Source of the DNA: Bolinopsis microptera
Lineage: Eukaryota; Ctenophora; Tentaculata; Lobata; Bolinopsidae
Assembly (NCBI RefSeq): GCF_026151205.1
Contig: NC_087084.1
Span: forward strand, 968,312-1,032,311
Length of the DNA: 64,000 bases
Direction of reading: 5' to 3'
The notes under the pieces are model-generated. The model did not search any database. It was given only the letters and a program-made list of their open reading frames with translations, and was not told the origin of the DNA. This document shows, in pieces, positions 1 to 64,000 of the stretch (the first letter of the stretch is position 1; the number at the start of each line of letters is the position of its first letter). Made by a program: the position numbers and the translations under genes.

Positions 1-57
1 TCACAACTTAACTTAACTGTCATTTTATTAATGCAACTAGTGACAGTGTAAGTGTAA

Positions 58-74
58 CCCGGCCTTCGGCCGGG
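58..74. other. Short GC-rich hairpin
   Basis: A perfect dyad, CCCGGCC-TTC-GGCCGGG, stands out in AT-rich surroundings just upstream of the reverse-transcriptase fragment. It could belong to the untranslated part of that retroelement. No function can be assigned. Confidence 0.4.
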
Positions 75-119
75 ATTTCACTGCCGCAGTTAAAAAGGGT
101 ATGAGTATTTACCCGCTGA

Positions 120-713
120 GTCAAAACCCGCATTAGGTCAGCAATTATACTCGGAGTGCCCTCACGTATCCAATATGAGTATATCAAGAAACTCATAGAA
201 AATGGTGATGAGGTTGCACTTAAGAGTTTGGAAAATATATTTCGATATCAAGATGATCTTATTTCGTTTAATGATAGTGGTCTATTAGGGAATATTTTAG
301 GAGATATCTATCCTAGTGAGATGATTGTGAACTGTACTAATGTATCACCGCGTAAGTGCAATTATCTAGATTTATGTATTAGCATTTACAGGGGCAAGTT
401 TAGAGTAACACTTTATGATAAACGGAAAGACTATAGTTTTAATGTCATTTCTTATCCTTTTTTAGATGGGAATATCCCAAAGAATCTTTCTTACGGGGTA
501 TTTATTTCTCAGCTTGTTAGATTCGCTAACATTAATACCACAGTAGAGGGATTTTATAGTAACATTTGTGACTTAGTTAAGAAGCTTGTAAATCAAGGCT
601 TTATTCCTGCTGCCTTGCGCAAAAAGTTTTTGAAGTTTTACAATTCTAAACTTAATATCTGGTGTAAATTTGGGGTAGATATTTACGATCGTGTTATCAA
701 AATATTTGATTAG
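120..713 (+). pseudogene. Reverse-transcriptase C-terminal fragment of a retroelement
   Basis: The frame is open from 120 (just after a TGA) to the TAG ending at 713, about 197 codons. No ATG occurs early, so this is a 5'-truncated piece and not a complete gene. RYQDDLISFND looks like the (Y/F)xDD catalytic loop of a reverse transcriptase. It is followed by YLDLCISI, YDKRKDYSFNVISYP, NIPKNLSYGVFISQLVRFA and QGF...KFLKFY, a series I recognise from a family of animal mobile-element polymerases (YxxKRDDFxF, then YGVYISQLIRYAR). The family assignment rests on recalled motifs only. The fingers, palm A and palm B regions are absent from the window. The piece lies outside the inverted repeat and on the same strand as the Ig gene about 3.8 kb downstream, with no sign of a functional link. 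It could alternatively be a retained exon of a domesticated polymerase, which I think less likely. Confidence 0.6.
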
Positions 714-3700
714 GAATGTGTAGACTGTTGATATGTTGGAGTAGTTCATATTTGTTTGTCCTTCATATATCGTTTTTATTAATTTGGACCTTGAATCTTG
801 AGTGTAATGTGCCTTTTCTCTTCGGCTCACGCTTCCCGCGTGTGGTTGTACCTGGAACCTAGATTGAGTTCCTAGTTTCACCTTATTTACATTATTTGAG
901 TTATTTCGTGCGTGTCTAGGGATCTCTTTGGTGAGATGAGTTGTTGTATTAGTACAATTTAGTTGACCTAGTTTATATTCTTATTTTATTTTACCCTTTT
1001 CAGTTTTTAGATGATTTATGTTATTTGCATGCTCATGTTATAATAGAGTTTGAAGCATTGTTGCGTTTTGGGGCTTTGTAATACTATGACGGCATTGCTT
1101 TGAATTTGAATTTCTGATGATATTGATTTTCACTTTCAGTGCTATGTAACCTGGCAGTAACGTTGTAAAGGACTTTGAGGGGGTCTGTAGTCCCCCCGCA
1201 TAGTATGTTTGTGTTTCACTGATTTGTAAACTGAAGACGTAAATAATCGCATAATCAGTTCTTTCTCGTGGATAATTATGTCATTATTAGGCACCACATT
1301 CCATGATCATAAGGTCTGTGCACCCTGTACCACGACTATTACACCTCATAACTCCCGTCTTGAACCGCTTTCCATTTTTATTTAAATCATTTTAGAAATT
1401 AATCCTTGTTAACTCCGCACCACACCCGCTTATTATATTTTAAAACACGCATAACATTGTCGTATGAAAGTATGAACTCTCTCTCTGCAGTCCAAACAGA
1501 CCGCAATGAGTGCAATCCCCCCTAATAAAGTAATAAGCTTATAGTATTATCTTGTGGCTAACTTAATTACGATTCATGTACCAACGCTACATAATATGCA
1601 GTAATGGGAGAGAGAGCGAGGAGGGAGAAAAAAAGAGCCATTTTATGTCACATTTGTGGTACAAAACCATCAATAAAACCACTTACCACCGACCAATTTG
1701 AAAAAACCTTATTAGCTTATTCATTTGGCTTTGTCAGAGTTTTGTCGAAACTATACCGAAAAAACCAGTCCCGTAACTCCTACCGTTTTCTTGATTAAGC
1801 TGCTCGGAAATTACACGAGCACAGACAGACAGACACACACAGACAGACACACAGACAGACAGACACACACAGACACACACACAGACACACACACACTCTG
1901 AGATCATTGTTCAAGATACCTCAGCTTCATCATCGTACGTATGCGTGTTCCTCTCCAAAGATAGTGGAAACCTGTTGACTTAAGCTCCACTTAATCTTGT
2001 CGATGTGTGTCTAAAGAAAATTGCTGAATAGAAACCGCATGAAACTTCGAAACTCTATAACTTGTTATAAAAAACAATGATAATTTAAGTTCGCAGACGC
2101 AGACGTGTGCTATTCTGCGGTATGAACGGACATTAATATGAACGCTAGAAGGCATTCAAAACCATCAAAAATACGAATTTTTTTCATTTTTTAAATTTTT
2201 TAAAAATTTCAGCAAATGATTTTTAAATCCATTTTTTATAAAGTAAGTAAGAATAGCAGTCGTTAAGCAGTATAAATGTTAAAATATGTGTATATGATTA
2301 GTGTCTACTATCACAAATCATCTTCATCAAATGGGTTTTCGTGCATGAAATAGTCCATGCTTAAAGCATCAGTGATTTCTAGCTTTATGGAAACCTTTTT
2401 TTTATCAAACTACCCGGTCCTGCATTTCAGTGTTAACTTTTACAAGCCATTCGGCGTGAAGCGGGTTTTATCTTAGACAACTTTAGTTTAACCTTAACAT
2501 CACGTGGAGCTTTCCTAGCACTGTTTCGTTACCTCCCCTGAGTAATATGAATTATAACAACGTCGGACAATGTCCTTGGCAACACGATTTACCGTAATAT
2601 TTAGAGGCTGGAACAAGTTTGTCAAGTTGGCGGAGACTAGCTCATGAACTATGTTGTTGGGTGCCATAATTTCGCTGACTTTTTCCACCAAGTGACCCTT
2701 GAAAACATCATATACTAGTAGAGTTTTATGTGCCTCCGGGAGACCAAGGAGAACCTTTCTGTCGTTAACTTACGGCACAATAAAGTTGTCATATATTCTG
2801 GACAAAAAGTTCGAAATTTTGAAAAAAATTCAACGGACAATTTAACTTGGACGGACCTTAAATGAACAGACTTTATTTGAACGTACATTAGATGAACGTA
2901 TAGGGCCTCCAGCGTCTAAATAAGGTCCGATAAGGTACATATTTTGTAGTGTTGTAATTAACTTCAATGCGTCATAGAAGCCTAAATATTTGCTTCGTTG
3001 TTTGATTTACTGTTAACTAGTTTTCGATTAAAATCTTTCATTTATATTTATTTATTTATTTATTACGAAAATACAGATTTTGAGATTTCATAGGCCGTCA
3101 AGTTTCAATCTGTCAAGGGTCAAAGTTTGTCCGTTTCTAAGTTTTTATATCGCGACAATTATCATAGGGGGTTATTCCTGTTGATATTTTTACTTTGTGT
3201 GTGGTTCGGAACAGATATAAGATTTTCAAGAAAATTAAGAGGTTGCTCAAGCTCAGCATCAAATAGTCTTCACTTTAGGACATACCGATAACATAAAAAT
3301 GTGCAAGATATTAGAGTATATAAACGTCACAATAACGTCACAATAACGTCACAAGGCTACCACATCCTAAACTAATGAATTAGGCTGCAGAATGCAGATA
3401 CGACCCATAATAAGAAATCAAATTAACCATCAATCTTGGCTAAGTGTTTGTAACTTTAGAATCAAAAGTAGCTACTTTCGCATTCTCAGTGGGACAGAAT
3501 AACATATTCTGATATTATTAAGTTATAATATGTATGAACTCGGATATGAGGCGTCGAATAAATGTTTAGTTATCTTTTAATCAACTTAACTCCTTGAAAA
3601 CCGGAGAGCTCTACGATCTGCAAATGAACTCATGACTTACTAGTTACTATAAATATTATTTTGTCATATTTGTAGCGTTTGTATTATTTATTGGGCATTC

Positions 3701-4485
3701 CATAAAAGCAATCTCAAGTACCACGAAGTTCATGTAAGCTCACTGTTTTGTTCAGTTGTTCAATTACTTAATTAAACCGCTTCATTCTGCCTGATCAATT
3801 ATACTTATCGTCAACTAATTTACGTTGTTTTTAAACGCTATTACTCGAAGAACCTGGTTAATATTTTCCTGTTTCTTATAGTTTGGCACAATGCCAATGG
3901 ACTGGCCCATTTGGTTTAGTGAAAATATGTTTCCATTTTCAGTAACATTTTAGCAACAGAATTGCGTACCATGGATTAGCATATAATTGGGATACAGTGA
4001 AACTATCGGGCTATAATGAATGGGACTTGCCATGCCCCATGGCGACATTAAAATATATAACTCTGGTTCATCATTTCCTCGATATAGTCAGGGGAAAAGT
4101 GAAAATCCGTTGGATTTGAAGGGTGATAAGGATTTAGCAACGGGATATGGTAGTTAGGACCCCTACGAACATAATTAGACTTGTCACCAATTTTTTTTTC
4201 TCACGGCAACGCCACTTTTTACCACTTCTTACCACCTTTCTGGTTTGCCAAATATCTTCAGTTGTGAATGTCGCAGAAGGTTGCAAATAATGGAGGATGT
4301 TCATCTCATAAAGGAGAAAAGCTTTTGTTATACAACTTGTTACGTTGGACAATCAGCTAATTGGATAATCACCAATTAGCTAATTACCAAAAAAATTGAA
4401 AAATTTTTATTGGCTCAAAATGATCGATATCGTTTAAAACACGGACAAATGTAGTTTTAAGAAAAATTTCAAATTTTTTTTTCAG
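714..4485. other. Intergenic flank, no supported gene
   Basis: No convincing coding region is visible. The stretch is AT-rich, with an ACAGACAC-type microsatellite at about 1819-1893, a TATT run at about 3043-3063 and a triplicated ATAACGTCACA at about 3324-3352. The small open frames at 1604-1798 and 4134-4352 are compositionally ordinary and have no recognisable motif. This segment is not part of the palindrome. Confidence 0.5.
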
Positions 4486-4533
4486 AGAAAGTGAAAGAGA
4501 AAGTGACTAAGTAAGCAAGTTGGAGTTCTTTTC
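4471..4533 (+). promoter_or_regulatory. Acceptor-like site and 5' leader of the Ig gene
   Basis: A run of T ending in CAG (AG at 4484-4485) looks like a strong 3' splice site just before the first coding exon. The leader may therefore begin by cis-splicing from a 5' UTR exon, or by spliced-leader addition. A TGA in frame with the ATG lies about 30 nt upstream of it, which supports the ATG at 4534 as the start. No TATA box could be assigned with confidence. Confidence 0.4.
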
Positions 4534-4575
4534 ATGATAGTGAGGAGGTTCTTTCAACTGCTTGCTCTTGTCACG
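4534..4575 (+). CDS. Multi-Ig gene exon 1: signal peptide start
   Basis: The 14 codons read MIVRRFFQLLALVT and are followed by a textbook donor, GTAAGT, in phase 0. Joined to exon 2 this gives a basic N-terminus and a hydrophobic core ending near VIGA, which is a good secretory signal peptide. Seen directly: the ATG, the in-frame upstream stop, the donor and the compatible phase. Inferred: the protein is exported. The exon lies 68 bp outside the left end of the inverted repeat, so the right-hand copy of the gene has no counterpart in this window. Confidence 0.7.
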
Positions 4576-4793
4576 GTAAGTGTATTAGTTATTTATTTTT
4601 TTCGAGTAATGTTTTTAGGTGTCCGCAGACGCCTGGACTTTTAATTTTAATTTTCTCCCCTCTCGTAATAAAAGTCATTCTCGAACCCTTCAAATGAAAG
4701 TGTAGCATTTGATGACCAAAACTAATTTGAGGTAATTTTTTGTTACATCCACCCAGATTGGTAATTTTACATGACTATCCTCTCACCATAACC

Positions 4794-4915
4794 TTGTCAT
4801 ACGTTGTATGACCCGCCGCGCACGAGTGCGCGGCTCCCCCTGTATTGTAGAATGTAGAAACTCTACAGTAGAAACTTTATAGTGAAGCGACAGTGGGGGT
4901 CACCGCGTGATACAA
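4794..4915. mobile_element. 122-bp MITE with 8-bp target duplication (left arm only)
   Basis: The insert is flanked by an 8-bp direct repeat, CCATAACC (4786-4793 and 4916-4923). The right arm carries the uninterrupted site near 63150-63162. Its ends are imperfect inverted repeats (TTGTCATACG against TTGTATCACG), and it contains a GC-rich hairpin, CCGCGCAC-GA-GTGCGCGG. An 8-bp duplication is usual for hAT-like elements, but no transposase is present, so the superfamily is an inference. It lies in intron 1 just upstream of exon 2. Confidence 0.7.
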
Positions 4916-4950
4916 CCATAACCATGATAATAGTGAACGCTTTTTCTCAG

Positions 4951-5038
4951 GTTATTGGAGCGAATTTTGATTTTTCAGATGCTGACTCGTCAGGACAAGC
5001 AGCAACCTGTGAACAAGGGTTCGTTATAGATGGCGAAG
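4951..5038 (+). CDS. Multi-Ig gene exon 2: end of signal peptide, start of Cys-rich region
   Basis: The acceptor TTTTTCTCAG precedes the exon and the donor GTAAGT follows it. It is entered in phase 0 and left in phase 1. It encodes VIGANFDFSDADSSG and then QAATCEQGFVIDGE. The first residues complete the signal peptide and TCEQGF begins the cysteine-rich module. An ATG at 4924 just upstream, in frame, could act as an alternative start if exon 1 were skipped. The mirrored copy is intact at 63036-63123. Confidence 0.7.
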
Positions 5039-5193
5039 GTAAGTTGAATTAGCCGATATTTTGTCCCTGTATATTTACCAAAATGATTTTGAAGTATATT
5101 ACGAGATTTTTGGGTTACTCGTTGCAGTCAGTGTAATTCAATATTTCTATAACTTTACTAATCAACTTAATTAACTAAACTGTGCATTATCAG

Positions 5194-5272
5194 GTTGTAG
5201 AGGTTGTCCCGCCGGTACCAAAGCTAAGTCCGATCAAACAGGTTGTGACACGTGTCCGTTAGACTCATACAG
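5194..5272 (+). CDS. Multi-Ig gene exon 3: GCC2/GCC3 (ephrin-receptor-like) Cys module, first half
   Basis: This 79-nt exon is entered in phase 1 and left in phase 2, between ...TTATCAG and GTGAGT. It encodes GCRGCPAGTKAKSDQTGC then DTCPLDSY, matching the CxxCPxGT...CxxCPxxxYS pattern of the GCC2/GCC3 (ephrin-receptor-like) family, a small disulphide-bonded extracellular module. It must splice to exon 4 to finish the domain. Its last 26 or so nucleotides are the seed of the 39-bp splice-donor array that follows directly. Confidence 0.75.
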
Positions 5273-8200
5273 GTGAGTTCAATGTGAAACGTTTCCGCTA
5301 GACTCATACAGGTGAGTTTAATGTGAAACGTGTCCTCTATACTCATACAGGTGAGTTCAATGTGAAACGTGTCCTCTAGACTCATACAGGTGAGTTTAAT
5401 GTGAAACGTGTCCTCTAGACTCATACAGGTGAGTTCAATGTGAAACGTGTCCTCTAGACTCATACAGGTGAGTTTAATGTGAAACGTGTCCTCTATACTC
5501 ATACAGGACAGTTCAATGTGAAACGTGTCCTCTAGACTCATACAGGTGAGTTCAATGTGAAACGTGTCCTCTAGACTCATACAGGTTAGTTCAATGTGAA
5601 ACGTGTCCTCTAGACTCATACAGGTGAGTTCAATGTGAAACGTGTCCTCTAGACTCATACAGGTGAGTTCAATGTGAAACGTGTCCTCTAGACTCATACA
5701 GGTGAGTTCAATGTGAAACGTGTCCTCTAGACTCATACAGGTGAGTTCAATGTGAAACGTGTCCTCTAGACTCATACAGGTGAGTTCAATGTGAAACGTG
5801 TCCTCTAGACTCATACAGGTGAGTTCAATGTGAAACGTGTCCTCTAGACTCATACAGGTGAGTTCAATGTGAAACGTGTCCTCTAGACTCATACAGGTGA
5901 GTTCAATGTGAAACGTGTCCTCTAGACTCATACAGGTGAGTTCAATGTGAAACGTGTCCTCTAGACTCATACAGGTGAGTTCAATGTGAAACGTGTCCTC
6001 TATACTCATACAGGTGAGTTCAATGTGAAACGTGTCCGCTAGACTCATACAGGTGAGTTCAATGTGAAACGTGTCCTCTAGACTCATACAGGTGAGTTCA
6101 ATGTGAAACGTGTCCGCTAGACTCATACAGGACAGTTCAATGTGAAACGTGTCCTCTATACTCATACAGGTTAGTTCAATGTGAAACGTGTCCTCTATAC
6201 TCATACAGGACAGTTCAATGTGAAACGTGTCCTCAAGACTCATACAGGTGAGTTCAATGTGAAACGTGTCCTCTAGACTCATACAGGTGAGTTCAATGTG
6301 AAACGTGTCCGCTAGACTCATACAGGACAGTTCAATGTGAAACGTGTCCTCTATACTCATACAGGTTAGTTCAATGTGAAACGTGTCCTCTATACTCATA
6401 CAGGTTAGTTCAATGTGAAACGTGTCCTCTAGACTCATACAGGACAGTTCAATGTGAAACGTGTCCTCTAGACTCATACAGGTTAGTTCAATGTGAAACG
6501 TGTCCTCTATACTCATACAGGTGAGTTCAATGTGAAACGTGTCCTCTATACTCATACAGGTTAGTTCAATGTGAAACGTGTCCTCTAGACTCATACAGGT
6601 GAGTTCAATGTGAAACGTGTCCTCTATACTCATACAGGTTAGTTCAATGTGAAACGTGTCCTCTATACTCATACAGGTTAGTTCAATGTGAAACGTGTCC
6701 TCTAGACTCATACAGGTGAGTTCAATGTGAAACGTGTCCGCTAGACTCATACAGGACAGTTCAATGTGAAACGTGTCCTCTATACTCATACAGGTTAGTT
6801 CAATGTGAAACGTGTCCTCTATACTCATACAGGTTAGTTCAATGTGAAACGTGTCCTCTAGACTCATACAGGACAGTTCAATGTGAAACGTGTCCTCTAG
6901 ACTCATACAGGTGAGTTCAATGTGAAACGTGTCCTCTAGACTCATACAGGTTAGTTCAATGTGAAACGTGTCCTCTATACTCATACAGGTGAGTTCAATG
7001 TGAAACGTGTCCTCTATACTCATACAGGTGAGTTCAATGTGAAACGTGTCCGCTAGACTCATACAGGTTAGTTCAATGTGAAACGTGTCCTCTATACTCA
7101 TACAGGTGAGTTCAATGTGAAACGTGTCCTCTATACTCATACAGGTTAGTTCAATGTGAAACGTGTCCTCTAGACTCATACAGGTGAGTTCAATGTGAAA
7201 CGTGTCCTCTAGACTCATACAGGTGAGTTCAATGTGAAACGTGTCCTCTAGACTCATACAGGTGAGTTCAATGTGAAACGTGTCCTCTATACTCATACAG
7301 GTGAGTTCAATGTGAAACGTGTCCTCTATACTCATACAGGTGAGTTCAATGTGAAACGTGTCCTCTAGACTCATACAGGTGAGTTCAATGTGAAACGTGT
7401 CCTCTAGACTCATACAGGTGAGTTCAATGTGAAACGTGTCCTCTAGACTCATACAGGTGAGTTCAATGTGAAACGTGTCCTCTATACTCATACAGGTGAG
7501 TTCAATGTGAAACGTGTCCTCTAGACTCATACAGGTTAGTTCAATGTGAAACGTGTCCTCTAGACTCATACAGGTGAGTTCAATGTGAAACGTGTCCTCA
7601 AGACTCATACAGGTGAGTTCAATGTGAAACGTGTCCTCTATACTCATACAGGTGAGTTCAATGTGAAACGTGTCCTCTATACTCATACAGGTTAGTTCAA
7701 TGTGAAACGTGTCCTCTATACTCATACAGGTGAGTTCAATGTGAAACGTGTCCTCAAGACTCATACAGGTGAGTTCAATGTGAAACGTGTCCTCTATACT
7801 CATACAGGTGAGTTCAATGTGAAACGTGTCCTCTATACTCATACAGGTGAGTTCAATGTGAAACGTGTCCTCTATACTCATACAGGTTAGTTCAATGTGA
7901 AACGTGTCCTCTATACTCATACAGGTGAGTTCAATGTGAAACGTGTCCTCTAGACTCATACAGGTGAGTTCAATGTGAAACGTGTCCTCTAGACTCATAC
8001 AGGTGAGTTCAATGTGAAACGTGTCCTCTAGACTCATACAGGTTAGTTCAATGTGAAACGTGTCCTCTAGACTCATACAGGTGAGTTCAATGTGAAACGT
8101 GTCCTCTAGACTCATACAGGTGAGTTCAATGTTAAACGTGTCCTCTAGACTCATACAGGTTAGTTCAATGTGAAACGTGTCCTCTATACTCATACAGGTG

Positions 8201-9802
8201 AGTTCAATGTGAAACGTGTCCTCTAGACTCATACAGGTGAGTTCAATGTTAAACGTGTCCTCTAGACTCATACAGGTTAGTTCAATGTGAAACGTGTCCT
8301 CAAGACTCATACAGGTGAGTTCAATGTGAAACGTGTCCTCAAGACTCATACAGGTGAGTTCAATGTGAAACGTGTCCTCTATACTCATACAGGTGAGTTC
8401 AATGTGAAACGTGTCCTCTATACTCATACAGGTTAGTTCAATGTGAAACGTGTCCTCTATACTCATACAGGTGAGTTCAATGTGAAACGTGTCCTCTAGA
8501 CTCATACAGGTGAGTTCAATGTGAAACGTGTCCTCTAGACTCATACAGGTGAGTTCAATGTGAAACGTGTCCTCTAGACTCATACAGGTTAGTTCAATGT
8601 GAAACGTGTCCTCTAGACTCATACAGGTTAGTTCAATGTGAAACGTGTCCTCTAGACTCATACAGGACAGTTCAATGTGAAACGTGTCCTCTATACTCAT
8701 ACAGGTGAGTTCAATGTGAAACGTGTCCTCTAGACTCATACAGGTGAGTTCAATGTGAAACGTGTCCTCTAGACTCATACAGGTGAGTTCAATGTGAAAC
8801 GTGTCCTCTAGACTCATACAGGTGAGTTCAATGTGAAACGTGTCCTCTAGACTCATACAGGTGAGTTCAATGTGAAACGTGTCCTCTAGACTCATACAGG
8901 TAAGTTCAATGTGAAACGTGTCCTCTAGACTCATACAGGTGAGTTCAATGTGAAACGTGTCCTCTAGACTCATACAGGTGAGTTCAATGTGAAACGTGTC
9001 CTCTATACTCATACAGGTGAGTTCAATGTGAAACGTGTCCTCTAGACTCATACAGGTGAGTTCAATGTGAAACGTGTCCTCTAGACTCATACAGGTGAGT
9101 TCAATGTGAAACGTGTCCTCTAGACTCATACAGGTGAGTTCAATGTGAAACGTGTCCTCTATACTCATACAGGTGAGTTCAATGTGAAACGTGTCCTCTA
9201 TACTCATACAGGTGAGTTCAATGTGAAACGTGTCCTCTATACTCATACAGGTGAGTTCAATGTGAAACGTGTCCTCTAGACTCATACAGGTGAGTTCAAT
9301 GTGAAACGTGTCCTCTATACTCATACAGGTGAGTTCAATGTGAAACGTGTCCTCTATACTCATACAGGTGAGTTCAATGTGAAACGTGTCCGCTAGACTC
9401 ATACAGGTTAGTTCAATGTGAAACGTGTCCTCTATACTCATACAGGTGAGTTCAATGTGAAACGTGTCCTCTATACTCATACAGGTTAGTTCAATGTGAA
9501 ACGTGTCCTCTAGACTCATACAGGTGAGTTCAATGTGAAACGTGTCCTCTAGACTCATACAGGTGAGTTCAATGTGAAACGTGTCCTCTAGACTCATACA
9601 GGTGAGTTCAATGTGAAACGTGTCCTCTATACTCATACAGGTGAGTTCAATGTGAAACGTGTCCTCTAGACTCATACAGGTGAGTTCAATGTGAAACGTG
9701 TCCTCTAGACTCATACAGGTGAGTTCAATGTGAAACGTGTCCTCTAGACTCATACAGGTGAGTTCAATGTGAAACGTGTCCTCTATACTCATACAGGTAA
9801 GT
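5273..9802 (+). repeat. 39-bp tandem array carrying 117 consecutive 5' splice sites
   Basis: The unit is about 25 nt copied from the end of exon 3 (...ACGTGTCCTCTAGACTCATACAG) followed by the first 14 nt of the intron (GTGAGTTCAATGTG). The donor dinucleotide recurs from 5273 to 9797, exactly 116 periods of 39 nt with no indel. Most copies read CAG|GTGAGT. About two dozen read GTTAGT, eight read GACAGT (5507, 6128, 6207, 6324, 6443, 6755, 6869 and 8666, approximate positions) and the last reads GTAAGT. In the exon frame GTGAGT gives an immediate TGA, so only the first donor yields an intact module. The long antisense open frame across the array is a by-product of 39 being divisible by three. 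Confidence 0.95.
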
Positions 9803-9980
9803 TCAATGCGCTACTGGTGCGGAGGTATTAGGTAAACAGGTTCTGACACGTGACAGTGTTTAACCTAATCTCGCCCAATAACGACCCTGTCAATCGAATT
9901 GTTAAGGTAGTTTGAAAGTTACGAACAGTGTGCTTAACATTTCATTAAATAACATTTCATATTCTGACACTTACTTTCAG

Positions 9981-10066
9981 CTTGGCGGAGGCTACAGAAT
10001 GTGTAGAATGTGCTGGCTCGTTAGGAACTGTAAGTGATGGAAGCACCAAGGCTGAGGATTGCGCCA
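9981..10066 (+). CDS. Multi-Ig gene exon 4: Cys-rich module, second half
   Basis: The acceptor TTACTTTCAG and donor GTAAGT are clear. The exon is entered in phase 2 and left in phase 1, matching exons 3 and 5. It encodes (S)LAEATECVECAGSLGTVS then DGSTKAEDCA, which supplies the later cysteines expected after CxxCPxxxYS in a GCC2/GCC3 module. The mirrored exon at 58869-58954 has the same 86-nt length. Confidence 0.75.
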
Positions 10067-10298
10067 GTAAGTTTAACTTCTAATGTTTTTTTTTGTTTAA
10101 AAAAAAAAATTTTTTAAATTTTTTAATATGCAACCTACTAAAAACTTCTAATGTTTAAATTTAATCTACCATAAGCTGCAGTCACTCCAGTTATTTTTAA
10201 TGGTTGGTATGGCCTGCTTAGGTTTGGTTTATCGTTTCTACTGCCACATGTACGCTTTGGCGTCGTTGGAATTGTGAGTTGATATGATATCATATTCA

Positions 10299-10614
10299 TC
10301 TTACTATATATAAAGCGAGACGATATATATGGATGTGTTTATCCGTACCATTTTACTGACACCACGGCATCAATTTTAACGCGACTTTCCGCAAAAAGCG
10401 TAAAAGATATACAACTGATACTTTTTTGACTGGGTCAAATGCTTTAATGGCCTCCAAATCAGCATGAAAAAATAAAAAATTGGCCAAGGAATAGGAGTTT
10501 TAGAGCCCAAAATTTGAACCCCCAAGTGGTGTCAAAAACGCGAATTAAATTGGTAATTATTATTTAGTCTCTTGAGTCTTGACACTATTTTAGGGTTATA
10601 CGGGTTCCTGCTAG
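10299..10614 (+). mobile_element. Non-autonomous Helitron (left arm only)
   Basis: The 316-bp insert begins with TC (TCTTACTATATATAAAG) and ends with CTAG. It lies between A10298 and T10615 with no target duplication. The right arm shows the empty A|T site at 58644-58645. A TC start, CTRR end and A^T insertion are the Helitron hallmarks. I do not see a clear 3' terminal hairpin, and no Rep/helicase coding is present. Confidence 0.65.
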
Positions 10615-10788
10615 TAGTCTTAACGATTTGAGGTTACCAATGAGTTAACGTTCAATTGTAGGAATTGAAATATTTCGTTACAGGCAGTAAGTTTACAGGT
10701 TGCATCGTAAGGAATGATTGAGATAATGATTTGAACAGCCCATTTTAATTTTCTATTATTTACCGTGGCACACAGAACCATGCACCTG

Positions 10789-11097
10789 CTACTTCCGGAT
10801 AATTTGAAAATATAAATAAACTAGATAGCCCGTGGTAACAGGGACGAAGCTAGTAGTATTCTTTGAAAGAAAGTTTTAATCGCATCAAAAATATCCATCC
10901 CAACTGAAGATACAGCCGATTTAAATATAAAACACTTTAAACACAACGTAATTACCACAAAACCGATCAAAATGACGTTAAAACAATCTTTGCACGTGCA
11001 TGACGTGTGCATTAAAACACCGTTGCTATGGAACGTTTTGGTTGTTACCTAAATTTCTATTTTTCGTCTAATTTGCACGTGGGCGGTCGTACGTACA
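10789..11097. mobile_element. About 310-bp segment present only in the left arm
   Basis: Comparison with 58460-58475 shows that the right arm has only about 4 bp where the left has this segment. It includes TAGCCCGTGG...GAAGCTAGT near 10825-10854, which resembles a Helitron 3' end, but no matching TC start is visible. The class is uncertain; it is an insertion on the left or a deletion on the right. Confidence 0.5.
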
Positions 11098-11316
11098 GTG
11101 TACAGAATTTTCTGAATTATAATAGAGATAAACTATCATATCCGGACGATTTTGATTTCCCGAAAATAATCGCACATACATTTTGAACTGTGGTGTGATT
11201 GAGATTTCTCTTTTGATTCTTAAATTGCCCTATCTGTGTCACTGATTCGTTAATTTGAAAAAATCATTTGGGATATTGTATCAGTACAGTATAATCATCA
11301 TCAACTTGCTCTAACC

Positions 11317-11460
11317 ATGTACTATGTAATACAGTATCATGTACTATGTAATACAGTATCATGTACTATGTAATACAGTATCATGTACTATGTAATACAG
11401 TATCATGTACTATGTAATACAGTATCATGTACTATGTAATACAGTATCATGTACTATGTA
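11317..11460. repeat. 22-bp minisatellite, about 6.5 copies
   Basis: The unit ATGTACTATGTAATACAGTATC repeats at exact 22-bp spacing from 11317 within intron 4. The mirrored array at about 57752-58247 holds about 22 copies, so this locus is longer on the right, the opposite of the 39-bp array. Confidence 0.9.
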
Positions 11461-11696
11461 AAATCTTTCATTCAGAATCAAAGATTATTCAAAAGAATTG
11501 TAGGTAACTAAAACTGCTGACTGTCTGCCGTTCGACTGTCATGTGGACTTGATTAGTGCACTTGCTACTAATTTTTGTGGTTTGGTAATTTGGTCGTGAA
11601 TTATCAAACCGAAAAAATTGTAAAACGTTGGACCATGGACATTGGACATCGATAAAATATTCTTCATTATCATTATAACGAAATTAACCTTTTTAG

Positions 11697-11882
11697 CCGT
11701 GTGTACGGTCCCGAGCGTGGAGAATACGATAACCGGAACGACACCTTCTGGTACCCGGTTGGCAGATGGCGAGGATTCCACCATCGTGTGTGATAGTGGC
11801 TACCAGTACGCAGATCAGGAAACACAAATTATATCATGTGACGTTTCCCTCGATAACAACGGGTACCCTGCCGGCTGTAGAA
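11697..11882 (+). CDS. Multi-Ig gene exon 5: sushi/CCP domain
   Basis: The exon is preceded by CTTTTTAG, followed by GTAAGC, and is phase 1 at both ends, so it is a free cassette. It encodes a sushi (complement control protein) module: CTVPSVENTITGTTPSGT, then GEDSTIVCDSGYQYAD, ISCDVSLDNNGYPAGC. Four cysteines in the C...C-xx-GY...C...C arrangement are visible. Sushi modules bind other extracellular proteins and often sit at the N-terminus of adhesion or complement-like receptors. The right-arm copy (57347-57532) keeps the same length and frame but has several substitutions (for example PSVEN against PIVMN), so the two copies have truly diverged. Confidence 0.8.
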
Positions 11883-11937
11883 GTAAGCATCTGTTTTATC
11901 CATTAATTTGGAAGTATTATATATTTGTTTAGATTAT

Positions 11938-12126
11938 ATATTTTTAATTGTAGTTGACGAAATGAGAGTCTCCACTCAGTGTGTTAAAACATAATTCTTT
12001 GTCGACGTTTCGGCTACATGCCTTTGTCATAAACAGGACAAAGGCATGTAGCCGAAACGTCGACAAAGAATTATGTTTTAACACACTGAGTGGAGACTCT
12101 CATTTCGTCAACTACAATTAAAAATA
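11938..12126. mobile_element. Fold-back element, about 90-bp near-perfect inverted repeat
   Basis: The sequence ATTTTTAATTGTAGTTGACG...GCCTTTGTC is followed after a short loop by its exact reverse complement, GACAAAGGC...CAACTACAATTAAAAAT. An RNA copy would form a long hairpin. It contains GGCATGTAGCCGAAACGTCG, a motif often found near the ends of animal retroelements. A degraded copy is at about 57090-57290. It lies in intron 5. Confidence 0.8.
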
Positions 12127-12165
12127 AATGATTGACCCACTCATAAGAGCAAAACAAGATTACCA

Positions 12166-12741
12166 GATTATATCCACCAGCGTGCGCTTTTTCGCATAGC
12201 GGGCTCTCACCAGCCCGCTGTCAAAGGGCCCGATATCTCTACAGCCCGCTCATGATATAGCCCGCTAACAAGTGACATTTAATTTGACCAGTAGCAATAT
12301 AGCCCGGAGTTCTCTAAAATATTTTCAGTTTCTGTATCGTCTCCATGTGAAATTCCTTATTACACTGACTATATATACATTTTAATTTTGTGTCCGGTAG
12401 GGCTGCTCATGCAGCTCGTGAGCAGATGACATGATACTTTGATTTATATCAAAGTTATTATAACACACTACATAATACACATCAGCACTATAATCCCCCT
12501 ATATTATTGATATTCATCGTCATTGACATTACATTCATTATTCCCAGGGCCCAGGAATGCAGTGCATCTCCAGCCCCTATATACGACACAGCCCTTTATG
12601 ATTGGCTTACATTGAACACGTGACGTGTTACCATGGTTACAACAATTAGTGGCGACCTTTTCTAGAGTTGGCTTTTATACAAGCTCCATTGTTTATTTAT
12701 AAAATTATATATTAACTGTAATACGCCCGCTGGTGGATATA
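12166..12741. mobile_element. Putative non-autonomous DNA transposon with short inverted ends
   Basis: ATTATATCCACCAGCG at 12166 and its complement CGCTGGTGGATATAAT ending near 12741 bracket about 575 bp with no coding potential. The interior holds GC-rich patches (CAGCCCGCT repeats). A target duplication was not resolved. The right-arm copy is at about 56470-57055. It occupies intron 5. Confidence 0.45.
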
Positions 12742-12756
12742 ATCCACATCACCTCG

Positions 12757-12905
12757 ACCCGCGGGCGGAAAAATCGTATAGCACTCGGGCCCGATGGGCC
12801 CTCCGTGCTATACGAAAATATGTCCTCCTCGGGCTAGCGCCCTCGGGGACATATGAAATATTGCACGCGCGTGCGCGTGCAATATTTTGTTCCGCCCGCG
12901 AGTCT
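12757..12905. other. Cluster of three GC-rich hairpins inside an outer stem
   Basis: An outer pair, CGCGGGCGGAAAA and GTTCCGCCCGCG, encloses three successive dyads: CGTATAGCAC...GTGCTATACG, ATATGTCC...GGACATAT and AATATTGCACGCGC...GCGCGTGCAATATT. The arrangement could form a cruciform. It may be the terminal structure of a mobile element. In the right arm the middle hairpin is replaced by a run of about 60 G, which I take to be sequencing error. Confidence 0.6.
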
Positions 12906-13007
12906 CCGGTGATATGTATATATATATTTGTTTAGATTATATATTTGTTTAGATTATATATTTGTTTAGATTATATATTTGTTTAAATTTATAATTATAT
13001 ATTTGTT
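12906..13007. repeat. AT-rich 17-bp tandem repeat
   Basis: About five imperfect copies of ATATATTTGTTTAGATT lie in intron 5 before exon 6. Nothing else is seen between here and the acceptor at 13166. Confidence 0.7.
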
Positions 13008-13166
13008 AAGATGATCATGAGATGCCCAATGCTCCGGTTTTAGAATAAGGCAGAAATGAACCACCTCATCGATTATCAATAAAACGGTGAGTATGCATGC
13101 TTTGGTTGTTACTCAAATACTCGTCAAAAATTCTTTTATAAGTTATTGAAAAAATTCGTTTTTCAG

Positions 13167-13460
13167 AAATAACGCTGACATTACCGAATAATCCCTCCTT
13201 AAAAATGGGTAGCGAAGCGTCACTTACATGTGTCGTCGAAAATGAGTCGGATAACTCAGATATAACTTGGTTCAAGGGCGAGTCGCAACTCCTTAGTCCA
13301 GATGACAACTACGGATTTGATATCGATACAGATGCACTAACTTCTATTTTGACTATCAAAGTTCTGGATGATACTCACACTACATCCTACTCATGTAGAT
13401 TGAACTACCTATCTCCACTGCTCAGTGAACAGTCCATAACTGGTGACCTCACTGTCCTAG
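13167..13460 (+). CDS. Multi-Ig gene exon 6: Ig domain 1
   Basis: One complete Ig domain lies in a single phase 1-1 exon of 294 nt (acceptor TTTTTCAG, donor GTCAGG, which is weak). The visible Ig framework is SEASLTCVVENESDNSDI with TW, then LTSILTIKVL, and the second cysteine in TSYSCRLNY. The spacing of Cys, Trp and Cys fits an I-set or V-like fold. It is probably extracellular and part of the binding rod. The right-arm copy at about 55680-55970 has frame-breaking indels. Confidence 0.75.
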
Positions 13461-13950
13461 GTCAGGATAAGTTTTATTAAATGATACCTTTTTTAATTAA
13501 AAAATTATTTAATTTTAAAATATTTTTGTTTAGAACTAACCCGATAATATTACTTCAAGATTTTAAGCGAAGATATCATGCTACATTTTCAGTACTTTTA
13601 ATAGAAGAATTAAAAGTACAAAAATAAGTGAACGAACACTTATATTCTAGCATCGTTACTTATTCTAGCATCATTCTAACCAAAAATAATATTGTGCACG
13701 ATTATCCTAGTTCGATGATCCATGGCCATCTTACGAAAACAAATTTGTCTATTTCAAATTATTTTGGTGTCTGGTAGAACTTCAGCAAGGATCCTTCACG
13801 TCACGTTATGCCCATATAAGGATCTAGAATATTAAATTAAAGGATTATTCTGTGGTAAATGCTCGATCACTACTAATAGGATCAATATGGAAATGAAGCG
13901 TGTAAATTTACGAACTTTAAATTTAACGTATTAACAATTAATATGTATAA

Positions 13951-14481
13951 TAGATGTGGATTTTCGTGGGGAGGTGAGCTACATTTGTTTACTTTTAAGG
14001 TGGCGGTTCTGCTCAGCAGGAGAAAGAGGTGATGCACATTTTGTATTATGGAACGCTTGTATTATGGAACGCTTGTTCTACTCATGACCTAGGGCCTAGG
14101 GGGTTAAGCTGAAACCGAAAGATCGGGGCAATCGTCACCTTAACTGATCGAACAGGTACTAACACAATTTTCATAAAGAAATGTTTATAGCAGCTTGTGA
14201 GAGATAAGGAAGTGTTTATAGTTCTGAAACCTAGTTAATTCATTTTTTCGTGCAATTTTGGGTCAGAAACAGTCACAAAAATGAGTTAACAACAAGGTCG
14301 ATTTCCCGGTTATTATTAAGCTTTCGTTCATAAAATAATTCGGGACCTTCAAAAGGGGTAACAAGAAGGAGTTACAAGCGTTACAAGCGTTCCATAATAC
14401 AAAATTTGTATCACCTTTGTCTCCTGCTGAGCAGAACCGCCACCTTGAAAGTAAACGAGAATCCACGAGAATCCACATCTA
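13951..14481. mobile_element. About 527-bp MITE with TA target duplication
   Basis: Terminal inverted repeats start GATGTGGATT and continue, imperfectly, for about 100 bp (the inner part GGTGGCGGTTCTGCTCAGCA is mirrored near 14425-14450). TA flanks both ends (13951-13952 and 14480-14481), as for Tc1/mariner-type insertion. No transposase is encoded. The mirrored copy is at about 54675-55195. It lies in intron 6. Confidence 0.7.
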
Positions 14482-14530
14482 TAACTTATCGTTTTATTTC
14501 TTCTTTACCTACAAAACATGTATTTTTCAG

Positions 14531-14685
14531 ACATTCAGATTTTTGTTTCTGACGTCGAGGTCGATCCTGCTGACGCCAAAACTCTAATTGTAGCTGGGGA
14601 AAGCCTTTCTCTCATGTGCCAAATGAAGGCTGATAGCCAATATGTGGACAGAGAGATAGAATGGTTTTATGATGTTGACAAAACA
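14531..14685 (+). CDS. Multi-Ig gene exon 7: Ig domain 2, first half
   Basis: Acceptor TATTTTTCAG, donor GTATGT, entered in phase 1 and left in phase 0. It encodes DIQIFVSDVEVDPADAKT then GESLSLMCQMKADSQ and EIEWFYDVDKT, giving the first cysteine and core tryptophan of an Ig fold. It must join exon 8 for the second cysteine. An intron through the middle of the Ig domain contrasts with the single-exon domains elsewhere in the gene. Confidence 0.7.
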
Positions 14686-14798
14686 GTATGTAAAATTCAT
14701 AATTATCATTTCGTAGGAAGACAAAAGGTTAATTACAAACTTTCTCGGGGAACACTAAACGAATACGATCAAGAAGAACATAAATAAAAACACTTCAG

Positions 14799-14895
14799 CC
14801 AACAGGCGTATTGGATGGTGAAACGTCGCCGTACAAACACAAAACTGTGACAAAAACTGCTGAACTGGCAGACACGGCAGATTATACTTGTACAG
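14799..14895 (+). CDS. Multi-Ig gene exon 8: Ig domain 2, second half
   Basis: Acceptor AACACTTCAG, donor GTAGGA, phase 0 to phase 1. It encodes PTGVLDGETSPYKHKTVT then KTAELADTADYTCTG. DTADYTC is the DxAxYxC signature around the second Ig cysteine. Phases agree with exons 7 and 9. The first frame after the acceptor is the only open one. Confidence 0.65.
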
Positions 14896-15156
14896 GTAGG
14901 AAAGGGGATAATGGTGTCTGGGACTCTGGAGCGGACCACCTCCAAAACCCTGACATTCTTTTTCATACATGGCTATTTTTCAATTATTGTTAAAGAAATG
15001 AATATCAATGTTGATGGCCGATCTTCTGCTCAATCCAACGGTCCCTAACGGCCATCATGGGATTGGTTTAACAAATGTTGTTAATAAATGGAGGATTTTA
15101 CTGAATTATCACCGGAAGTAACTAACGATCGGTTTCTCTAATCATCCAACACTTAG

Positions 15157-15325
15157 GCACGTACGGTAACGATGGAGCATCATTACCGCCCCTACCTATA
15201 ACTAAAAAGGTAAAGGTGTACGTGGTGGGCTACAGTGAGCAACCAGACAACACGTTTAGTGAAGTCGGAGCGGCCCTCACCCTCAGCTGTACTGTACAGG
15301 GAGATGCTGCCACCACAATCACGTG
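15157..15325 (+). CDS. Multi-Ig gene exon 9: Ig domain 3, first half
   Basis: Acceptor CCAACACTTAG, donor GTATGT, phase 1 to phase 2. It encodes an N-terminal strand (TKKVKVYVVGYSEQPD) and GAALTLSCTVQGDAATTITW, where the tryptophan codon is split TG|G across the intron. The next exon begins G-ACT, which completes the tryptophan. That split codon identifies which acceptor in the downstream array is functional. Confidence 0.7.
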
Positions 15326-15349
15326 GTATGTGTTGTTAAAATAAATCTA

Positions 15350-16117
15350 CAGGGTGGGCCAAAAGTCAGTACCCATACGTTGGCCTTTATAGCTAAGTCA
15401 CTGAGTGCCCAATTTAAATACTTCTTTCTGGTATGACTTACTACCACCACTGGTTCGAGGAATTTGTCAACTCGAAAAATATTCGCGTTCATTTTTTTCA
15501 AATGGAGGTTCATTTTCACATTTATTTGATAGTTTGGATAGTCAGATCAAGCTAAATGTTATTGAATTGTGTTTGGCCATTCGAATTACGTTTGTCCTGA
15601 AAGAATTAGAACTGTAGCTTCTCAGATGACCGAGATATGAAGCATAACGAGTTTATTAATTACGTGTGATCAGGTGATTGGTTTACCTAATCACGTGATA
15701 AGGTGACCCCGTTAACTACCCCGTTAAACATTATGGGAATTGTTAAGGGTGCCCAATTAAGGTGTCGTGTCACGGTGTCACATAATCACCCAGTCAATTT
15801 TGTTAACGAGATACAGAAAATGCTTGATAACTTCGTCATTTCTAATCCGTTTTGCCTCATGTTTTCAGATCATATGCAACATTTGATAATCTACCGTCTC
15901 TGAAAAAAATTAGGCGTTCAGCATGTCCAGAGAAAACAATATAGGTGTTTTAATATTGAATGGGCGTGGTCTAAAATATTCGAATTTTCAAATTTTGACG
16001 ACGGAATCCTCGAACCAGTAAGTACAGTATGCCATCTGCAAAGCAACATCTCTCAAATATAAAACACGGCGGAGCTATTAAGACCAACGTATGGGTACTG
16101 ACTTTTGGCCCACCCTG
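15350..16117. mobile_element. 768-bp mariner-like MITE with TA duplication
   Basis: Both ends read CAGGGTGGGCCAAAAGTCAG in opposite orientation (about 45-bp terminal inverted repeats) and are flanked by TA (15348-15349 and 16118-16119). No intact transposase is visible. Another, truncated copy is in the same gene at 23088-23310, and the mirrored copy is at about 53040-53810. TA duplication and this size fit a Tc1/mariner-superfamily derivative. Confidence 0.75.
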
Positions 16118-16119
16118 TA

Positions 16120-16250
16120 GTTAAAATAGATTCAGTTAAAATAGATTCAGTTGAAATAGATTCAGTTAAAATAGATTCAGTTAAAATAGATTCACTTAAA
16201 ATAGATTCAGTTAAATAGATTCAGTTAAAATAGATTCAGTTAAAATGAAT
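16120..16250. repeat. 15-bp tandem repeat
   Basis: Eight to nine copies of GTTAAAATAGATTCA directly follow the MITE, with one copy a base short. The array is intronic. Between it and the acceptor array (about 16251-16465) there is only AT-rich intron with no feature. Confidence 0.85.
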
Positions 16251-16465
16251 TCAGTTTTTTCTTTCTTTAATTTGTTGTTTTCTTAGTTGTATAACTTTTC
16301 CACTCTATTGCTGCTCAAATTTACACACACTTCGAAAATGTTTACAAATTATCTGATTGATTACATCAATACATTACAATTAAAATCGGTTTATTGTTTC
16401 ACCAAATTTTCTGTTAAAGTTTAAACTGATTAAACTGTATTTTCCGCACACCTGCGAAGTCAACC

Positions 16466-16984
16466 ACCTTTATTACAGGACTAAAACCGTTGAGGGGGGT
16501 GAATCAAACCGACCTTTATTACAGGACTAAAACCGTTGAGGGGGTTAAATCAAACCCACCTTTATTACAGGACTAAAACCGTTGAGGGGGTTGAATCAAT
16601 CCCACCTTTATTACAGGACTAAAACCGTTGAGGGGGTTGAATCAAACCCACCTTTATTACAGGACTAAAACCGTTGAGGGGGTTAAATCAAACCCACCTT
16701 TATTACAGGACTAAAACCGTTGAGGGGGTTAAATCAAACCCACCTTTATTACAGGACTAAAACCGTTGAGGGGGTTGAATCAAACCCACCTTTATTACAG
16801 GACTAAAACCGTTGAGGGGGTTGAATCAAACCCACCTTTATTACAGGACTAAAACCGTTGAGGGGGTTGAATCAAACCCACCTTTATTACAGGACTAAAA
16901 CCGTTGAGGGGGGTGAATCAAACCCACCTTTATTACAGGACTAAAACCGTTGAGGGGGTTGAATCAAACCCACCTTTATTACAG
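16466..16984 (+). repeat. 46-bp tandem array carrying 12 consecutive 3' splice sites
   Basis: The unit is ACCTTTATTACAG followed by GACTAAAACCGTTGAGGGGG and TTGAATCAAACCC, that is, the 3' end of intron 9 plus the first 33 or so nt of exon 10. Units start at 16466, 16512 and so on to 16972, every 46 nt with no indel. Each contains a usable TTTATTACAG|G acceptor. Entering at any upstream copy gives ...CAG GAC TAA, a stop in the next unit, so only the last acceptor (AG at 16983-16984) yields Ig domain 3. The mirrored array (about 52090-52680) is degraded by sequence noise. Confidence 0.93.
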
Positions 16985-17172
16985 GACTAAAACCGTTGAG
17001 GGGGTTGAATCAAACCCAACTCCTGAAACTCCAAAATCCCCTACACTGTTTGAAACCTCGAGTGAACTTAGAATTAGCAGTGCTCAAATAAGCGACTCGG
17101 GATCTTATAAGTGCAGTGCCACGTTCGGGGAAACAACTGTGGAAAGTACTGTCGCTGCAGTCACCGTTCTTG
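16985..17172 (+). CDS. Multi-Ig gene exon 10: Ig domain 3, second half
   Basis: The exon uses the last acceptor of the 46-bp array and ends at donor GTAGGT, phase 2 to phase 1. It encodes TKTVEGVESNPTPETPKS then ELRISSAQISDSGSYKCSAT and TVESTVAAVTVLG. ISDSGSYKC is a classic DSGxYxC motif around the second Ig cysteine. The first 33 or so nt of this exon were used to build the array upstream. Confidence 0.78.
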
Positions 17173-17413
17173 GTAGGTAACAGTTCTTTGCTCGGTTTAG
17201 ACTTCTTTAGAGAGCGCAACTGTTATGTATTTTCCCTATTTAGTTTTCACTGATAATTGGTAACTGCTAAAATACAGATTTGATGAATTACTGGATTTCA
17301 TTTTATTTTTATTCCATTACAGCTAATATAATCAGCGTGCCGAAAAGCTGAAGTTCAAAATCCTCAAAACCCAATAGTATTTGCATCCCTGAAAATATTC
17401 TCCCTATTCCCAG

Positions 17414-17484
17414 ACATCGGTATCAGCGAGGACCCAGTAAGGATAGGCTTCCTAACAGGAGAGTACGGTAGTTTGTCGTGCAAG
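17414..17484 (+). CDS. Multi-Ig gene exon 11: Ig domain 4, first part (split by a new intron)
   Basis: Acceptor TTCCCAG, phase 1 entry. It encodes DIGISEDPVRIGFLTGEY then GSLSCK, holding the first Ig cysteine. At 17484|17485 the sequence reads AAG|GTAAAG, a usable donor, leaving the exon in phase 0. Without splicing, the frame runs on through VKNPPDNPATVFWIQETA into an (ICV)n repeat and stops at about 18249. The boundary here is inferred from the duplicated AG|GT at 18261-18264. Confidence 0.6.
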
Positions 17485-18262
17485 GTAAAGAACCCGCCGG
17501 ATAACCCGGCCACTGTCTTCTGGATACAGGAGACAGCAATATGTGTAATATGTGTAATATGTGTAATATGTGTAATATGTGTAGTATGTGTAATATGTGT
17601 AATATGTGTAATATGTGTAATATGTGTAATATGTGTAATATGTGTAATATGTGTAATATGTGTAATATGTGTAATATGTGTAATATGTGTAATATGTGTA
17701 ATATGTGTAATATGTGTAATATGTGTAATATGTGTAATATGTGTAATATGTGTAATATGTGTAATATGTGTAATATGTGTAATATGTGTAATATGTGTAA
17801 TATGTGTAATATGTGTAATATGTGTAATATGTGTAATATGTGTAATATGTGTAATATGTGTAATATGTGTAATATGTGTAATATGTGTAATATGTGTAAT
17901 ATGTGTAATATGTGTAATATGTGTAATATGTGTAATATGTGTAATATGTGTAATATGTGTAATATGTGTAATATGTGTAATATGTGTAATATGTGTAATA
18001 TGTGTAATATGTGTAATATGTGTAATATGTGTAATATGTGTAATATGTGTAATATGTGTAATATGTGTAATATGTGTAATATGTGTAATATGTGTAATAT
18101 GTGTAATATGTGTAATATGTGTAATATGTGTAATATGTGTAATATGTGTAATATGTGTAATATGTGTAATATGTGTAATATGTGTAATATGTGTAATATG
18201 TGTAATATGTGTAATATGTGTAATATGTGTAATATGTGTATGGCATTAAGATATGACTGCAG
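17485..18262 (+). repeat. Candidate nascent intron: duplicated exon segment plus (ATGTGTAAT)n
   Basis: A 53-bp exon segment (GTAAAGAACCCGCCGG ... GAGACAGCA) occurs at 17485-17538 and, with three or so substitutions, at 18263-18316. Between the copies is a 9-bp repeat, ATGTGTAAT, about 78 copies (17539-18241). The first copy begins after AAG and the second after CTGCAG, so splicing GT17485 to AG18262 removes 778 nt and restores one seamless exon frame. This is the arrangement expected when duplication of an AGGT-containing exon segment creates an intron. The repeat leaves several frames open by chance, which are not genes. Confidence 0.8.
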
Positions 18263-18399
18263 GTAAAGAACCCGCCGGATAACCCGGTCACTGTCTCCTG
18301 GATACAGGAGACAGCAGATGGAGATGAAGTGGTTGAAGATCAGTACATCCGATGGGCTGATGAGAGCCCTGTTTTCAGCTCCACTCTAGTATACGACAG
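18263..18399 (+). CDS. Multi-Ig gene exon 12: Ig domain 4, middle
   Basis: Entered in phase 0 after GACTGCAG, left in phase 2 at donor GTTAGA. It encodes VKNPPDNPVTVSWIQETA then DGDEVVEDQYIRWADESP and VFSSTLVYDR. VSW supplies the Ig core tryptophan. This copy of the duplicated segment (VTVSW) looks more canonical than the first (ATVFW). Phases match exons 11 and 13. Confidence 0.68.
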
Positions 18400-18510
18400 G
18401 TTAGAATGTGATGATATATTGTTGTACGTTATTTTATTTTGTTTTAATCATCAGATGAAAGTTTTTCGCCGAAACAATAACGTAAAACTGATCCGATATG
18501 TGTGTTTCAG

Positions 18511-18614
18511 TGCCACCCATGATAATGCTGGTGTTTACAAGTGTAAAGCAGACTACACTGTAGATGGTAAAACATACTCTCGGGAAAGCGCACCTGTTGA
18601 TCTCTTTATTAGAG
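18511..18614 (+). CDS. Multi-Ig gene exon 13: Ig domain 4, end
   Basis: Acceptor TGTGTTTCAG, donor GTAGTT, phase 2 to phase 1. It encodes ATHDNAGVYKCKADYTVDGK then TYSRESAPVDLFIR. DNAGVYKC carries the second Ig cysteine. The donor is followed within about 12 nt by the 21-bp minisatellite. Confidence 0.72.
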
Positions 18615-18625
18615 GTAGTTATTCC

Positions 18626-19150
18626 TGGCAACTTGCCACATTCCTAGCAACTAGTGCCACATTTCTGGCAACTAGTGCCACATTCCTAGCAACTAGTGCC
18701 ACATTTCTGGCAACTAGTGCCACATTCCTGGCAACTTGCCACATTCCTGGCAACTAGTGCCACATTCCTGGCAACTTGCCACATTCCTGGCAACTAGTGC
18801 CACATTCCTAGCAACTAGTGCCACATTTCTGGCAACTAGTGCCACATTCCTAGCAACTAGTGCCACATTTCTGGCAACTTGCCACATTCCTGGCAACTAG
18901 TGCCACATTCCTAGCAACTAGTGCCACATTTCTGGCAACTAGTGCCACATTCTTAGCAACTAGTGCCACATTTCTGGCAACTAGTGCCACATTCCTGGCA
19001 ACTTGCCACATTCCTGGAAACTAGTGCCACATTCCTGGCAACTTGCCACATTCCTGGCAACTTGCCACATTCCTGGCAACTTGCCACATTCCTGGCAACT
19101 TTCCACATTCCTGGCAACTTGCCACATTCCTGGCAACTTGCCACATTCCT
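18626..19150. repeat. 19/21-bp minisatellite in intron 13
   Basis: About 25 copies of CTGGCAACTAGTGCCACATT (21 bp) are interspersed with a shorter form, CTGGCAACTTGCCACATT. The unit contains the dyad TGGCAACTAGTGCCA. The array starts about 12 nt after the exon 13 donor but does not copy the splice site itself. The mirrored array is at about 49960-50480. From 19151 to 19392 there is plain intron. Confidence 0.85.
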
Positions 19151-19392
19151 CACCTGTTTCACTTCAATTTATATTCTCCTGATTATGTTATTATAGTTTA
19201 TAAAATTTTGTGTGAAGCTTCATTTTTTAGTTTAAGGCCTTTTCTATTTTTTATTGTTGATAGCATGAATTAATTCATGTTCAATAATTTCCAATAATAT
19301 TATAAGTTCGAAATAAGATAAATCAAACACATAATTGTCATAACCGGAAACCCACAACTCAAATCGACCTGCTCTTAATATGAAATCTTCAG

Positions 19393-19577
19393 AGCTCCAA
19401 CAAAAACTAGACGAGATCACTCTGGTGAACCTGCCAGCCGATACTAGCAAGGTTACCATGGTTACTAAGGTATTTACCTGCACTTACAAGGGAGATGACG
19501 GTATTGAGAGCATCTCCTGGAATTTAGATGGGGATATATGGGACGAAGCTAGACATACCGGGTGGTCAACAGTTGAC
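19393..19577 (+). CDS. Multi-Ig gene exon 14: Ig domain 5, first half
   Basis: Acceptor AAATCTTCAG, donor GTAAGG, phase 1 to phase 0. It encodes LQQKLDEITLVNLPADTS then KVTMVTKVFTCTYKGDDG and IESISWNLDGDIW. FTC and ISW are the first cysteine and core tryptophan of the Ig fold. Confidence 0.7.
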
Positions 19578-19725
19578 GTAAGGAATACATGAAAAATGTT
19601 GGTTATGTAATGAATTTGTGTGCCAGTTAAATCAGTTATTAGTATCGGTCATACTAGCCCAGACAAGGCTGGTCGGTCTTAGTATCATTCGGGGGAGACA
19701 AATGATGTAATTCCGTTATCTACAG

Positions 19726-19876
19726 GGATCCTACCTTGCCGATGGCACATGGGAGAGCACGTTGACAGTAACCAGTCTCACGAAAACCAGCGGAAAGCTA
19801 GTAAAATGTATCGTGAACTTCAAAACAGACTCTTACAACAATGCGCTGGCCTCCGAAAGCAACTTTGTTGTCCGCT
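19726..19876 (+). CDS. Multi-Ig gene exon 15: Ig domain 5, second half
   Basis: Acceptor GTTATCTACAG, donor GTAAGA, phase 0 to phase 1. It encodes GSYLADGTWESTLTVTSL then TKTSGKLVKCIVNFKTDS and ASESNFVVR. The second cysteine is in LVKCIV. A short intron of about 99 nt separates it from exon 16. Confidence 0.72.
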
Positions 19877-19975
19877 GTAAGATGTTGTTAAAATATTTCC
19901 TCCATTTTCTTTATCAACTCACTTCCTTGTCTCAGGACCTTTTTTACAATATTTCTCCTAACTGATTATTTTCAG

Positions 19976-20171
19976 CAATCTCTGAGGCGCCCGATGCGCA
20001 AACAATTTCTGATCAGGCCTCAGTGGATATCAGCTGTATTTACGCCGGTACCAACGACCCGGATACCGTTCAGTGGAGAGTTGACGGTTCAGCGAAGACA
20101 TCAGCCGATACTGCTGATACCGGTTTTACTGTCACCACAGGAGTGTTCCATGGTTCTACAAATAACGAAAG
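19976..20171 (+). CDS. Multi-Ig gene exon 16: Ig domain 6, first half
   Basis: Acceptor TTATTTTCAG, phase 1 entry. It encodes ISEAPDAQTISDQASVDI then SCIYAGTNDPDTVQWRVDG and a tail ending NNER/S split by phase 2. The donor GTTTTA is weak, but the phase matches exon 17 exactly and the frame meets a TAA directly after the GT. Confidence 0.62.
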
Positions 20172-20305
20172 GTTTTAAATACATTTGTTTACTTTTTGGA
20201 ATATATATTTGCTGTTTATGTATATGTATCCATGTTTTATGTTCTTCCCTGACAACCAATACCAGGTAAAATGTTTGTTTTTTTTTTACAAAAAAAACCT
20301 CTCAG

Positions 20306-20433
20306 AAAAACCACCTTGACAATAACCGGCCGAGAATACACAGACGCACAAAAAATTATCAAGTGTGAGTTTATCTTCTCCACAAATCTCCCGCAAGAAA
20401 CCATGGAAGCTTCTACAACTCTACTCTTCCGAG
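20306..20433 (+). CDS. Multi-Ig gene exon 17: Ig domain 6, second half
   Basis: Acceptor AACCTCTCAG, donor GTATTT, phase 2 to phase 1. It encodes KTTLTITGREYTDAQKIIK then CEFIFSTNLPQETMEAST and TLLFR. IIKCEF gives the second cysteine. The short intron of about 134 nt before it contains a run of T and A. Confidence 0.68.
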
Positions 20434-20506
20434 GTATTTGTAGTATAATTTGGCCACAAAAGTTATGAGTAAAATGGCTTACAGAGGGTCTAATCCCGAA
20501 ACGTCT

Positions 20507-21004
20507 ACATAATACCTTACGAGACATATTGACAAGGTACGAAAGTCGGTGGTTTTCCGAAAAATACAATTTTTTCTGACTACCAAAATTCAGGTCACCA
20601 TAATTTTTTCCCCCAAATTATTTTTCACGTATTTTCTTTAATCATGACTTTGTCGATTTACTACCAATATAGTAAGTTATCAATATGATTCATCTAACAA
20701 ATGAACACTAGTATTACACCTGGGACTACACTGTAGAGAGAAACGTCCCTGAAAGAAGATCAAGAAGAAATTGACTTGTACTTTTTCAAATTTCATATTT
20801 TATTTCATTGATTTTCTCAAATACGTACTGGGTTTTATTTTTGTAAAATAAAGAAATGAAAAAATCACAAAATACCATAATTTAGTTTGGGGTACAAAAT
20901 GAGTAGGTTTTCGGCAAAAAATCCCATGTTTTCGTTCCCAAATCATTTAGGTCACCGGAATTTCGTCGAGGATAAATAATAAATATGTCTCGTAAGGTAT
21001 GTAG
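20507..21004. mobile_element. About 500-bp MITE in intron 17
   Basis: ATACCTTACGAGACATATT at about 20512 is mirrored by AATATGTCTCGTAAGGTAT ending near 21000. Further in, imperfect inverted matches (GGTCACC, TTTTCCGAAAA) continue. There is no coding. The mirrored copy at about 48105-48620 is recognisable despite indels. Confidence 0.6.
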
Positions 21005-21121
21005 AAAACAGAATCCATATGTCAAAGTGTCCCATCGCGTACAGAATATTTAATTTAAGATTTGATTGACTATATTCTATATATCCTGCTTCTGTTGTTC
21101 AATTTAATTCATATCTTCTAG

Positions 21122-21233
21122 GAATTGTTACGCCACTGGATGCGAACTACTACTCGATTGGGAAGGATTCTGTTTCCTTTACTTGCGAACTAGGAGTAGG
21201 AGCTGCTGGGGATGTCCCTACTTTTACTGCATG
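21122..21233 (+). CDS. Multi-Ig gene exon 18: Ig domain 7, first half
   Basis: Acceptor ATATCTTCTAG, phase 1 entry. It encodes GIVTPLDANYYSIGKDSV then SFTCELGVGAAGDVPTFTAW, with the tryptophan codon split TG|G (phase 2) by donor GTAAGT. Reading through gives TGG TAA, an immediate stop. The end of this exon seeds the 50-bp donor repeat. Confidence 0.7.
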
Positions 21234-21389
21234 GTAAGTCTGCATTCCTTTGTTGAGGGGGCTGTCCCTGCTTCTACTGCATGGTGAGTCTGCATTCCTT
21301 TGTTGAGGGGGCTGTCCCTGCTTCTACTGCATGGTGAGTCTGCATTCCTTTGTTGAGGGGGCTGTCCCTGATTCTACTGCATGGTAAGT
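21234..21389 (+). repeat. 50-bp tandem repeat carrying 4 consecutive 5' splice sites
   Basis: Donors recur at 21234 (GTAAGT), 21284 and 21334 (GTGAGT) and 21384 (GTAAGT), each after CTACTGCATG. The unit is the last 22 or so nt of exon 18 plus about 28 nt of intron (GTGAGTCTGCATTCCTTTG...). Only the first donor gives the correct Ig frame. Mirrored, degraded copies lie at about 47735-47905. Confidence 0.92.
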
Positions 21390-21508
21390 ATTATGCTAGT
21401 TAGGTCTTTCAGTTTTTACTTATTTAGTACTTAACTTTGGCTGTGGAATGTATCTGGACTGTATCTTACAAATCATTGATCAGTGTTCAGTATACATCAC
21501 AATTGCAG

Positions 21509-22591
21509 GTACCTCAACTACAATGAAGCAGATATATCGAAAAACACGGAACTAAAAAACGAGGGTGACTACGTCATAGTAACTAACTCTCAGATCAATA
21601 GCGGAAAAATGGAAACTACTCTGACTATCTCTAGTGCCAATATTGCAGTCACTCTTGCTGGGAAATACACGTGTGCATTCTCATATGACAACGGAGATAT
21701 CTATAAGTCTGAAGGAAACCTTGTTGTACGGCTGGTCACCATAATACCTTCCGATGCCCATATCTACAGCTACCGAGATGACGGGTTACAATTGTCATGT
21801 ACAATTGAGTCGAGTGACACTACTACCGGTGTAACATGGTCTGGGCCAACAGGGTTTGATCCGTCCGGTATAACCAGGATTAATAATGTTAACACTTACA
21901 TTCTGACTCTTCCAACCGATGCTGCTGCATCCCAGTACAGCTGTGAATTTGCTTTTACTGATGGACCTACTTTCAAGCCGGTTGGCATCTTTCTCGATGT
22001 TAACTTGAACGTGATCGAGATGACGAACCCGACCAAGATGTACAGTACCTATGGGGTTGGTGTTACCGTTACTTTCTCCTGTTCAGCTGGGTCTCGCGAG
22101 GAGATGAGTGACCTTAACTTCTGGGACGGAACCCAGGAAGTTACAGCAACTAGGAGGAGCTATGAACACGGCAAGACGAATGCTGAGTACGATTACGTGG
22201 TTGATACTAAAGATAAGGATGCGGAGTTTAAATGCTACAAAAGTGCGGATGAAACTTCCGATTCTACTACTCTTGATGTGATGACCTGGACACAAGAGCT
22301 TGCAGAGTCAACTGAAGGTTCTGCTGGAGATAGTGTAGTCTTGCTTTGTAAGGCAGAGTGGAACACAGTCGACCAGAACAAACCAGCCTTCACGTGGTTA
22401 AAGGGAGCTACAGTCGCTGAGGAGACCAACAGCAGGTACAGAAGACACGTCAGGAAAAACGTGGGTTCAAAGCGAGTTAACGATCACTCTTGCTCTTGAC
22501 ATGGACGGCAGCAAGTACACTTGTACTGCTTTATATACCGATCTTACAGCCGGCCTGACACTTACCAGTACAACCAACATCAAAGTCGCCA
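21509..22591 (+). CDS. Multi-Ig gene exon 19: Ig domains 7 (end) to 10 in one long exon
   Basis: Acceptor ACAATTGCAG completes the split tryptophan (TG|G). It then encodes the rest of Ig 7 (SANIAVTLAGKYTCAFSY), all of Ig 8 (GLQLSCTIESSDTTTGVTW ... SQYSCEFAF), Ig 9 (VTVTFSCSAGSREEM, LNFW ... AEFKCYKSA) and Ig 10 (DSVVLLCKAEW ... FTWLKG; LDMDGSKYTCTALY). It ends in phase 1 at GTAAGT. The frame shifts by one base near 22434-22437: the upstream frame stops at about 22499, while the Ig-like continuation (TEDTSGKTWVQSELTI) is in the next frame. This is a real lesion or a one-base sequence error. Holding 3.5 Ig domains without introns is unlike the rest of the gene. Confidence 0.72.
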
Positions 22592-22758
22592 GTAAGTCAA
22601 ATATTTATTTTAAGTTACATTACTTTAAAAGTCATAACTGCCGATTTATGAGAACAGAAATCGCATGTCATGCTATTTTACCCGTACCTTTTTTAATTTT
22701 ATAAGTTTTGAAGTGAATATTTTTTTAACTTATTGATCTCATATGCTCCTTATTCCAG

Positions 22759-23070
22759 GTATCGAGATAAATCCAGCGAAGTACGCCATCGTACCGACCG
22801 GAGAATCAGCGATGTTCACTTGTGTTGTGATAGCGAAGGAAGGAGTCAACCTGAAGTGGAGAAAACATGCTGACGACTATACTGAGAACGACAAGAACTA
22901 CGTTGATCTGACGACCTCTGCTCGGCAGGATAACTACAATACAGACAACAAATCAAGGAAGTCCACTTTGACGCTGTCATCCTTGACAAATGCTGACAGT
23001 ACTGACACTATTGAGTGTTACGAAGAAAATAATCCCGCTCTCACTGCAACCATGGAACTCAATGTTGTCG
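22759..23070 (+). CDS. Multi-Ig gene exon 20: Ig domain 11
   Basis: A complete phase 1-1 Ig exon of 312 nt (acceptor CTTATTCCAG, donor GTAAGA). It encodes IEINPAKYAIVPTGESAM then FTCVVIAKEGVNLKWRKHA and STLTLSSLTNADSTDTIEC. Cys, Trp and Cys are correctly spaced. Confidence 0.77.
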
Positions 23071-23087
23071 GTAAGATCATCAAACCT

Positions 23088-23310
23088 ATAGGGTGGGCCA
23101 AAAGTCAGTACCCATATGTTGGCCTTAATAGCTCAATCACTGAGTTCCCAATTGAAATAATTCTTTTTGGTATGACTTACTACCACCACTGGTTCGAGGA
23201 ATTTGTCAAATCGAAAAATATTCGTGTTCATTTTTTTCAAATGAAGGTTCATTTTTGCATTTATTTGATAGTTTGGATAGTCGGATCAAGCCAAATTTTA
23301 TTGAATAGTG
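23088..23310. mobile_element. Truncated copy of the mariner-like MITE
   Basis: It begins TAGGGTGGGCCAAAAGTCAG and follows the 15350 element for about 220 bp with scattered substitutions, then breaks off. It sits directly after the exon 20 donor in intron 20. Confidence 0.75.
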
Positions 23311-23329
23311 TTTGGCCAGATCTTTGGTA

Positions 23330-25960
23330 AGATCACCAAACCTATATATATATGGGTAAACTAGACCTGCAGAAGCCAGGGGAACGGCCCATAGCAGGGT
23401 AACCAGGATGGCCCGGTACCCAAAAACCTGATTAACTAGCAAAGATAAAAAATAACAATAGGTAATAAATAGATACCAATACTATACCGATATAAGATGC
23501 ATAGTTCAGAAAGATCAAACCGGGATGTTCCTTCTGTTAGTCTTTTGTAAGAGTCCATGGCTGTCGTAATCTTGTCTCTATTTCTTTTCTTTTCCGTGTT
23601 GTATTAGTCTTGCTGTAACGAGGAGTTAAAGAAATGTCTAGTATGGTATACTATGGTCCTGGGAGGTATCATGTTAAAGATATAGAGGGCTGGGGAGGTC
23701 ACTGAATCATGTGATTGAGAAATAAAAGGAAACTGTGTAAGTAACGTGGTTGTCCCTTCCACAATCAAGAAAGAAGAGGGGAGGGAGAGAGAGACACGCA
23801 TTGGGTCAAGCTAGAAGTGCCGACTGTCCTGTGGACTAATGAGCTCTTAGAACTGGCAGGCTAGCAGGACCTGTTGCAAGTCTGGGAACAATCTGGGGAG
23901 GGGAGAGTGATCGTGTTAGAGGGACAATTACGATTACTAAGGCTAATATAAAAGAGACTAGGGAGGTTCTTAGAAATCTAGATACTTGGTAGCTCTAGCG
24001 ATCCCCACAGTGTTACTGGTAGAGAAGGCTAGGTGTGATGGAAGGTATCCTCTCTGATGGTATAGTTACAAACGTAGTATTTCCTGTGTAAGGAGAATGC
24101 TGGACAGCTTGTGAGATAGTGTGCTGTAGTTTCATTGTCTTCATCACACTATTTGCATGCTGTTGGGTTCGTTGCCAGTCTTGTTTTGGAAATATCTGAG
24201 ATGACTGCATCCTGTGAATAGATGTGTAAGAATTCTACTCTTGTCTCTATTTTGTCGTCTTACGTCAAGGTGTGTGTCAAAGAAACTAATAATGTTGGAA
24301 TGGTGGGAAACAGTGGAGGATCTAAAGAGTAATATACGATAAAAGTGAGGTCGGAAAAAGTTACTGTCTAGAATATAAGAAAGAGAGGAGTGAGTGTAAG
24401 GAGCCAAAGGAGGAGGTCCAGTGGGAGGAGATGCCGGCCCTTTGTCTTGAATTGATTGATTGCCTTGAATTCATCAATGCGCCGGTACCCAGTGGGGGGT
24501 GACGGAGAGTGTCCTTCTAACTGCGTTGAGGGCTCCTAGAGTGTCTATGATGAGGTGGGATTGGGTGATGGTGCCCGATAAGGCATGAAGAACTGCTTAG
24601 CTGTCGATGCAGATGTGGAGCTCAGTAGCTGCGTAGTTGGTCTTGGGAGGTGAATGCAGAGGTGGAGTAAAGCCAGCAACTCTGCCTGGAAGATGATTGT
24701 GGTGTTTGGTGGTAATGTTCTGAAATAGTCGCTGAGTTAAGATAGAGGACGAACCCCGCTCCTGCAAGATTGTTCTTCACCGAGCTGTCAGTGTACCCAA
24801 CTAGTGTGTCAGATTTATGGAGGAGTGGGATCTGAACTAGGGCTTCCGAGCGTTCGAGTATAAAATCCGTTTTGAATGATTGTGACAGGTTGGGTGAGGC
24901 TGGTGTTACATGTCTAAAAGTGTTGCATATCTAAAAGGAAAAGAGGTGGAAGTATCTTCTTGAGCTGGTCGGAGAGAAGGATAGAGTGAGATGTCAGCTT
25001 TCCGTCTCTAAGTCCGTTTGAGGCGGACGAAGTGATGTTAAGCCTGAGGAAAGTTATGAGAGAAATGGAGTGAATCCTGAGGTCAAGAGGGGGGAGTTGG
25101 GTGAGGACCTCTAAGTAACAGGTCGGTGAGGAGGAGATGGTTCCTGTGATCAGAAGTAGAGCTGTTCTTTGTACTGATCCATGTGAGAGGGCTGGGATAA
25201 TGATTTGATTAAAATATGTTTGTGCCTGTCTCGAATTGTAGATAAATTTTATGTCGTGCGGGTTAGTGTCTAGTGATTCTAGGAAGTCTACCTCCGCTAT
25301 AGCAATCTCTGCATGGGTATGGAATGCGTCTTCTCTAGTCAGTATTCTACAGTCTGTCCTAGTAGCTAGGAGAGTCAGGTCGGGTTCTGCGGTGGAAACA
25401 CCTGAGCTGGGCGCCCCGTTAGGGACAGCCTTAGGTGTCCCTGGCTCCTCTAATAAGTCGGCGATTCCACTAGTGGATGCCAACTCACCAGAGAGCCTGG
25501 AACTGGTCTGTAAAAGTCTGCGTGATGCAGAGTTGTAAGGGTAAAGTAGACAAAGGAAAAACTGCGCGCAAAGTGCGCGGCATGGCAGGGAATGAATGGA
25601 AAACGGTCTCCATGATAAAAAATGGAATGGCTTTCGCCGCGACCATAAAGGTCACAACAAAGCGGGAAAACGGGCAGGCGGAGGTTATGTCAAAAGAGGG
25701 ATACAATGATCCAAAGGGGAGGCAGAGGGAGAGATACCACCGACAACCTGGGTGACAGGCCTCCGACAGTGCACCCACCTCTGTGGGTCTGAGGGCGACA
25801 AGTCCAAGAACCAGGTGTGACGGATGGCATCCAATCCCCTACCTCGGTGGTTAGCTTGAGAATAACAGGACTATGCCTTTCTCCAGGCCAATCCGTTCAG
25901 TAACCAGCTGACCCAGCACCACCTCTGACGGAAGATGTGGTTCGGATTGGACTTCGCTAG
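23330..25960 (-). mobile_element. Decayed LINE-type retrotransposon with RNase H remnant
   Basis: Minus-strand coding remnants appear in the order expected for the 3' half of a non-LTR element: a connection-like segment (SVQRTALLLITGTISSSP, EVLTQLPPLDLRI) at 24914-25190, then an RNase H core between about 24880 and 24480 (VGYTDSSV..NLAGAGF, IFQAELLALL, ICIDSQAVL and HWVPAH in shifting frames). The reverse-transcriptase core is missing, so the element is internally deleted as well as frameshifted. It fills most of intron 20. The mirrored noisy copy is at about 43000-45780. Confidence 0.65.
24914..25483 (-). pseudogene. LINE open frame: N-terminal segment joined to the RT-RNase H linker
   Basis: A 189-codon open frame starts MASTSGIADLLEEPGTPK. 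Its second half (NQIIIPALSHGSVQRTALL, SSSPTCYLEVLTQLPPLD) resembles the linker between reverse transcriptase and RNase H of I/R1/Jockey-like LINEs. The first half resembles no catalytic region. The abrupt change suggests an internal deletion that fused the start of an ORF to the 3' half. It ends before the RNase H motifs, which lie in other frames downstream. Confidence 0.5.
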
Positions 25961-26273
25961 GATTAGTCAGTTTTTCTGTAGACACTAATGCTCTCTCGAG
26001 GGAAGACATGAGCCCCGGCGAAACTGACCAAAAACGTGGCAGGGATTCTCACCCTACACACCGAACCTATAATCGTGTGTTCCACGTTTATGTTCTTACT
26101 ACTAAGCATGCTGCGTATAAGCTGTTTGGAAAAACTCCAGTCAGACATTAATTTTACAACACTACTTTTAGATTGTAGGTATAGCACCTTCACCCTGACT
26201 CATGTAATTCATGACTCATCAGTATCTATACATATGCATAAACAATAAATATACTTAATTATCTTTAATTCAG

Positions 26274-26417
26274 AGTTCGCCGACCTCGTTTCGAAGGGTG
26301 TGGTGGCAGGGGAAGAGGTTATTTTCACCTGTACTGTTTCAACCTTTACTAACACTGCTCTAGTCATCGAATGGTTCCAAAAATTCAGTAGTGGTGAAGG
26401 TACTTCCAAAGGAGCAG
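26274..26417 (+). CDS. Multi-Ig gene exon 21: Ig domain 12, first half
   Basis: Acceptor TTTAATTCAG, donor GTAAAA, phase 1-1. It encodes EFADLVSKGVVAGEEVIFT then CTVSTFTNTALVIEWFQK and SSGEGTSKGA. The first cysteine and core tryptophan are present. Confidence 0.7.
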
Positions 26418-26543
26418 GTAAAAATTATTTTATCAATATTATAAAAAACCATGTATCTGTCGAATGCACTATAACCATTTCTTTAAAATTGTTTGATCTT
26501 CAATGAAAATTTCGGCCATCTTATTTTCTATTCTTCCCTTTAG

Positions 26544-26696
26544 GAGCACAAACTGGAAATGAGTACACGTACACTATTGACGCGGTTGATCAATGGATTG
26601 ACAATGGTGTTTACTATTGCCTAGCGACATACACTCAACCACTCAACCTTGGAGATGCAGTCTTCAAGTCAGAAGAAGTAAACCTTTTCGTTAGAC
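26544..26696 (+). CDS. Multi-Ig gene exon 22: Ig domain 12, second half
   Basis: Acceptor TTCCCTTTAG, donor GTAAGT, phase 1-1. It encodes AQTGNEYTYTIDAVDQWI then DNGVYYCLATYTQPLNLG and SEEVNLFVR. DNGVYYC is the second-cysteine motif. The mirrored exon at about 42430-42582 is one of the more legible pieces of the noisy block. Confidence 0.72.
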
Positions 26697-26805
26697 GTAA
26701 GTTGTGTTAGGATATTTAGGAGTCTGTGTAAAAGATGTCATCAGCAAACCCATCATGGTACCCAAATATTCTCATCAGCTTTATCGTTCATAATTTTAAT
26801 TTCAG

Positions 26806-27117
26806 AGATCAATCCAACACCAACCACCCCTGTCTTTATCCACACTGGAGAGACAATAAGTTTGGACTGTTCTCTTAGCATTATAGCGGAATCAGCTGGA
26901 ACATCTGACATTAAATGGTACAAGGACGGAGTAGAGGTCGTGCAACAAGTGGGCGTTTTAGAAGTGAAAAACGGTATTTATGATGGGACAAATGAGCTTC
27001 AGAAGTCAACATACACTGACACGGATGTTGATAAAAATGATGGAGGTGTTTACAAATGCGAATTTACATTCGCTGTCGGAGAAAAGATTTCTTTCGAGAC
27101 TACCGTCAACGTTTATC
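26806..27117 (+). CDS. Multi-Ig gene exon 23: Ig domain 13
   Basis: A full Ig domain in one phase 1-1 exon of 312 nt (acceptor TTAATTTCAG, donor GTAAGT). It encodes INPTPTTPVFIHTGETISLD then CSLSIIAESAGTSDIKWYK and DVDKNDGGVYKCEFTF. The TTVNVY ending resembles the TTVNLNVY ending of the tandem cassettes that follow, so this exon may be their closest single-copy relative. Confidence 0.77.
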
Positions 27118-27532
27118 GTAAGTACCGTATTGAAGTAGAATTAGGTACCGTTATAGAAGCACCGTATTGAGAAAAAGGATACGATTTTGAATTAGCAGTT
27201 TTGTTAAAGTACCTGTTTCTAAATCTGGGTGTGGTTCTGTATATTTAATGAGGTTTTTATCAAATCAAGCAAACAACCTATAAATATAATCATCCAACAT
27301 CTTTGCCCAATTCCTGCCACTCGGATACCACCGTCAATCTTAACGTTTATGGTACGTTTTTCAACGCTAAAAGTTATCTTGCAACAAAGTTTTTGATTAT
27401 GTACTCATTTCTGATTTCTATCTCACAGCCACATTACAAATTCAATTCATACCAGATAAACTAAATGGTAATATCACGCGAGTGTCATAAATTTCAAATT
27501 AGAGAGTATTTATTTATCAAAACATACTTCAG
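27118..27532. pseudogene. Intron 23 with a truncated relic of the Ig cassette
   Basis: At about 27299-27349 the last 50 or so nt of a cassette exon (CACTCGGATACCACCGTCAA...GTTTATG) and its GTACGT donor survive, followed by the standard cassette intron. The rest of that copy is missing. The array therefore once had at least one more member at its 5' edge. The remainder is AT-rich intron. Confidence 0.75.
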
Positions 27533-27823
27533 ATGTTGAATCAGTGAATAAAGAAGTGAAGAAAGGCTCTGATACAACCATATCCTGTGTTATCACTGGA
27601 TTGACAGAAACAGCAACAGTGACCTGGCGAACTAGTACAGGACCAGTTCCAGCTGAAAAGTTCACCGCTGTCCAAGGTAGCCATTCTGGAGGGACACAAA
27701 CATCAACTCTTGCTGTAGACGGAACTCTTGTGAACGACGATACTGCTTACACTTGCAGAGTCACTTCCGGATCTTTGCCCGATTCCAGCCACTCGGATAC
27801 CACCGTCAATCTAAACGTTTATG
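27533..27823 (+). CDS. Multi-Ig gene exon 24: Ig cassette 1 (Ig domain 14)
   Basis: The first complete cassette is a 291-nt phase 1-1 exon (acceptor ACATACTTCAG, donor GTACGT). It encodes VNKEVKKGSDTTISCVITG then LTETATVTWRTSTGPVPAE, TAYTCRVTSGSLP and TTVNLNVY. Cys, Trp and Cys are all present. It differs from its neighbours mainly between the core tryptophan and the TSTL strand (GPVPAEKFTA, TQTSTLAVDGTL). Confidence 0.8.
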
Positions 27824-27997
27824 GTACGTTTTTCAACGCTAACAGTTATCTTGCAATGCTGTTTTTCATTTGGTACTCATTTCTATCTCACAGCCACATT
27901 ACAAATTCAATTCATACCAGATAAACTAAATGGTAATATCACGCGAGTGTCATAAATTTCAAATTAGAGAATATTCATTTATCAAAACTTACTTCAG

Positions 27998-28281
27998 ATG
28001 TTGAATCAGTGAATAAAGAAGTGAAGAAAGGCTCTGATACAACCATATCCTGTGTTATCACTGGATTGACAGAAACAGCAACAGTGACCTGGCAAACTAG
28101 TACAGGAGCAGTTTCAGGTAAAAAGTTCACCCCTGTCCAAGGAAGCCATTCTGGAGGGAAACAAACATCAACTCTTGAAGTAGACGGAAGTCTTGTGAAT
28201 GAAGATACTGCCTACACTTGCAGAGTCACTTCCGGATCTTTGCCCGATTCCAGCCACTCAGATACCACCGTCAATCTAAAC
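27998..28281 (+). pseudogene. Multi-Ig gene exon 25: Ig cassette 2, interrupted by the Penelope-like element
   Basis: The exon is a normal cassette (TVTWQTSTGAVSGKKFTP...) until ...TTVNLN, where the retroelement begins with TGA. The last seven exon bases (GTTTATG) and the GTACGT donor lie beyond the element at 31442-31448. As it stands the exon has no donor and ends in a stop. It could work only by exon skipping (phase 1-1 permits that) or by removing the element. Confidence 0.8.
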
Positions 28282-28562
28282 TGAGTGGAGTTGGGTTAGA
28301 AACATATAAGAGATACGATGATTTAACTTGTAGAAGCTTTCAATAAACATGTGTTAATCGTCGTCAGCTGAATGTGATGTGGTGGACAATGCTTATATGT
28401 GATTGAGTGGTTTCAGGGATGGAGGGTGGGGGAGGTATGGGTGGGAAAGTGAAAATTACAGTACAATGTCAATAAAAATTTAGTCTTCTGTTGAGGTTGA
28501 GAAGGAAATGCCAGATGGTCTGGACTTTAAGGATTTGGCAATTTTAGGAAGAATGGGGTCCC
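28282..28562 (-). repeat. Pseudo-LTR of the Penelope-like element (3' copy relative to its ORF)
   Basis: It begins TGAGTGGAGTTGGGTTAG on the plus strand and ends GAATGGGGTCCC. The ORF stop at 28480 lies inside it, so the last 27 or so codons are in the repeat. CAATAAACATG and GTCAATAAAAATT are possible polyadenylation or processing signals. Confidence 0.88.
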
Positions 28563-31122
28563 AGAGAGAACTACATTTGGGTGCGCGGTCTGTTCTGTTC
28601 ATGGCTGGTTGTCGTATTTGTATAGCTGCATGTTCTGTGAGGTCAAGTTGGGAGCGTGAGGTGAGGGATTTGAGGACTTCGATTTTGTTCCAGGAGATGG
28701 TGTGGCCGGTGGTCAGGGCATGATGTGCAGGGGCTGATTTGATTCTGTCTGTGGATTCGTCGATGGCGTTGTTGAGTCTGTAACATCGTTCGTGTTCTTT
28801 CATGCGGTGGACCAAGGGTCTGTAGGTCTGTCCGGCGTATTTGGAGGGACACTGTGAGCAGGAAATTTCGTAGATGGTGTTGGGAGTGAGGTGAGTAGGG
28901 GGTGTGGTCTTCGTTTTGGTGAGGAGGTTGCGGAGGGAGGTAGCAGAGGAGTGGGTGACTTTGATGTCGTGTTGTCCGAGTATCTTGGAGATGGGTTTCG
29001 ATAGGGAGGGATGGAAAGGAAGAGAAACACTAAGGGCATGTTCACGGGTCTGTCGGTTGAATGAGGCTAGGGATTGGTGGCGAGAGGGGTTGGTGAATTT
29101 CCGTTGTACTTCGTCCATGATGGTGGTGATGCGGTGAGGAGGGAAGCCGTTCTGGAGGCAAACGTGTCGTACTGTCTGGAGTTCGTCGTCAAGGTGTTGG
29201 GGTGAGCAGATGTTGTGGGCTCTTCTGGTCAGTGATCGGATGACTGCGTTCTTAGATGAGTTGGTGGTGCAGGAGGAGTACTTGGTGTAAAGGTTGGTGT
29301 GGGTGGGTTTTCTGTAGACTGATGTGGATTTGTCAGGGTGGATGAGAACGTCAAGGAAGGGTATAGTTCCGTCTGTAGAGGGATGTTCTTGGGTAAAGTT
29401 GAGGTCTTCAGTAAGGGAGTTAAGGAATGTAAGGAAGGATTCTGCGTGGTTTCTGTCTCTGAAAGATCCAAGGCCGTCGTCAACGAAATGGGAGTAAGTG
29501 TTCGGAGGGTCAGGACATGAGGATAAAGCTAAGGTCTCGATTTCAGCAAGGCGGATTTCAGCTAGTTCAACAATGAGGGGGGATCCCATTGTACCTCCTT
29601 CGTCTTGGGAGTAGAAGGAGCCGTTGAATTCAAGGTATGAGTTGTCAAGGCAAAAGTTGATAAGGGAGCCTATGGTGGTGGTGGTGACATTGGGGGGAAG
29701 ACGAGAGGGGTTCTGTTCAAAGGAGGAGATGACAGTTTTGAGGGCTAGGCGCATGTCACAGGAGGTGTACAAGGATTGGACGTCTAAGGAGGCGTGGTAG
29801 TGGAAGGAGGGATTGAGAGAGGAGTCGAAGCGGTGTTTGAAGTCGGAAGAGTCTTTGAGGCGTAAGGGGTTCTGGGCTAGGGGTTTGAGGAAAGAAGCGA
29901 GGACTTTGTGGAGGGCTTGTAGGGGGGTGTTGTAGAAGCTGACTACGGGACGGATAGGTGCGCCGGGTTTGTGTATCTTAGGTTGTCCGTAAAGTTGAGG
30001 CCATCTAGGATGTAGGTTGCGCATCTTGTGGTAAAGGTCGGTCGTGATCTTCTTGTCGGTGTGTAGTTTCTTGAGGACTTTCTGTAGTTTAGTGGTGACG
30101 GATTGAGTGGGGTCTTTCGTTAAGAGGGTGTAACTACCTGAGGATAAGTGGTCGGTAACTTTGGTTATGTATTGATCGTGAGTCAGTACAACAGTGGCGT
30201 TGCCCTTATCAGCAGGAAGAAATTTCAATTCAGATTTCTTAGATTTTAAAGATTTAAGAGCGGTACGTTGTTGTGGAGTCAAATTGTCGGTGGTCATGTC
30301 ACGTTTATTGTCAAATTTAGATAATACAGAGGTGACCTGATATGTGGCTGAGGCTTCCATGCCTTCTCCTAGTTGTTTAGTGATATTCTGTATGAGGGGA
30401 GCCAGGTCGGGGGTAGGGTCTGAGGTGGGTGTCGGGACAAACTTCAGTCCAAGGGAGAGGACGTCAGTTTCAGCTGTGGAGAGGGTCTGTCCAGAGAGGT
30501 TGATCACTGTTTTGGCTGTGTTGTCTTTCTTGGGGGTAGGTGAGGTCTTGAGGAGAGGACCATGAAATGTGGGAGAGGGTATGTCGAGCGTTTTAAGAGT
30601 GTCGTAGGGTGAGAGGAAGGGGGTGTCGTATTCTGAGAGTAGTACCGCGAACTTCTTTTGGTGAGTAAGGAGTTGTTTTCTGTGGGTGTATGAAGATTTT
30701 TTGGTGTTGAGGTGTCCTAGTTTCTGAAAATATTGAGGGGTTATGAGTGATTCTATGTGTCTGAGGTTGTGCTCATAAGTGCGTTTGTGTTGTGCATATT
30801 TGAGGCGATAGTGGTTGAGTCTTTCAGTGATGAGGAGGTTAGATGCGTGAGTGAGGACTTCAGTTGAGCGTTTGGTGGATAGTGGGTTGGTGAGTCTGAG
30901 TCCCTTAGGGATGAGTGAGTGATCACGGCAGGCTTTCAGGAATGATATGTGACATGAGTTAATGGCCATGTGTTCTATGCTGTGAGAGGTGGTTTTGGCC
31001 AGTGTGGATGCATGCTGTCCAAATAGTGATATGAGTGAGTCATTAAATGAAAGTTGGGTGGTAGGATTGATGTGTTGATTAGGTGTTTCTGTGGATTCTG
31101 CACTGTTTGCTGTCTGATCCAT
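28480..31122 (-). CDS. Penelope-like reverse transcriptase with GIY-YIG endonuclease
   Basis: An intact ORF of about 880 codons. I start it at the ATG giving MDQTANSAESTET (31122), because the open frame before that has no ATG. The N-terminal 270 or so residues are helical and of unknown role. The reverse transcriptase follows: LPADKGNATVVLTHDQY, YGQPKIHKPGAPIRPVVS, SLDVQSLYTS (motif A aspartate), GGTMGSPLIVELAEI (motif B) and YSHFVDDGLGSF (catalytic VDD). The C-terminus is a GIY-YIG nuclease: IYEISCSQCPSKYAGQTY, RMKEH and DLTEHAAIQ, with downstream asparagine. This order is diagnostic of endonuclease-bearing Penelope-like elements, which copy their RNA at a nicked target. All catalytic motifs appear intact, so the copy may be active. 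It inserted into exon 25. Confidence 0.93.
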   Translation of the reverse strand: MDQTANSAESTETPNQHINPTTQLSFNDSLISLFGQHASTLAKTTSHSIEHMAINSCHISFLKACRDHSLIPKGLRLTNPLSTKRSTEVLTHASNLLITERLNHYRLKYAQHKRTYEHNLRHIESLITPQYFQKLGHLNTKKSSYTHRKQLLTHQKKFAVLLSEYDTPFLSPYDTLKTLDIPSPTFHGPLLKTSPTPKKDNTAKTVINLSGQTLSTAETDVLSLGLKFVPTPTSDPTPDLAPLIQNITKQLGEGMEASATYQVTSVLSKFDNKRDMTTDNLTPQQRTALKSLKSKKSELKFLPADKGNATVVLTHDQYITKVTDHLSSGSYTLLTKDPTQSVTTKLQKVLKKLHTDKKITTDLYHKMRNLHPRWPQLYGQPKIHKPGAPIRPVVSFYNTPLQALHKVLASFLKPLAQNPLRLKDSSDFKHRFDSSLNPSFHYHASLDVQSLYTSCDMRLALKTVISSFEQNPSRLPPNVTTTTIGSLINFCLDNSYLEFNGSFYSQDEGGTMGSPLIVELAEIRLAEIETLALSSCPDPPNTYSHFVDDGLGSFRDRNHAESFLTFLNSLTEDLNFTQEHPSTDGTIPFLDVLIHPDKSTSVYRKPTHTNLYTKYSSCTTNSSKNAVIRSLTRRAHNICSPQHLDDELQTVRHVCLQNGFPPHRITTIMDEVQRKFTNPSRHQSLASFNRQTREHALSVSLPFHPSLSKPISKILGQHDIKVTHSSATSLRNLLTKTKTTPPTHLTPNTIYEISCSQCPSKYAGQTYRPLVHRMKEHERCYRLNNAIDESTDRIKSAPAHHALTTGHTISWNKIEVLKSLTSRSQLDLTEHAAIQIRQPAMNRTDRAPKCSSLWDPILPKIAKSLKSRPSGISFSTSTED

Positions 31123-31151
31123 AGGGGTGGAGTTGCGTATCAAAATAAAAC

Positions 31152-31432
31152 TGAGTGGAGTTGGGTTAGAAACATATAAGAGATACGATGATTTAACTTG
31201 TAGAAGCTTTCAATAAACATGTGTTAATCGTCGTCAGCTGAATGTGATGTGGTGGACAATGCTTATATGTGATTGAGTGGTGTCAGGGATGGAGGGTGGG
31301 GGAGGTATGGGTGGGAAAGTGAAAATTACAGTACAATGTCAATAAAAATTTAGTCTTCTGTTGAGGTTGAGAAGGAAATGCCAGATGGTCTGGACTTTAA
31401 GGATTTGGCAATTTTAGGAAGAATGGGGTCCC
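31152..31432 (-). repeat. Pseudo-LTR of the Penelope-like element (5' copy relative to its ORF)
   Basis: A near-identical direct repeat of 28282-28562, just upstream of the ORF start in the element's own orientation. It is expected to carry the internal promoter. The 9-bp target duplication AATCTAAAC follows, and then the remainder of exon 25. Confidence 0.88.
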
Positions 31433-31622
31433 AATCTAAACGTTTATGGTACGTTTTTCAACGCTAACAGTTATTTTGCAACATAGTTTTTCATTCGGTA
31501 CTCATTTCTATCTCACAGCCAAATTTCAAATTCAATTCATACCAGATAAACTAAATGATAATAGGATGCGAGTGTCATAGATTTCAAATGAGAGAGTATT
31601 CATTTATCAAAACTTACTTCAG

Positions 31623-31913
31623 ATGTTGAATCAGTGGATAAAGAAGTGAAGAAAGGCTCTGATACAACCATATCCTGTGTTATCACTGGATTGACAGAAT
31701 CAGCAACAGTGACCTGGCAAACTAGTACAGGAGCAGTTCCAGCTGAAAAGTTCACCCCTGTCCAAGGAAGCCATTCTGGAGGGAAACAAACATCAACTCT
31801 TGAAGTAGACGGAAGTCTTGTGAATGAACATACTGCCTACACTTGCAGAGTCACTTCCGGATCTTTGCCCAATTCCAGCCACTCAGATACCACCGTCAAT
31901 CTAAACGTTTATG
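31623..31913 (+). CDS. Multi-Ig gene exon 26: Ig cassette 3
   Basis: A complete 291-nt phase 1-1 cassette (acceptor ACTTACTTCAG, donor GTACGT). It encodes VDKEVKKGSDTTISCVITG, TVTWQTSTGAVPAEKFTP and NEHTAYTCRVTSGSLPNS. Differences from the neighbours are NEH for NED and PNS for PDS. Confidence 0.8.
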
Positions 31914-32038
31914 GTACGTTTTTCAACGCTAACAGTTATCTTGCAATAGAGTTTTTCATTCGGTACTCATTTCTATCTCACAGCCAAATTTCAAATTCAA
32001 TTCATACCAGATAAACTAAATGATAATAGGATGCGAGT

Positions 32039-32615
32039 CAGAATAAAACAAATATTCAGAATAAAACAAATATTATATTCAAATCTCTTTATTCAACAAT
32101 ATTAAATCATTACAGAACCTAATTTGTGGCTTGATCGTTATGTTAGGGCTATTTTGTTAGCTGATGCTGACAGGCACCGCATGGGGCAGAGACTTAGAAC
32201 CATTACGCTGGAGGCTTACAATGACCCTTTTTGAACCCCATGGCAGTGCAAGTTTTATTATGGTACAAATTGTAAATCGAAGTTGTGAAAACGATCAAGT
32301 CACTCCTGTTTTACACTATCAACAGCTACTTAAAACAACCTAGATTGTACAACTCACTTTGAAGATTAAACTGTTAAGTGATGAGTGATTGGGCTCATCA
32401 AACATTTTAGTAGCGGAGACATGCGGATCAGCTTCTTGAGGTTCTAATAGTTCATTTAGACAAGAAGTTTTACTTTTTCAAATTTAGTCGTTCAAGCTGC
32501 CTGAGTTCAGAAAGTTTGCCAAAGGGGCCAGGTATTCTTGTCACCTTTACCCTGAGACGAGAGAATGACTTTTTTACCTTTGATTTGAATACACCATGAG
32601 TGATTTTAAGGTCGT
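32039..32615 (-). mobile_element. About 577-bp insertion of unknown class in a cassette intron
   Basis: The standard cassette intron (GATGCGAGT|GTCATAG) is split by this segment. On the minus strand it has AATAAAGAG near the end and two copies of AATATTTGTTTTATTCTG at its 3' terminus, which might mean a retrocopied transcript end. No target duplication, inverted termini or coding were found. The mirrored copy (36373-36950) shows it was inserted before the arms separated. Confidence 0.5.
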
Positions 32616-32664
32616 GTTATAGATTTCGAATAAGAGAGTATTCATTTATCAAAACTTACTTCAG

Positions 32665-32955
32665 ATGTTGAATCAGTGGATAAAGAAGTGAAGAAAGGCT
32701 CTGATACAACCATATCCTGTGTTATCACTGGATTGACAGAAACAGCAACAGTGACCTGGCAAACTAGTACAGGCGAAGTTTCAGGTGATAAGCTCGTCCC
32801 TGTCCAAGGAAGCCAATCTGGAGGGACACAAATATCAACTCTTGAAGTAGACGGAAGTCTTGTGAATGAAGATACTGCCTACACTTGCAGAGTCACTTCC
32901 GGATCTTTGCCCGATTCCAGCCACTCAGATACCACCGTCAATCTTAACGTTTATG
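32665..32955 (+). CDS. Multi-Ig gene exon 27: Ig cassette 4
   Basis: A complete 291-nt cassette. It is the most divergent of the central group: TSTGEVSGDKLVPVQGSQ then SGGTQISTLEVDG. Framework cysteines, tryptophan and splice sites are unchanged, so the variation falls in the exposed C-C' region. Confidence 0.8.
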
Positions 32956-33129
32956 GTACGTTTTTCAACGCTAACAGTTATCTTGCAATGCTGTTTTTCA
33001 TTTGGTACTCATTTCTATCTCACAGCCACATTACAAATTCAATTCATACCAGATAAACTAAATGATAATAGGATGCGAGTGTCATAGATTTTGAATAAGA
33101 GAGTATTCATTTATTAAAACTTACTTCAG

Positions 33130-33420
33130 ATGTTGAATCAGTGGATAAAGAAGTGAAGAGAGGCTCTGATACAACCATATCCTGTGTTATCACTGGATTG
33201 ACAGAAACAGCAACAGTGACCTGGCAAACTAGTACAGGAGCAGTTTCAGGTGAAAAGTTCACCCCTGTCCAAGGAAGCCATTCTGGAGGGAAACAAACAT
33301 CAACTCTTGAAGTAGACGGAAGTCTTGTGAATGAAGATACTGCCTACACTTGCAGAGTCACTTCCGGATCTTTGCCCGATTCCAGCCACTCAGAGACCAC
33401 CGTCAATCTAAACGTTTATG
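33130..33420 (+). CDS. Multi-Ig gene exon 28: Ig cassette 5
   Basis: A complete 291-nt cassette with VDKEVKRGSDTT and GAVSGEKFTPVQGSHSGG. The donor is GTACAT in place of GTACGT. The exact mirrored copy, with the same variant donor, is at 35573-35863. Confidence 0.8.
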
Positions 33421-33594
33421 GTACATTTTTCAACGCTAACAGTTATCTTGCAACATAGTTTTTCATTCGGTACTCATTTCTATCTCACAGCCAAATTTCA
33501 AATTCAATTCATACCAGATAAACTAAATGATAATAGGATGCGAGTGTCATAGATTTCGAATAAGAGAGTATTCATTTATCAAAACTTACTTCAG

Positions 33595-33885
33595 ATGTTG
33601 AATCAGTGGATAAAGAAGTGAAGAAAGGCTCTGATACAACCATATCCTGTGTTATCACTGGATTGACAGAATCAGCAACAGTGACCTGGCAAACTAGTAC
33701 AGGAGCAGTTCCAGCTGAAAAGTTCACCCCTGTCCAAGGAAGCCATTCTGGAGGGAAACAAACATCAACTCTTGAAGTAGACGGAAGTCTTGTGAATGAA
33801 GATACTGCCTACACTTGCAGAGTCACTTCCGGATCTTTGCCCGATTCCAGCCACTCAGATACCACCGTCAATCTAAACGTTTATG
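33595..33885 (+). CDS. Multi-Ig gene exon 29: Ig cassette 6
   Basis: A complete 291-nt cassette that starts exactly 465 nt after the previous one (LTESATVTWQTSTGAVPAE, NEDTAYTCRVTSG). It is nearly the same as cassette 3, which suggests recent unequal exchange within the array. Confidence 0.8.
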
Positions 33886-34059
33886 GTACGTTTTTCAACG
33901 CTAACAGTTATCTTGCAACATAGTTTTTCATTCGGTACTCATTTCTATCTCACAGCCAAATTTCAAATTCAATTCATACCAGATAAACTAAATGATAATA
34001 GGATGCGAGTGTCATAGATTTCGAATAAGAGAGTATTCATTTATCAAAACTTACTTCAG

Positions 34060-34350
34060 ATGTTGAATCAGTGGATAAAGAAGTGAAGAAAGGCTCTGAT
34101 ACAACCATATCCTGTGTTATCACTGGATTGACAGAAACAATAACAGTGACCTGGCGAACTAGTACAGGAGCAGTTCCAGCAGGAAAGTTCAACCCTGTCC
34201 AAGGAAGCCCTTCTGGAGGGAAACAAACATCAACTCTTGAAGTAGACGGAAGTCTTGTGAATGAAGATACTGCCTACACTTGCAGAGTCACTTCCGGATC
34301 TTTGCCCGATTCCAGCCACTCAGATACCACCGTCAATTTAAACGTTTATG
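34060..34350 (+). CDS. Multi-Ig gene exon 30: Ig cassette 7
   Basis: A complete 291-nt cassette with LTETITVTWRTSTGAVPAG and KFNPVQGSPSGGKQ. It is the last whole cassette before the fold-back. No transmembrane, cytoplasmic or terminal exon follows, so the gene is incomplete in this window. Confidence 0.8.
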
Positions 34351-34396
34351 GTACGTTTTTCAACGCTAACAGTTATCTTGCAACATAGTTTTTCAT

Positions 34397-34599
34397 TCGG
34401 TACTCATTTTTATCTCACAGCCAAATTTCAAATTCAATTCATACCAGATAAACTAAATGATAATAGGATGCGAGTGTCATAGATTTCGAATAAGAGAGTA
34501 TTCATTTATCAAAACTTACTTCAGATGTTGAATCAGTGGATAAAGAAGTGAAGAAAGGCTCTGATACAACCATATCCTGTGTTATCACTGGATTGACAG
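34397..34599. other. Centre of the palindrome: about 200-bp unpaired spacer and junction
   Basis: Positions up to 34396 pair with positions from 34597 onward. About 200 nt of cassette intron and exon start between them are not repeated on the other side. At the junction, GACAGAAAC of the exon and AATGAAAAAC of the inverted intron share GAAA, a microhomology typical of fold-back or template-switch joins. Confidence 0.85.
34525..34599 (+). pseudogene. Ig cassette 8, cut off at the fold-back junction
   Basis: The exon opens normally (acceptor at 34524; DKEVKKGSDTTISCVITGL) but after ...LTE the sequence switches to the complement of an earlier intron (AAACTATGTTGC...). The domain lacks its tryptophan and second cysteine. 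Confidence 0.85.
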
Positions 34600-34642
34600 A
34601 AAAACTATGTTGCAAGATAACTGTTAGCGTTGAAAAACGTAC

Positions 34643-34933
34643 CATAAACGTTTAAATTGACGGTGGTATCTGAGTGGCTGGAATCGGGCAAAGATCCGGA
34701 AGTGACTCTGCAAGTGTAGGCAGTATCTTCATTCACAAGACTTCCGTCTACTTCAAGAGTTGATGTTTGTTTCCCTCCAGAAGGGCTTCCTTGGACAGGG
34801 TTGAACTTTCCTGCTGGAACTGCTCCTGTACTAGTTCGCCAGGTCACTGTTATTGTTTCTGTCAATCCAGTGATAACACAGGATATGGTTGTATCAGAGC
34901 CTTTCTTCACTTCTTTATCCACTGATTCAACAT
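34643..34933 (-). CDS. Right-arm copy of Ig cassette 7
   Basis: Identical in translation to exon 30 (34060-34350), with the same splice sites, on the minus strand. It belongs to the mirrored gene, whose 3' end is equally absent. Confidence 0.75.
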
Positions 34934-35107
34934 CTGAAGTAAGTTTTGATAAATGAATACTCTCTTATTCGAAATCTATGACACTCGCATCCTATTATCA
35001 TTTAGTTTATCTGGTATGAATTGAATTTGAAATTTGGCTGTGAGATAGAAATGAGTACCGAATGAAAAACTATGTTGCAAGATAACTGTTAGCGTTGAAA
35101 AACGTAC

Positions 35108-35398
35108 CATAAACGTTTAGATTGACGGTGGTATCTGAGTGGCTGGAATCGGGCAAAGATCCGGAAGTGACTCTGCAAGTGTAGGCAGTATCTTCATTCA
35201 CAAGACTTCCGTCTACTTCAAGAGTTGATGTTTGTTTCCCTCCAGAATGGCTTCCTTGGACAGGGGTGAACTTTTCAGCTGGAACTGCTCCTGTACTAGT
35301 TTGCCAGGTCACTGTTGCTGATTCTGTCAATCCAGTGATAACACAGGATATGGTTGTATCAGAGCCTTTCTTCACTTCTTTATCCACTGATTCAACAT
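35108..35398 (-). CDS. Right-arm copy of Ig cassette 6
   Basis: Identical in translation to exon 29 (33595-33885), at the exact mirrored coordinate. Confidence 0.75.
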
Positions 35399-35572
35399 CT
35401 GAAGTAAGTTTTGATAAATGAATACTCTCTTATTCGAAATCTATGACACTCGCATCCTATTATCATTTAGTTTATCTGGTATGAATTGAATTTGAAATTT
35501 GGCTGTGAGATAGAAATGAGTACCGAATGAAAAACTATGTTGCAAGATAACTGTTAGCGTTGAAAAATGTAC

Positions 35573-35863
35573 CATAAACGTTTAGATTGACGGTGGTCTC
35601 TGAGTGGCTGGAATCGGGCAAAGATCCGGAAGTGACTCTGCAAGTGTAGGCAGTATCTTCATTCACAAGACTTCCGTCTACTTCAAGAGTTGATGTTTGT
35701 TTCCCTCCAGAATGGCTTCCTTGGACAGGGGTGAACTTTTCACCTGAAACTGCTCCTGTACTAGTTTGCCAGGTCACTGTTGCTGTTTCTGTCAATCCAG
35801 TGATAACACAGGATATGGTTGTATCAGAGCCTCTCTTCACTTCTTTATCCACTGATTCAACAT
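35573..35863 (-). CDS. Right-arm copy of Ig cassette 5
   Basis: Mirrors exon 28, including the unusual GTACAT donor and the KEVKRGS variant, so the copy was made from, or homogenised with, this very array. Confidence 0.75.
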
Positions 35864-36034
35864 CTGAAGTAAGTTTTAATAAATGAATACTCTCTTATTC
35901 AAAATCTATGACACTCGCATCCTATTATCATTTAGTTTATCTGGTATGAATTGAATTTGAAATTTGGCTGTGAGATAGAAATGAGTACCGAATGAAAAAC
36001 TGTATTGCAAGATAACTGTTAGCGTTGAACGTAC

Positions 36035-36324
36035 CATAAACGTTAAGATTGACGGTAGTATCCGAGTGGCTGGAATCGGCAAAGATCCGGAAGTGACTCT
36101 GCAAGTGTAGGCAGTATCTTCATTCACAAGACTTCCGTCTACTTCAAGAGTTGATATTTGTGTCCCTCCAGATTGGCTTCCTTGGACAGGGACGAGCTTA
36201 TCACCTGAAACTTCGCCTGTACTAGTTTGCCAGGTCACTGTTGCTGTTTCTGTCAATCCAGTGATAACACAGGATATGGTTGTATCAGAGCCTTTCTTCA
36301 CTTCTTTATCCACTGATTCAACAT
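36035..36324 (-). pseudogene. Right-arm copy of Ig cassette 4, one base short
   Basis: It corresponds to exon 27 but has lost one G in the GATTCCAGCC...CCCGATT segment (GAATCGGCAAAG against GAATCGGGCAAAG), which shifts the frame near the end. The flanking intron has also lost AAAA. These are the first differences met when moving out from the centre. Confidence 0.7.
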
Positions 36325-36372
36325 CTGAAGTAAGTTTTGATAAATGAATACTCTCTTATTCGAAATCTATGA

Positions 36373-36950
36373 CACGACCTTAAAATCACTCATGGTGTAT
36401 TCAAATCAAAGGTAAAAAAGTCATTCTCTCGTCTCAGGGTAAAGGTGACAAGAATACCTGGCCCCTTTGGCAAACTTTCTGAACTCAGGCAGCTTGAACG
36501 ACTAAATTTGAAAAAGTAAAACTTCTTGTCTAAATGAACTATTAGAACCTCAAGAAGCTGATCCGCATGTCTCCGCTACTAAAATGTTTGATGAGCCCAA
36601 TCACTCATCACTTAACAGTTTAATCTTCAAAGTGAGTTGTACAATCTAGGTTGTTTTAAGTAGCTGTTGATAGTGTAAAACAGGAGTGACTTGATCGTTT
36701 TCACAACTTCGATTTACAATTTGTACCATAATAAAACTTGCACTGCCATGGGGTTCAAAAAGGGTCATTGTAAGCCTCCAGCGTAATGGTTCTAAGTCTC
36801 TGCCCCATGCGGTGCCTGTCAGCATCAGCTAACAAAATAGCCCTAACATAACGATCAAGCCACAAATTAGGTTCTGTAATGATTTAATATTGTTGAATAA
36901 AGAGATTTGAATATAATATTTGTTTTATTCTGAATATTTGTTTTATTCTG
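36373..36950 (+). mobile_element. Right-arm copy of the 577-bp unknown insertion
   Basis: Mirror of 32039-32615 with almost no change. Its flank keeps GTCATAG where the left has GTTATAG. Confidence 0.6.
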
Positions 36951-37075
36951 ACTCGCATCCTATTATCATTTAGTTTATCTGGTATGAATTGAATTTGAAA
37001 TTTGGCTGTGAGATAGAAATGAGTACCGAATGAAAAACTCTGTTGCAAGATAACTGTTAGCGTTGAAAAACGTAC

Positions 37076-37366
37076 CATAAACGTTTAGATTGACGGTGGT
37101 ATCTGAGTGGCTGGAATTGGGCAAAGATCCGGAAGTGACTCTGCAAGTGTAGGCAGTATGTTCATTCACAAGACTTCCGTCTACTTCAAGAGTTGATGTT
37201 TGTTTCCCTCCAGAATGGCTTCCTTGGACAGGGGTGAACTTTTCAGCTGGAACTGCTCCTGTACTAGTTTGCCAGGTCACTGTTGCTGATTCTGTCAATC
37301 CAGTGATAACACAGGATATGGTTGTATCAGAGCCTTTCTTCACTTCTTTATCCACTGATTCAACAT
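37076..37366 (-). CDS. Right-arm copy of Ig cassette 3
   Basis: Mirrors exon 26, including the NEHTAYTC and PNSSHS variants. The frame is open and the splice sites are intact. Confidence 0.72.
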
Positions 37367-37557
37367 CTGAAGTAAGTTTTGATAAATGAATACTCTCTTA
37401 TTTGAAATCTATGACACTCGCATCCTATTATCATTTAGTTTTATCTGGTATGAATTGAATTTGAAATTTGGCTGTGAGATAGAAATGAGTACCGAATGAA
37501 AAACTATGTTGCAAAATAACTGTTAGCGTTGAAAAACGTACCATAAACGTTTAGATT

Positions 37558-40500
37558 GGGACCCCATTCTTCCTAAAATTGCCAAATCCTTAAAGTCCAG
37601 ACCATCTGGCATTTCCTTCTCAACCTCAACAGAAGACTAAATTTTTATTGACATTGTACTGTAATTTCACTTTCCCACCCATACCTCCCCCACCCTCCAT
37701 CCCTGACACCACTCAATCACATATAAGCATGTCCACCACATCACATTCAGCTGACGACGATTAACACATGTTTATTGAAAGCTTCTACAAGTTAAATCAT
37801 CGTATCTCTTATATGTTTCTAACCCAACTCCACTCAGTTTTATTTTGATACGCAACTCCACCCCTATGGATCAGACAGCAAACAGTGCAGAATCCACAGA
37901 AACACCTAATCAACACATCAATCCTACCACCCAACTTTCATTTAATGACTCACTCATATCACTATTTGGACAGCATGCATCCACACTGGCCAAAACCACC
38001 TCTCACAGCATAGAACACATGGCCATTAACTCATGTCACATATCATTCCTGAAAGCCTGCCGTGATCACTCACTCATCCCTAAGGGACTCAGACTCACCA
38101 CCCACTATCCACCAAACGCTCAACTGAAGTCCTCACTCACGCATCTAACCTCCTCATCACTGAAAGACTCAACCACTATCGCCTCAAATATGCACAACAC
38201 AAACGCACTTATGAGCACAACCTCAGACACATAGAATCACTCATAACCCCTCAATATTTTCAGAAACTAGGACACCTCAACACCAAAAAATCTTCATACA
38301 CCCACAGAAAACAACTCCTTACTCACCAAAAGAAGTTCGCGGTACTACTCTCAGAATACGACACCCCCTTCCTCTCACCCTACGACACTCTTAAAACGCT
38401 CGACATACCCTCTCCCACATTTCATGGTCCTCTCCTCAAGACCTCACCTACCCCCAAGAAAGACAACACAGCCAAAACAGTGATCAACCTCTCTGGACAG
38501 ACCCTCTCCACAGCTGAAACTGACGTCCTCTCCCTTGGACTGAAGTTTGTCCCGACACCCACCTCAGACCCTACCCCCGACCTGCTCCCTCATACAGAAT
38601 ATCACTAAACAACTAGGAGAGGCATGGAAGCCTCAGCCACATATCAGGTCACCTCTGTATTATCTAAATTTGACAATAACGTGACATGACCACCGACAAT
38701 TTGACTCCACAACAACGTACCGCTCTTAAATCTTTAAAATCTAAGAAATCTGAATTGAAATTTCTTCCTGCTGATAGGGGGCAACGCCACTGTTGTACTG
38801 ACTCACGATCAATACATAACCAAAGTTACCGACCACTTATCCTCAGGTAGTTACACCCTCTTAACGAAAGGACCCCACTCAATCCGTCACCACTAAACTA
38901 CAGAAAGTCCTCAAGAAACTACACACCGACAAGAAGATCACGACCGACCTTTACCACAAGATGCGCAACCTACATCCTAGATGGCCTCAACTTTACGGAC
39001 AACCTAAGATACACAAACCCGGCGCACCTATCCGTCCCGTAGTCAGCTTCTACAACACCCCCCTACAAGCCCTCCACAAAGTCCTCGCTTCTTTCCTCAA
39101 ACCCCTAGCCCAGAACCCCTTACGCCTCAAAGACTCTTCCGACTTCAAACACCGCTTCGACTCCTCTCTCAATCCCTCCTTCCACTACCACGCCTCCTTA
39201 GACGTCCAATCCTTGTACACCTCCTGTGACATGCGCCTAGCCCTCAAAACTGTCATCTCCTCCTTTGAACAGAACCCCTCTCGTCTTCCCCCCAATGTCA
39301 CCACCACCACCATAGGCTCCCTTATCAACTTTTGCCTTGACAACTCATACCTTGAATTCAACGGCTCCTTCTACTCCCAAGACGAAGGAGGTACAATGGG
39401 ATCCCCCCTCATTGTTGAACTAGCTGAAATCCGCCTTGCTGAAATCGAACCTTAGCTTTATCTCTGTCCCTGACCCTCCGAACACTTACTCCCCATTTCG
39501 TTGACGACGGCCTTGGATCTTTCAGAGACAGAAACCACGCAGAATCCTCCTTACATTCCTTAACTCCCTTACTGAAGACCACAACATTACCCAAGAACAT
39601 CCTCTACGACGGAACTATATCCCTTCCTGACGTTTATCATCCACCCCTGACAATCCACATCAGTCTACAGAAAACCCACCCACACCCACCTTTACACCAA
39701 GTACTCTCCTCCTGCACCACCAACTCATCTAAGAACGCAGTCATCCGATCACTGACCCAAAGGAGCCCACACATCTGCTTCACCCCAACACCTTGACGAC
39801 GAAACTCCAGACAGTACGGACACGTTGCCTCCAGAACGCTTCCCTCCTCACCGCACTCACCACCATCATGACTAAAGTACAACGGAAATTTCACCAACCC
39901 CCCTCGCCACCAATCCTAGCCTCATTCAACCGACATACCCGTGAACATGCCCTTAGTGTTTTCCTCCTCCTTCCACCCTCCCTATCGAAACCCATCTCCA
40001 AATACTCGACAACACGAACATCAATACATCACCCACTCCTCTGCTACCTCCCTCACGCAACCTCCTCACCAAACGAAGACCACCCCCCATCAACCTCACT
40101 CAACACCATCTACGAAATTTCCTGCTCACAGTGTCCCTCCAAATACCGACAGCCTACAACCCTTGTCCACCGCATGAAGAACACGAACGAATGTGTAAGA
40201 CTCAACAACCGCCATCGACAATCCACAGACAGAATCAAATCAGCCCCTGCACACATGCCCTGACCACCGCCACCACCATCTCCTGGAACAAATCGAAGTC
40301 CTCAAATCCCTCACCTCACCACCAACTTGACCTCTCAAACCATGCAGCTATACAAATACGACAACCTTCCATGAACAAACAGACCGCGTCACCCAAATGA
40401 TTCTCTCTGGACCCCCATTCTTCCTAAAAGATTGCCAAATCCTTAAAGTCCAGACCATCTGGCATTTCCTTCTCAACCTCAACAAAGACTAAATTTTATT

Positions 40501-40697
40501 GACATTTGTACTGTAATTTCACTTTCCCCCACCCTACTCCACCCAAACAACGACCTCCATCCTGACACCACTCAATCACATATAACATTGTCCACCACAT
40601 CACATTCAGCTGACGACGATTAACACATGTTTACATTGAAAGCTTCTACAAGTTAATCAGCGTATCTCTTATATTTTCTAACCTAACTCCACTCAGT
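37558..40697 (+). pseudogene. Right-arm copy of the Penelope-like element, frameshifted
   Basis: Same insertion point and pseudo-LTRs as 28282-31432. The first 250 or so bp of coding match, then single-base losses from about 38100 onward break the frame repeatedly. One stretch (38961-39455: PRWPQLYGQPKIHKPG to GGTMGSPLIVELAEI) stays open. The breaks are dense and indel-type, which fits sequence error better than decay, since the left copy is intact. Confidence 0.8.
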
Positions 40698-42860
40698 TTA
40701 GATTGACGTGGTATCTAGAGTGGTAATCGGGCAAGATCCGGAAGTGACTCTGCAATGTAGGCATATTTAATAAGTATCTTCATCAAAAGACTTCCGTCTA
40801 CTTCAAGAGTTGAATGTTTGTTTCCTCCAGAAATGGCTTCCTTGGACCGTGGTGAACTTTTTTACCTGAACTCTCCCGTACTATTTTGCCAGTCACTGTT
40901 GCTGGTTTTCTGTCAATTCCAGATAACACCAGGATATGGTTGTATCAGAGCTTTCCACACTTCTATTATCACTGATTTCAACATCTAAGTAAGTTAGATA
41001 AATGAATATTGCTAATTTGAAACAATACACCGCCTCCTATTATCATTTAGTTTATCTGGTATGAATTGAATTTGAAATTTGGCTGTGCGATAGAAATGAG
41101 TACCGAATGAAAAACGAAGTTGCAAGATAAACTGTTTGCGTTGAAAACGTACCATAAACGTTTAGATTGACGGTGGTATCTCGAGTGGCTGGAATCGGCA
41201 AAGATCCGGAAGTGACTCTGCAAGTGTAAGCAGTATCGTCGTTCACAAAGAGTTCCGTCTACAGCAAGAGTTGATGTTTGTGTCCCTCCAGAATGGCTAC
41301 CTTGGACAGCGGTGAACTTTTCAGCTGGACACTGGTCCTGTACTAGTCGCCAGGTCACTGTTGCTGTTTCTGTCAATCCAGTGATTACACAGGATATGGT
41401 TGTATCAGAGCCCTTTTCTTCACATCTTATTCAATGATTCAACATCTGAGTATGTTTGATAAATAAATACTCTCCAATTTGAAATTAATGACACTCGCAG
41501 ATATTATCATTTATTTTGTCTGGTATGAACTAATGTGTAATGGGCTGTGAGATAGAAATCAGAAATGAGTACATAATCAATAAACTTTTGCTAGATAACT
41601 TTTAGCGATGAAAAACGACCATAAACGTAAGATTGACGGTGTATCCGAGTGCAGGAATTGGGCAAAGATGTTGGATGATTAAATATATAGGTTTGTTTGC
41701 TTGATTGGATAAAACCTCATTAAATATACTGTGACCACACCCAGATTTAGAAACAGTACTTTAACAAAAACGGGGGGGGGGGGCTAATTCAAAATGCGAA
41801 TCCTTTTTCTCAATACGTGCTTCTATAACGTACCATAATTCCTACTTCAATCCGGTACGTACGATTAAACGTTGACGGTAGATCACGAAAGAAATCTTTT
41901 CTCCGACAGCCGAATGTAAATTCGCATTTGTAAACACTCATCATTTTTATCAACATCCGAGTCAGTGTATTTGACTTCTGAAGCTCATTGTCCGAAATAT
42001 AAGGGGGGGGGGGGGTAAAGATAATAAAATTTGGGGGGGGTTGGGAGTTGGTTTGGAATGGGGGGGGGGGGGGGGGGGGGGGGTTTGTTTTTTTTTGGGA
42101 ATTTTAATGTGTTTTTGTGTGGGGGTTTTTGGGTTTTTTTGTTTTTTTGTAGCAGGGGGTTTGGTTTTGGGAATTGTTTGTAAGGGGGGATAGAGTTTTA
42201 AAATAGGGGGATATAAGATTAAAAGGGTATTGGTTGGATTGGGGGAAATTGGAAGATTTTTATTGTTTTAATGAAATTTAGGTGGGTCGAGAATGAGCGG
42301 ATAAAAGACAGGTGGTGTGGTGTTTGATTATCTCTGTAATTAAAATTATGACATAAAGCATGAAATATTTGGGTACCATATGGTTTCCTATGACATCTTT
42401 TACTCAGACTCCAAATATCCCAACACAACTTACTCCTAACAAAAGGTTTACTTCTCGCTTGAAGACTGCATCTCCAAGGTTGAGTGGTTGAGTGTATGTC
42501 GCAGGCAATAGTAACACCATTGTCAATCCATTGATCACCGCGTCCAATAGTGTACGTGTACTCATTTCCAGTTTGTGCTCCTAAAGGGAAGAATAGAAAA
42601 TAAGATGGCCGAAATTTTCATTGAAGATCAAACAATTTTAAAGAAATGGTTATAGTGCATTCGACAAGATACATGTTTTTTTATAATATTGATAAAATAA
42701 TTTTTACCAGCTCCTTTGAATACCTTCACCACTACTGAATATTTGGAACGCTTTCGATACTAGAGCAGTGTTAGTATAGGTTGAAACAGTACAGGTGAAA
42801 ATAACATCTTCCCCTGGCCACCACACCCTTCGAAACGAGGTCTGGCGAACCATCTGAATT
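40698..42860 (-). pseudogene. Noisy right-arm copies of exons 25 to 21
   Basis: Recognisable pieces are cassette 2 (about 40698-40985), cassette 1 (about 41153-41448), the relic near 41620-41660, traces of exon 23 (about 41870-41990), exon 22 (about 42430-42582) and exon 21 (about 42707-42850). All have small indels. Exon 23 is mostly replaced by a G/T-rich run at 42000-42200. Confidence 0.6.
41771..42200. other. G/T homopolymer-rich low-quality stretch
   Basis: Runs of up to about 25 G, mixed with T and G blocks, replace the sequence expected from exon 23 and its intron. Nothing like it occurs at the mirrored left position (about 26900-27230). I regard it as a base-calling or assembly fault and not a biological G-tract. 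Confidence 0.7.
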
Positions 42861-45800
42861 AAAGATTAATTAAGTATATTATTGTTTATGCATATGTTAA
42901 TACTGATGAGTCATGATTACATGAGTCAGGGGTTGAAGGTGCTATACCTACAATCTAAAGTTAGTGTTGTAAAATTAATGTCTGACTTAGTTTTCCAAAA
43001 CAGCTGTATACGCACATGCTTAGTAGTAAGAACATAAACGTGAACACCCGATTATAGGTGGTGTGGTAGGGTTGAGAATCCCGCCCACTTTTTTGGTCAG
43101 TTTCGCCGGGCTCATGTCTTCCGTCGAGAGAGCAATTAGTGTCTACAGAAAACTGATAACCTAGCGAGGCCAATCCGAACCACATCTTCCGTCAGAGTGT
43201 TGCTGGGTCAGCTGGTTAATGAACGGATTGGCCTGAGAAAGGCCATAAGTCCCTGTATCACAAGCAACCACCGAGGTAGGGGATTTGGATCCGATCCGTC
43301 ACACCCTGGATCTTGATTGTCGCCCTCGACCCAACAGAGTGGTGCACTGTCGAAGGCCTGTCACCCAGTTTCGGTGGTATCTCTCCCTCTCCACCCCTTT
43401 GATCATTGTATCCCTCTTTGAGACATAACCACCGCCTGCCCGTTTTCCCTCTATTGTTGTGACCTTTATGGTAGCGGCGAAAGCCATTCCATTTTTTATC
43501 AATGGAGACCGTTTTTCATTCTTTCCTTGCCATGCCGCGCACTTTGCGCGCATTTTTCCTTTGTCTACTTTCACCCTTACAACTCTTCATCACGCAGACT
43601 TTTACAGACCATTCCAGGATCTCTGGTGAGTTGGCATCCACTAGTGGAAATCGCCGACTTATTAGAGAGCAGGGAACACTAAGGCTGTCCCTAACGGGGC
43701 GCCCCAGTCAGTTGTTTCCACCGCAGAACCCGACCGACCTCTCCTAGCTACTAGGACAGACTGTAGAATACTGACTAAAAGACGCATTCCAACCCATGCA
43801 GAGATGCTATAGCGGAGGTAGACTTCCTAGATTCGACTAGCCACTAAACCCGCACGAACATAAAATTTTATCTACAATTCGTGAGACAGGCACAAACAAA
43901 ATTTTAATCAAATCATTATCCACCCTCACACATGGATCAGTATAAAGATCAGCTCTACTTCTGATCACAGAACCATCTCCTCCTCACCGACCTGTTACTT
44001 AGAGCGTCCTCACCCAACTCCCCCCTCTTGACCCTCAGATTCACTCCATTTCTCTCAAACTTTCCTCAGGCTTAACATCACTTCGTCCCGCCCTCAACGG
44101 ACTAGAACGAAAGCTACATCTCACTCTATCCTTCTCTCCGCCCACTCAAGAAAACTTCCACCTCTTTTCCTTTAGATATGCTACACTTTTAGACATGTAA
44201 CACCAGCCTCACCAACCTGTCACAATCATCAAAACGATTTTATCCTCGAACCTCGGAAGCCCTAGTTACAGAACCTACTCCCTCCTAAATCTGACACACT
44301 ATTGGGTACACTAGACAGCTCGTGAAGAACAATCTTGCAGGAGCGGGTTCGTCCTCTATCTTAACTCAAGTGACTATTTCAGGAAACATTTCCACCAACA
44401 CCACAATCATCATCCAGGAAGATTGCTGGCTGTTACTCCACCTCTGCATTTCACCTCCCGAAGACCAACTACGCAGCTACAAGAGCTCCACATCTGCATC
44501 GACAGCTAAGCAGTTCTTCATGCTTTATCGGGCACCAACACCCAATCACTCATCATAGACACTCTAGGAAGCCCTCAACGCAGTTAAAGGACACTCTCCG
44601 TCACCCCCCACGGGTACCGGCGCATTGTGAATTCAGCAATCATCAATTCAAGACAAAGGCCGGCATCTCCTCCCACTGGACCTCCTCCTTTGGCCTCCTT
44701 ACGCGCTCACTCCTCTCTTTCTTAATCATTACTAGACATAACTTTTTCCACCTCACATTTTATCGTATATTACTCGTTTTGCGATCCTCACTGTTTTCCA
44801 CCCATTCTACATTAGTAGTTTCTTTTGACACACACCTTGACTTTAAAAAGTTAAGACGACAAATAGAGACTAAGTAAGAATTCTGACTAGCACATCTATT
44901 CACAGATGCAGTCATCTCAATATTTCCAAAACAAACTGGCAACGACCCAACAGCATTGCAAATATGTATGTGACGAACAATGAAACTACGAGCACACTTA
45001 CTCACAACTTGTCCCGCATACACCTTACACAGAAAAACTCCTTTGTAACTATACCATACAGAGCGGATACCTTCCATCACACCTAGCCTTCTCTATCCAT
45101 TTATTAACACGTGGTGATCGCTAAGAGCTACCAAGTATCTAGATTTCTAAGAACCTCCCTAGACCTTTGGATAATAGCCTTAGTAATCGTAAATTGTCCC
45201 TCTAACACGATCACTCTCCCCTCCCCGATTGTTTCCCAAGACTTGCAACAGGTTCCTGCTAGCCTGCAGTTCTAAGAGCTCATTAGTCACAGACAGCGGC
45301 ACTTCTACTTGACGCAATGCGTGTCTCTCTCTCCCTCCCCTCTCTTTCTTGATTGCGGAAGGGACAACCACGTTACTTACACAGTTACTTTTATTTCTCA
45401 TCACATGATTCATGACCTCCCCAGCCCTCTATATCTTTAACATGATACCTCCCAGACCATAGTATACCCATACTAAGACATTTCTCAACTCCTCGATACA
45501 GCAAACAATAACAACACGAAAAGAAAAGAAATATAGACAAGATTACGACAGCCATGACTCTTACAAAAAGACAACAGAAGGAACATCCCGGTTTGAACCT
45601 TTCAGAACTATGCATCTTATATCGGTATATGTATTGTATCTATTTATTACCTATTGTCATTTTTTTATCTTTGCTAGTTATCAGGTTTTTGGGTACCGGG
45701 CCAACCTGGTTACCCTGCTACGGGCCGTTTCCCCTGCGTTCTGCAGGTCTAGTTGTACCCATGATATAAATAGTTTTTGGTGATCTTACCAAAGAACTGG

Positions 45801-46035
45801 CAAACACTATTCATAAAATTTGCTAATCCACTATCCAGCACTACAAAATGAAATGCCAAAAGAGACCTTTCAATTGAAAAAAATGAACACGAATATTTTC
45901 TGATTGACAAATTCCCTCGAGACCAGTGGTGGTAGTAAGGTCATACCAAAAAGAATTATTTTCAATAGAACTCAGTAGATTGTCTATTAAGGCAACAGTA
46001 TGTAACTGACTTTTGCCCACCCTATAGGTTTGATG
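42861..46035 (+). mobile_element. Noisy right-arm copies of the LINE remnant and MITE fragment
   Basis: The LINE remnant spans about 43000-45780 (for example GNRRLIREQGTLRLSLTG and LAGAGSS in broken frames). The truncated mariner-like MITE ends near 46025 (TTTTGCCCACCCTATAGG). It corresponds to intron 20. Confidence 0.6.
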
Positions 46036-49000
46036 ATCATACCCGCGACAACATTGAGTTTCCATGTTGCAGAGAGAGCGGGATTATTTTCTCGAAACAC
46101 TCAATAGTGACATACGTTCAGCTTTGTCAAGGATGACAGCGACCAAGTGGACTTCCTTATTTGTTGTCAGTATTGTAGTTATCCGCCGAGTCAGATGTTC
46201 GTCAGAACAACGTATCTTGTCGTTCTCAGTATAGTCGTCAGCATTTTTCTCCACATCAGGTTGACACCTTCCTCGCTATCACTTACACAAGTGAAGCATC
46301 GCTGATTCTCCTGACGGTACTTATGGCGTACTCGCTGGATATTTATCTCGATACTGAATAAAGACTTATGAGATCAATAAGTAAAAAAATACATTCTCTT
46401 CAAAACTTATAAAATTAAAAAAAGGTACGGGAAAATAGCAGAGACATCGATTTCTGTTCATCATAAATCGGCAGTTATGACTTATTTAAAGTAAGCTAAT
46501 TAAAATAAATATTTTGTGACTTACTGGCACTTTGTTGTGGGTTTTACTGGGTAAGGTCCAGCCGGCTGAAGACCGGATATAAAGCATACAAGTGTACTCA
46601 CCGCTGCCGTCCATGTCAAGAGCAAAGTAATCGTCAACTCCATTAGAACTCACTTTTTCCTGACGTGTCTTCTGCATCTGCTATTGGTCTCCTCAGCGAC
46701 TGAACTCCCTAAAACCACGTTAAAGGTTGTTTGTATCTGGTCGACTGTGTTCCACTCTGCCTACAGAAGCCCAGACTACTCTCCCCCCAGCAGACCTTCA
46801 GTTGATTCAGCAAGCTCTTGTATCCAGACATCACATCAAGAGTAGTAGAATCGAATTCATCCGCAACAATTGTAGCATTCAAACTCCTGCATCCTTATCT
46901 GTTAGAATCAACCACGGTATTCGTACTCAGCATCGTCTGCCGAGTCATAGCAACCTCCTATTTGCTGCAACTTGCCCTGGTTCCGTCCCAGAAGTAAGGT
47001 CACTCATCCACCTCGCGAGATCCCAGCTGAACATGAGAAATTAACGGTAACACCAACCCCATAGGGTACAGTAAATTCTTTGTCGGGTTCGTAAAATCTC
47101 GAATCACTATGTTTTTCAAGTTAACATCGAGGAAAAAAAAAGAAATGCAACCGGTTTGAAGTAGGTCCATCAGAAAAGTACAAATATCACAGGTTGACTG
47201 GCTGCGGTCAGCATCGGTTTGGAAGAGTCAGAATGTAATTGGTTAACATTATTAATCTGGTTATACCGGACGGAGCAAACCCTGTTGCCCAGACCATGTT
47301 ACACGGTATAGTGTCCACTCGACTCAATTGTACATTGACAATTGAACCCGTCTCTCGGTAGCTGTAGATATGGCATCGAAGTAATTATCGTGACCGAGCC
47401 GTACAACAAGGTTTCCTTCAAACTTATAGATATCTCGCGTTGTGAATATGAGAATGCACACGTGTATTTCCCAGCAAGAGTGACTGCATATTGGCACAAG
47501 ATATAGTCAATAGATTTCCATTTTCCGCTATTGATCTGAGAATCAGTTACTATCTATCCCACCTCGTTTTTTAGTGCGTGTTTACCGATGTATCTCTTCA
47601 GTTAGTTGAGGTACTGCATTGTGATGTATACTTAACACTGATTTAATGAATTGTAAAGATACAAGTCCCAGATACATCCACAGCCCAAGTAAAGTACTAA
47701 ATAAGTAACAACTTAAAGACCTAACGAACCATATACTTACCATGCAGTAGAAATCAGACAGCCCCCTCAACAAAGAATGCAGACTCACCATGCAGTTAGA
47801 AGCAGGACAGCCCCCTCAACAAGGAATGCAGACTCACCATGCATAGAAGCAGGGACAGCCCCTCAACAAAGGAATGCAACTTACCAAGCAGTAAAAGTAG
47901 GACATCCCCAGGCAGCTCCTACTCCTAGTTCGCAATAAAGGAACAGAATCCTTCCCAATCGAGTTAGTAGTTCGCATCAGTGGCGTAACAATCCTAGAGA
48001 AATGAAATTAAATTGAACAACAGAAGCAGGATATATAGAATATAGTCAATCAATCTAAATTAAAATAATCTTACGCGAATGGTACACTTTGACATATGGT
48101 CTTTTTTCTACATACCTTACGAGACAATTTAATTATTATCCTCGACGAAATTCCGGTGACCTAAATGATTTGGGAACGAAACATGGGATTTTTTTCCGAA
48201 AACCTACTCATTTTGTACCCCAAACTAAATTATGGTATTTTGGTGATTTTTGTCATTTTCTTTTTACTTTACAAAAAAAAAACCCCTACGTAATTTGAGA
48301 AAAATCATGAAATAAAATATGAAATTTGAAAAAGTACAAGTCATTTTCTTCTTGATCTTCCTTTAGGGACGTTTCTCTCTACAGTGTAGTCCATGTAATA
48401 CTAGTGTTCATTTGTTAGATGAATCATATTGTGATAACTTACTATATTGGTAGTAAATCGAACAAAGTCATGAATAAAATAAAAATACGTGAAAATATTT
48501 GGGGGAAAAAATTATGGGACCTAATTTTTTGGTATTCCAGAAAAAATTGTATTTCGGAAACCACCGACTTCGTACCTTGATACAATATGTCTCGAAGTAT
48601 ATGTTAGACGTTTCGGGATTAGACCCTCTGTAAGCCATTTAACTCAAACTTTTGTTGCCAAATTATACTACAAATACCTCGAAGAGTAGAGTTGTAGGAA
48701 GATTCCAGGGTTCCTTGCGGGAGATTTGTGGAGAAGAAAAACACACACTTGATAACTTATTGTGGCTTCTGTGAGTATTCTCGTCCGGATATTGTTAAGT
48801 GGTTTTTTCTGAGAATTTTTTTGTGAAAAAAATTAAATATTTTACCTGGTTTGTTGTCAGGGCCGAATAAAAATATCCAAAAAATATCCCAACAAGTAAA
48901 AAATGTAGTTAAAACTTTCTTATTTGTTGAAGCATGGAACACTCCTGTGGTACAGAAAAACGTTACAGCATAATCGCTGAAGTCTTCACTGAAACCGTCA

Positions 49001-50860
49001 CTCTCCACTGAAACGGTACCGGTCGTTGGTACCGCGTCAATACAGCTGAATTATCCACTGAGGCCTGATACAGACAATTGTTTGCGCATCGTGCGCCGTC
49101 ATGAGATTGCTGAAAATAATCAGTTTAGGAGAAATATTGTAAAAAAGGGCCTGAGGAGAAACAAGGAAGTATTGATAAAGACAAAGGAGGAAATATTATT
49201 AACAACATCTTACAGCATGACAACAAAGGTTGCTTTCGAGGCCACGCATTGTTGTACAGAGTCCTGTTATTGAAGTTCACGAAACAATTTTAGCTAGCAT
49301 TCCGCTGTTTTCGTGCGACTTTTACTGTCAACGTGCTCTCCATGTGCCATCGCAAAGTAGATCCTTAGATTACGGAATACATCATTGTCTCCCCCGAATG
49401 AAATACTAAGACCGACCCACCTTGTCCTGGCTAGTATGACCCGATACTAATAACTGATTTACCTGGCACACTAAAATTCTTTACATACCCAACCAATTTT
49501 TCATGTATCCTTAACGTCAACGGTTGACCACCCGGTAGTCTAGCTTCGTTCCATTTATCCCCATCTAAATTCCAGGAGATGCTCTCACTACCGTCATCTC
49601 CCTTGTAAGTGCGAGGATAAAATACCTTAGTAAAACCTTGGAACCTTGCAATAATCGGCTGGACATGGTTCACCAGAGTGATCTCGTCTAGTTTTTTGTT
49701 GAGCTCTTGAAGATTTCATATTAAGACAGGCGATTTGAGTGTGGTTTCCGGTTAAATTGACAATATATGAGTTTGAGATTTATCTTATTTCGAACTTATA
49801 ATATTATTTGGAAATTATTGAACATGAATTAATTCATGCTAATCAACAATAAAACATAGTAAAAGGCCTTACTAAAAAATGAAGCTTCACACAAAATATT
49901 AAAAAACTATAATAACATGATGCAGTAAGAATAGAAATTGAAGTGAAACAGTTGAGAGAATGTGCAAGTTGCCAGGAATGAGGCAAGTTGCCAGAATGTG
50001 GAAAGTTGCCCAGGAATGTGGCAAGTTGCCGGAATAGTGGCAAGATTGCCCAGAATGTGGCAAGTTGCCATGAATGTTGCACTAGTTGGCCAGGAATGTG
50101 GTCAATTGCCCAGAATGTGGCACTAGTGCCAGAAATGTGGCACTAGTTTGCTAAGAATGTGGCACTAGTTGCCAGAAATGTGGCACATTTGCTAGAATGT
50201 GGGCACTAGTTTCCGAGGAATGAGGCAAGTTTGCCAGAAATGTGGCCCTATTTGCTAGGAATGTGCACTAGTAGCAAGAAATGTGGCACTAGTTGCTAGA
50301 ATTTGCACTAGTTGCCAGTAATGTGCAAGTTTCCAAGGAAAGTGGCCACTAGTTGCCAGAATTGGCAAGTTTTCCAGGAATGTGGGCACTAGTTGCCAAA
50401 ATGTGGCACTATTGCTAGGAATGTGGCACTAGTTGCCAGAATGTGGCACTAGTTGCTAGAGCATTTGGCAAGTAGCCAGGAATAACTACCTCTAAAAAGA
50501 GATCAACAGGAGCGCTTTCCCGAAGTATGTTTTACCATCTAACATGTATTCTGCTTTACAACTTGTAAACACCAGCATAATCATGGGGGCACTGAAACAC
50601 ACATATCGCATCAGTTTTACGTTATTGTCGGCGAAAAACGTTCATCTGATGATCAATAACAAAATAAAATCACTAACAAATCTATCATCGACATTCTAAC
50701 ACTGTCGTATACAGAGTGGAGCTGAAAACAGGCTCTCATCACCCATCGGATGTACTGATCTTCAACCAATTCATCTCCCAACCTGCTGTCTCTAGTATCC
50801 AGAGACTTGACCGGTTATCCGCGGGTTTCTTTACCTCAGTCAGATCTTAATTCCATACAC
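46036..50860 (-). pseudogene. Noisy right-arm copies of exons 20 to 12 and their intron repeats
   Basis: In mirrored order: exon 20 (about 46036-46350), exon 19 (about 46536-47570), the 50-bp donor repeat (about 47735-47905), exon 18, the intron 17 MITE (about 48105-48620), exons 17-16 (about 48670-49090), exons 15-14 (about 49200-49710), the 21-bp minisatellite (about 49960-50480) and exons 13-12 (about 50490-50850). None keeps a continuous frame. Confidence 0.6.
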
Positions 50861-51585
50861 ATATTACACATAGTACACATATGACCATATTACACATAGT
50901 TACAACATATTACACATATTACACATATTACACATATTAACACATAATTACACATAATTACACTTAATTACACATTAATTACACATATTTAGCACATATT
51001 TACACATAATTACACATAATTACACATAATTACACATAATTACACATAATTACACATAATTACACATAATTATACATAATTACACATAATTACACATAAT
51101 TACACAAAGTTACATATAATTACACATAATTACACATAATTACACATAATTACACATAATTACACATAATTACACATAATTACACATAATTACACATAAT
51201 TACACATAATTACACATAATTACACATAATTACACATAATTACACATAATTACACATAAATACACATAATTACACATAATTACGACAATAAAACACATTA
51301 ATACACATATAACACATATTACACATAATTACACATAATTACACATAATTACACATAATTACACATAATAACACATAATTACACATAATTACACATAATT
51401 ACACAATTACACATTTACACATATACACATATTACACATATTAGCACATATTACACATATTACACATATTACACATATTACACGAATATTTACACATATA
51501 ACACATATTACACATATTACACATATTACACATCTACACATATTGAACACATATTACACATATTACACATATTACACATATTGGC
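50861..51585 (-). repeat. Right-arm copy of the 9-bp expansion, degraded
   Basis: ATTACACAT repeats, the complement of the left ATGTGTAAT array, with many inserted bases (ATAATTACAC). The length is similar to the left array. The flanking duplicated exon segment is recognisable on both sides. Confidence 0.75.
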
Positions 51586-54500
51586 TGTCTCCGTATCCAT
51601 GAAGACAGTGCCGGGTTATCCAGCGGGTTCTTTACCTTGCACGACACAAACAACCGTACTCCACCTGTTAGGAAGCCTAGCCTTACTGTTATCCTCGCTG
51701 ATACCGAAGTTCTGGGAATAGGGTAGAAAATTTTCAGGATGCAATTACTATAGGGAGGTTTTGTTGAGGATCTTTTGAACTTCAGCTTTTCGGCACGCTG
51801 ATTATTTAGCTGTAATGGAATAAAAATAAAATGAAATCCAGTAATTCATCAAATCTGTATTTTAGCATTACCAATTATCAGTGAAAACAAATAGGAAAAT
51901 ACATACATTGCGTGCTCTCTAATAAAATCTAAACCGATCAAAGAACTGTTACTACCCAGAACGTGACCTGCCAGCGACAGTACTTCCACAGTTGTTTCCC
52001 CGATCGTGGCAATGCACTTATAAGATCCCGAGTCGACATATTTGAGCACTGCTAATTCTAATTCACGCGAGAGTTATTAACAGTGTAGTGGATTTTGATT
52101 TTCAGGCGTTGGGTTGATACAACCCCCTCAACGGTTTTTTAGCTCCTGTAATAAAGGTGGGATTTGATTCAACACTCCCCTCACCGGTTTTAGTCCTGTA
52201 AATAAAGGTAGGTTGATTCACGCGCCCCCACCTCAACGATTTATTCCTGTAATATAGGTGGAGTATTCGAATTCAACCGCCCTCAACGTTTTGTCCTGTA
52301 TAAAGTGGGTTTGATTCACCCCTCAACGGTTTTAGTCCCTGTAATAAGGTGGGGTTTGATTCAACCCCCTCAACGGTTTTAGGTCCTGTATTAAAGGTTG
52401 GTTTGAATTAACCCCCTCAACGGTTTTAGTCCTGTAATAATGCGTGGTTGAATTTAACCCCCTCAACGTTTTTAGTCCTGTAATAAAGGTGGGTTTGTTC
52501 TACCCCCTCAACGTTTTAGCCTTAATACAGGTTGGAAATTGATCAAACCCCCTCACGTTATTTAGTCCCTGTAATAAAGGTGGTTTTGATTTAACCCCCA
52601 CACAGGTTATAGTCCCTGTTAATAAAGTCGGTTTGATTCACCCCCTCAACGTTTAGTCCTGTAAAAAAGGTGGATAGACTTCGCTATGTGTGCGGAAAAT
52701 ACAGTTTAATCAGTATTAAACTATAACAGACAAATTGTGGTGAAACAAGTAAACGATTTAATGTAATTGTATGAAGTAATCAATCAAGATAATTTTGTAA
52801 ACATTTTCGAAGGTGTGTAAATTTATCAGCAAAAAAAAAAGCAATAGATCGAAAAGTTGATACAACTAAGAAAACAACCAAATTAAAGAAAGAGAAAAAC
52901 TGATTCCATTTTAACTAATCTATTTTAACACTGAATCAATTTAAACTGAATCTAATTTAAGTGAATCTATTTTAACTGAATCTATTTTAACTGAATCTAT
53001 TTCACTGAATCTATTTTTAACTGAATCTATTTTAACTACAGGGTGGCCCCAAAAGTCAGTAAACCCATACCTTGGTCTTAATAGCTCCGCCGTGTTTTAT
53101 ATTTGAGAGATGTTGGCTTCTGCAGATGGCATACGGTACTTACCTGTTCGAGGATTCCGTCGTCAAAATTTACAAATTCGCGAATAATTTAGACCACGCC
53201 CATTCGAATAATAAAACACCTATATTGTTTTCTCTGGACATGCTAGAACGCCTAATTTTTTTTCAGAGACGTAGATATCATGTTGCATAAGACCTGAAAA
53301 CATGAGGCAAAACGAATTAGAAATGACGAGAGTTATCAAGCATTTTCTGTATCTCGTTAACAAAATTGACTGGTGATTATGTGACACGGTGACACGACAC
53401 CTTAAGTTGGCACCCTTAACAATTCCCATAATGTTTAACGGGGTAGTTAACGGGGTCACCTTATCACGTGATTAGGTAAACCAATCACCTGATCACACGT
53501 AATGAATAAACTCGTTATGCTTCATATCTCGGTCATCTGAGAAGCTACAGTTCTAATTCTTTCAGGACAAACGTAATTCGAATGGCCAAACACAATTCAA
53601 TAACATTTAGCTTGATCCGACTATCCAAACTATCAAATAAATTGAAAATGAACCTCCATTTTGAAAAAAATGAACGCGAATATTTTTCGAGTTGACAAAT
53701 TCCTCGAACCAGTGGTGGTACGTAAGTCATACAAGAAAGAAGTATTTAAATTGGGCACTCAGTGACTTAGCAATAAACCAACGTATTGGTACTGATTTTT
53801 TGGCCACCCCTGTAGATTTCTTTTACCAACACATACCACGTGTAGTGGTGGCAGCATCTCCTGTACAGTACCAGCTGAGGTGAGGGCCGCCCGACTTCAC
53901 TAAACGTGTTGTCCGGTTGCTCACTGTAGCCCACCACGTACACCTTTACCCTTTTTAGTTATAGGTAGGGGCGGTAATGATGCCCAACGTTACCGAGTAC
54001 TGCCTACGGTTGATGATTGAGAGAAACCGGATCGTTAGTACTTCCGTGATAGAATCAGTAAATCCTCCAATTATTAACAACAATTGCGTTAAAAACCAAT
54101 CCCATGCATTGGCCGTTAGGACCGTTGGATTGAGCAGAAGATCGGCCATCAACATTGAGTATTCAATTTCTTTACCATAATTGAAAAATAAGCCATGTAT
54201 GAACATAAGAATTTCATGTAGTTTTGGAGTGGTCCGCTACCATTATCCCTCTTTCCTTCCTAACAAGTATAATCTTGCCTTCTGCCAGTTCAGCAGTTTT
54301 CTTCAACATTTTGTTTTGTCAACGGCGACTGGTTTCACCATCGCAAATACCCGGTTTGGCTGAAGTGTTTTTTATTTATTTTCTGCTTGAACGTATTCGT
54401 TTAGTGTTTCCCCGAGAAATTTTGTAATTTAACCTTTTGTCTTCCTACGAAATGATAATTATGAATTTTACATACTGTTTAAGTCACCATCATAAAACCA

Positions 54501-56329
54501 TTCTCATCTCTCTTCCACATATTGGCTATCAGCCTTCATATTGGCACATGAGGGAAAGGCTTTCCGCAGCTAAAATTAAGTTTTGGCGCACAGATCGACC
54601 TCGACTAAAACAAAATCTGAAGTCTGAAAAAACAATGTTTTGTAGTTAAAAGAAGAAATAAAACGAAAAGTTAAAGATGTGGATTCTCGGGATTCTCGTT
54701 ACTTTCAAGTGCGGTTCTGCTCAGCAGGATACAAAGGTGATGACAAATTTGTATTAAACGCTTGTAATCGCATGTAACTCTCCTTGTTACCCCTTTTAAA
54801 GGACCCGAATATTTAAGAACCAAAGCTTATAATAACCGGAAATCGCCTGCTGTTAACTCATTTTTGTGACTGTTTCCTGACCCAAAATTTGCACGAAAAA
54901 ATTAATTAACTAGGTTGCAGAACGATAACACTTCCTTATCTCTCACAAGCTGCTAAAACATTCTTTATGAAATTGTTAGTACCTGTAGAATCAGATAAAG
55001 TGAACGATTGCCCCGATCCTTCTGGTTTCAGCTTAACCCCCTAGGCCCTAGTCATGAGAACAATCGTTTCCTAAAATACGAAGCGTTCCATAATAAAAAT
55101 TGCATCACCTCTTTCTCCTGCTGACAAACCGCCACCTTAAAAGTAAACAAATTGTAGCTTCACCTCCCCACGAAAATCCCCATCTATTATACATTAATTG
55201 TTAATACGTAAATTTAAAGTTCTAATTTACGACGCTTCATTTCCATATTGGATCCTATTAGTAGTGATCGTAGCAATTACCACAGAAAAAATCCGTTAAT
55301 TTTATATTCTAGATCCTTATATGGGCATAACGTGACGTGAAGAGCCTTGCTGAAGTTCACCAGACACCAAAATAATTGAAATAGACAAATATGGTTTTCG
55401 TAATGATGGCCATAGGATCATCGAACTAGATAATCGTGCACAATATTATTTTTGTATAGAAAGATGCTAAATAAGTAACGAAGCTAGAATATAATTTGTG
55501 ATCGTTTCACTTATTTTTGTACTTTTTTAGATAATCTTACTATTAAAAGTACTGAAAATGTAGCATGATATCTTCGCTTAAAATCTGAAGTACTAATTAT
55601 CGGTTAGTTCAAACAAAAAATTTTAAAATTAAATAATTTTTTTTAATTAAAAAGTATCATTTAATAAAACTTATCCGGACCAGCCAGGGGTCACCAGTAA
55701 ATGGACTGTTCACTGATCAGTGGAGATAGTAGTTCAATCTACATGAGTAGGATGTAGTGTGAGTGTATCATCCAGAACTTTGATAGTCAAAATAGAAGTT
55801 TAGTTGCATCTGTATCGATATTCAAATCCGTAGTTTGTCATCTGACTAAGGAGTTGCGACTCGCCTTGAACCAAGTTATATCTAGTTATCCGACTCATTT
55901 TCGTCGACACATTTAAGGGACGCGCTCGCTACCCATTTTAAGGAGGGAGTATTCGGTAATGCAACGTTATTTCTGAAAACGATTTTTTTTTCATAACTTA
56001 ATAAAAGAATTTGACGAGTATTTTAAGTATAACGAACCAAAGCAGCATACTCACCGTTATTATGATAATCGATGCGGAGGTCATTTCTCCTTAAACTAAA
56101 ACCGAGCATTTCGCATCTCCATGATCATCTTAACAAATATATAATTATAAACTTAAACAAATAATAATCTAAACAAATATATACATCTAAACCAAATATA
56201 AAATCTAAAGCAAATATATAAAATACAAATCACCCGGAGACTCGCTGCGGAAACAAATATTGCACGCGCACGCGCGGTTGCAATATTTCACTATGTCCCT
56301 GCACCGGAGTGGGGGGGGGAGGAGGGAGG

Positions 56330-56374
<45 letters not shown>

Positions 56375-57346
56375 CGGCTAGCCGAGGAGGACATATTTTG
56401 CGTATAGCACGGAGGGCCTATCGGCCCCGCGTTGCTATACGAATTTTCCGCCCTCGGGTCGAGGAGATGTGGATTATATCCCCAGCCGGGCGTATTAACA
56501 GTGTAAATATATAATTTTATAAATAAACAATGGAGCTGTAAAAAACCACTCAAAAAAGGTCCTACTATTGTTGTAACCATGGTAACACGACACGAGTTCA
56601 ATGTAACCAATCATAAAGGGCTGAGTCGTATATAGGGCTGGAATGCACTGCATTCCTGGGCCCTGGAATAATGAATGCTAATGTCAATGACTAAGAATAT
56701 CAATAATAATAGGGGGATTATATGCTGATGTGTATTATGTTAAGTGTGTTATAATAACTTGATATAAATCAAAGTATCATGTCATCTGCTCACGAGCTGC
56801 ATGACAGCCCTACCGGACACAAATTAAAAATGATAGATAGAACATGTTAATAAGGAATTTCCACATGAACATACAGATAAACTAGAAAAATTTTTAGAGA
56901 ACGTTTTCCCCCCCCCGCTATAGATTGCTACTGGTCCAAATTAAATGTCACTTGTTAGCGGCTATATCTGAGCGGGCTGTATAGAGATATCGGGCCCTTT
57001 GACAAGCGGGCTGGTGAGAGCCCGCTATGCGAAAAACGCACCTGGTGAAATAATCTGGTAATCTTAGTTTTGCCTTATGATGGGTCAATCATTATTTTTA
57101 ATTTGTAGTTGACGAAAATGAGAGTCTCCACTCAGTGTGTTAAAACATAATTCTTTGTCGACGTTTCGGCTACATGCCTTTGTCCCTGTATATGACAAAC
57201 ATGTAGCCGAAACGTCCGACAAAGAATTATGTTTTAAACACACTGAGTGGAGACTCTCATTTCGTCGAACTACAATTAAAAATATATCATCTAAACAAAT
57301 ATATAAAACTTCCAAAATAATGGATATAAACAGATATCACGCTTAC
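51586..57346 (-). pseudogene. Noisy right-arm copies of exons 11 to 6 and their intron elements
   Basis: In mirrored order: exon 11 (about 51600-51720), exon 10 (about 51940-52090), the 46-bp acceptor array (about 52090-52680, about 12 ragged units), 15-bp repeats (about 52915-53040), the mariner-like MITE (about 53040-53810), exon 9 (about 53815-53990), exons 8-7 (about 54240-54640), a MITE (about 54675-55195), exon 6 (about 55680-55970), AT repeats, the hairpin cluster with a run of about 60 G at 56330-56374, the TIR element (about 56470-57055) and the fold-back element (about 57090-57290). Confidence 0.6.
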
Positions 57347-57532
57347 TTCTACAATCGGCAGGGTACCCGTTGTTCTCGAGGGAAACGTCACATGTTATAA
57401 TTTGTGTTTCCTGATCTGCGTACTGGTAGCCACTATCACACACGATGGTGGAGTCCTCGCCATCTGCCAACCGGGTACCAGAAGGTGTCGTTCCGGTTAT
57501 CGTATTCATCACGATCGGGACCGTACACACGT
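57347..57532 (-). CDS. Right-arm copy of exon 5: sushi/CCP domain
   Basis: Same 186-nt length, phase and splice sites as 11697-11882, with an open frame. Replacements include PIVMN for PSVEN, ITC for ISC, LENN for LDNN and PADC for PAGC, all by substitution. This marks the start of the clean distal zone and shows ordinary evolutionary divergence between the two copies. Confidence 0.75.
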
Positions 57533-57751
57533 CTAAAAAGGTTAATTTCGTTATATGAAGAATATTTTATCGATGTCCAATGTCCATGGTCCAACGTTTT
57601 ATAATTTTTTTGGTTTGATAATTCACGACCAAATTACCAAACCACAAAAAATTAGTAGCAATTGCACTAATCAAGTCTACATGACAGTCGAACGGCAGTT
57701 TTAGTTATGATTCTTTTGAATAATCTTTGATTCTGAATGAAAGATTTTACA

Positions 57752-58247
57752 TAGTACATGATACTGTATTACATAGTACAGTATGTACTGTATTACATAG
57801 TACAGTATGTACTGTATTACATAGTACATGATACTGTATTACATAGTACATGATACTGTATTACATAGTACATGATACTGTATTACATAGTACATGATAC
57901 TGTATTACATAGTACATGATACTGTATTACATAGTACATGATACTGTATTACATAGTACATGATACTGTATTACATAGTACATGATACTGTATTACATAG
58001 TACATGATACTGTATTACATAGTACATGATACTGTATTACATAGTACATGATACTGTATTACATAGTACATGATACTGTATTACATAGTACATGATACTG
58101 TATTACATAGTACATGATACTGTATTACATAGTACATGATACTGTATTACATAGTACATGATACTGTATTACATAGTACATGATACTGTATTACATAGTA
58201 CATGATACTGTATTACATAGTACATGATACTGTATTACATAGTACAT
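57752..58247. repeat. Right-arm 22-bp minisatellite, about 22 copies
   Basis: Complement of the 11317-11460 array (TACATAGTACATGATACTGTAT), but more than three times longer. Two units near 57778-57815 carry the variant ACAGTATGTAC. Confidence 0.9.
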
Positions 58248-58868
58248 GGTTAGAGCAAGTTGATGATGATTATACTGTACTGATACAATATCCCAAATGA
58301 TTTTTTCAAATTAACGAATCAGTGACACAGATAGGGCAATTTAAGAATCAAAAGAGAAATCTCAATCACACCACAGTTCAAAATGTATGTGCGATTATTT
58401 TCGGGAAATCAAAATCGTCCGGATATGATAGTTTATCTCTATTATAATTCAGAAAATTCTGTACACAATTCAGGTGCATGGTTCTGTGTGCCACGGTAAA
58501 TAATAGAAAATTAAAATGGGCTGTTCAAATCATTATCTCAATCATTCCTTACGATGCAACCTGTAAACTTACTGCCTGTAACGAAATATTTCAATTCCTA
58601 CAATTGAACGTTAACTCATTGGTAACCTCAAATCGTTAAGACTATGAATATGATATCATATCAACTCACAATTCCAACGACGCCAAAGCGTACCTGTCGC
58701 TGTAGAACCGATAAACTAGACCTAAGCCATACCAATCATTAAAAATAACTGGAGTGACTGCAGCTTATGGTAGATTAAACATTAGAAGTTTTTAGTAGGT
58801 TGCATATTAAAAAATTAAAAAATTTTTTTTTTTTTTAAACAAAAAAAAACATTAGAAGTTAAACTTAC

Positions 58869-58954
58869 TGGCGCAATCCTCAGCCTTGGTGCTTCCATCA
58901 CTTACAGTTCCTAACGAGCCAGCACATTCTACACATTCTGTAGCCTCCGCCAAG
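58869..58954 (-). CDS. Right-arm copy of exon 4: Cys-rich module, second half
   Basis: Mirrors 9981-10066 at full length with the same splice sites. The frame is intact, giving the same LAEATECVECAGSLGTVS sequence. Confidence 0.75.
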
Positions 58955-59117
58955 CTGAAAGTAAGTGTCAGAATATGAAATGTTATTTAATGAAATGTTA
59001 AACATACTGTTCGTCACTTTCAAACTACCATAACAATTCGATTGGGCGTTATTGGTTAAACACTGTCACGTGTCATAACATGGTTTACCTAATACCTCCA
59101 CACCAGTAGCGCATTGA

Positions 59118-60293
59118 ACTCACCTGTATGAGTCTAGAGGACACGTTTCACATTGAACTCACCTGTATGAGTCTAGAGGACACGTTTCACATTGAACTCA
59201 CCTGTATGAGTCTAGAGGACACGTTTCACATTGAACTAACCTGTATGAGTCTAGAGGACACGTTTCACATTGAACTAACCTGTATGAGTCTAGAGGACAC
59301 GTTTCACATTGAACTCACCTGTATGAGTCTAGAAGACACGTTTCACATTGAACTCACCTGTATGAGTCTAGAGGACACGTTTCACATTGAACTCACCTGT
59401 ATGAGTCTAGAGGACACGTTTCACATTGAACTCACCTGTATGAGTCTAGAGGACACGTTTCACATTGAACTCACCTGTATGAGTCTAGAGGACACGTTTC
59501 ACATTGAACTAACCTGTATGAGTCTAGAGGACACGTTTCACATTGAACTCACCTGTATGAGTCTAGAAGACACGTTTCACATTGAACTCACCTGTATGAG
59601 TCTAGAGGACACGTTTCACATTGAACTAACTTGTATGAGTCTAGAGGACACGTTTCACATTGAACTCACCTGTATGAGTCTAACGGACACGTTTCACATT
59701 GAACTCACCTGTATGAGTCTAGAGGACACGTTTCACATTGAACTCACCTGTATGAGTCTAGAGGACACGTTTCACATTGAACTCACCTGTATGAGTCTAG
59801 AGGACACGTTTCACATTGAACTCACCTGTATGAGTCTAGAGGACACGTTTCACATTGAACTCACCTGTATGAGTCTAGAGGACACGTTTCACATTGAACT
59901 CACCTGTATGAGTCTAGAGGACACGTTTCACATTGAACTCACCTGTATGAGTCTAGAGGACACGTTTCACATTGAACTCACCTGTATGAGTCTAGAGGAC
60001 ACGTTTCACATTGAACTCACCTGTATGAGTCTAGAGGACACGTTTCACATTGAACTCACCTGTATGAGTCTAGAGGACACGTTTCACATTGAACTCACCT
60101 GTATGAGTCTAGAGAACACGTTTCGCATTGAACTCACCTGTATGAGTCTAGAGGACACGTTTCACATTGAACTCACCTGTATGAGTCTAGAGGACACGTT
60201 TCACATTGAACTCACCTGTATGAGTCTAACGGACACGTTTCGCATTGAACTCACCTGTATGAGTCTAGAGGACACGTTTCACATTGAACTAAC
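59118..60293 (-). repeat. Right-arm splice-donor array: 31 donors every 39 nt
   Basis: Complement of the 5273-9802 array. Donor positions run from 60293 down to 59123, exactly 30 periods of 39 nt. The exon-proximal donor here is GTTAGT, not GTGAGT, and the next one is a consensus GTGAGT. Using the second donor would add 13 in-frame residues (RLVQCETCPLDSY), a possibility absent on the left. GACAGT variants are not seen. Confidence 0.93.
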
Positions 60294-60372
60294 CTGTATG
60301 AGTCTAACGGACACGTGTCACAACCTGTTTGATCGGACTTAGCTTTGGTACCGGCGGGACAACCTCTACAAC
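60294..60372 (-). CDS. Right-arm copy of exon 3: Cys-rich module, first half
   Basis: Same 79-nt exon as 5194-5272, with an open frame (GCRGCPAGTKAKSDQTGC then DTCPLDSY). The donor is GTTAGT. Confidence 0.75.
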
Positions 60373-60452
60373 CTGATAACGCACAGTTTAGTTAATTAAG
60401 CTGATTAGTAAAGTTATAGAAATATTGAATTACACTTATGACTGCAACAAGT

Positions 60453-62954
60453 CTGCCGTTTTCTGACAAAAGTGCTTAAGTAACACAAGGTTCATTTTGT
60501 GCAAATTGACTTTAAAGATTTCAATTCTGTAGTTGCTCTGGGCTAGCTGCTGTCAAATTTAAACTGCACCCACTATGTTTCTAAGGTGCTTTGTCGGCTT
60601 TTGAGACTTATGACAAGGTTTCATCATCCTAACTTTTTGGAAAGTGCCTCAAAATCACAAATTATAGTTTCAATTTCTTAGAAAAGTGCTTAAGTACAGT
60701 CACATCGGCAAATACTACATGTTCTGATGAAAATGACCCGTTCAAACCATTGGTCATCGAAGGTAAAACGAAAAATTAGCCTAAAACTGTTGTGATGAAA
60801 CATTGGTTGTAAATAGGGGACACGCTGAAATAGAAAATTTGAAATTTCGTTTTTTGAGAAAAGTGCTTAAGTACAGCCACATCAGCAAAAGCTTCATGTT
60901 CTGATGAAAATGACCCGTTCAAACCATTGGTCATCGAAAGTAAAACGAAAAATTAGCCTAAAACTGTTGTGATGAAACATTGGTTGTAAATAGGGGACAC
61001 GCTGAAATAGAAAATTTAAAAATTTCGTTTTCTGAGAAAAGTGCTTAAGTACAGCCACATTAGTGGGAACTTTATCTGCGATCATTCTGACCTAAAATTT
61101 TACGACAAATTGATTGATGGTGGTTTAAGAACACGAAAACACTCCCTTCTCCCCAGCGGATTAAAAAATAGTCGGAATTTTACCAGCATTTCAACGAAGA
61201 GTTGATTGGTGAAAGTACGGGATAATAATAAATAATTTTCTTTCTCTCGAAAATAAATTAAGAACTCAGATGAGGCTTCCTTCATAAAGACCAATGATTT
61301 GCGAATTATTGATATCGTAACGCGAGGCAAAGAAAAACAAGCGTATAACAATGTAACATAATTGTTGTACATAAATAAATGGTAAATATAATAATAATAC
61401 AAGAAATAGCGGAAAATAGATGATTTTTAGTCAAACACTCGATTAAGATCTGTTATATCTGTACTATCAGGCAAGTTCATCCAGAATACCCTACTATTCG
61501 GGGCCATAAGCCTGCACAGTTTACGTATATAATGTCTTGTTTTTTGGGAGTAGCTATCCCCCGGGGCTCTTCCTGGGCGAAAGCTATTTTTCAACCTATG
61601 GAAATGAGTCTCTCGTCTTTTTGTCTGAGAAATGGAGTGAAATGAAAGGAAACCTCGTCATGATTTGTTTTCCATTCCATTTCTACAGACCCACGCTGGA
61701 AACTTACAACTTTAACATCTTTAGTTTTTTAGTTGCTTGTTCCGTAGGACCTTGGCCACGATTCAAAGTCTGTGCAGTTCATGCTTATCGCAGTACCCAC
61801 CTGTTCAACTGCCTGAACAAAGTCCTTATAATCATGAAGTTGACCTGATTGTTTAATGGACAACTCCACTTTATGGTGGAATGAGTCTGCACTCATAAAG
61901 GTGTGCACTGGCTCTAGATACTTGACCGTTATCTTGTCCAGGTCAACATCTGGGCTGTTAATAATTGAACATAGGGCAGTGAATAAAGTACAACACTTGT
62001 TTTGAGCAGAACAATTGTCTGCCCAAAAAATGATCTCCCTGCTACCACCAATCTTACCAACTGGCAAAATGTTTTATTGCCCTTATCCAAGTCGAGGACA
62101 CATTCTCATCTTTCCTTCCTGCGATTGACTCATTCCAAAGAATCGCTAAAGGAGCTCCGTCTGACCCCAGCCTCGCGAAGGTCTCGTTAAATGTGACAAG
62201 GCGTCTTGTAAAAATCGCCTCCTTGTACTCCGGCATGTGTGGTAGTAAAAGAACTTTCTCCATATCAACAGAGAAGGAGCAGTGAAGCAAATCGCTTCTA
62301 TCTCTTTGGTAATGTTCCCTTAGCTTGCCTGTCGATAATCCCGCCAGTCTCAAATAATAAGAGAATAAAAAATTTTAGAGCAAATTATGACGTATATTTT
62401 GAAACGTTCTGCATTGACAAATCGGCAATTTTGACGGCGAAGCTAGCGTTTCTGAAGTTTATGACCATCACCAATCGATCCACCGTGAAAATTTAGATTT
62501 GTTAGTACCGATTATATAGTTTCAGTTGGCAGAATCAACATTTAATTAAACGTATAATGGCACTTAAGCACTTTTGTGAGAAAACGAGCCCGTTTTCACA
62601 AAAGTGCTTAAGTGACATAAATTCTTTTTTCCCAGGCCAAAAGACCCACGATCACCAAATTGCCGTCACTAGGCCAGTTTTGGACGTAGAAAACAATGCC
62701 ACCGTTTTCAGTTCTCGAAATGGCATCATTTTTGAAATAAACGGCACCCGTTTTCCAAAATGTTACTTAAGCACTTTTCTCAGAAAAATTACCATTTTTT
62801 GCATTTTAGGGGGTTCCAAAAAGGGGGTTTTGGGGGGTCGGCGAATGTATCCAATGGTCCTCAGGGATAGTTCTTGACCCAAAAACAAAAGTTAGACCAA
62901 AAAACCCGAAATTTCCAAAATGTTACTTAAGCACTTTTGTCAGAAAACGGCAGA
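60453..62954. mobile_element. 2.5-kb DNA transposon with perfect 34-bp inverted ends (right arm only)
   Basis: It splits intron 2 of the right copy; the left arm has the empty site near 5117-5130. The termini TCTGCCGTTTTCTGACAAAA...AACA are identical for 34 bp in opposite orientation, and AG flanks both ends (a 2-bp duplication, or chance). The motif AAAAGTGCTTAAGT recurs about eight times near both ends (about 60470, 60684, 60862, 61040, 62562, 62601, 62765, 62930), like transposase-binding sites. Two 178-bp direct repeats lie at about 60692-61050. The superfamily could not be assigned. Confidence 0.85.
61440..62353 (-). pseudogene. Broken transposase-like gene with DNCxxQNK motif
   Basis: Two overlapping minus-strand frames make one broken protein. 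The first (62353-62054) contains LREHYQRDRSDLLHCSFS and FTRRLVTFNETFARL. The second (62067-61729) contains REIIFWADNCSAQNKCCTLF and MSADSFHHKVELSIKQ. After a stop at 61729 a further frame ends with RKLCRLMAPNSRVFWMNL (about 61450-61520). The W-x-DNC-xx-QNK block and the closing LxxLMxxNxRxFW are known to me from a family of uncharacterised animal proteins (DUF7869-like), some of them transposon-borne; the aspartate is a plausible catalytic residue. At least two frameshifts make this copy non-functional. Its place inside 34-bp inverted repeats supports a transposase role. Confidence 0.6.
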
Positions 62955-63035
62955 AGTAACCCAACAATCTCGTAATATACTTCAAAATCATTTTGGTGAA
63001 TATACAGGGACAAAATATCGGCTAATTCAACTTAC

Positions 63036-63123
63036 CCTCGCCATCTATAACGAACCCTTGTTCACATGTTGCTGCTTGTCCTGACGAGTCAGCATCTGCA
63101 AAATCAAAATTTGCTCCAATAAC
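63036..63123 (-). CDS. Right-arm copy of exon 2
   Basis: 88 nt with intact splice sites, encoding VIGANFDFADADSSG and TCEQGFVIDGE (one S to A change). An ATG just upstream (MIIVNAFSQ) is in frame and could be a start, since the signal-peptide exon found on the left is not present beyond 63302. Confidence 0.7.
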
Positions 63124-63302
63124 CTGAGAAAAAGCGTTCACTATTATCATGGTTATGGTGAGAGGATAGTAATGTAAAATTCCCAATCTGGGTGGATGCA
63201 ACAAAACATAACCTCAAATTAGTTTTGGTCATCAGATGCCACACTCTCATTTGAAGGGTTCGAGGATGACTTTCATTACGAGAGGGGAGAAAATTAAAAT
63301 TT

Positions 63303-64000
63303 GTCGAGCAAGTTCAGTTTTCTGTGCGTCTGTATTTATTATTTTGTAGTTGTATACTAGGTAGTGCGCCATCGACAGTGAGCCGCGCGTGCCGACTGTA
63401 GGATGGTTTTTTAGCGCTAATTTCGGCCAGCACAATTTTCTTCAAACAAATAGATATTGAGTATCCTTCCCGACCTCCGATTGCAACAAAAATTGGCAAG
63501 CTTACTCATAAACCTACAAGGAAAGTGTCCGAAAAATTTAAAGCATATCCAACCATCTAATCAGACATTATGTTACAGCTAAAAGCAACGTATTTTGCCC
63601 CATTTTGATTACTATATCAAATACTAAATAGCTGTAAAACATGGCGAAGTTCCCCCATTCTACGGTAAACTCCGATATCAACCAAATTTTTCGGACAGTT
63701 GTGAAAGCCCTATTGAAAGGTCGTCGCCAATTTTCAGGATGATCTCATTCAAGGAACCGAAGATATATCCGAATAATACGACAAAAAAATGAACGAATTT
63801 GGTCAAGTTACGCGACTTTTACAGCTAATTTTGCTCCAAAAGCCGCGCACCATTAAATATGGCACATAGGCGAAACTCACTGATCTTTCCAAAAAGGTAT
63901 GACAAATTTGGTATTGTGAAAATTCTCACAGTCTCTAGAAAACAATGGTACAAAAAATTTTTAAATCCGAGCAAGTTTATTTTTTATCGTGCAACCCCTA
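63303..64000. other. Unique right flank, nothing recognised
   Basis: Similarity to the left arm ends at 63302. Short open frames here have no recognisable motifs, no signal-peptide exon was found on the minus strand, and no repeat was noted. Confidence 0.5.

Follow-up and report, generated by a model that had tools for sequence, protein, structure and literature searches.

How can a single exon be followed by more than a hundred candidate 5′ splice sites in register, and how can the gene that carries them stay intact? We addressed this question in a window of 64,000 nucleotides from the ctenophore Bolinopsis microptera (NC_087084.1, positions 968,312 to 1,032,311), in which all positions below are counted. 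A paralogue on another chromosome has only one unit and one donor at the same site (C9:6435698-6435792). The gene model around the array is as follows.

4534-4575, forward strand: exon 1, coding part (MIVRRFFQLLALVT), signal-peptide-like by eye; matches the C9 paralogue and is followed by a GTAAGT donor
4951-5038, forward strand: exon 2, with AG on its 5′ side and GTAAGT on its 3′ side; conserved in the C9 paralogue
5194-5272, forward strand: exon 3 (GCRGCPAGTKAKSDQTGCDTCPLDSY), terminating at donor 1; PF07699 lies across the exon 3-4 junction
5244-9808, forward strand: 39-bp tandem array of 117 units, 109 of which keep a GT donor
9981-10066, forward strand: exon 4, with AG on its 5′ side and GTAAGT on its 3′ side; single-copy equivalent in the C9 paralogue
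11697-11882, forward strand: exon 5, Sushi/CCP-like (PF00084, 17.2 bits, below the cut-off of 20.7)
13167-13460, forward strand: exon 6, immunoglobulin domain (PF13927, 39.6 bits, cut-off 30)

According to its domain matches and reading frame, the predicted gene is a Cys-rich/CCP/Ig receptor-like gene. When donor 1 is chosen, an Ephrin_rec_like match (PF07699) spans the exon 3-4 junction, with scores of 25.7 and 27.3 bits above the gathering cut-off of 23.1, and a single frame stays open through six exons. This agrees with an earlier note on this DNA, which had recognized an intact Cys-rich module with donor 1. In this left copy of the locus, exon 3 is free of stops with donor 1 alone, and the other 116 of the 117 donors meet a stop. 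In addition, exons 1, 2 and 4 have counterparts in the C9 paralogue, and in its 29 exonic bases the unit of the paralogue is identical to the consensus of the array. Thus, the exon end at the array is fixed by the single-copy paralogue together with the six-exon open frame.

Tandem-repeat analysis of the window gave a period of 39, 117.1 copies, 96% match and 0% indels for this array. Each unit consists of 29 exon-derived and 10 intron-derived bases. TG opens the unit and also stands after the last unit. The GT of donor 1 is at 5273, and donor position 117 is at 9797. The array is a minisatellite in the usual sense, with head-to-tail units in the range of about 10-100 bp. The earlier claim of 117 donors in a 39-nt register without indels therefore holds for the positions and the register, but only 109 of the positions carry GT.

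The donor hexamers of the 117 units are GTGAGT (83), GTTAGT (24), GACAGT (8) and GTAAGT (2, units 94 and 117); because eight units lack GT, 109 possible GT donors are left. The donor positions are indeed variable, as had been noticed before, and the number of changes per site is higher in the intronic part (45 over 10 sites) than in the exonic part (60 over 29 sites). However, GTAAGT occurs twice rather than once, and the exonic half, which had been called nearly constant, equals the consensus in only 60 of 117 units, with one exonic site deviating in 42 units. The earlier note had also suggested looking at the distribution of the variants by position. We found that a block of nine units (45-53) reappears as units 105-113, at a distance of 60 units and with six non-consensus units in common, and none of 500 shuffles of the unit order reached this recurrence. 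The other measure of block structure was weaker, since 21 of 500 shuffles were equally low. This pattern of variant repeats is consistent with unequal exchange.

Furthermore, two more arrays and one putative gained intron were found in the same gene (the slash marks the splice site).

16464-17018, forward strand: 46-bp array of 12 units across the 3′ splice site (TTTATTACAG/GACTAAAACC) of an Ig exon; the paralogue has a single unit
17485-18262, forward strand: putative intron without counterpart in the C9 paralogue, filled with 78 copies of AATATGTGT
21208-21389, forward strand: 50-bp array of 3.6 units with four donors, across a 5′ splice site (CTGCATG/GTRAGT); one donor in the paralogue

The exon downstream of the 46-bp array matches I-set (24.1 bits, cut-off 23.7), and the exon pair joined at the 50-bp array has a weak match to Ig_3 (18.3 bits, cut-off 30). 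All of the expansions that were compared, namely the 39-bp array, the 3′ splice-site array and the 50-bp 5′ splice-site array, are single in the C9 paralogue. The putative intron is flanked by a duplicated exon segment of about 57 bp (AAG/GTAAAG ... CAG/GTAAAG), and the exon joined across it gives an Ig-domain match of 31.3 bits (PF00047). This segment is present in two copies in the window and in one copy without an intron in C9 (position 7859 of L009+L032). Intron gain by tandem duplication leaves such a picture, with AG/GT inside the duplicated segment and an intronless relative.

The window is an inverted duplicate, which had been overlooked in the earlier note, and its right arm contains the same 39-bp array with 31 units.

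34601-64000, no strand assigned: right arm of the inverted duplicate; the part at about 40-56 kb is indel-rich
47735-47909, reverse strand: second copy of the 50-bp 5′ splice-site array, inside the indel-rich stretch
52110-52673, reverse strand: second copy of the 46-bp 3′ splice-site array, inside the indel-rich stretch
59112-60322, reverse strand: 39-bp array of 31 units, with donor 1 GTTAGT

Over about 16 kb (about 40-56 kb), 38-68 indels per kb separate the right arm from the left one, and this stretch looks like unpolished sequence. We rejected a simple fold-back of one molecule as the whole story of the palindrome, because large insertions, substitutions (11/154, 6/205, 3/127 and 16/465 aligned bases in four stretches) and the copy number of the array (117 vs 31) set the outer parts of the arms apart. 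Two other outer stretches are identical between the arms (0/174 and 0/218). Near the centre the arms are almost identical (mismatch of 0 to 0.5% over about 4 kb), so a fold-back may be present there, or else a genuine inverted duplication. Judged from their sequences, the two arms most likely represent two alleles of the locus, and they might instead be two genuine genes, inverted with respect to each other.

Donor arrays were also found elsewhere in the genome. A genome search for triple matches of CAGGTRAGT gave 774 matches, whereas two control words gave 6 and 36; counted by locus, the figures are about 24 (extrapolated) vs 1 and 4. For example, one array comprises 102 copies of a 46-bp unit, and an intron of a homeobox gene holds a donor array with a 35-bp unit, and use of the first donor there makes the homeodomain complete again. 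Triples of GGTAAGT were found 5354 times vs 44. These match counts overstate the independent events, because GGTAAGT unit families recur in separate places, one of 32 bp at both C1:36576 and C1:761375 and one of 40 bp at both C1:7503 and C1:914088. For TTTTCAG, there were 933 triples vs 198, and most of the 100 listed belong to a single 47-bp array and a near copy of it. The word AGTCAGRTG, with 296 matches, is not a clean control, because it contains CAGGTG when R is G and because one 22-bp array with CAG/GTGAGA makes up most of the 100 listed places.

At 18 other array loci, the open frame was compared with that of random upstream points. Three of the 18 reached at least the random 95th percentile, and the medians were 39 and 30 codons, so some of these arrays may sit off exon ends. 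A Pfam search of peptides, which covered nine of the 18 loci, gave matches for two of eight upstream peptides, one to the homeodomain and the other to WDR62-type WD40 (22.7 bits, far under the cut-off of 290 of this long model). Among five downstream peptides from three loci, one had a TAF2-like match (28.9 bits, cut-off 27). The focal array is, by this sequence survey, one of a number of putative splice-site-spanning minisatellites in the genome.

Taken as a whole, the locus is very likely the product of a duplication at the exon 3/intron 3 junction that grew into a minisatellite hidden in an intron, as others in this genome may have done. A stretch of 39 bp across the junction (29 exonic and 10 intronic bases) would have been tandemly duplicated, and slippage, unequal exchange or conversion could then have changed the copy number, so that the two copies of the locus now have 117 and 31 units. 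Donor 1 is the nearest to the upstream 3′ splice site, and its use would place the whole expansion in the intron. The array would thus be tolerated, and nearly neutral, as long as donor 1 is used. GTGAGT also occurs in 82 units besides donor 1, with the same U1 duplex energy (-12.2 kcal/mol); donor 1 would therefore prevail only if its position is decisive. The earlier note had already proposed a duplicated and expanded exon 3/intron 3 boundary, with which the single unit of the paralogue agrees. Its "neutral expansion hidden inside an intron" is also the best reading here, given that donor 1 alone is stop-free in the left copy.

Three other explanations have to be weighed. The array might work as a splicing rheostat, in which the choice of donor gives isoforms that are longer or shorter by multiples of 13 residues, or poison isoforms that end early, and in which alleles with unlike first donors make receptors with unlike N-termini. 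We regard this, taken together, as unlikely. In the right copy, donor 1 (GTTAGT) is predicted to pair with U1 at -8.2 kcal/mol and donor 2 (GTGAGT) at -12.2. Use of donor 2 would lengthen exon 3 by 13 residues, including two cysteines, without a stop, and would raise the PF07699 score from 27.3 to 32.1 bits. The earlier statement that later donors meet TGA thus agrees with the left copy but fails for the right one. Downstream repeat units are used in human IFI6, according to the available part of PMC4526556. However, 116 of the 117 left-copy donors run into a stop, the paralogue manages without an array, and the 35-bp unit at the homeobox locus would shift the frame for most later donors.

Inflation of a few real units by the assembler or gap closer is very improbable. 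The window does contain an inverted duplicate and the stretch with 38-68 indels per kb, and the methods for the probable source genome, as far as given in the available part of PMC10232365, name wtdbg, TGS-GapCloser and Purge Haplotigs. However, the left array lies outside that stretch and has no indels over 4.5 kb, a long block of unit variants recurs, and similar arrays occur at unrelated loci. The array is also present in both copies of the locus, which partly eases the earlier worry about an assembly expansion, although the exact numbers of 117 and 31 units rest on one assembly. There is still less to be said for tandem U1 sites acting on the whole transcript, by titration, slowed transcription or telescripting (e.g. 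by blocking early polyadenylation), and this we hardly believe. The 5′ end of one U1 gene from the genome is complementary to CAGGTAAGTAT. Of the 109 units with GT, 85 (GTGAGT or GTAAGT) would pair fully with it, at -12.1 to -12.2 kcal/mol, and donor arrays recur across the genome. However, the single-copy paralogue has no array, the acceptor-spanning array in the same gene is inexplicable by U1, and an abundant snRNP would not be titrated by one transcript. U1 titration, poison splicing and slowed transcription, as raised in the earlier note, find no support in the sequence alone.

If the array is hidden in the intron as proposed, a tandem duplication across an exon-intron boundary can extend over kilobases and a single splice choice still preserves the coding sequence. 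Donor arrays also recur at unrelated loci of this genome. The locus offers a natural experiment on how the spliceosome selects a donor when dozens of nearly identical ones are present, and its two allele-like copies have first donors of unequal predicted strength. In addition, the gene and its paralogue without expansions let the steps of duplication, array and new intron be seen side by side. Meanwhile, such loci may be mishandled by gene finders and short-read polishing. A broader proposal, which we hold only tentatively and think rather improbable, is that splice sites, above all 5′ ones, are in this lineage preferred seeds of minisatellites genome-wide rather than positions that just tolerate them, and that the arrays are a fast-changing store of alternative donors and new introns by which alleles differ in isoforms. 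If so, the N-terminus from the 31-unit allele would be 13 residues longer than that from the 117-unit allele.

The nearest known system is the minisatellite of human IFI6, which reportedly has a 12-bp unit. In this gene (also 6-16 or G1P3), the minisatellite supplies several splice donors and downstream units are used, according to the available part of PMC4526556; the minisatellite was described by Turri, Cuin and Porter in 1995, as cited in PMC4526556, PMC2572611 and PMC3618361. Both loci have a tandem repeat across an exon end with 5′ splice sites inside the units (109 of 117 keep GT here), and more than one usable donor is a feature of IFI6, as far as these sources describe it. Among the open-access papers listed for donor arrays and ctenophore repeats, there were citations of the IFI6 paper and general studies of minisatellites, and we found no other expanded donor array. 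The earlier note knew of no named system; IFI6 is a small precedent, and this genome itself has further donor arrays.

Intronic minisatellites have reportedly been linked to alternative splicing in C. elegans (available part of PMC4039745). The focal array resembles ordinary intronic VNTRs and minisatellites in unit length, in variant-repeat blocks and, if its two copies are alleles, as is likely, in copy-number difference, whereas its unit holds coding bases and a splice site. A potato gene has a tandem duplication across an intron-exon boundary, discussed with the AGGT model of intron gain in the available part of PMC4974935. The likeness is that a boundary-crossing tandem duplication multiplies splice sites, and the putative intron at 17485-18262 fits this model as described there; however, the focal array makes no new intron and multiplies an existing donor about hundredfold. 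Compared with IFI6, as far as its sources tell, the unit is 39 bp rather than short, the copy numbers are 117 and 31, and similar arrays recur at other loci of the genome and, within this gene, on a 3′ splice site. Downstream units are used in IFI6, whereas later donors of the long copy here meet a stop.

The array at the exon 3/intron 3 junction of the receptor-like gene is present twice in the window, once on each arm.

Tandem 39-bp arrays in the window
5244-9808, plus strand: 39-bp tandem array of the left arm (Tandem Repeats Finder: 117.1 copies, 96% match, 0 indels)
59112-60322, minus strand: second 39-bp array, in the right arm, 31 units

Unit-by-unit reading of the left array gave the consensus TGTGAAACGTGTCCTCTAGACTCATACAG/GTGAGTTCAA, with 29 exon-end and 10 intron-start bases. 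The earlier note had described 117 donors in a 39-nt register without indels. The register was borne out by Tandem Repeats Finder (period 39, no indels), and there are 117 units, but GT is absent from 8 of them. The donor hexamers were GTGAGT (83 units), GTTAGT (24), GACAGT (8), and GTAAGT (2, where a single one had been reported). Of the 117 units, 60 had an exonic half identical to the consensus; thus, this half is not nearly constant, contrary to the earlier claim. In addition, units 45-53 reappear as units 105-113, with six non-consensus units common to both blocks, and none of 500 shuffles of unit order reached this sharing. The number of distinct neighbouring unit pairs (45 observed vs a shuffle mean of 49.1; 21 of 500 shuffles as low) departed from random more weakly than the block measure. 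The order of variants is non-random. Such a block structure is that of a minisatellite changing by exchange, and random consensus errors would hardly produce it.

Given donor 1, the first 5′ splice site of the array, one open frame runs over six exons. It includes a signal-peptide-like gene start, then a Cys-rich part, a CCP-like exon scoring 17.2 bits (below the 20.7 cut-off), and an Ig exon matching PF13927 (39.6 bits, cut-off 30). The Cys-rich part matches PF07699 (25.7-27.3 bits, cut-off 23.1), and this match spans the exon 3-4 junction formed by donor 1. Two of three further stretches of the gene exceeded the cut-offs for Ig families, and the remaining one gave a weak Ig_3 match (18.3 bits vs a cut-off of 30). 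By eye, tandem 465-bp units at 27299-28281 and 32614-36375 each contain an Ig-like exon and an intron, resembling an exon-level expansion within the same gene. Inside these repeats lies an element at 28278-31433 (mirror at ~37557-40699) whose two ends are 286-bp direct repeats differing at 1 position.

The window, C13:968312-1032311, forms an inverted duplicate with its centre near 34.6 kb, and the duplication continues beyond the right edge of the window. In both arms, C at site 6 is confined to unit 1, and therefore the two arrays are at the same site. The arms mismatch by 0-0.5% within ~4 kb of the centre. Per kb, the part at ~12-29 kb of the left arm shows 38-68 indels and 28-74 mismatches relative to the right. 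This indel-rich part of the right arm occupies about 40-56 kb of the window, as if filled with raw reads. In the single comparable stretch, gap openings against the single-copy paralogue numbered 8 in 1106 columns for the left arm vs 64 in 1148 for the right, and on indels the paralogue agrees with the left arm. Outside this part, six stretches showed 0-7% substitutions between arms and were separated by large insertions. The indel-rich part looks like unpolished reads that join a contig to its alternative haplotype across a gap. The excerpted methods for the probable source genome name wtdbg, HiRise, TGS-GapCloser, Purge Haplotigs, and pilon (PMC10232365), a workflow that could produce such a structure. 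We therefore take the 117 and 31 units as, most likely, two alleles. There are also 60 G in 64 bases at 56311-56374, and ~2.5 kb found only in the right arm (60452-62955) holds tandem 177-bp units (60674-61060).

Most likely, a 39-bp duplication across the junction first created two donors. If the upstream donor were used, the mRNA would be unchanged, so that the array could gain further copies with little penalty. The genome contains ten U1 candidates, and the one read has a standard 5′ end; duplex energies to U1 were -12.2 (GTGAGT), -8.2 (GTTAGT), and -5.6 kcal/mol (GACAGT). By this measure most units are as strong as donor 1, so presumably position decides, favouring the donor closest to the upstream 3′ splice site. 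The unit equals 13 codons and a later donor would preserve the frame. In the left copy, the first GTGAGT is read as AGG TGA, which gives a stop for donors after the first; exon 3 is stop-free with 1 of 117 donors, namely donor 1. The earlier statement that only the first donor escapes TGA thus holds for the left copy but not for the right, where donor 1 is GTTAGT and donor 2 (GTGAGT) adds 13 residues and no stop. The longer protein keeps the PF07699 match (32.1 bits). This order of GTTAGT and then GTGAGT makes a clear prediction on donor choice.

Using exon 3 plus the first units as query against the whole genome (264.65 Mb, 232 contigs), we found one place beyond both arms, C9:6435698-6435792 on another chromosome. 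This paralogue has a single exon end, TACAG/GTGAGTTCACTGCCCTACTGG, without an array, and over the 29 exonic bases it is identical to the array consensus. Furthermore, the 12-unit 3′ splice-site array of the window (16464-17018) corresponds to a single unit in the paralogue, and the four donors at 21208-21389 correspond to a single donor. The intron at 17485-18262 is absent from the paralogue. It is bordered by a duplicated ~57-bp exon segment (AAG/GTAAAG ... CAG/GTAAAG) and filled with 78 copies of AATATGTGT; the paralogue has neither this duplication, with AG/GT at both ends, nor the fill. Judged from sequence, this intron was apparently newly gained, and its structure is as predicted by the AGGT model of intron gain, as outlined in the excerpt of PMC4974935.

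Donor arrays recur elsewhere in the genome. Genome-wide, CAGGTRAGT triples spaced by 18-42 bases gave 774 matches (286 + 488). The reversed word gave 6, all at one locus that is itself a TAG/GTGAGT array, and a second word of equal composition gave 36 at 4 loci; a third control (296 matches) was spoiled by containing CAGGTG. The single word occurred 4373 times vs 2576 for its reverse (1.7x). However, one array can yield many matches: those listed, 100 in number, extend over about 100 Mb of sequence up to C5:13.8 Mb and represent 9 loci. By extrapolation there are about 24 loci in the whole genome, and the excess by locus is thus roughly 6- to 24-fold, not 100-fold. All 18 donor-array loci among the matches listed were fetched; they have 17 different units, one common to two loci (L027 and L028).

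Long array elsewhere in the genome
C3:5823797-5828486: 46-bp array, 102 copies

On C10, two homeobox halves lie on either side of a 35-bp array in which 20 CAGGTAAGT donors are intact. The first half alone scored 49.7 bits for PF00046, and donor 1 joined to the next exon gave 81.3 bits over 1-57 of 57. Another locus has an upstream WDR62-type WD40 match under the model's cut-off, and another a downstream TAF2-like match. With Pfam matches at 3 of the 9 loci searched (of 18), and an open-frame test over all 18 in which 3 reached the 95th percentile of random upstream points, location on exon ends is shown for some arrays only. Acceptor-like TTTTCAG triples (933 vs 198, as matches rather than loci) also showed an excess, weaker than that of the donor word. 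GGTAAGT-bearing minisatellite units of 32 bp (C1:36576 and C1:761375) and 40 bp (C1:7503 and C1:914088) appear as if dispersed. A long 47-bp array at C3:10522198-10525882, with acceptor-like TTTTCAGGACAGC in most units among the matches listed, has a near copy from C3:10725660 onward, about 200 kb off.

The earlier note knew of no named system of this kind, but human IFI6 is a named precedent of a multiple-donor minisatellite, according to the excerpt of PMC4526556. In a potato gene, a tandem duplication crosses an intron-exon boundary (PMC4974935, likewise in excerpt). As far as the open-access literature searched goes, what is new here is the size of the array, the occurrence of two copy numbers next to each other, the existence of a paralogue showing each 'before' state, and the repeated appearance of such arrays across one genome.
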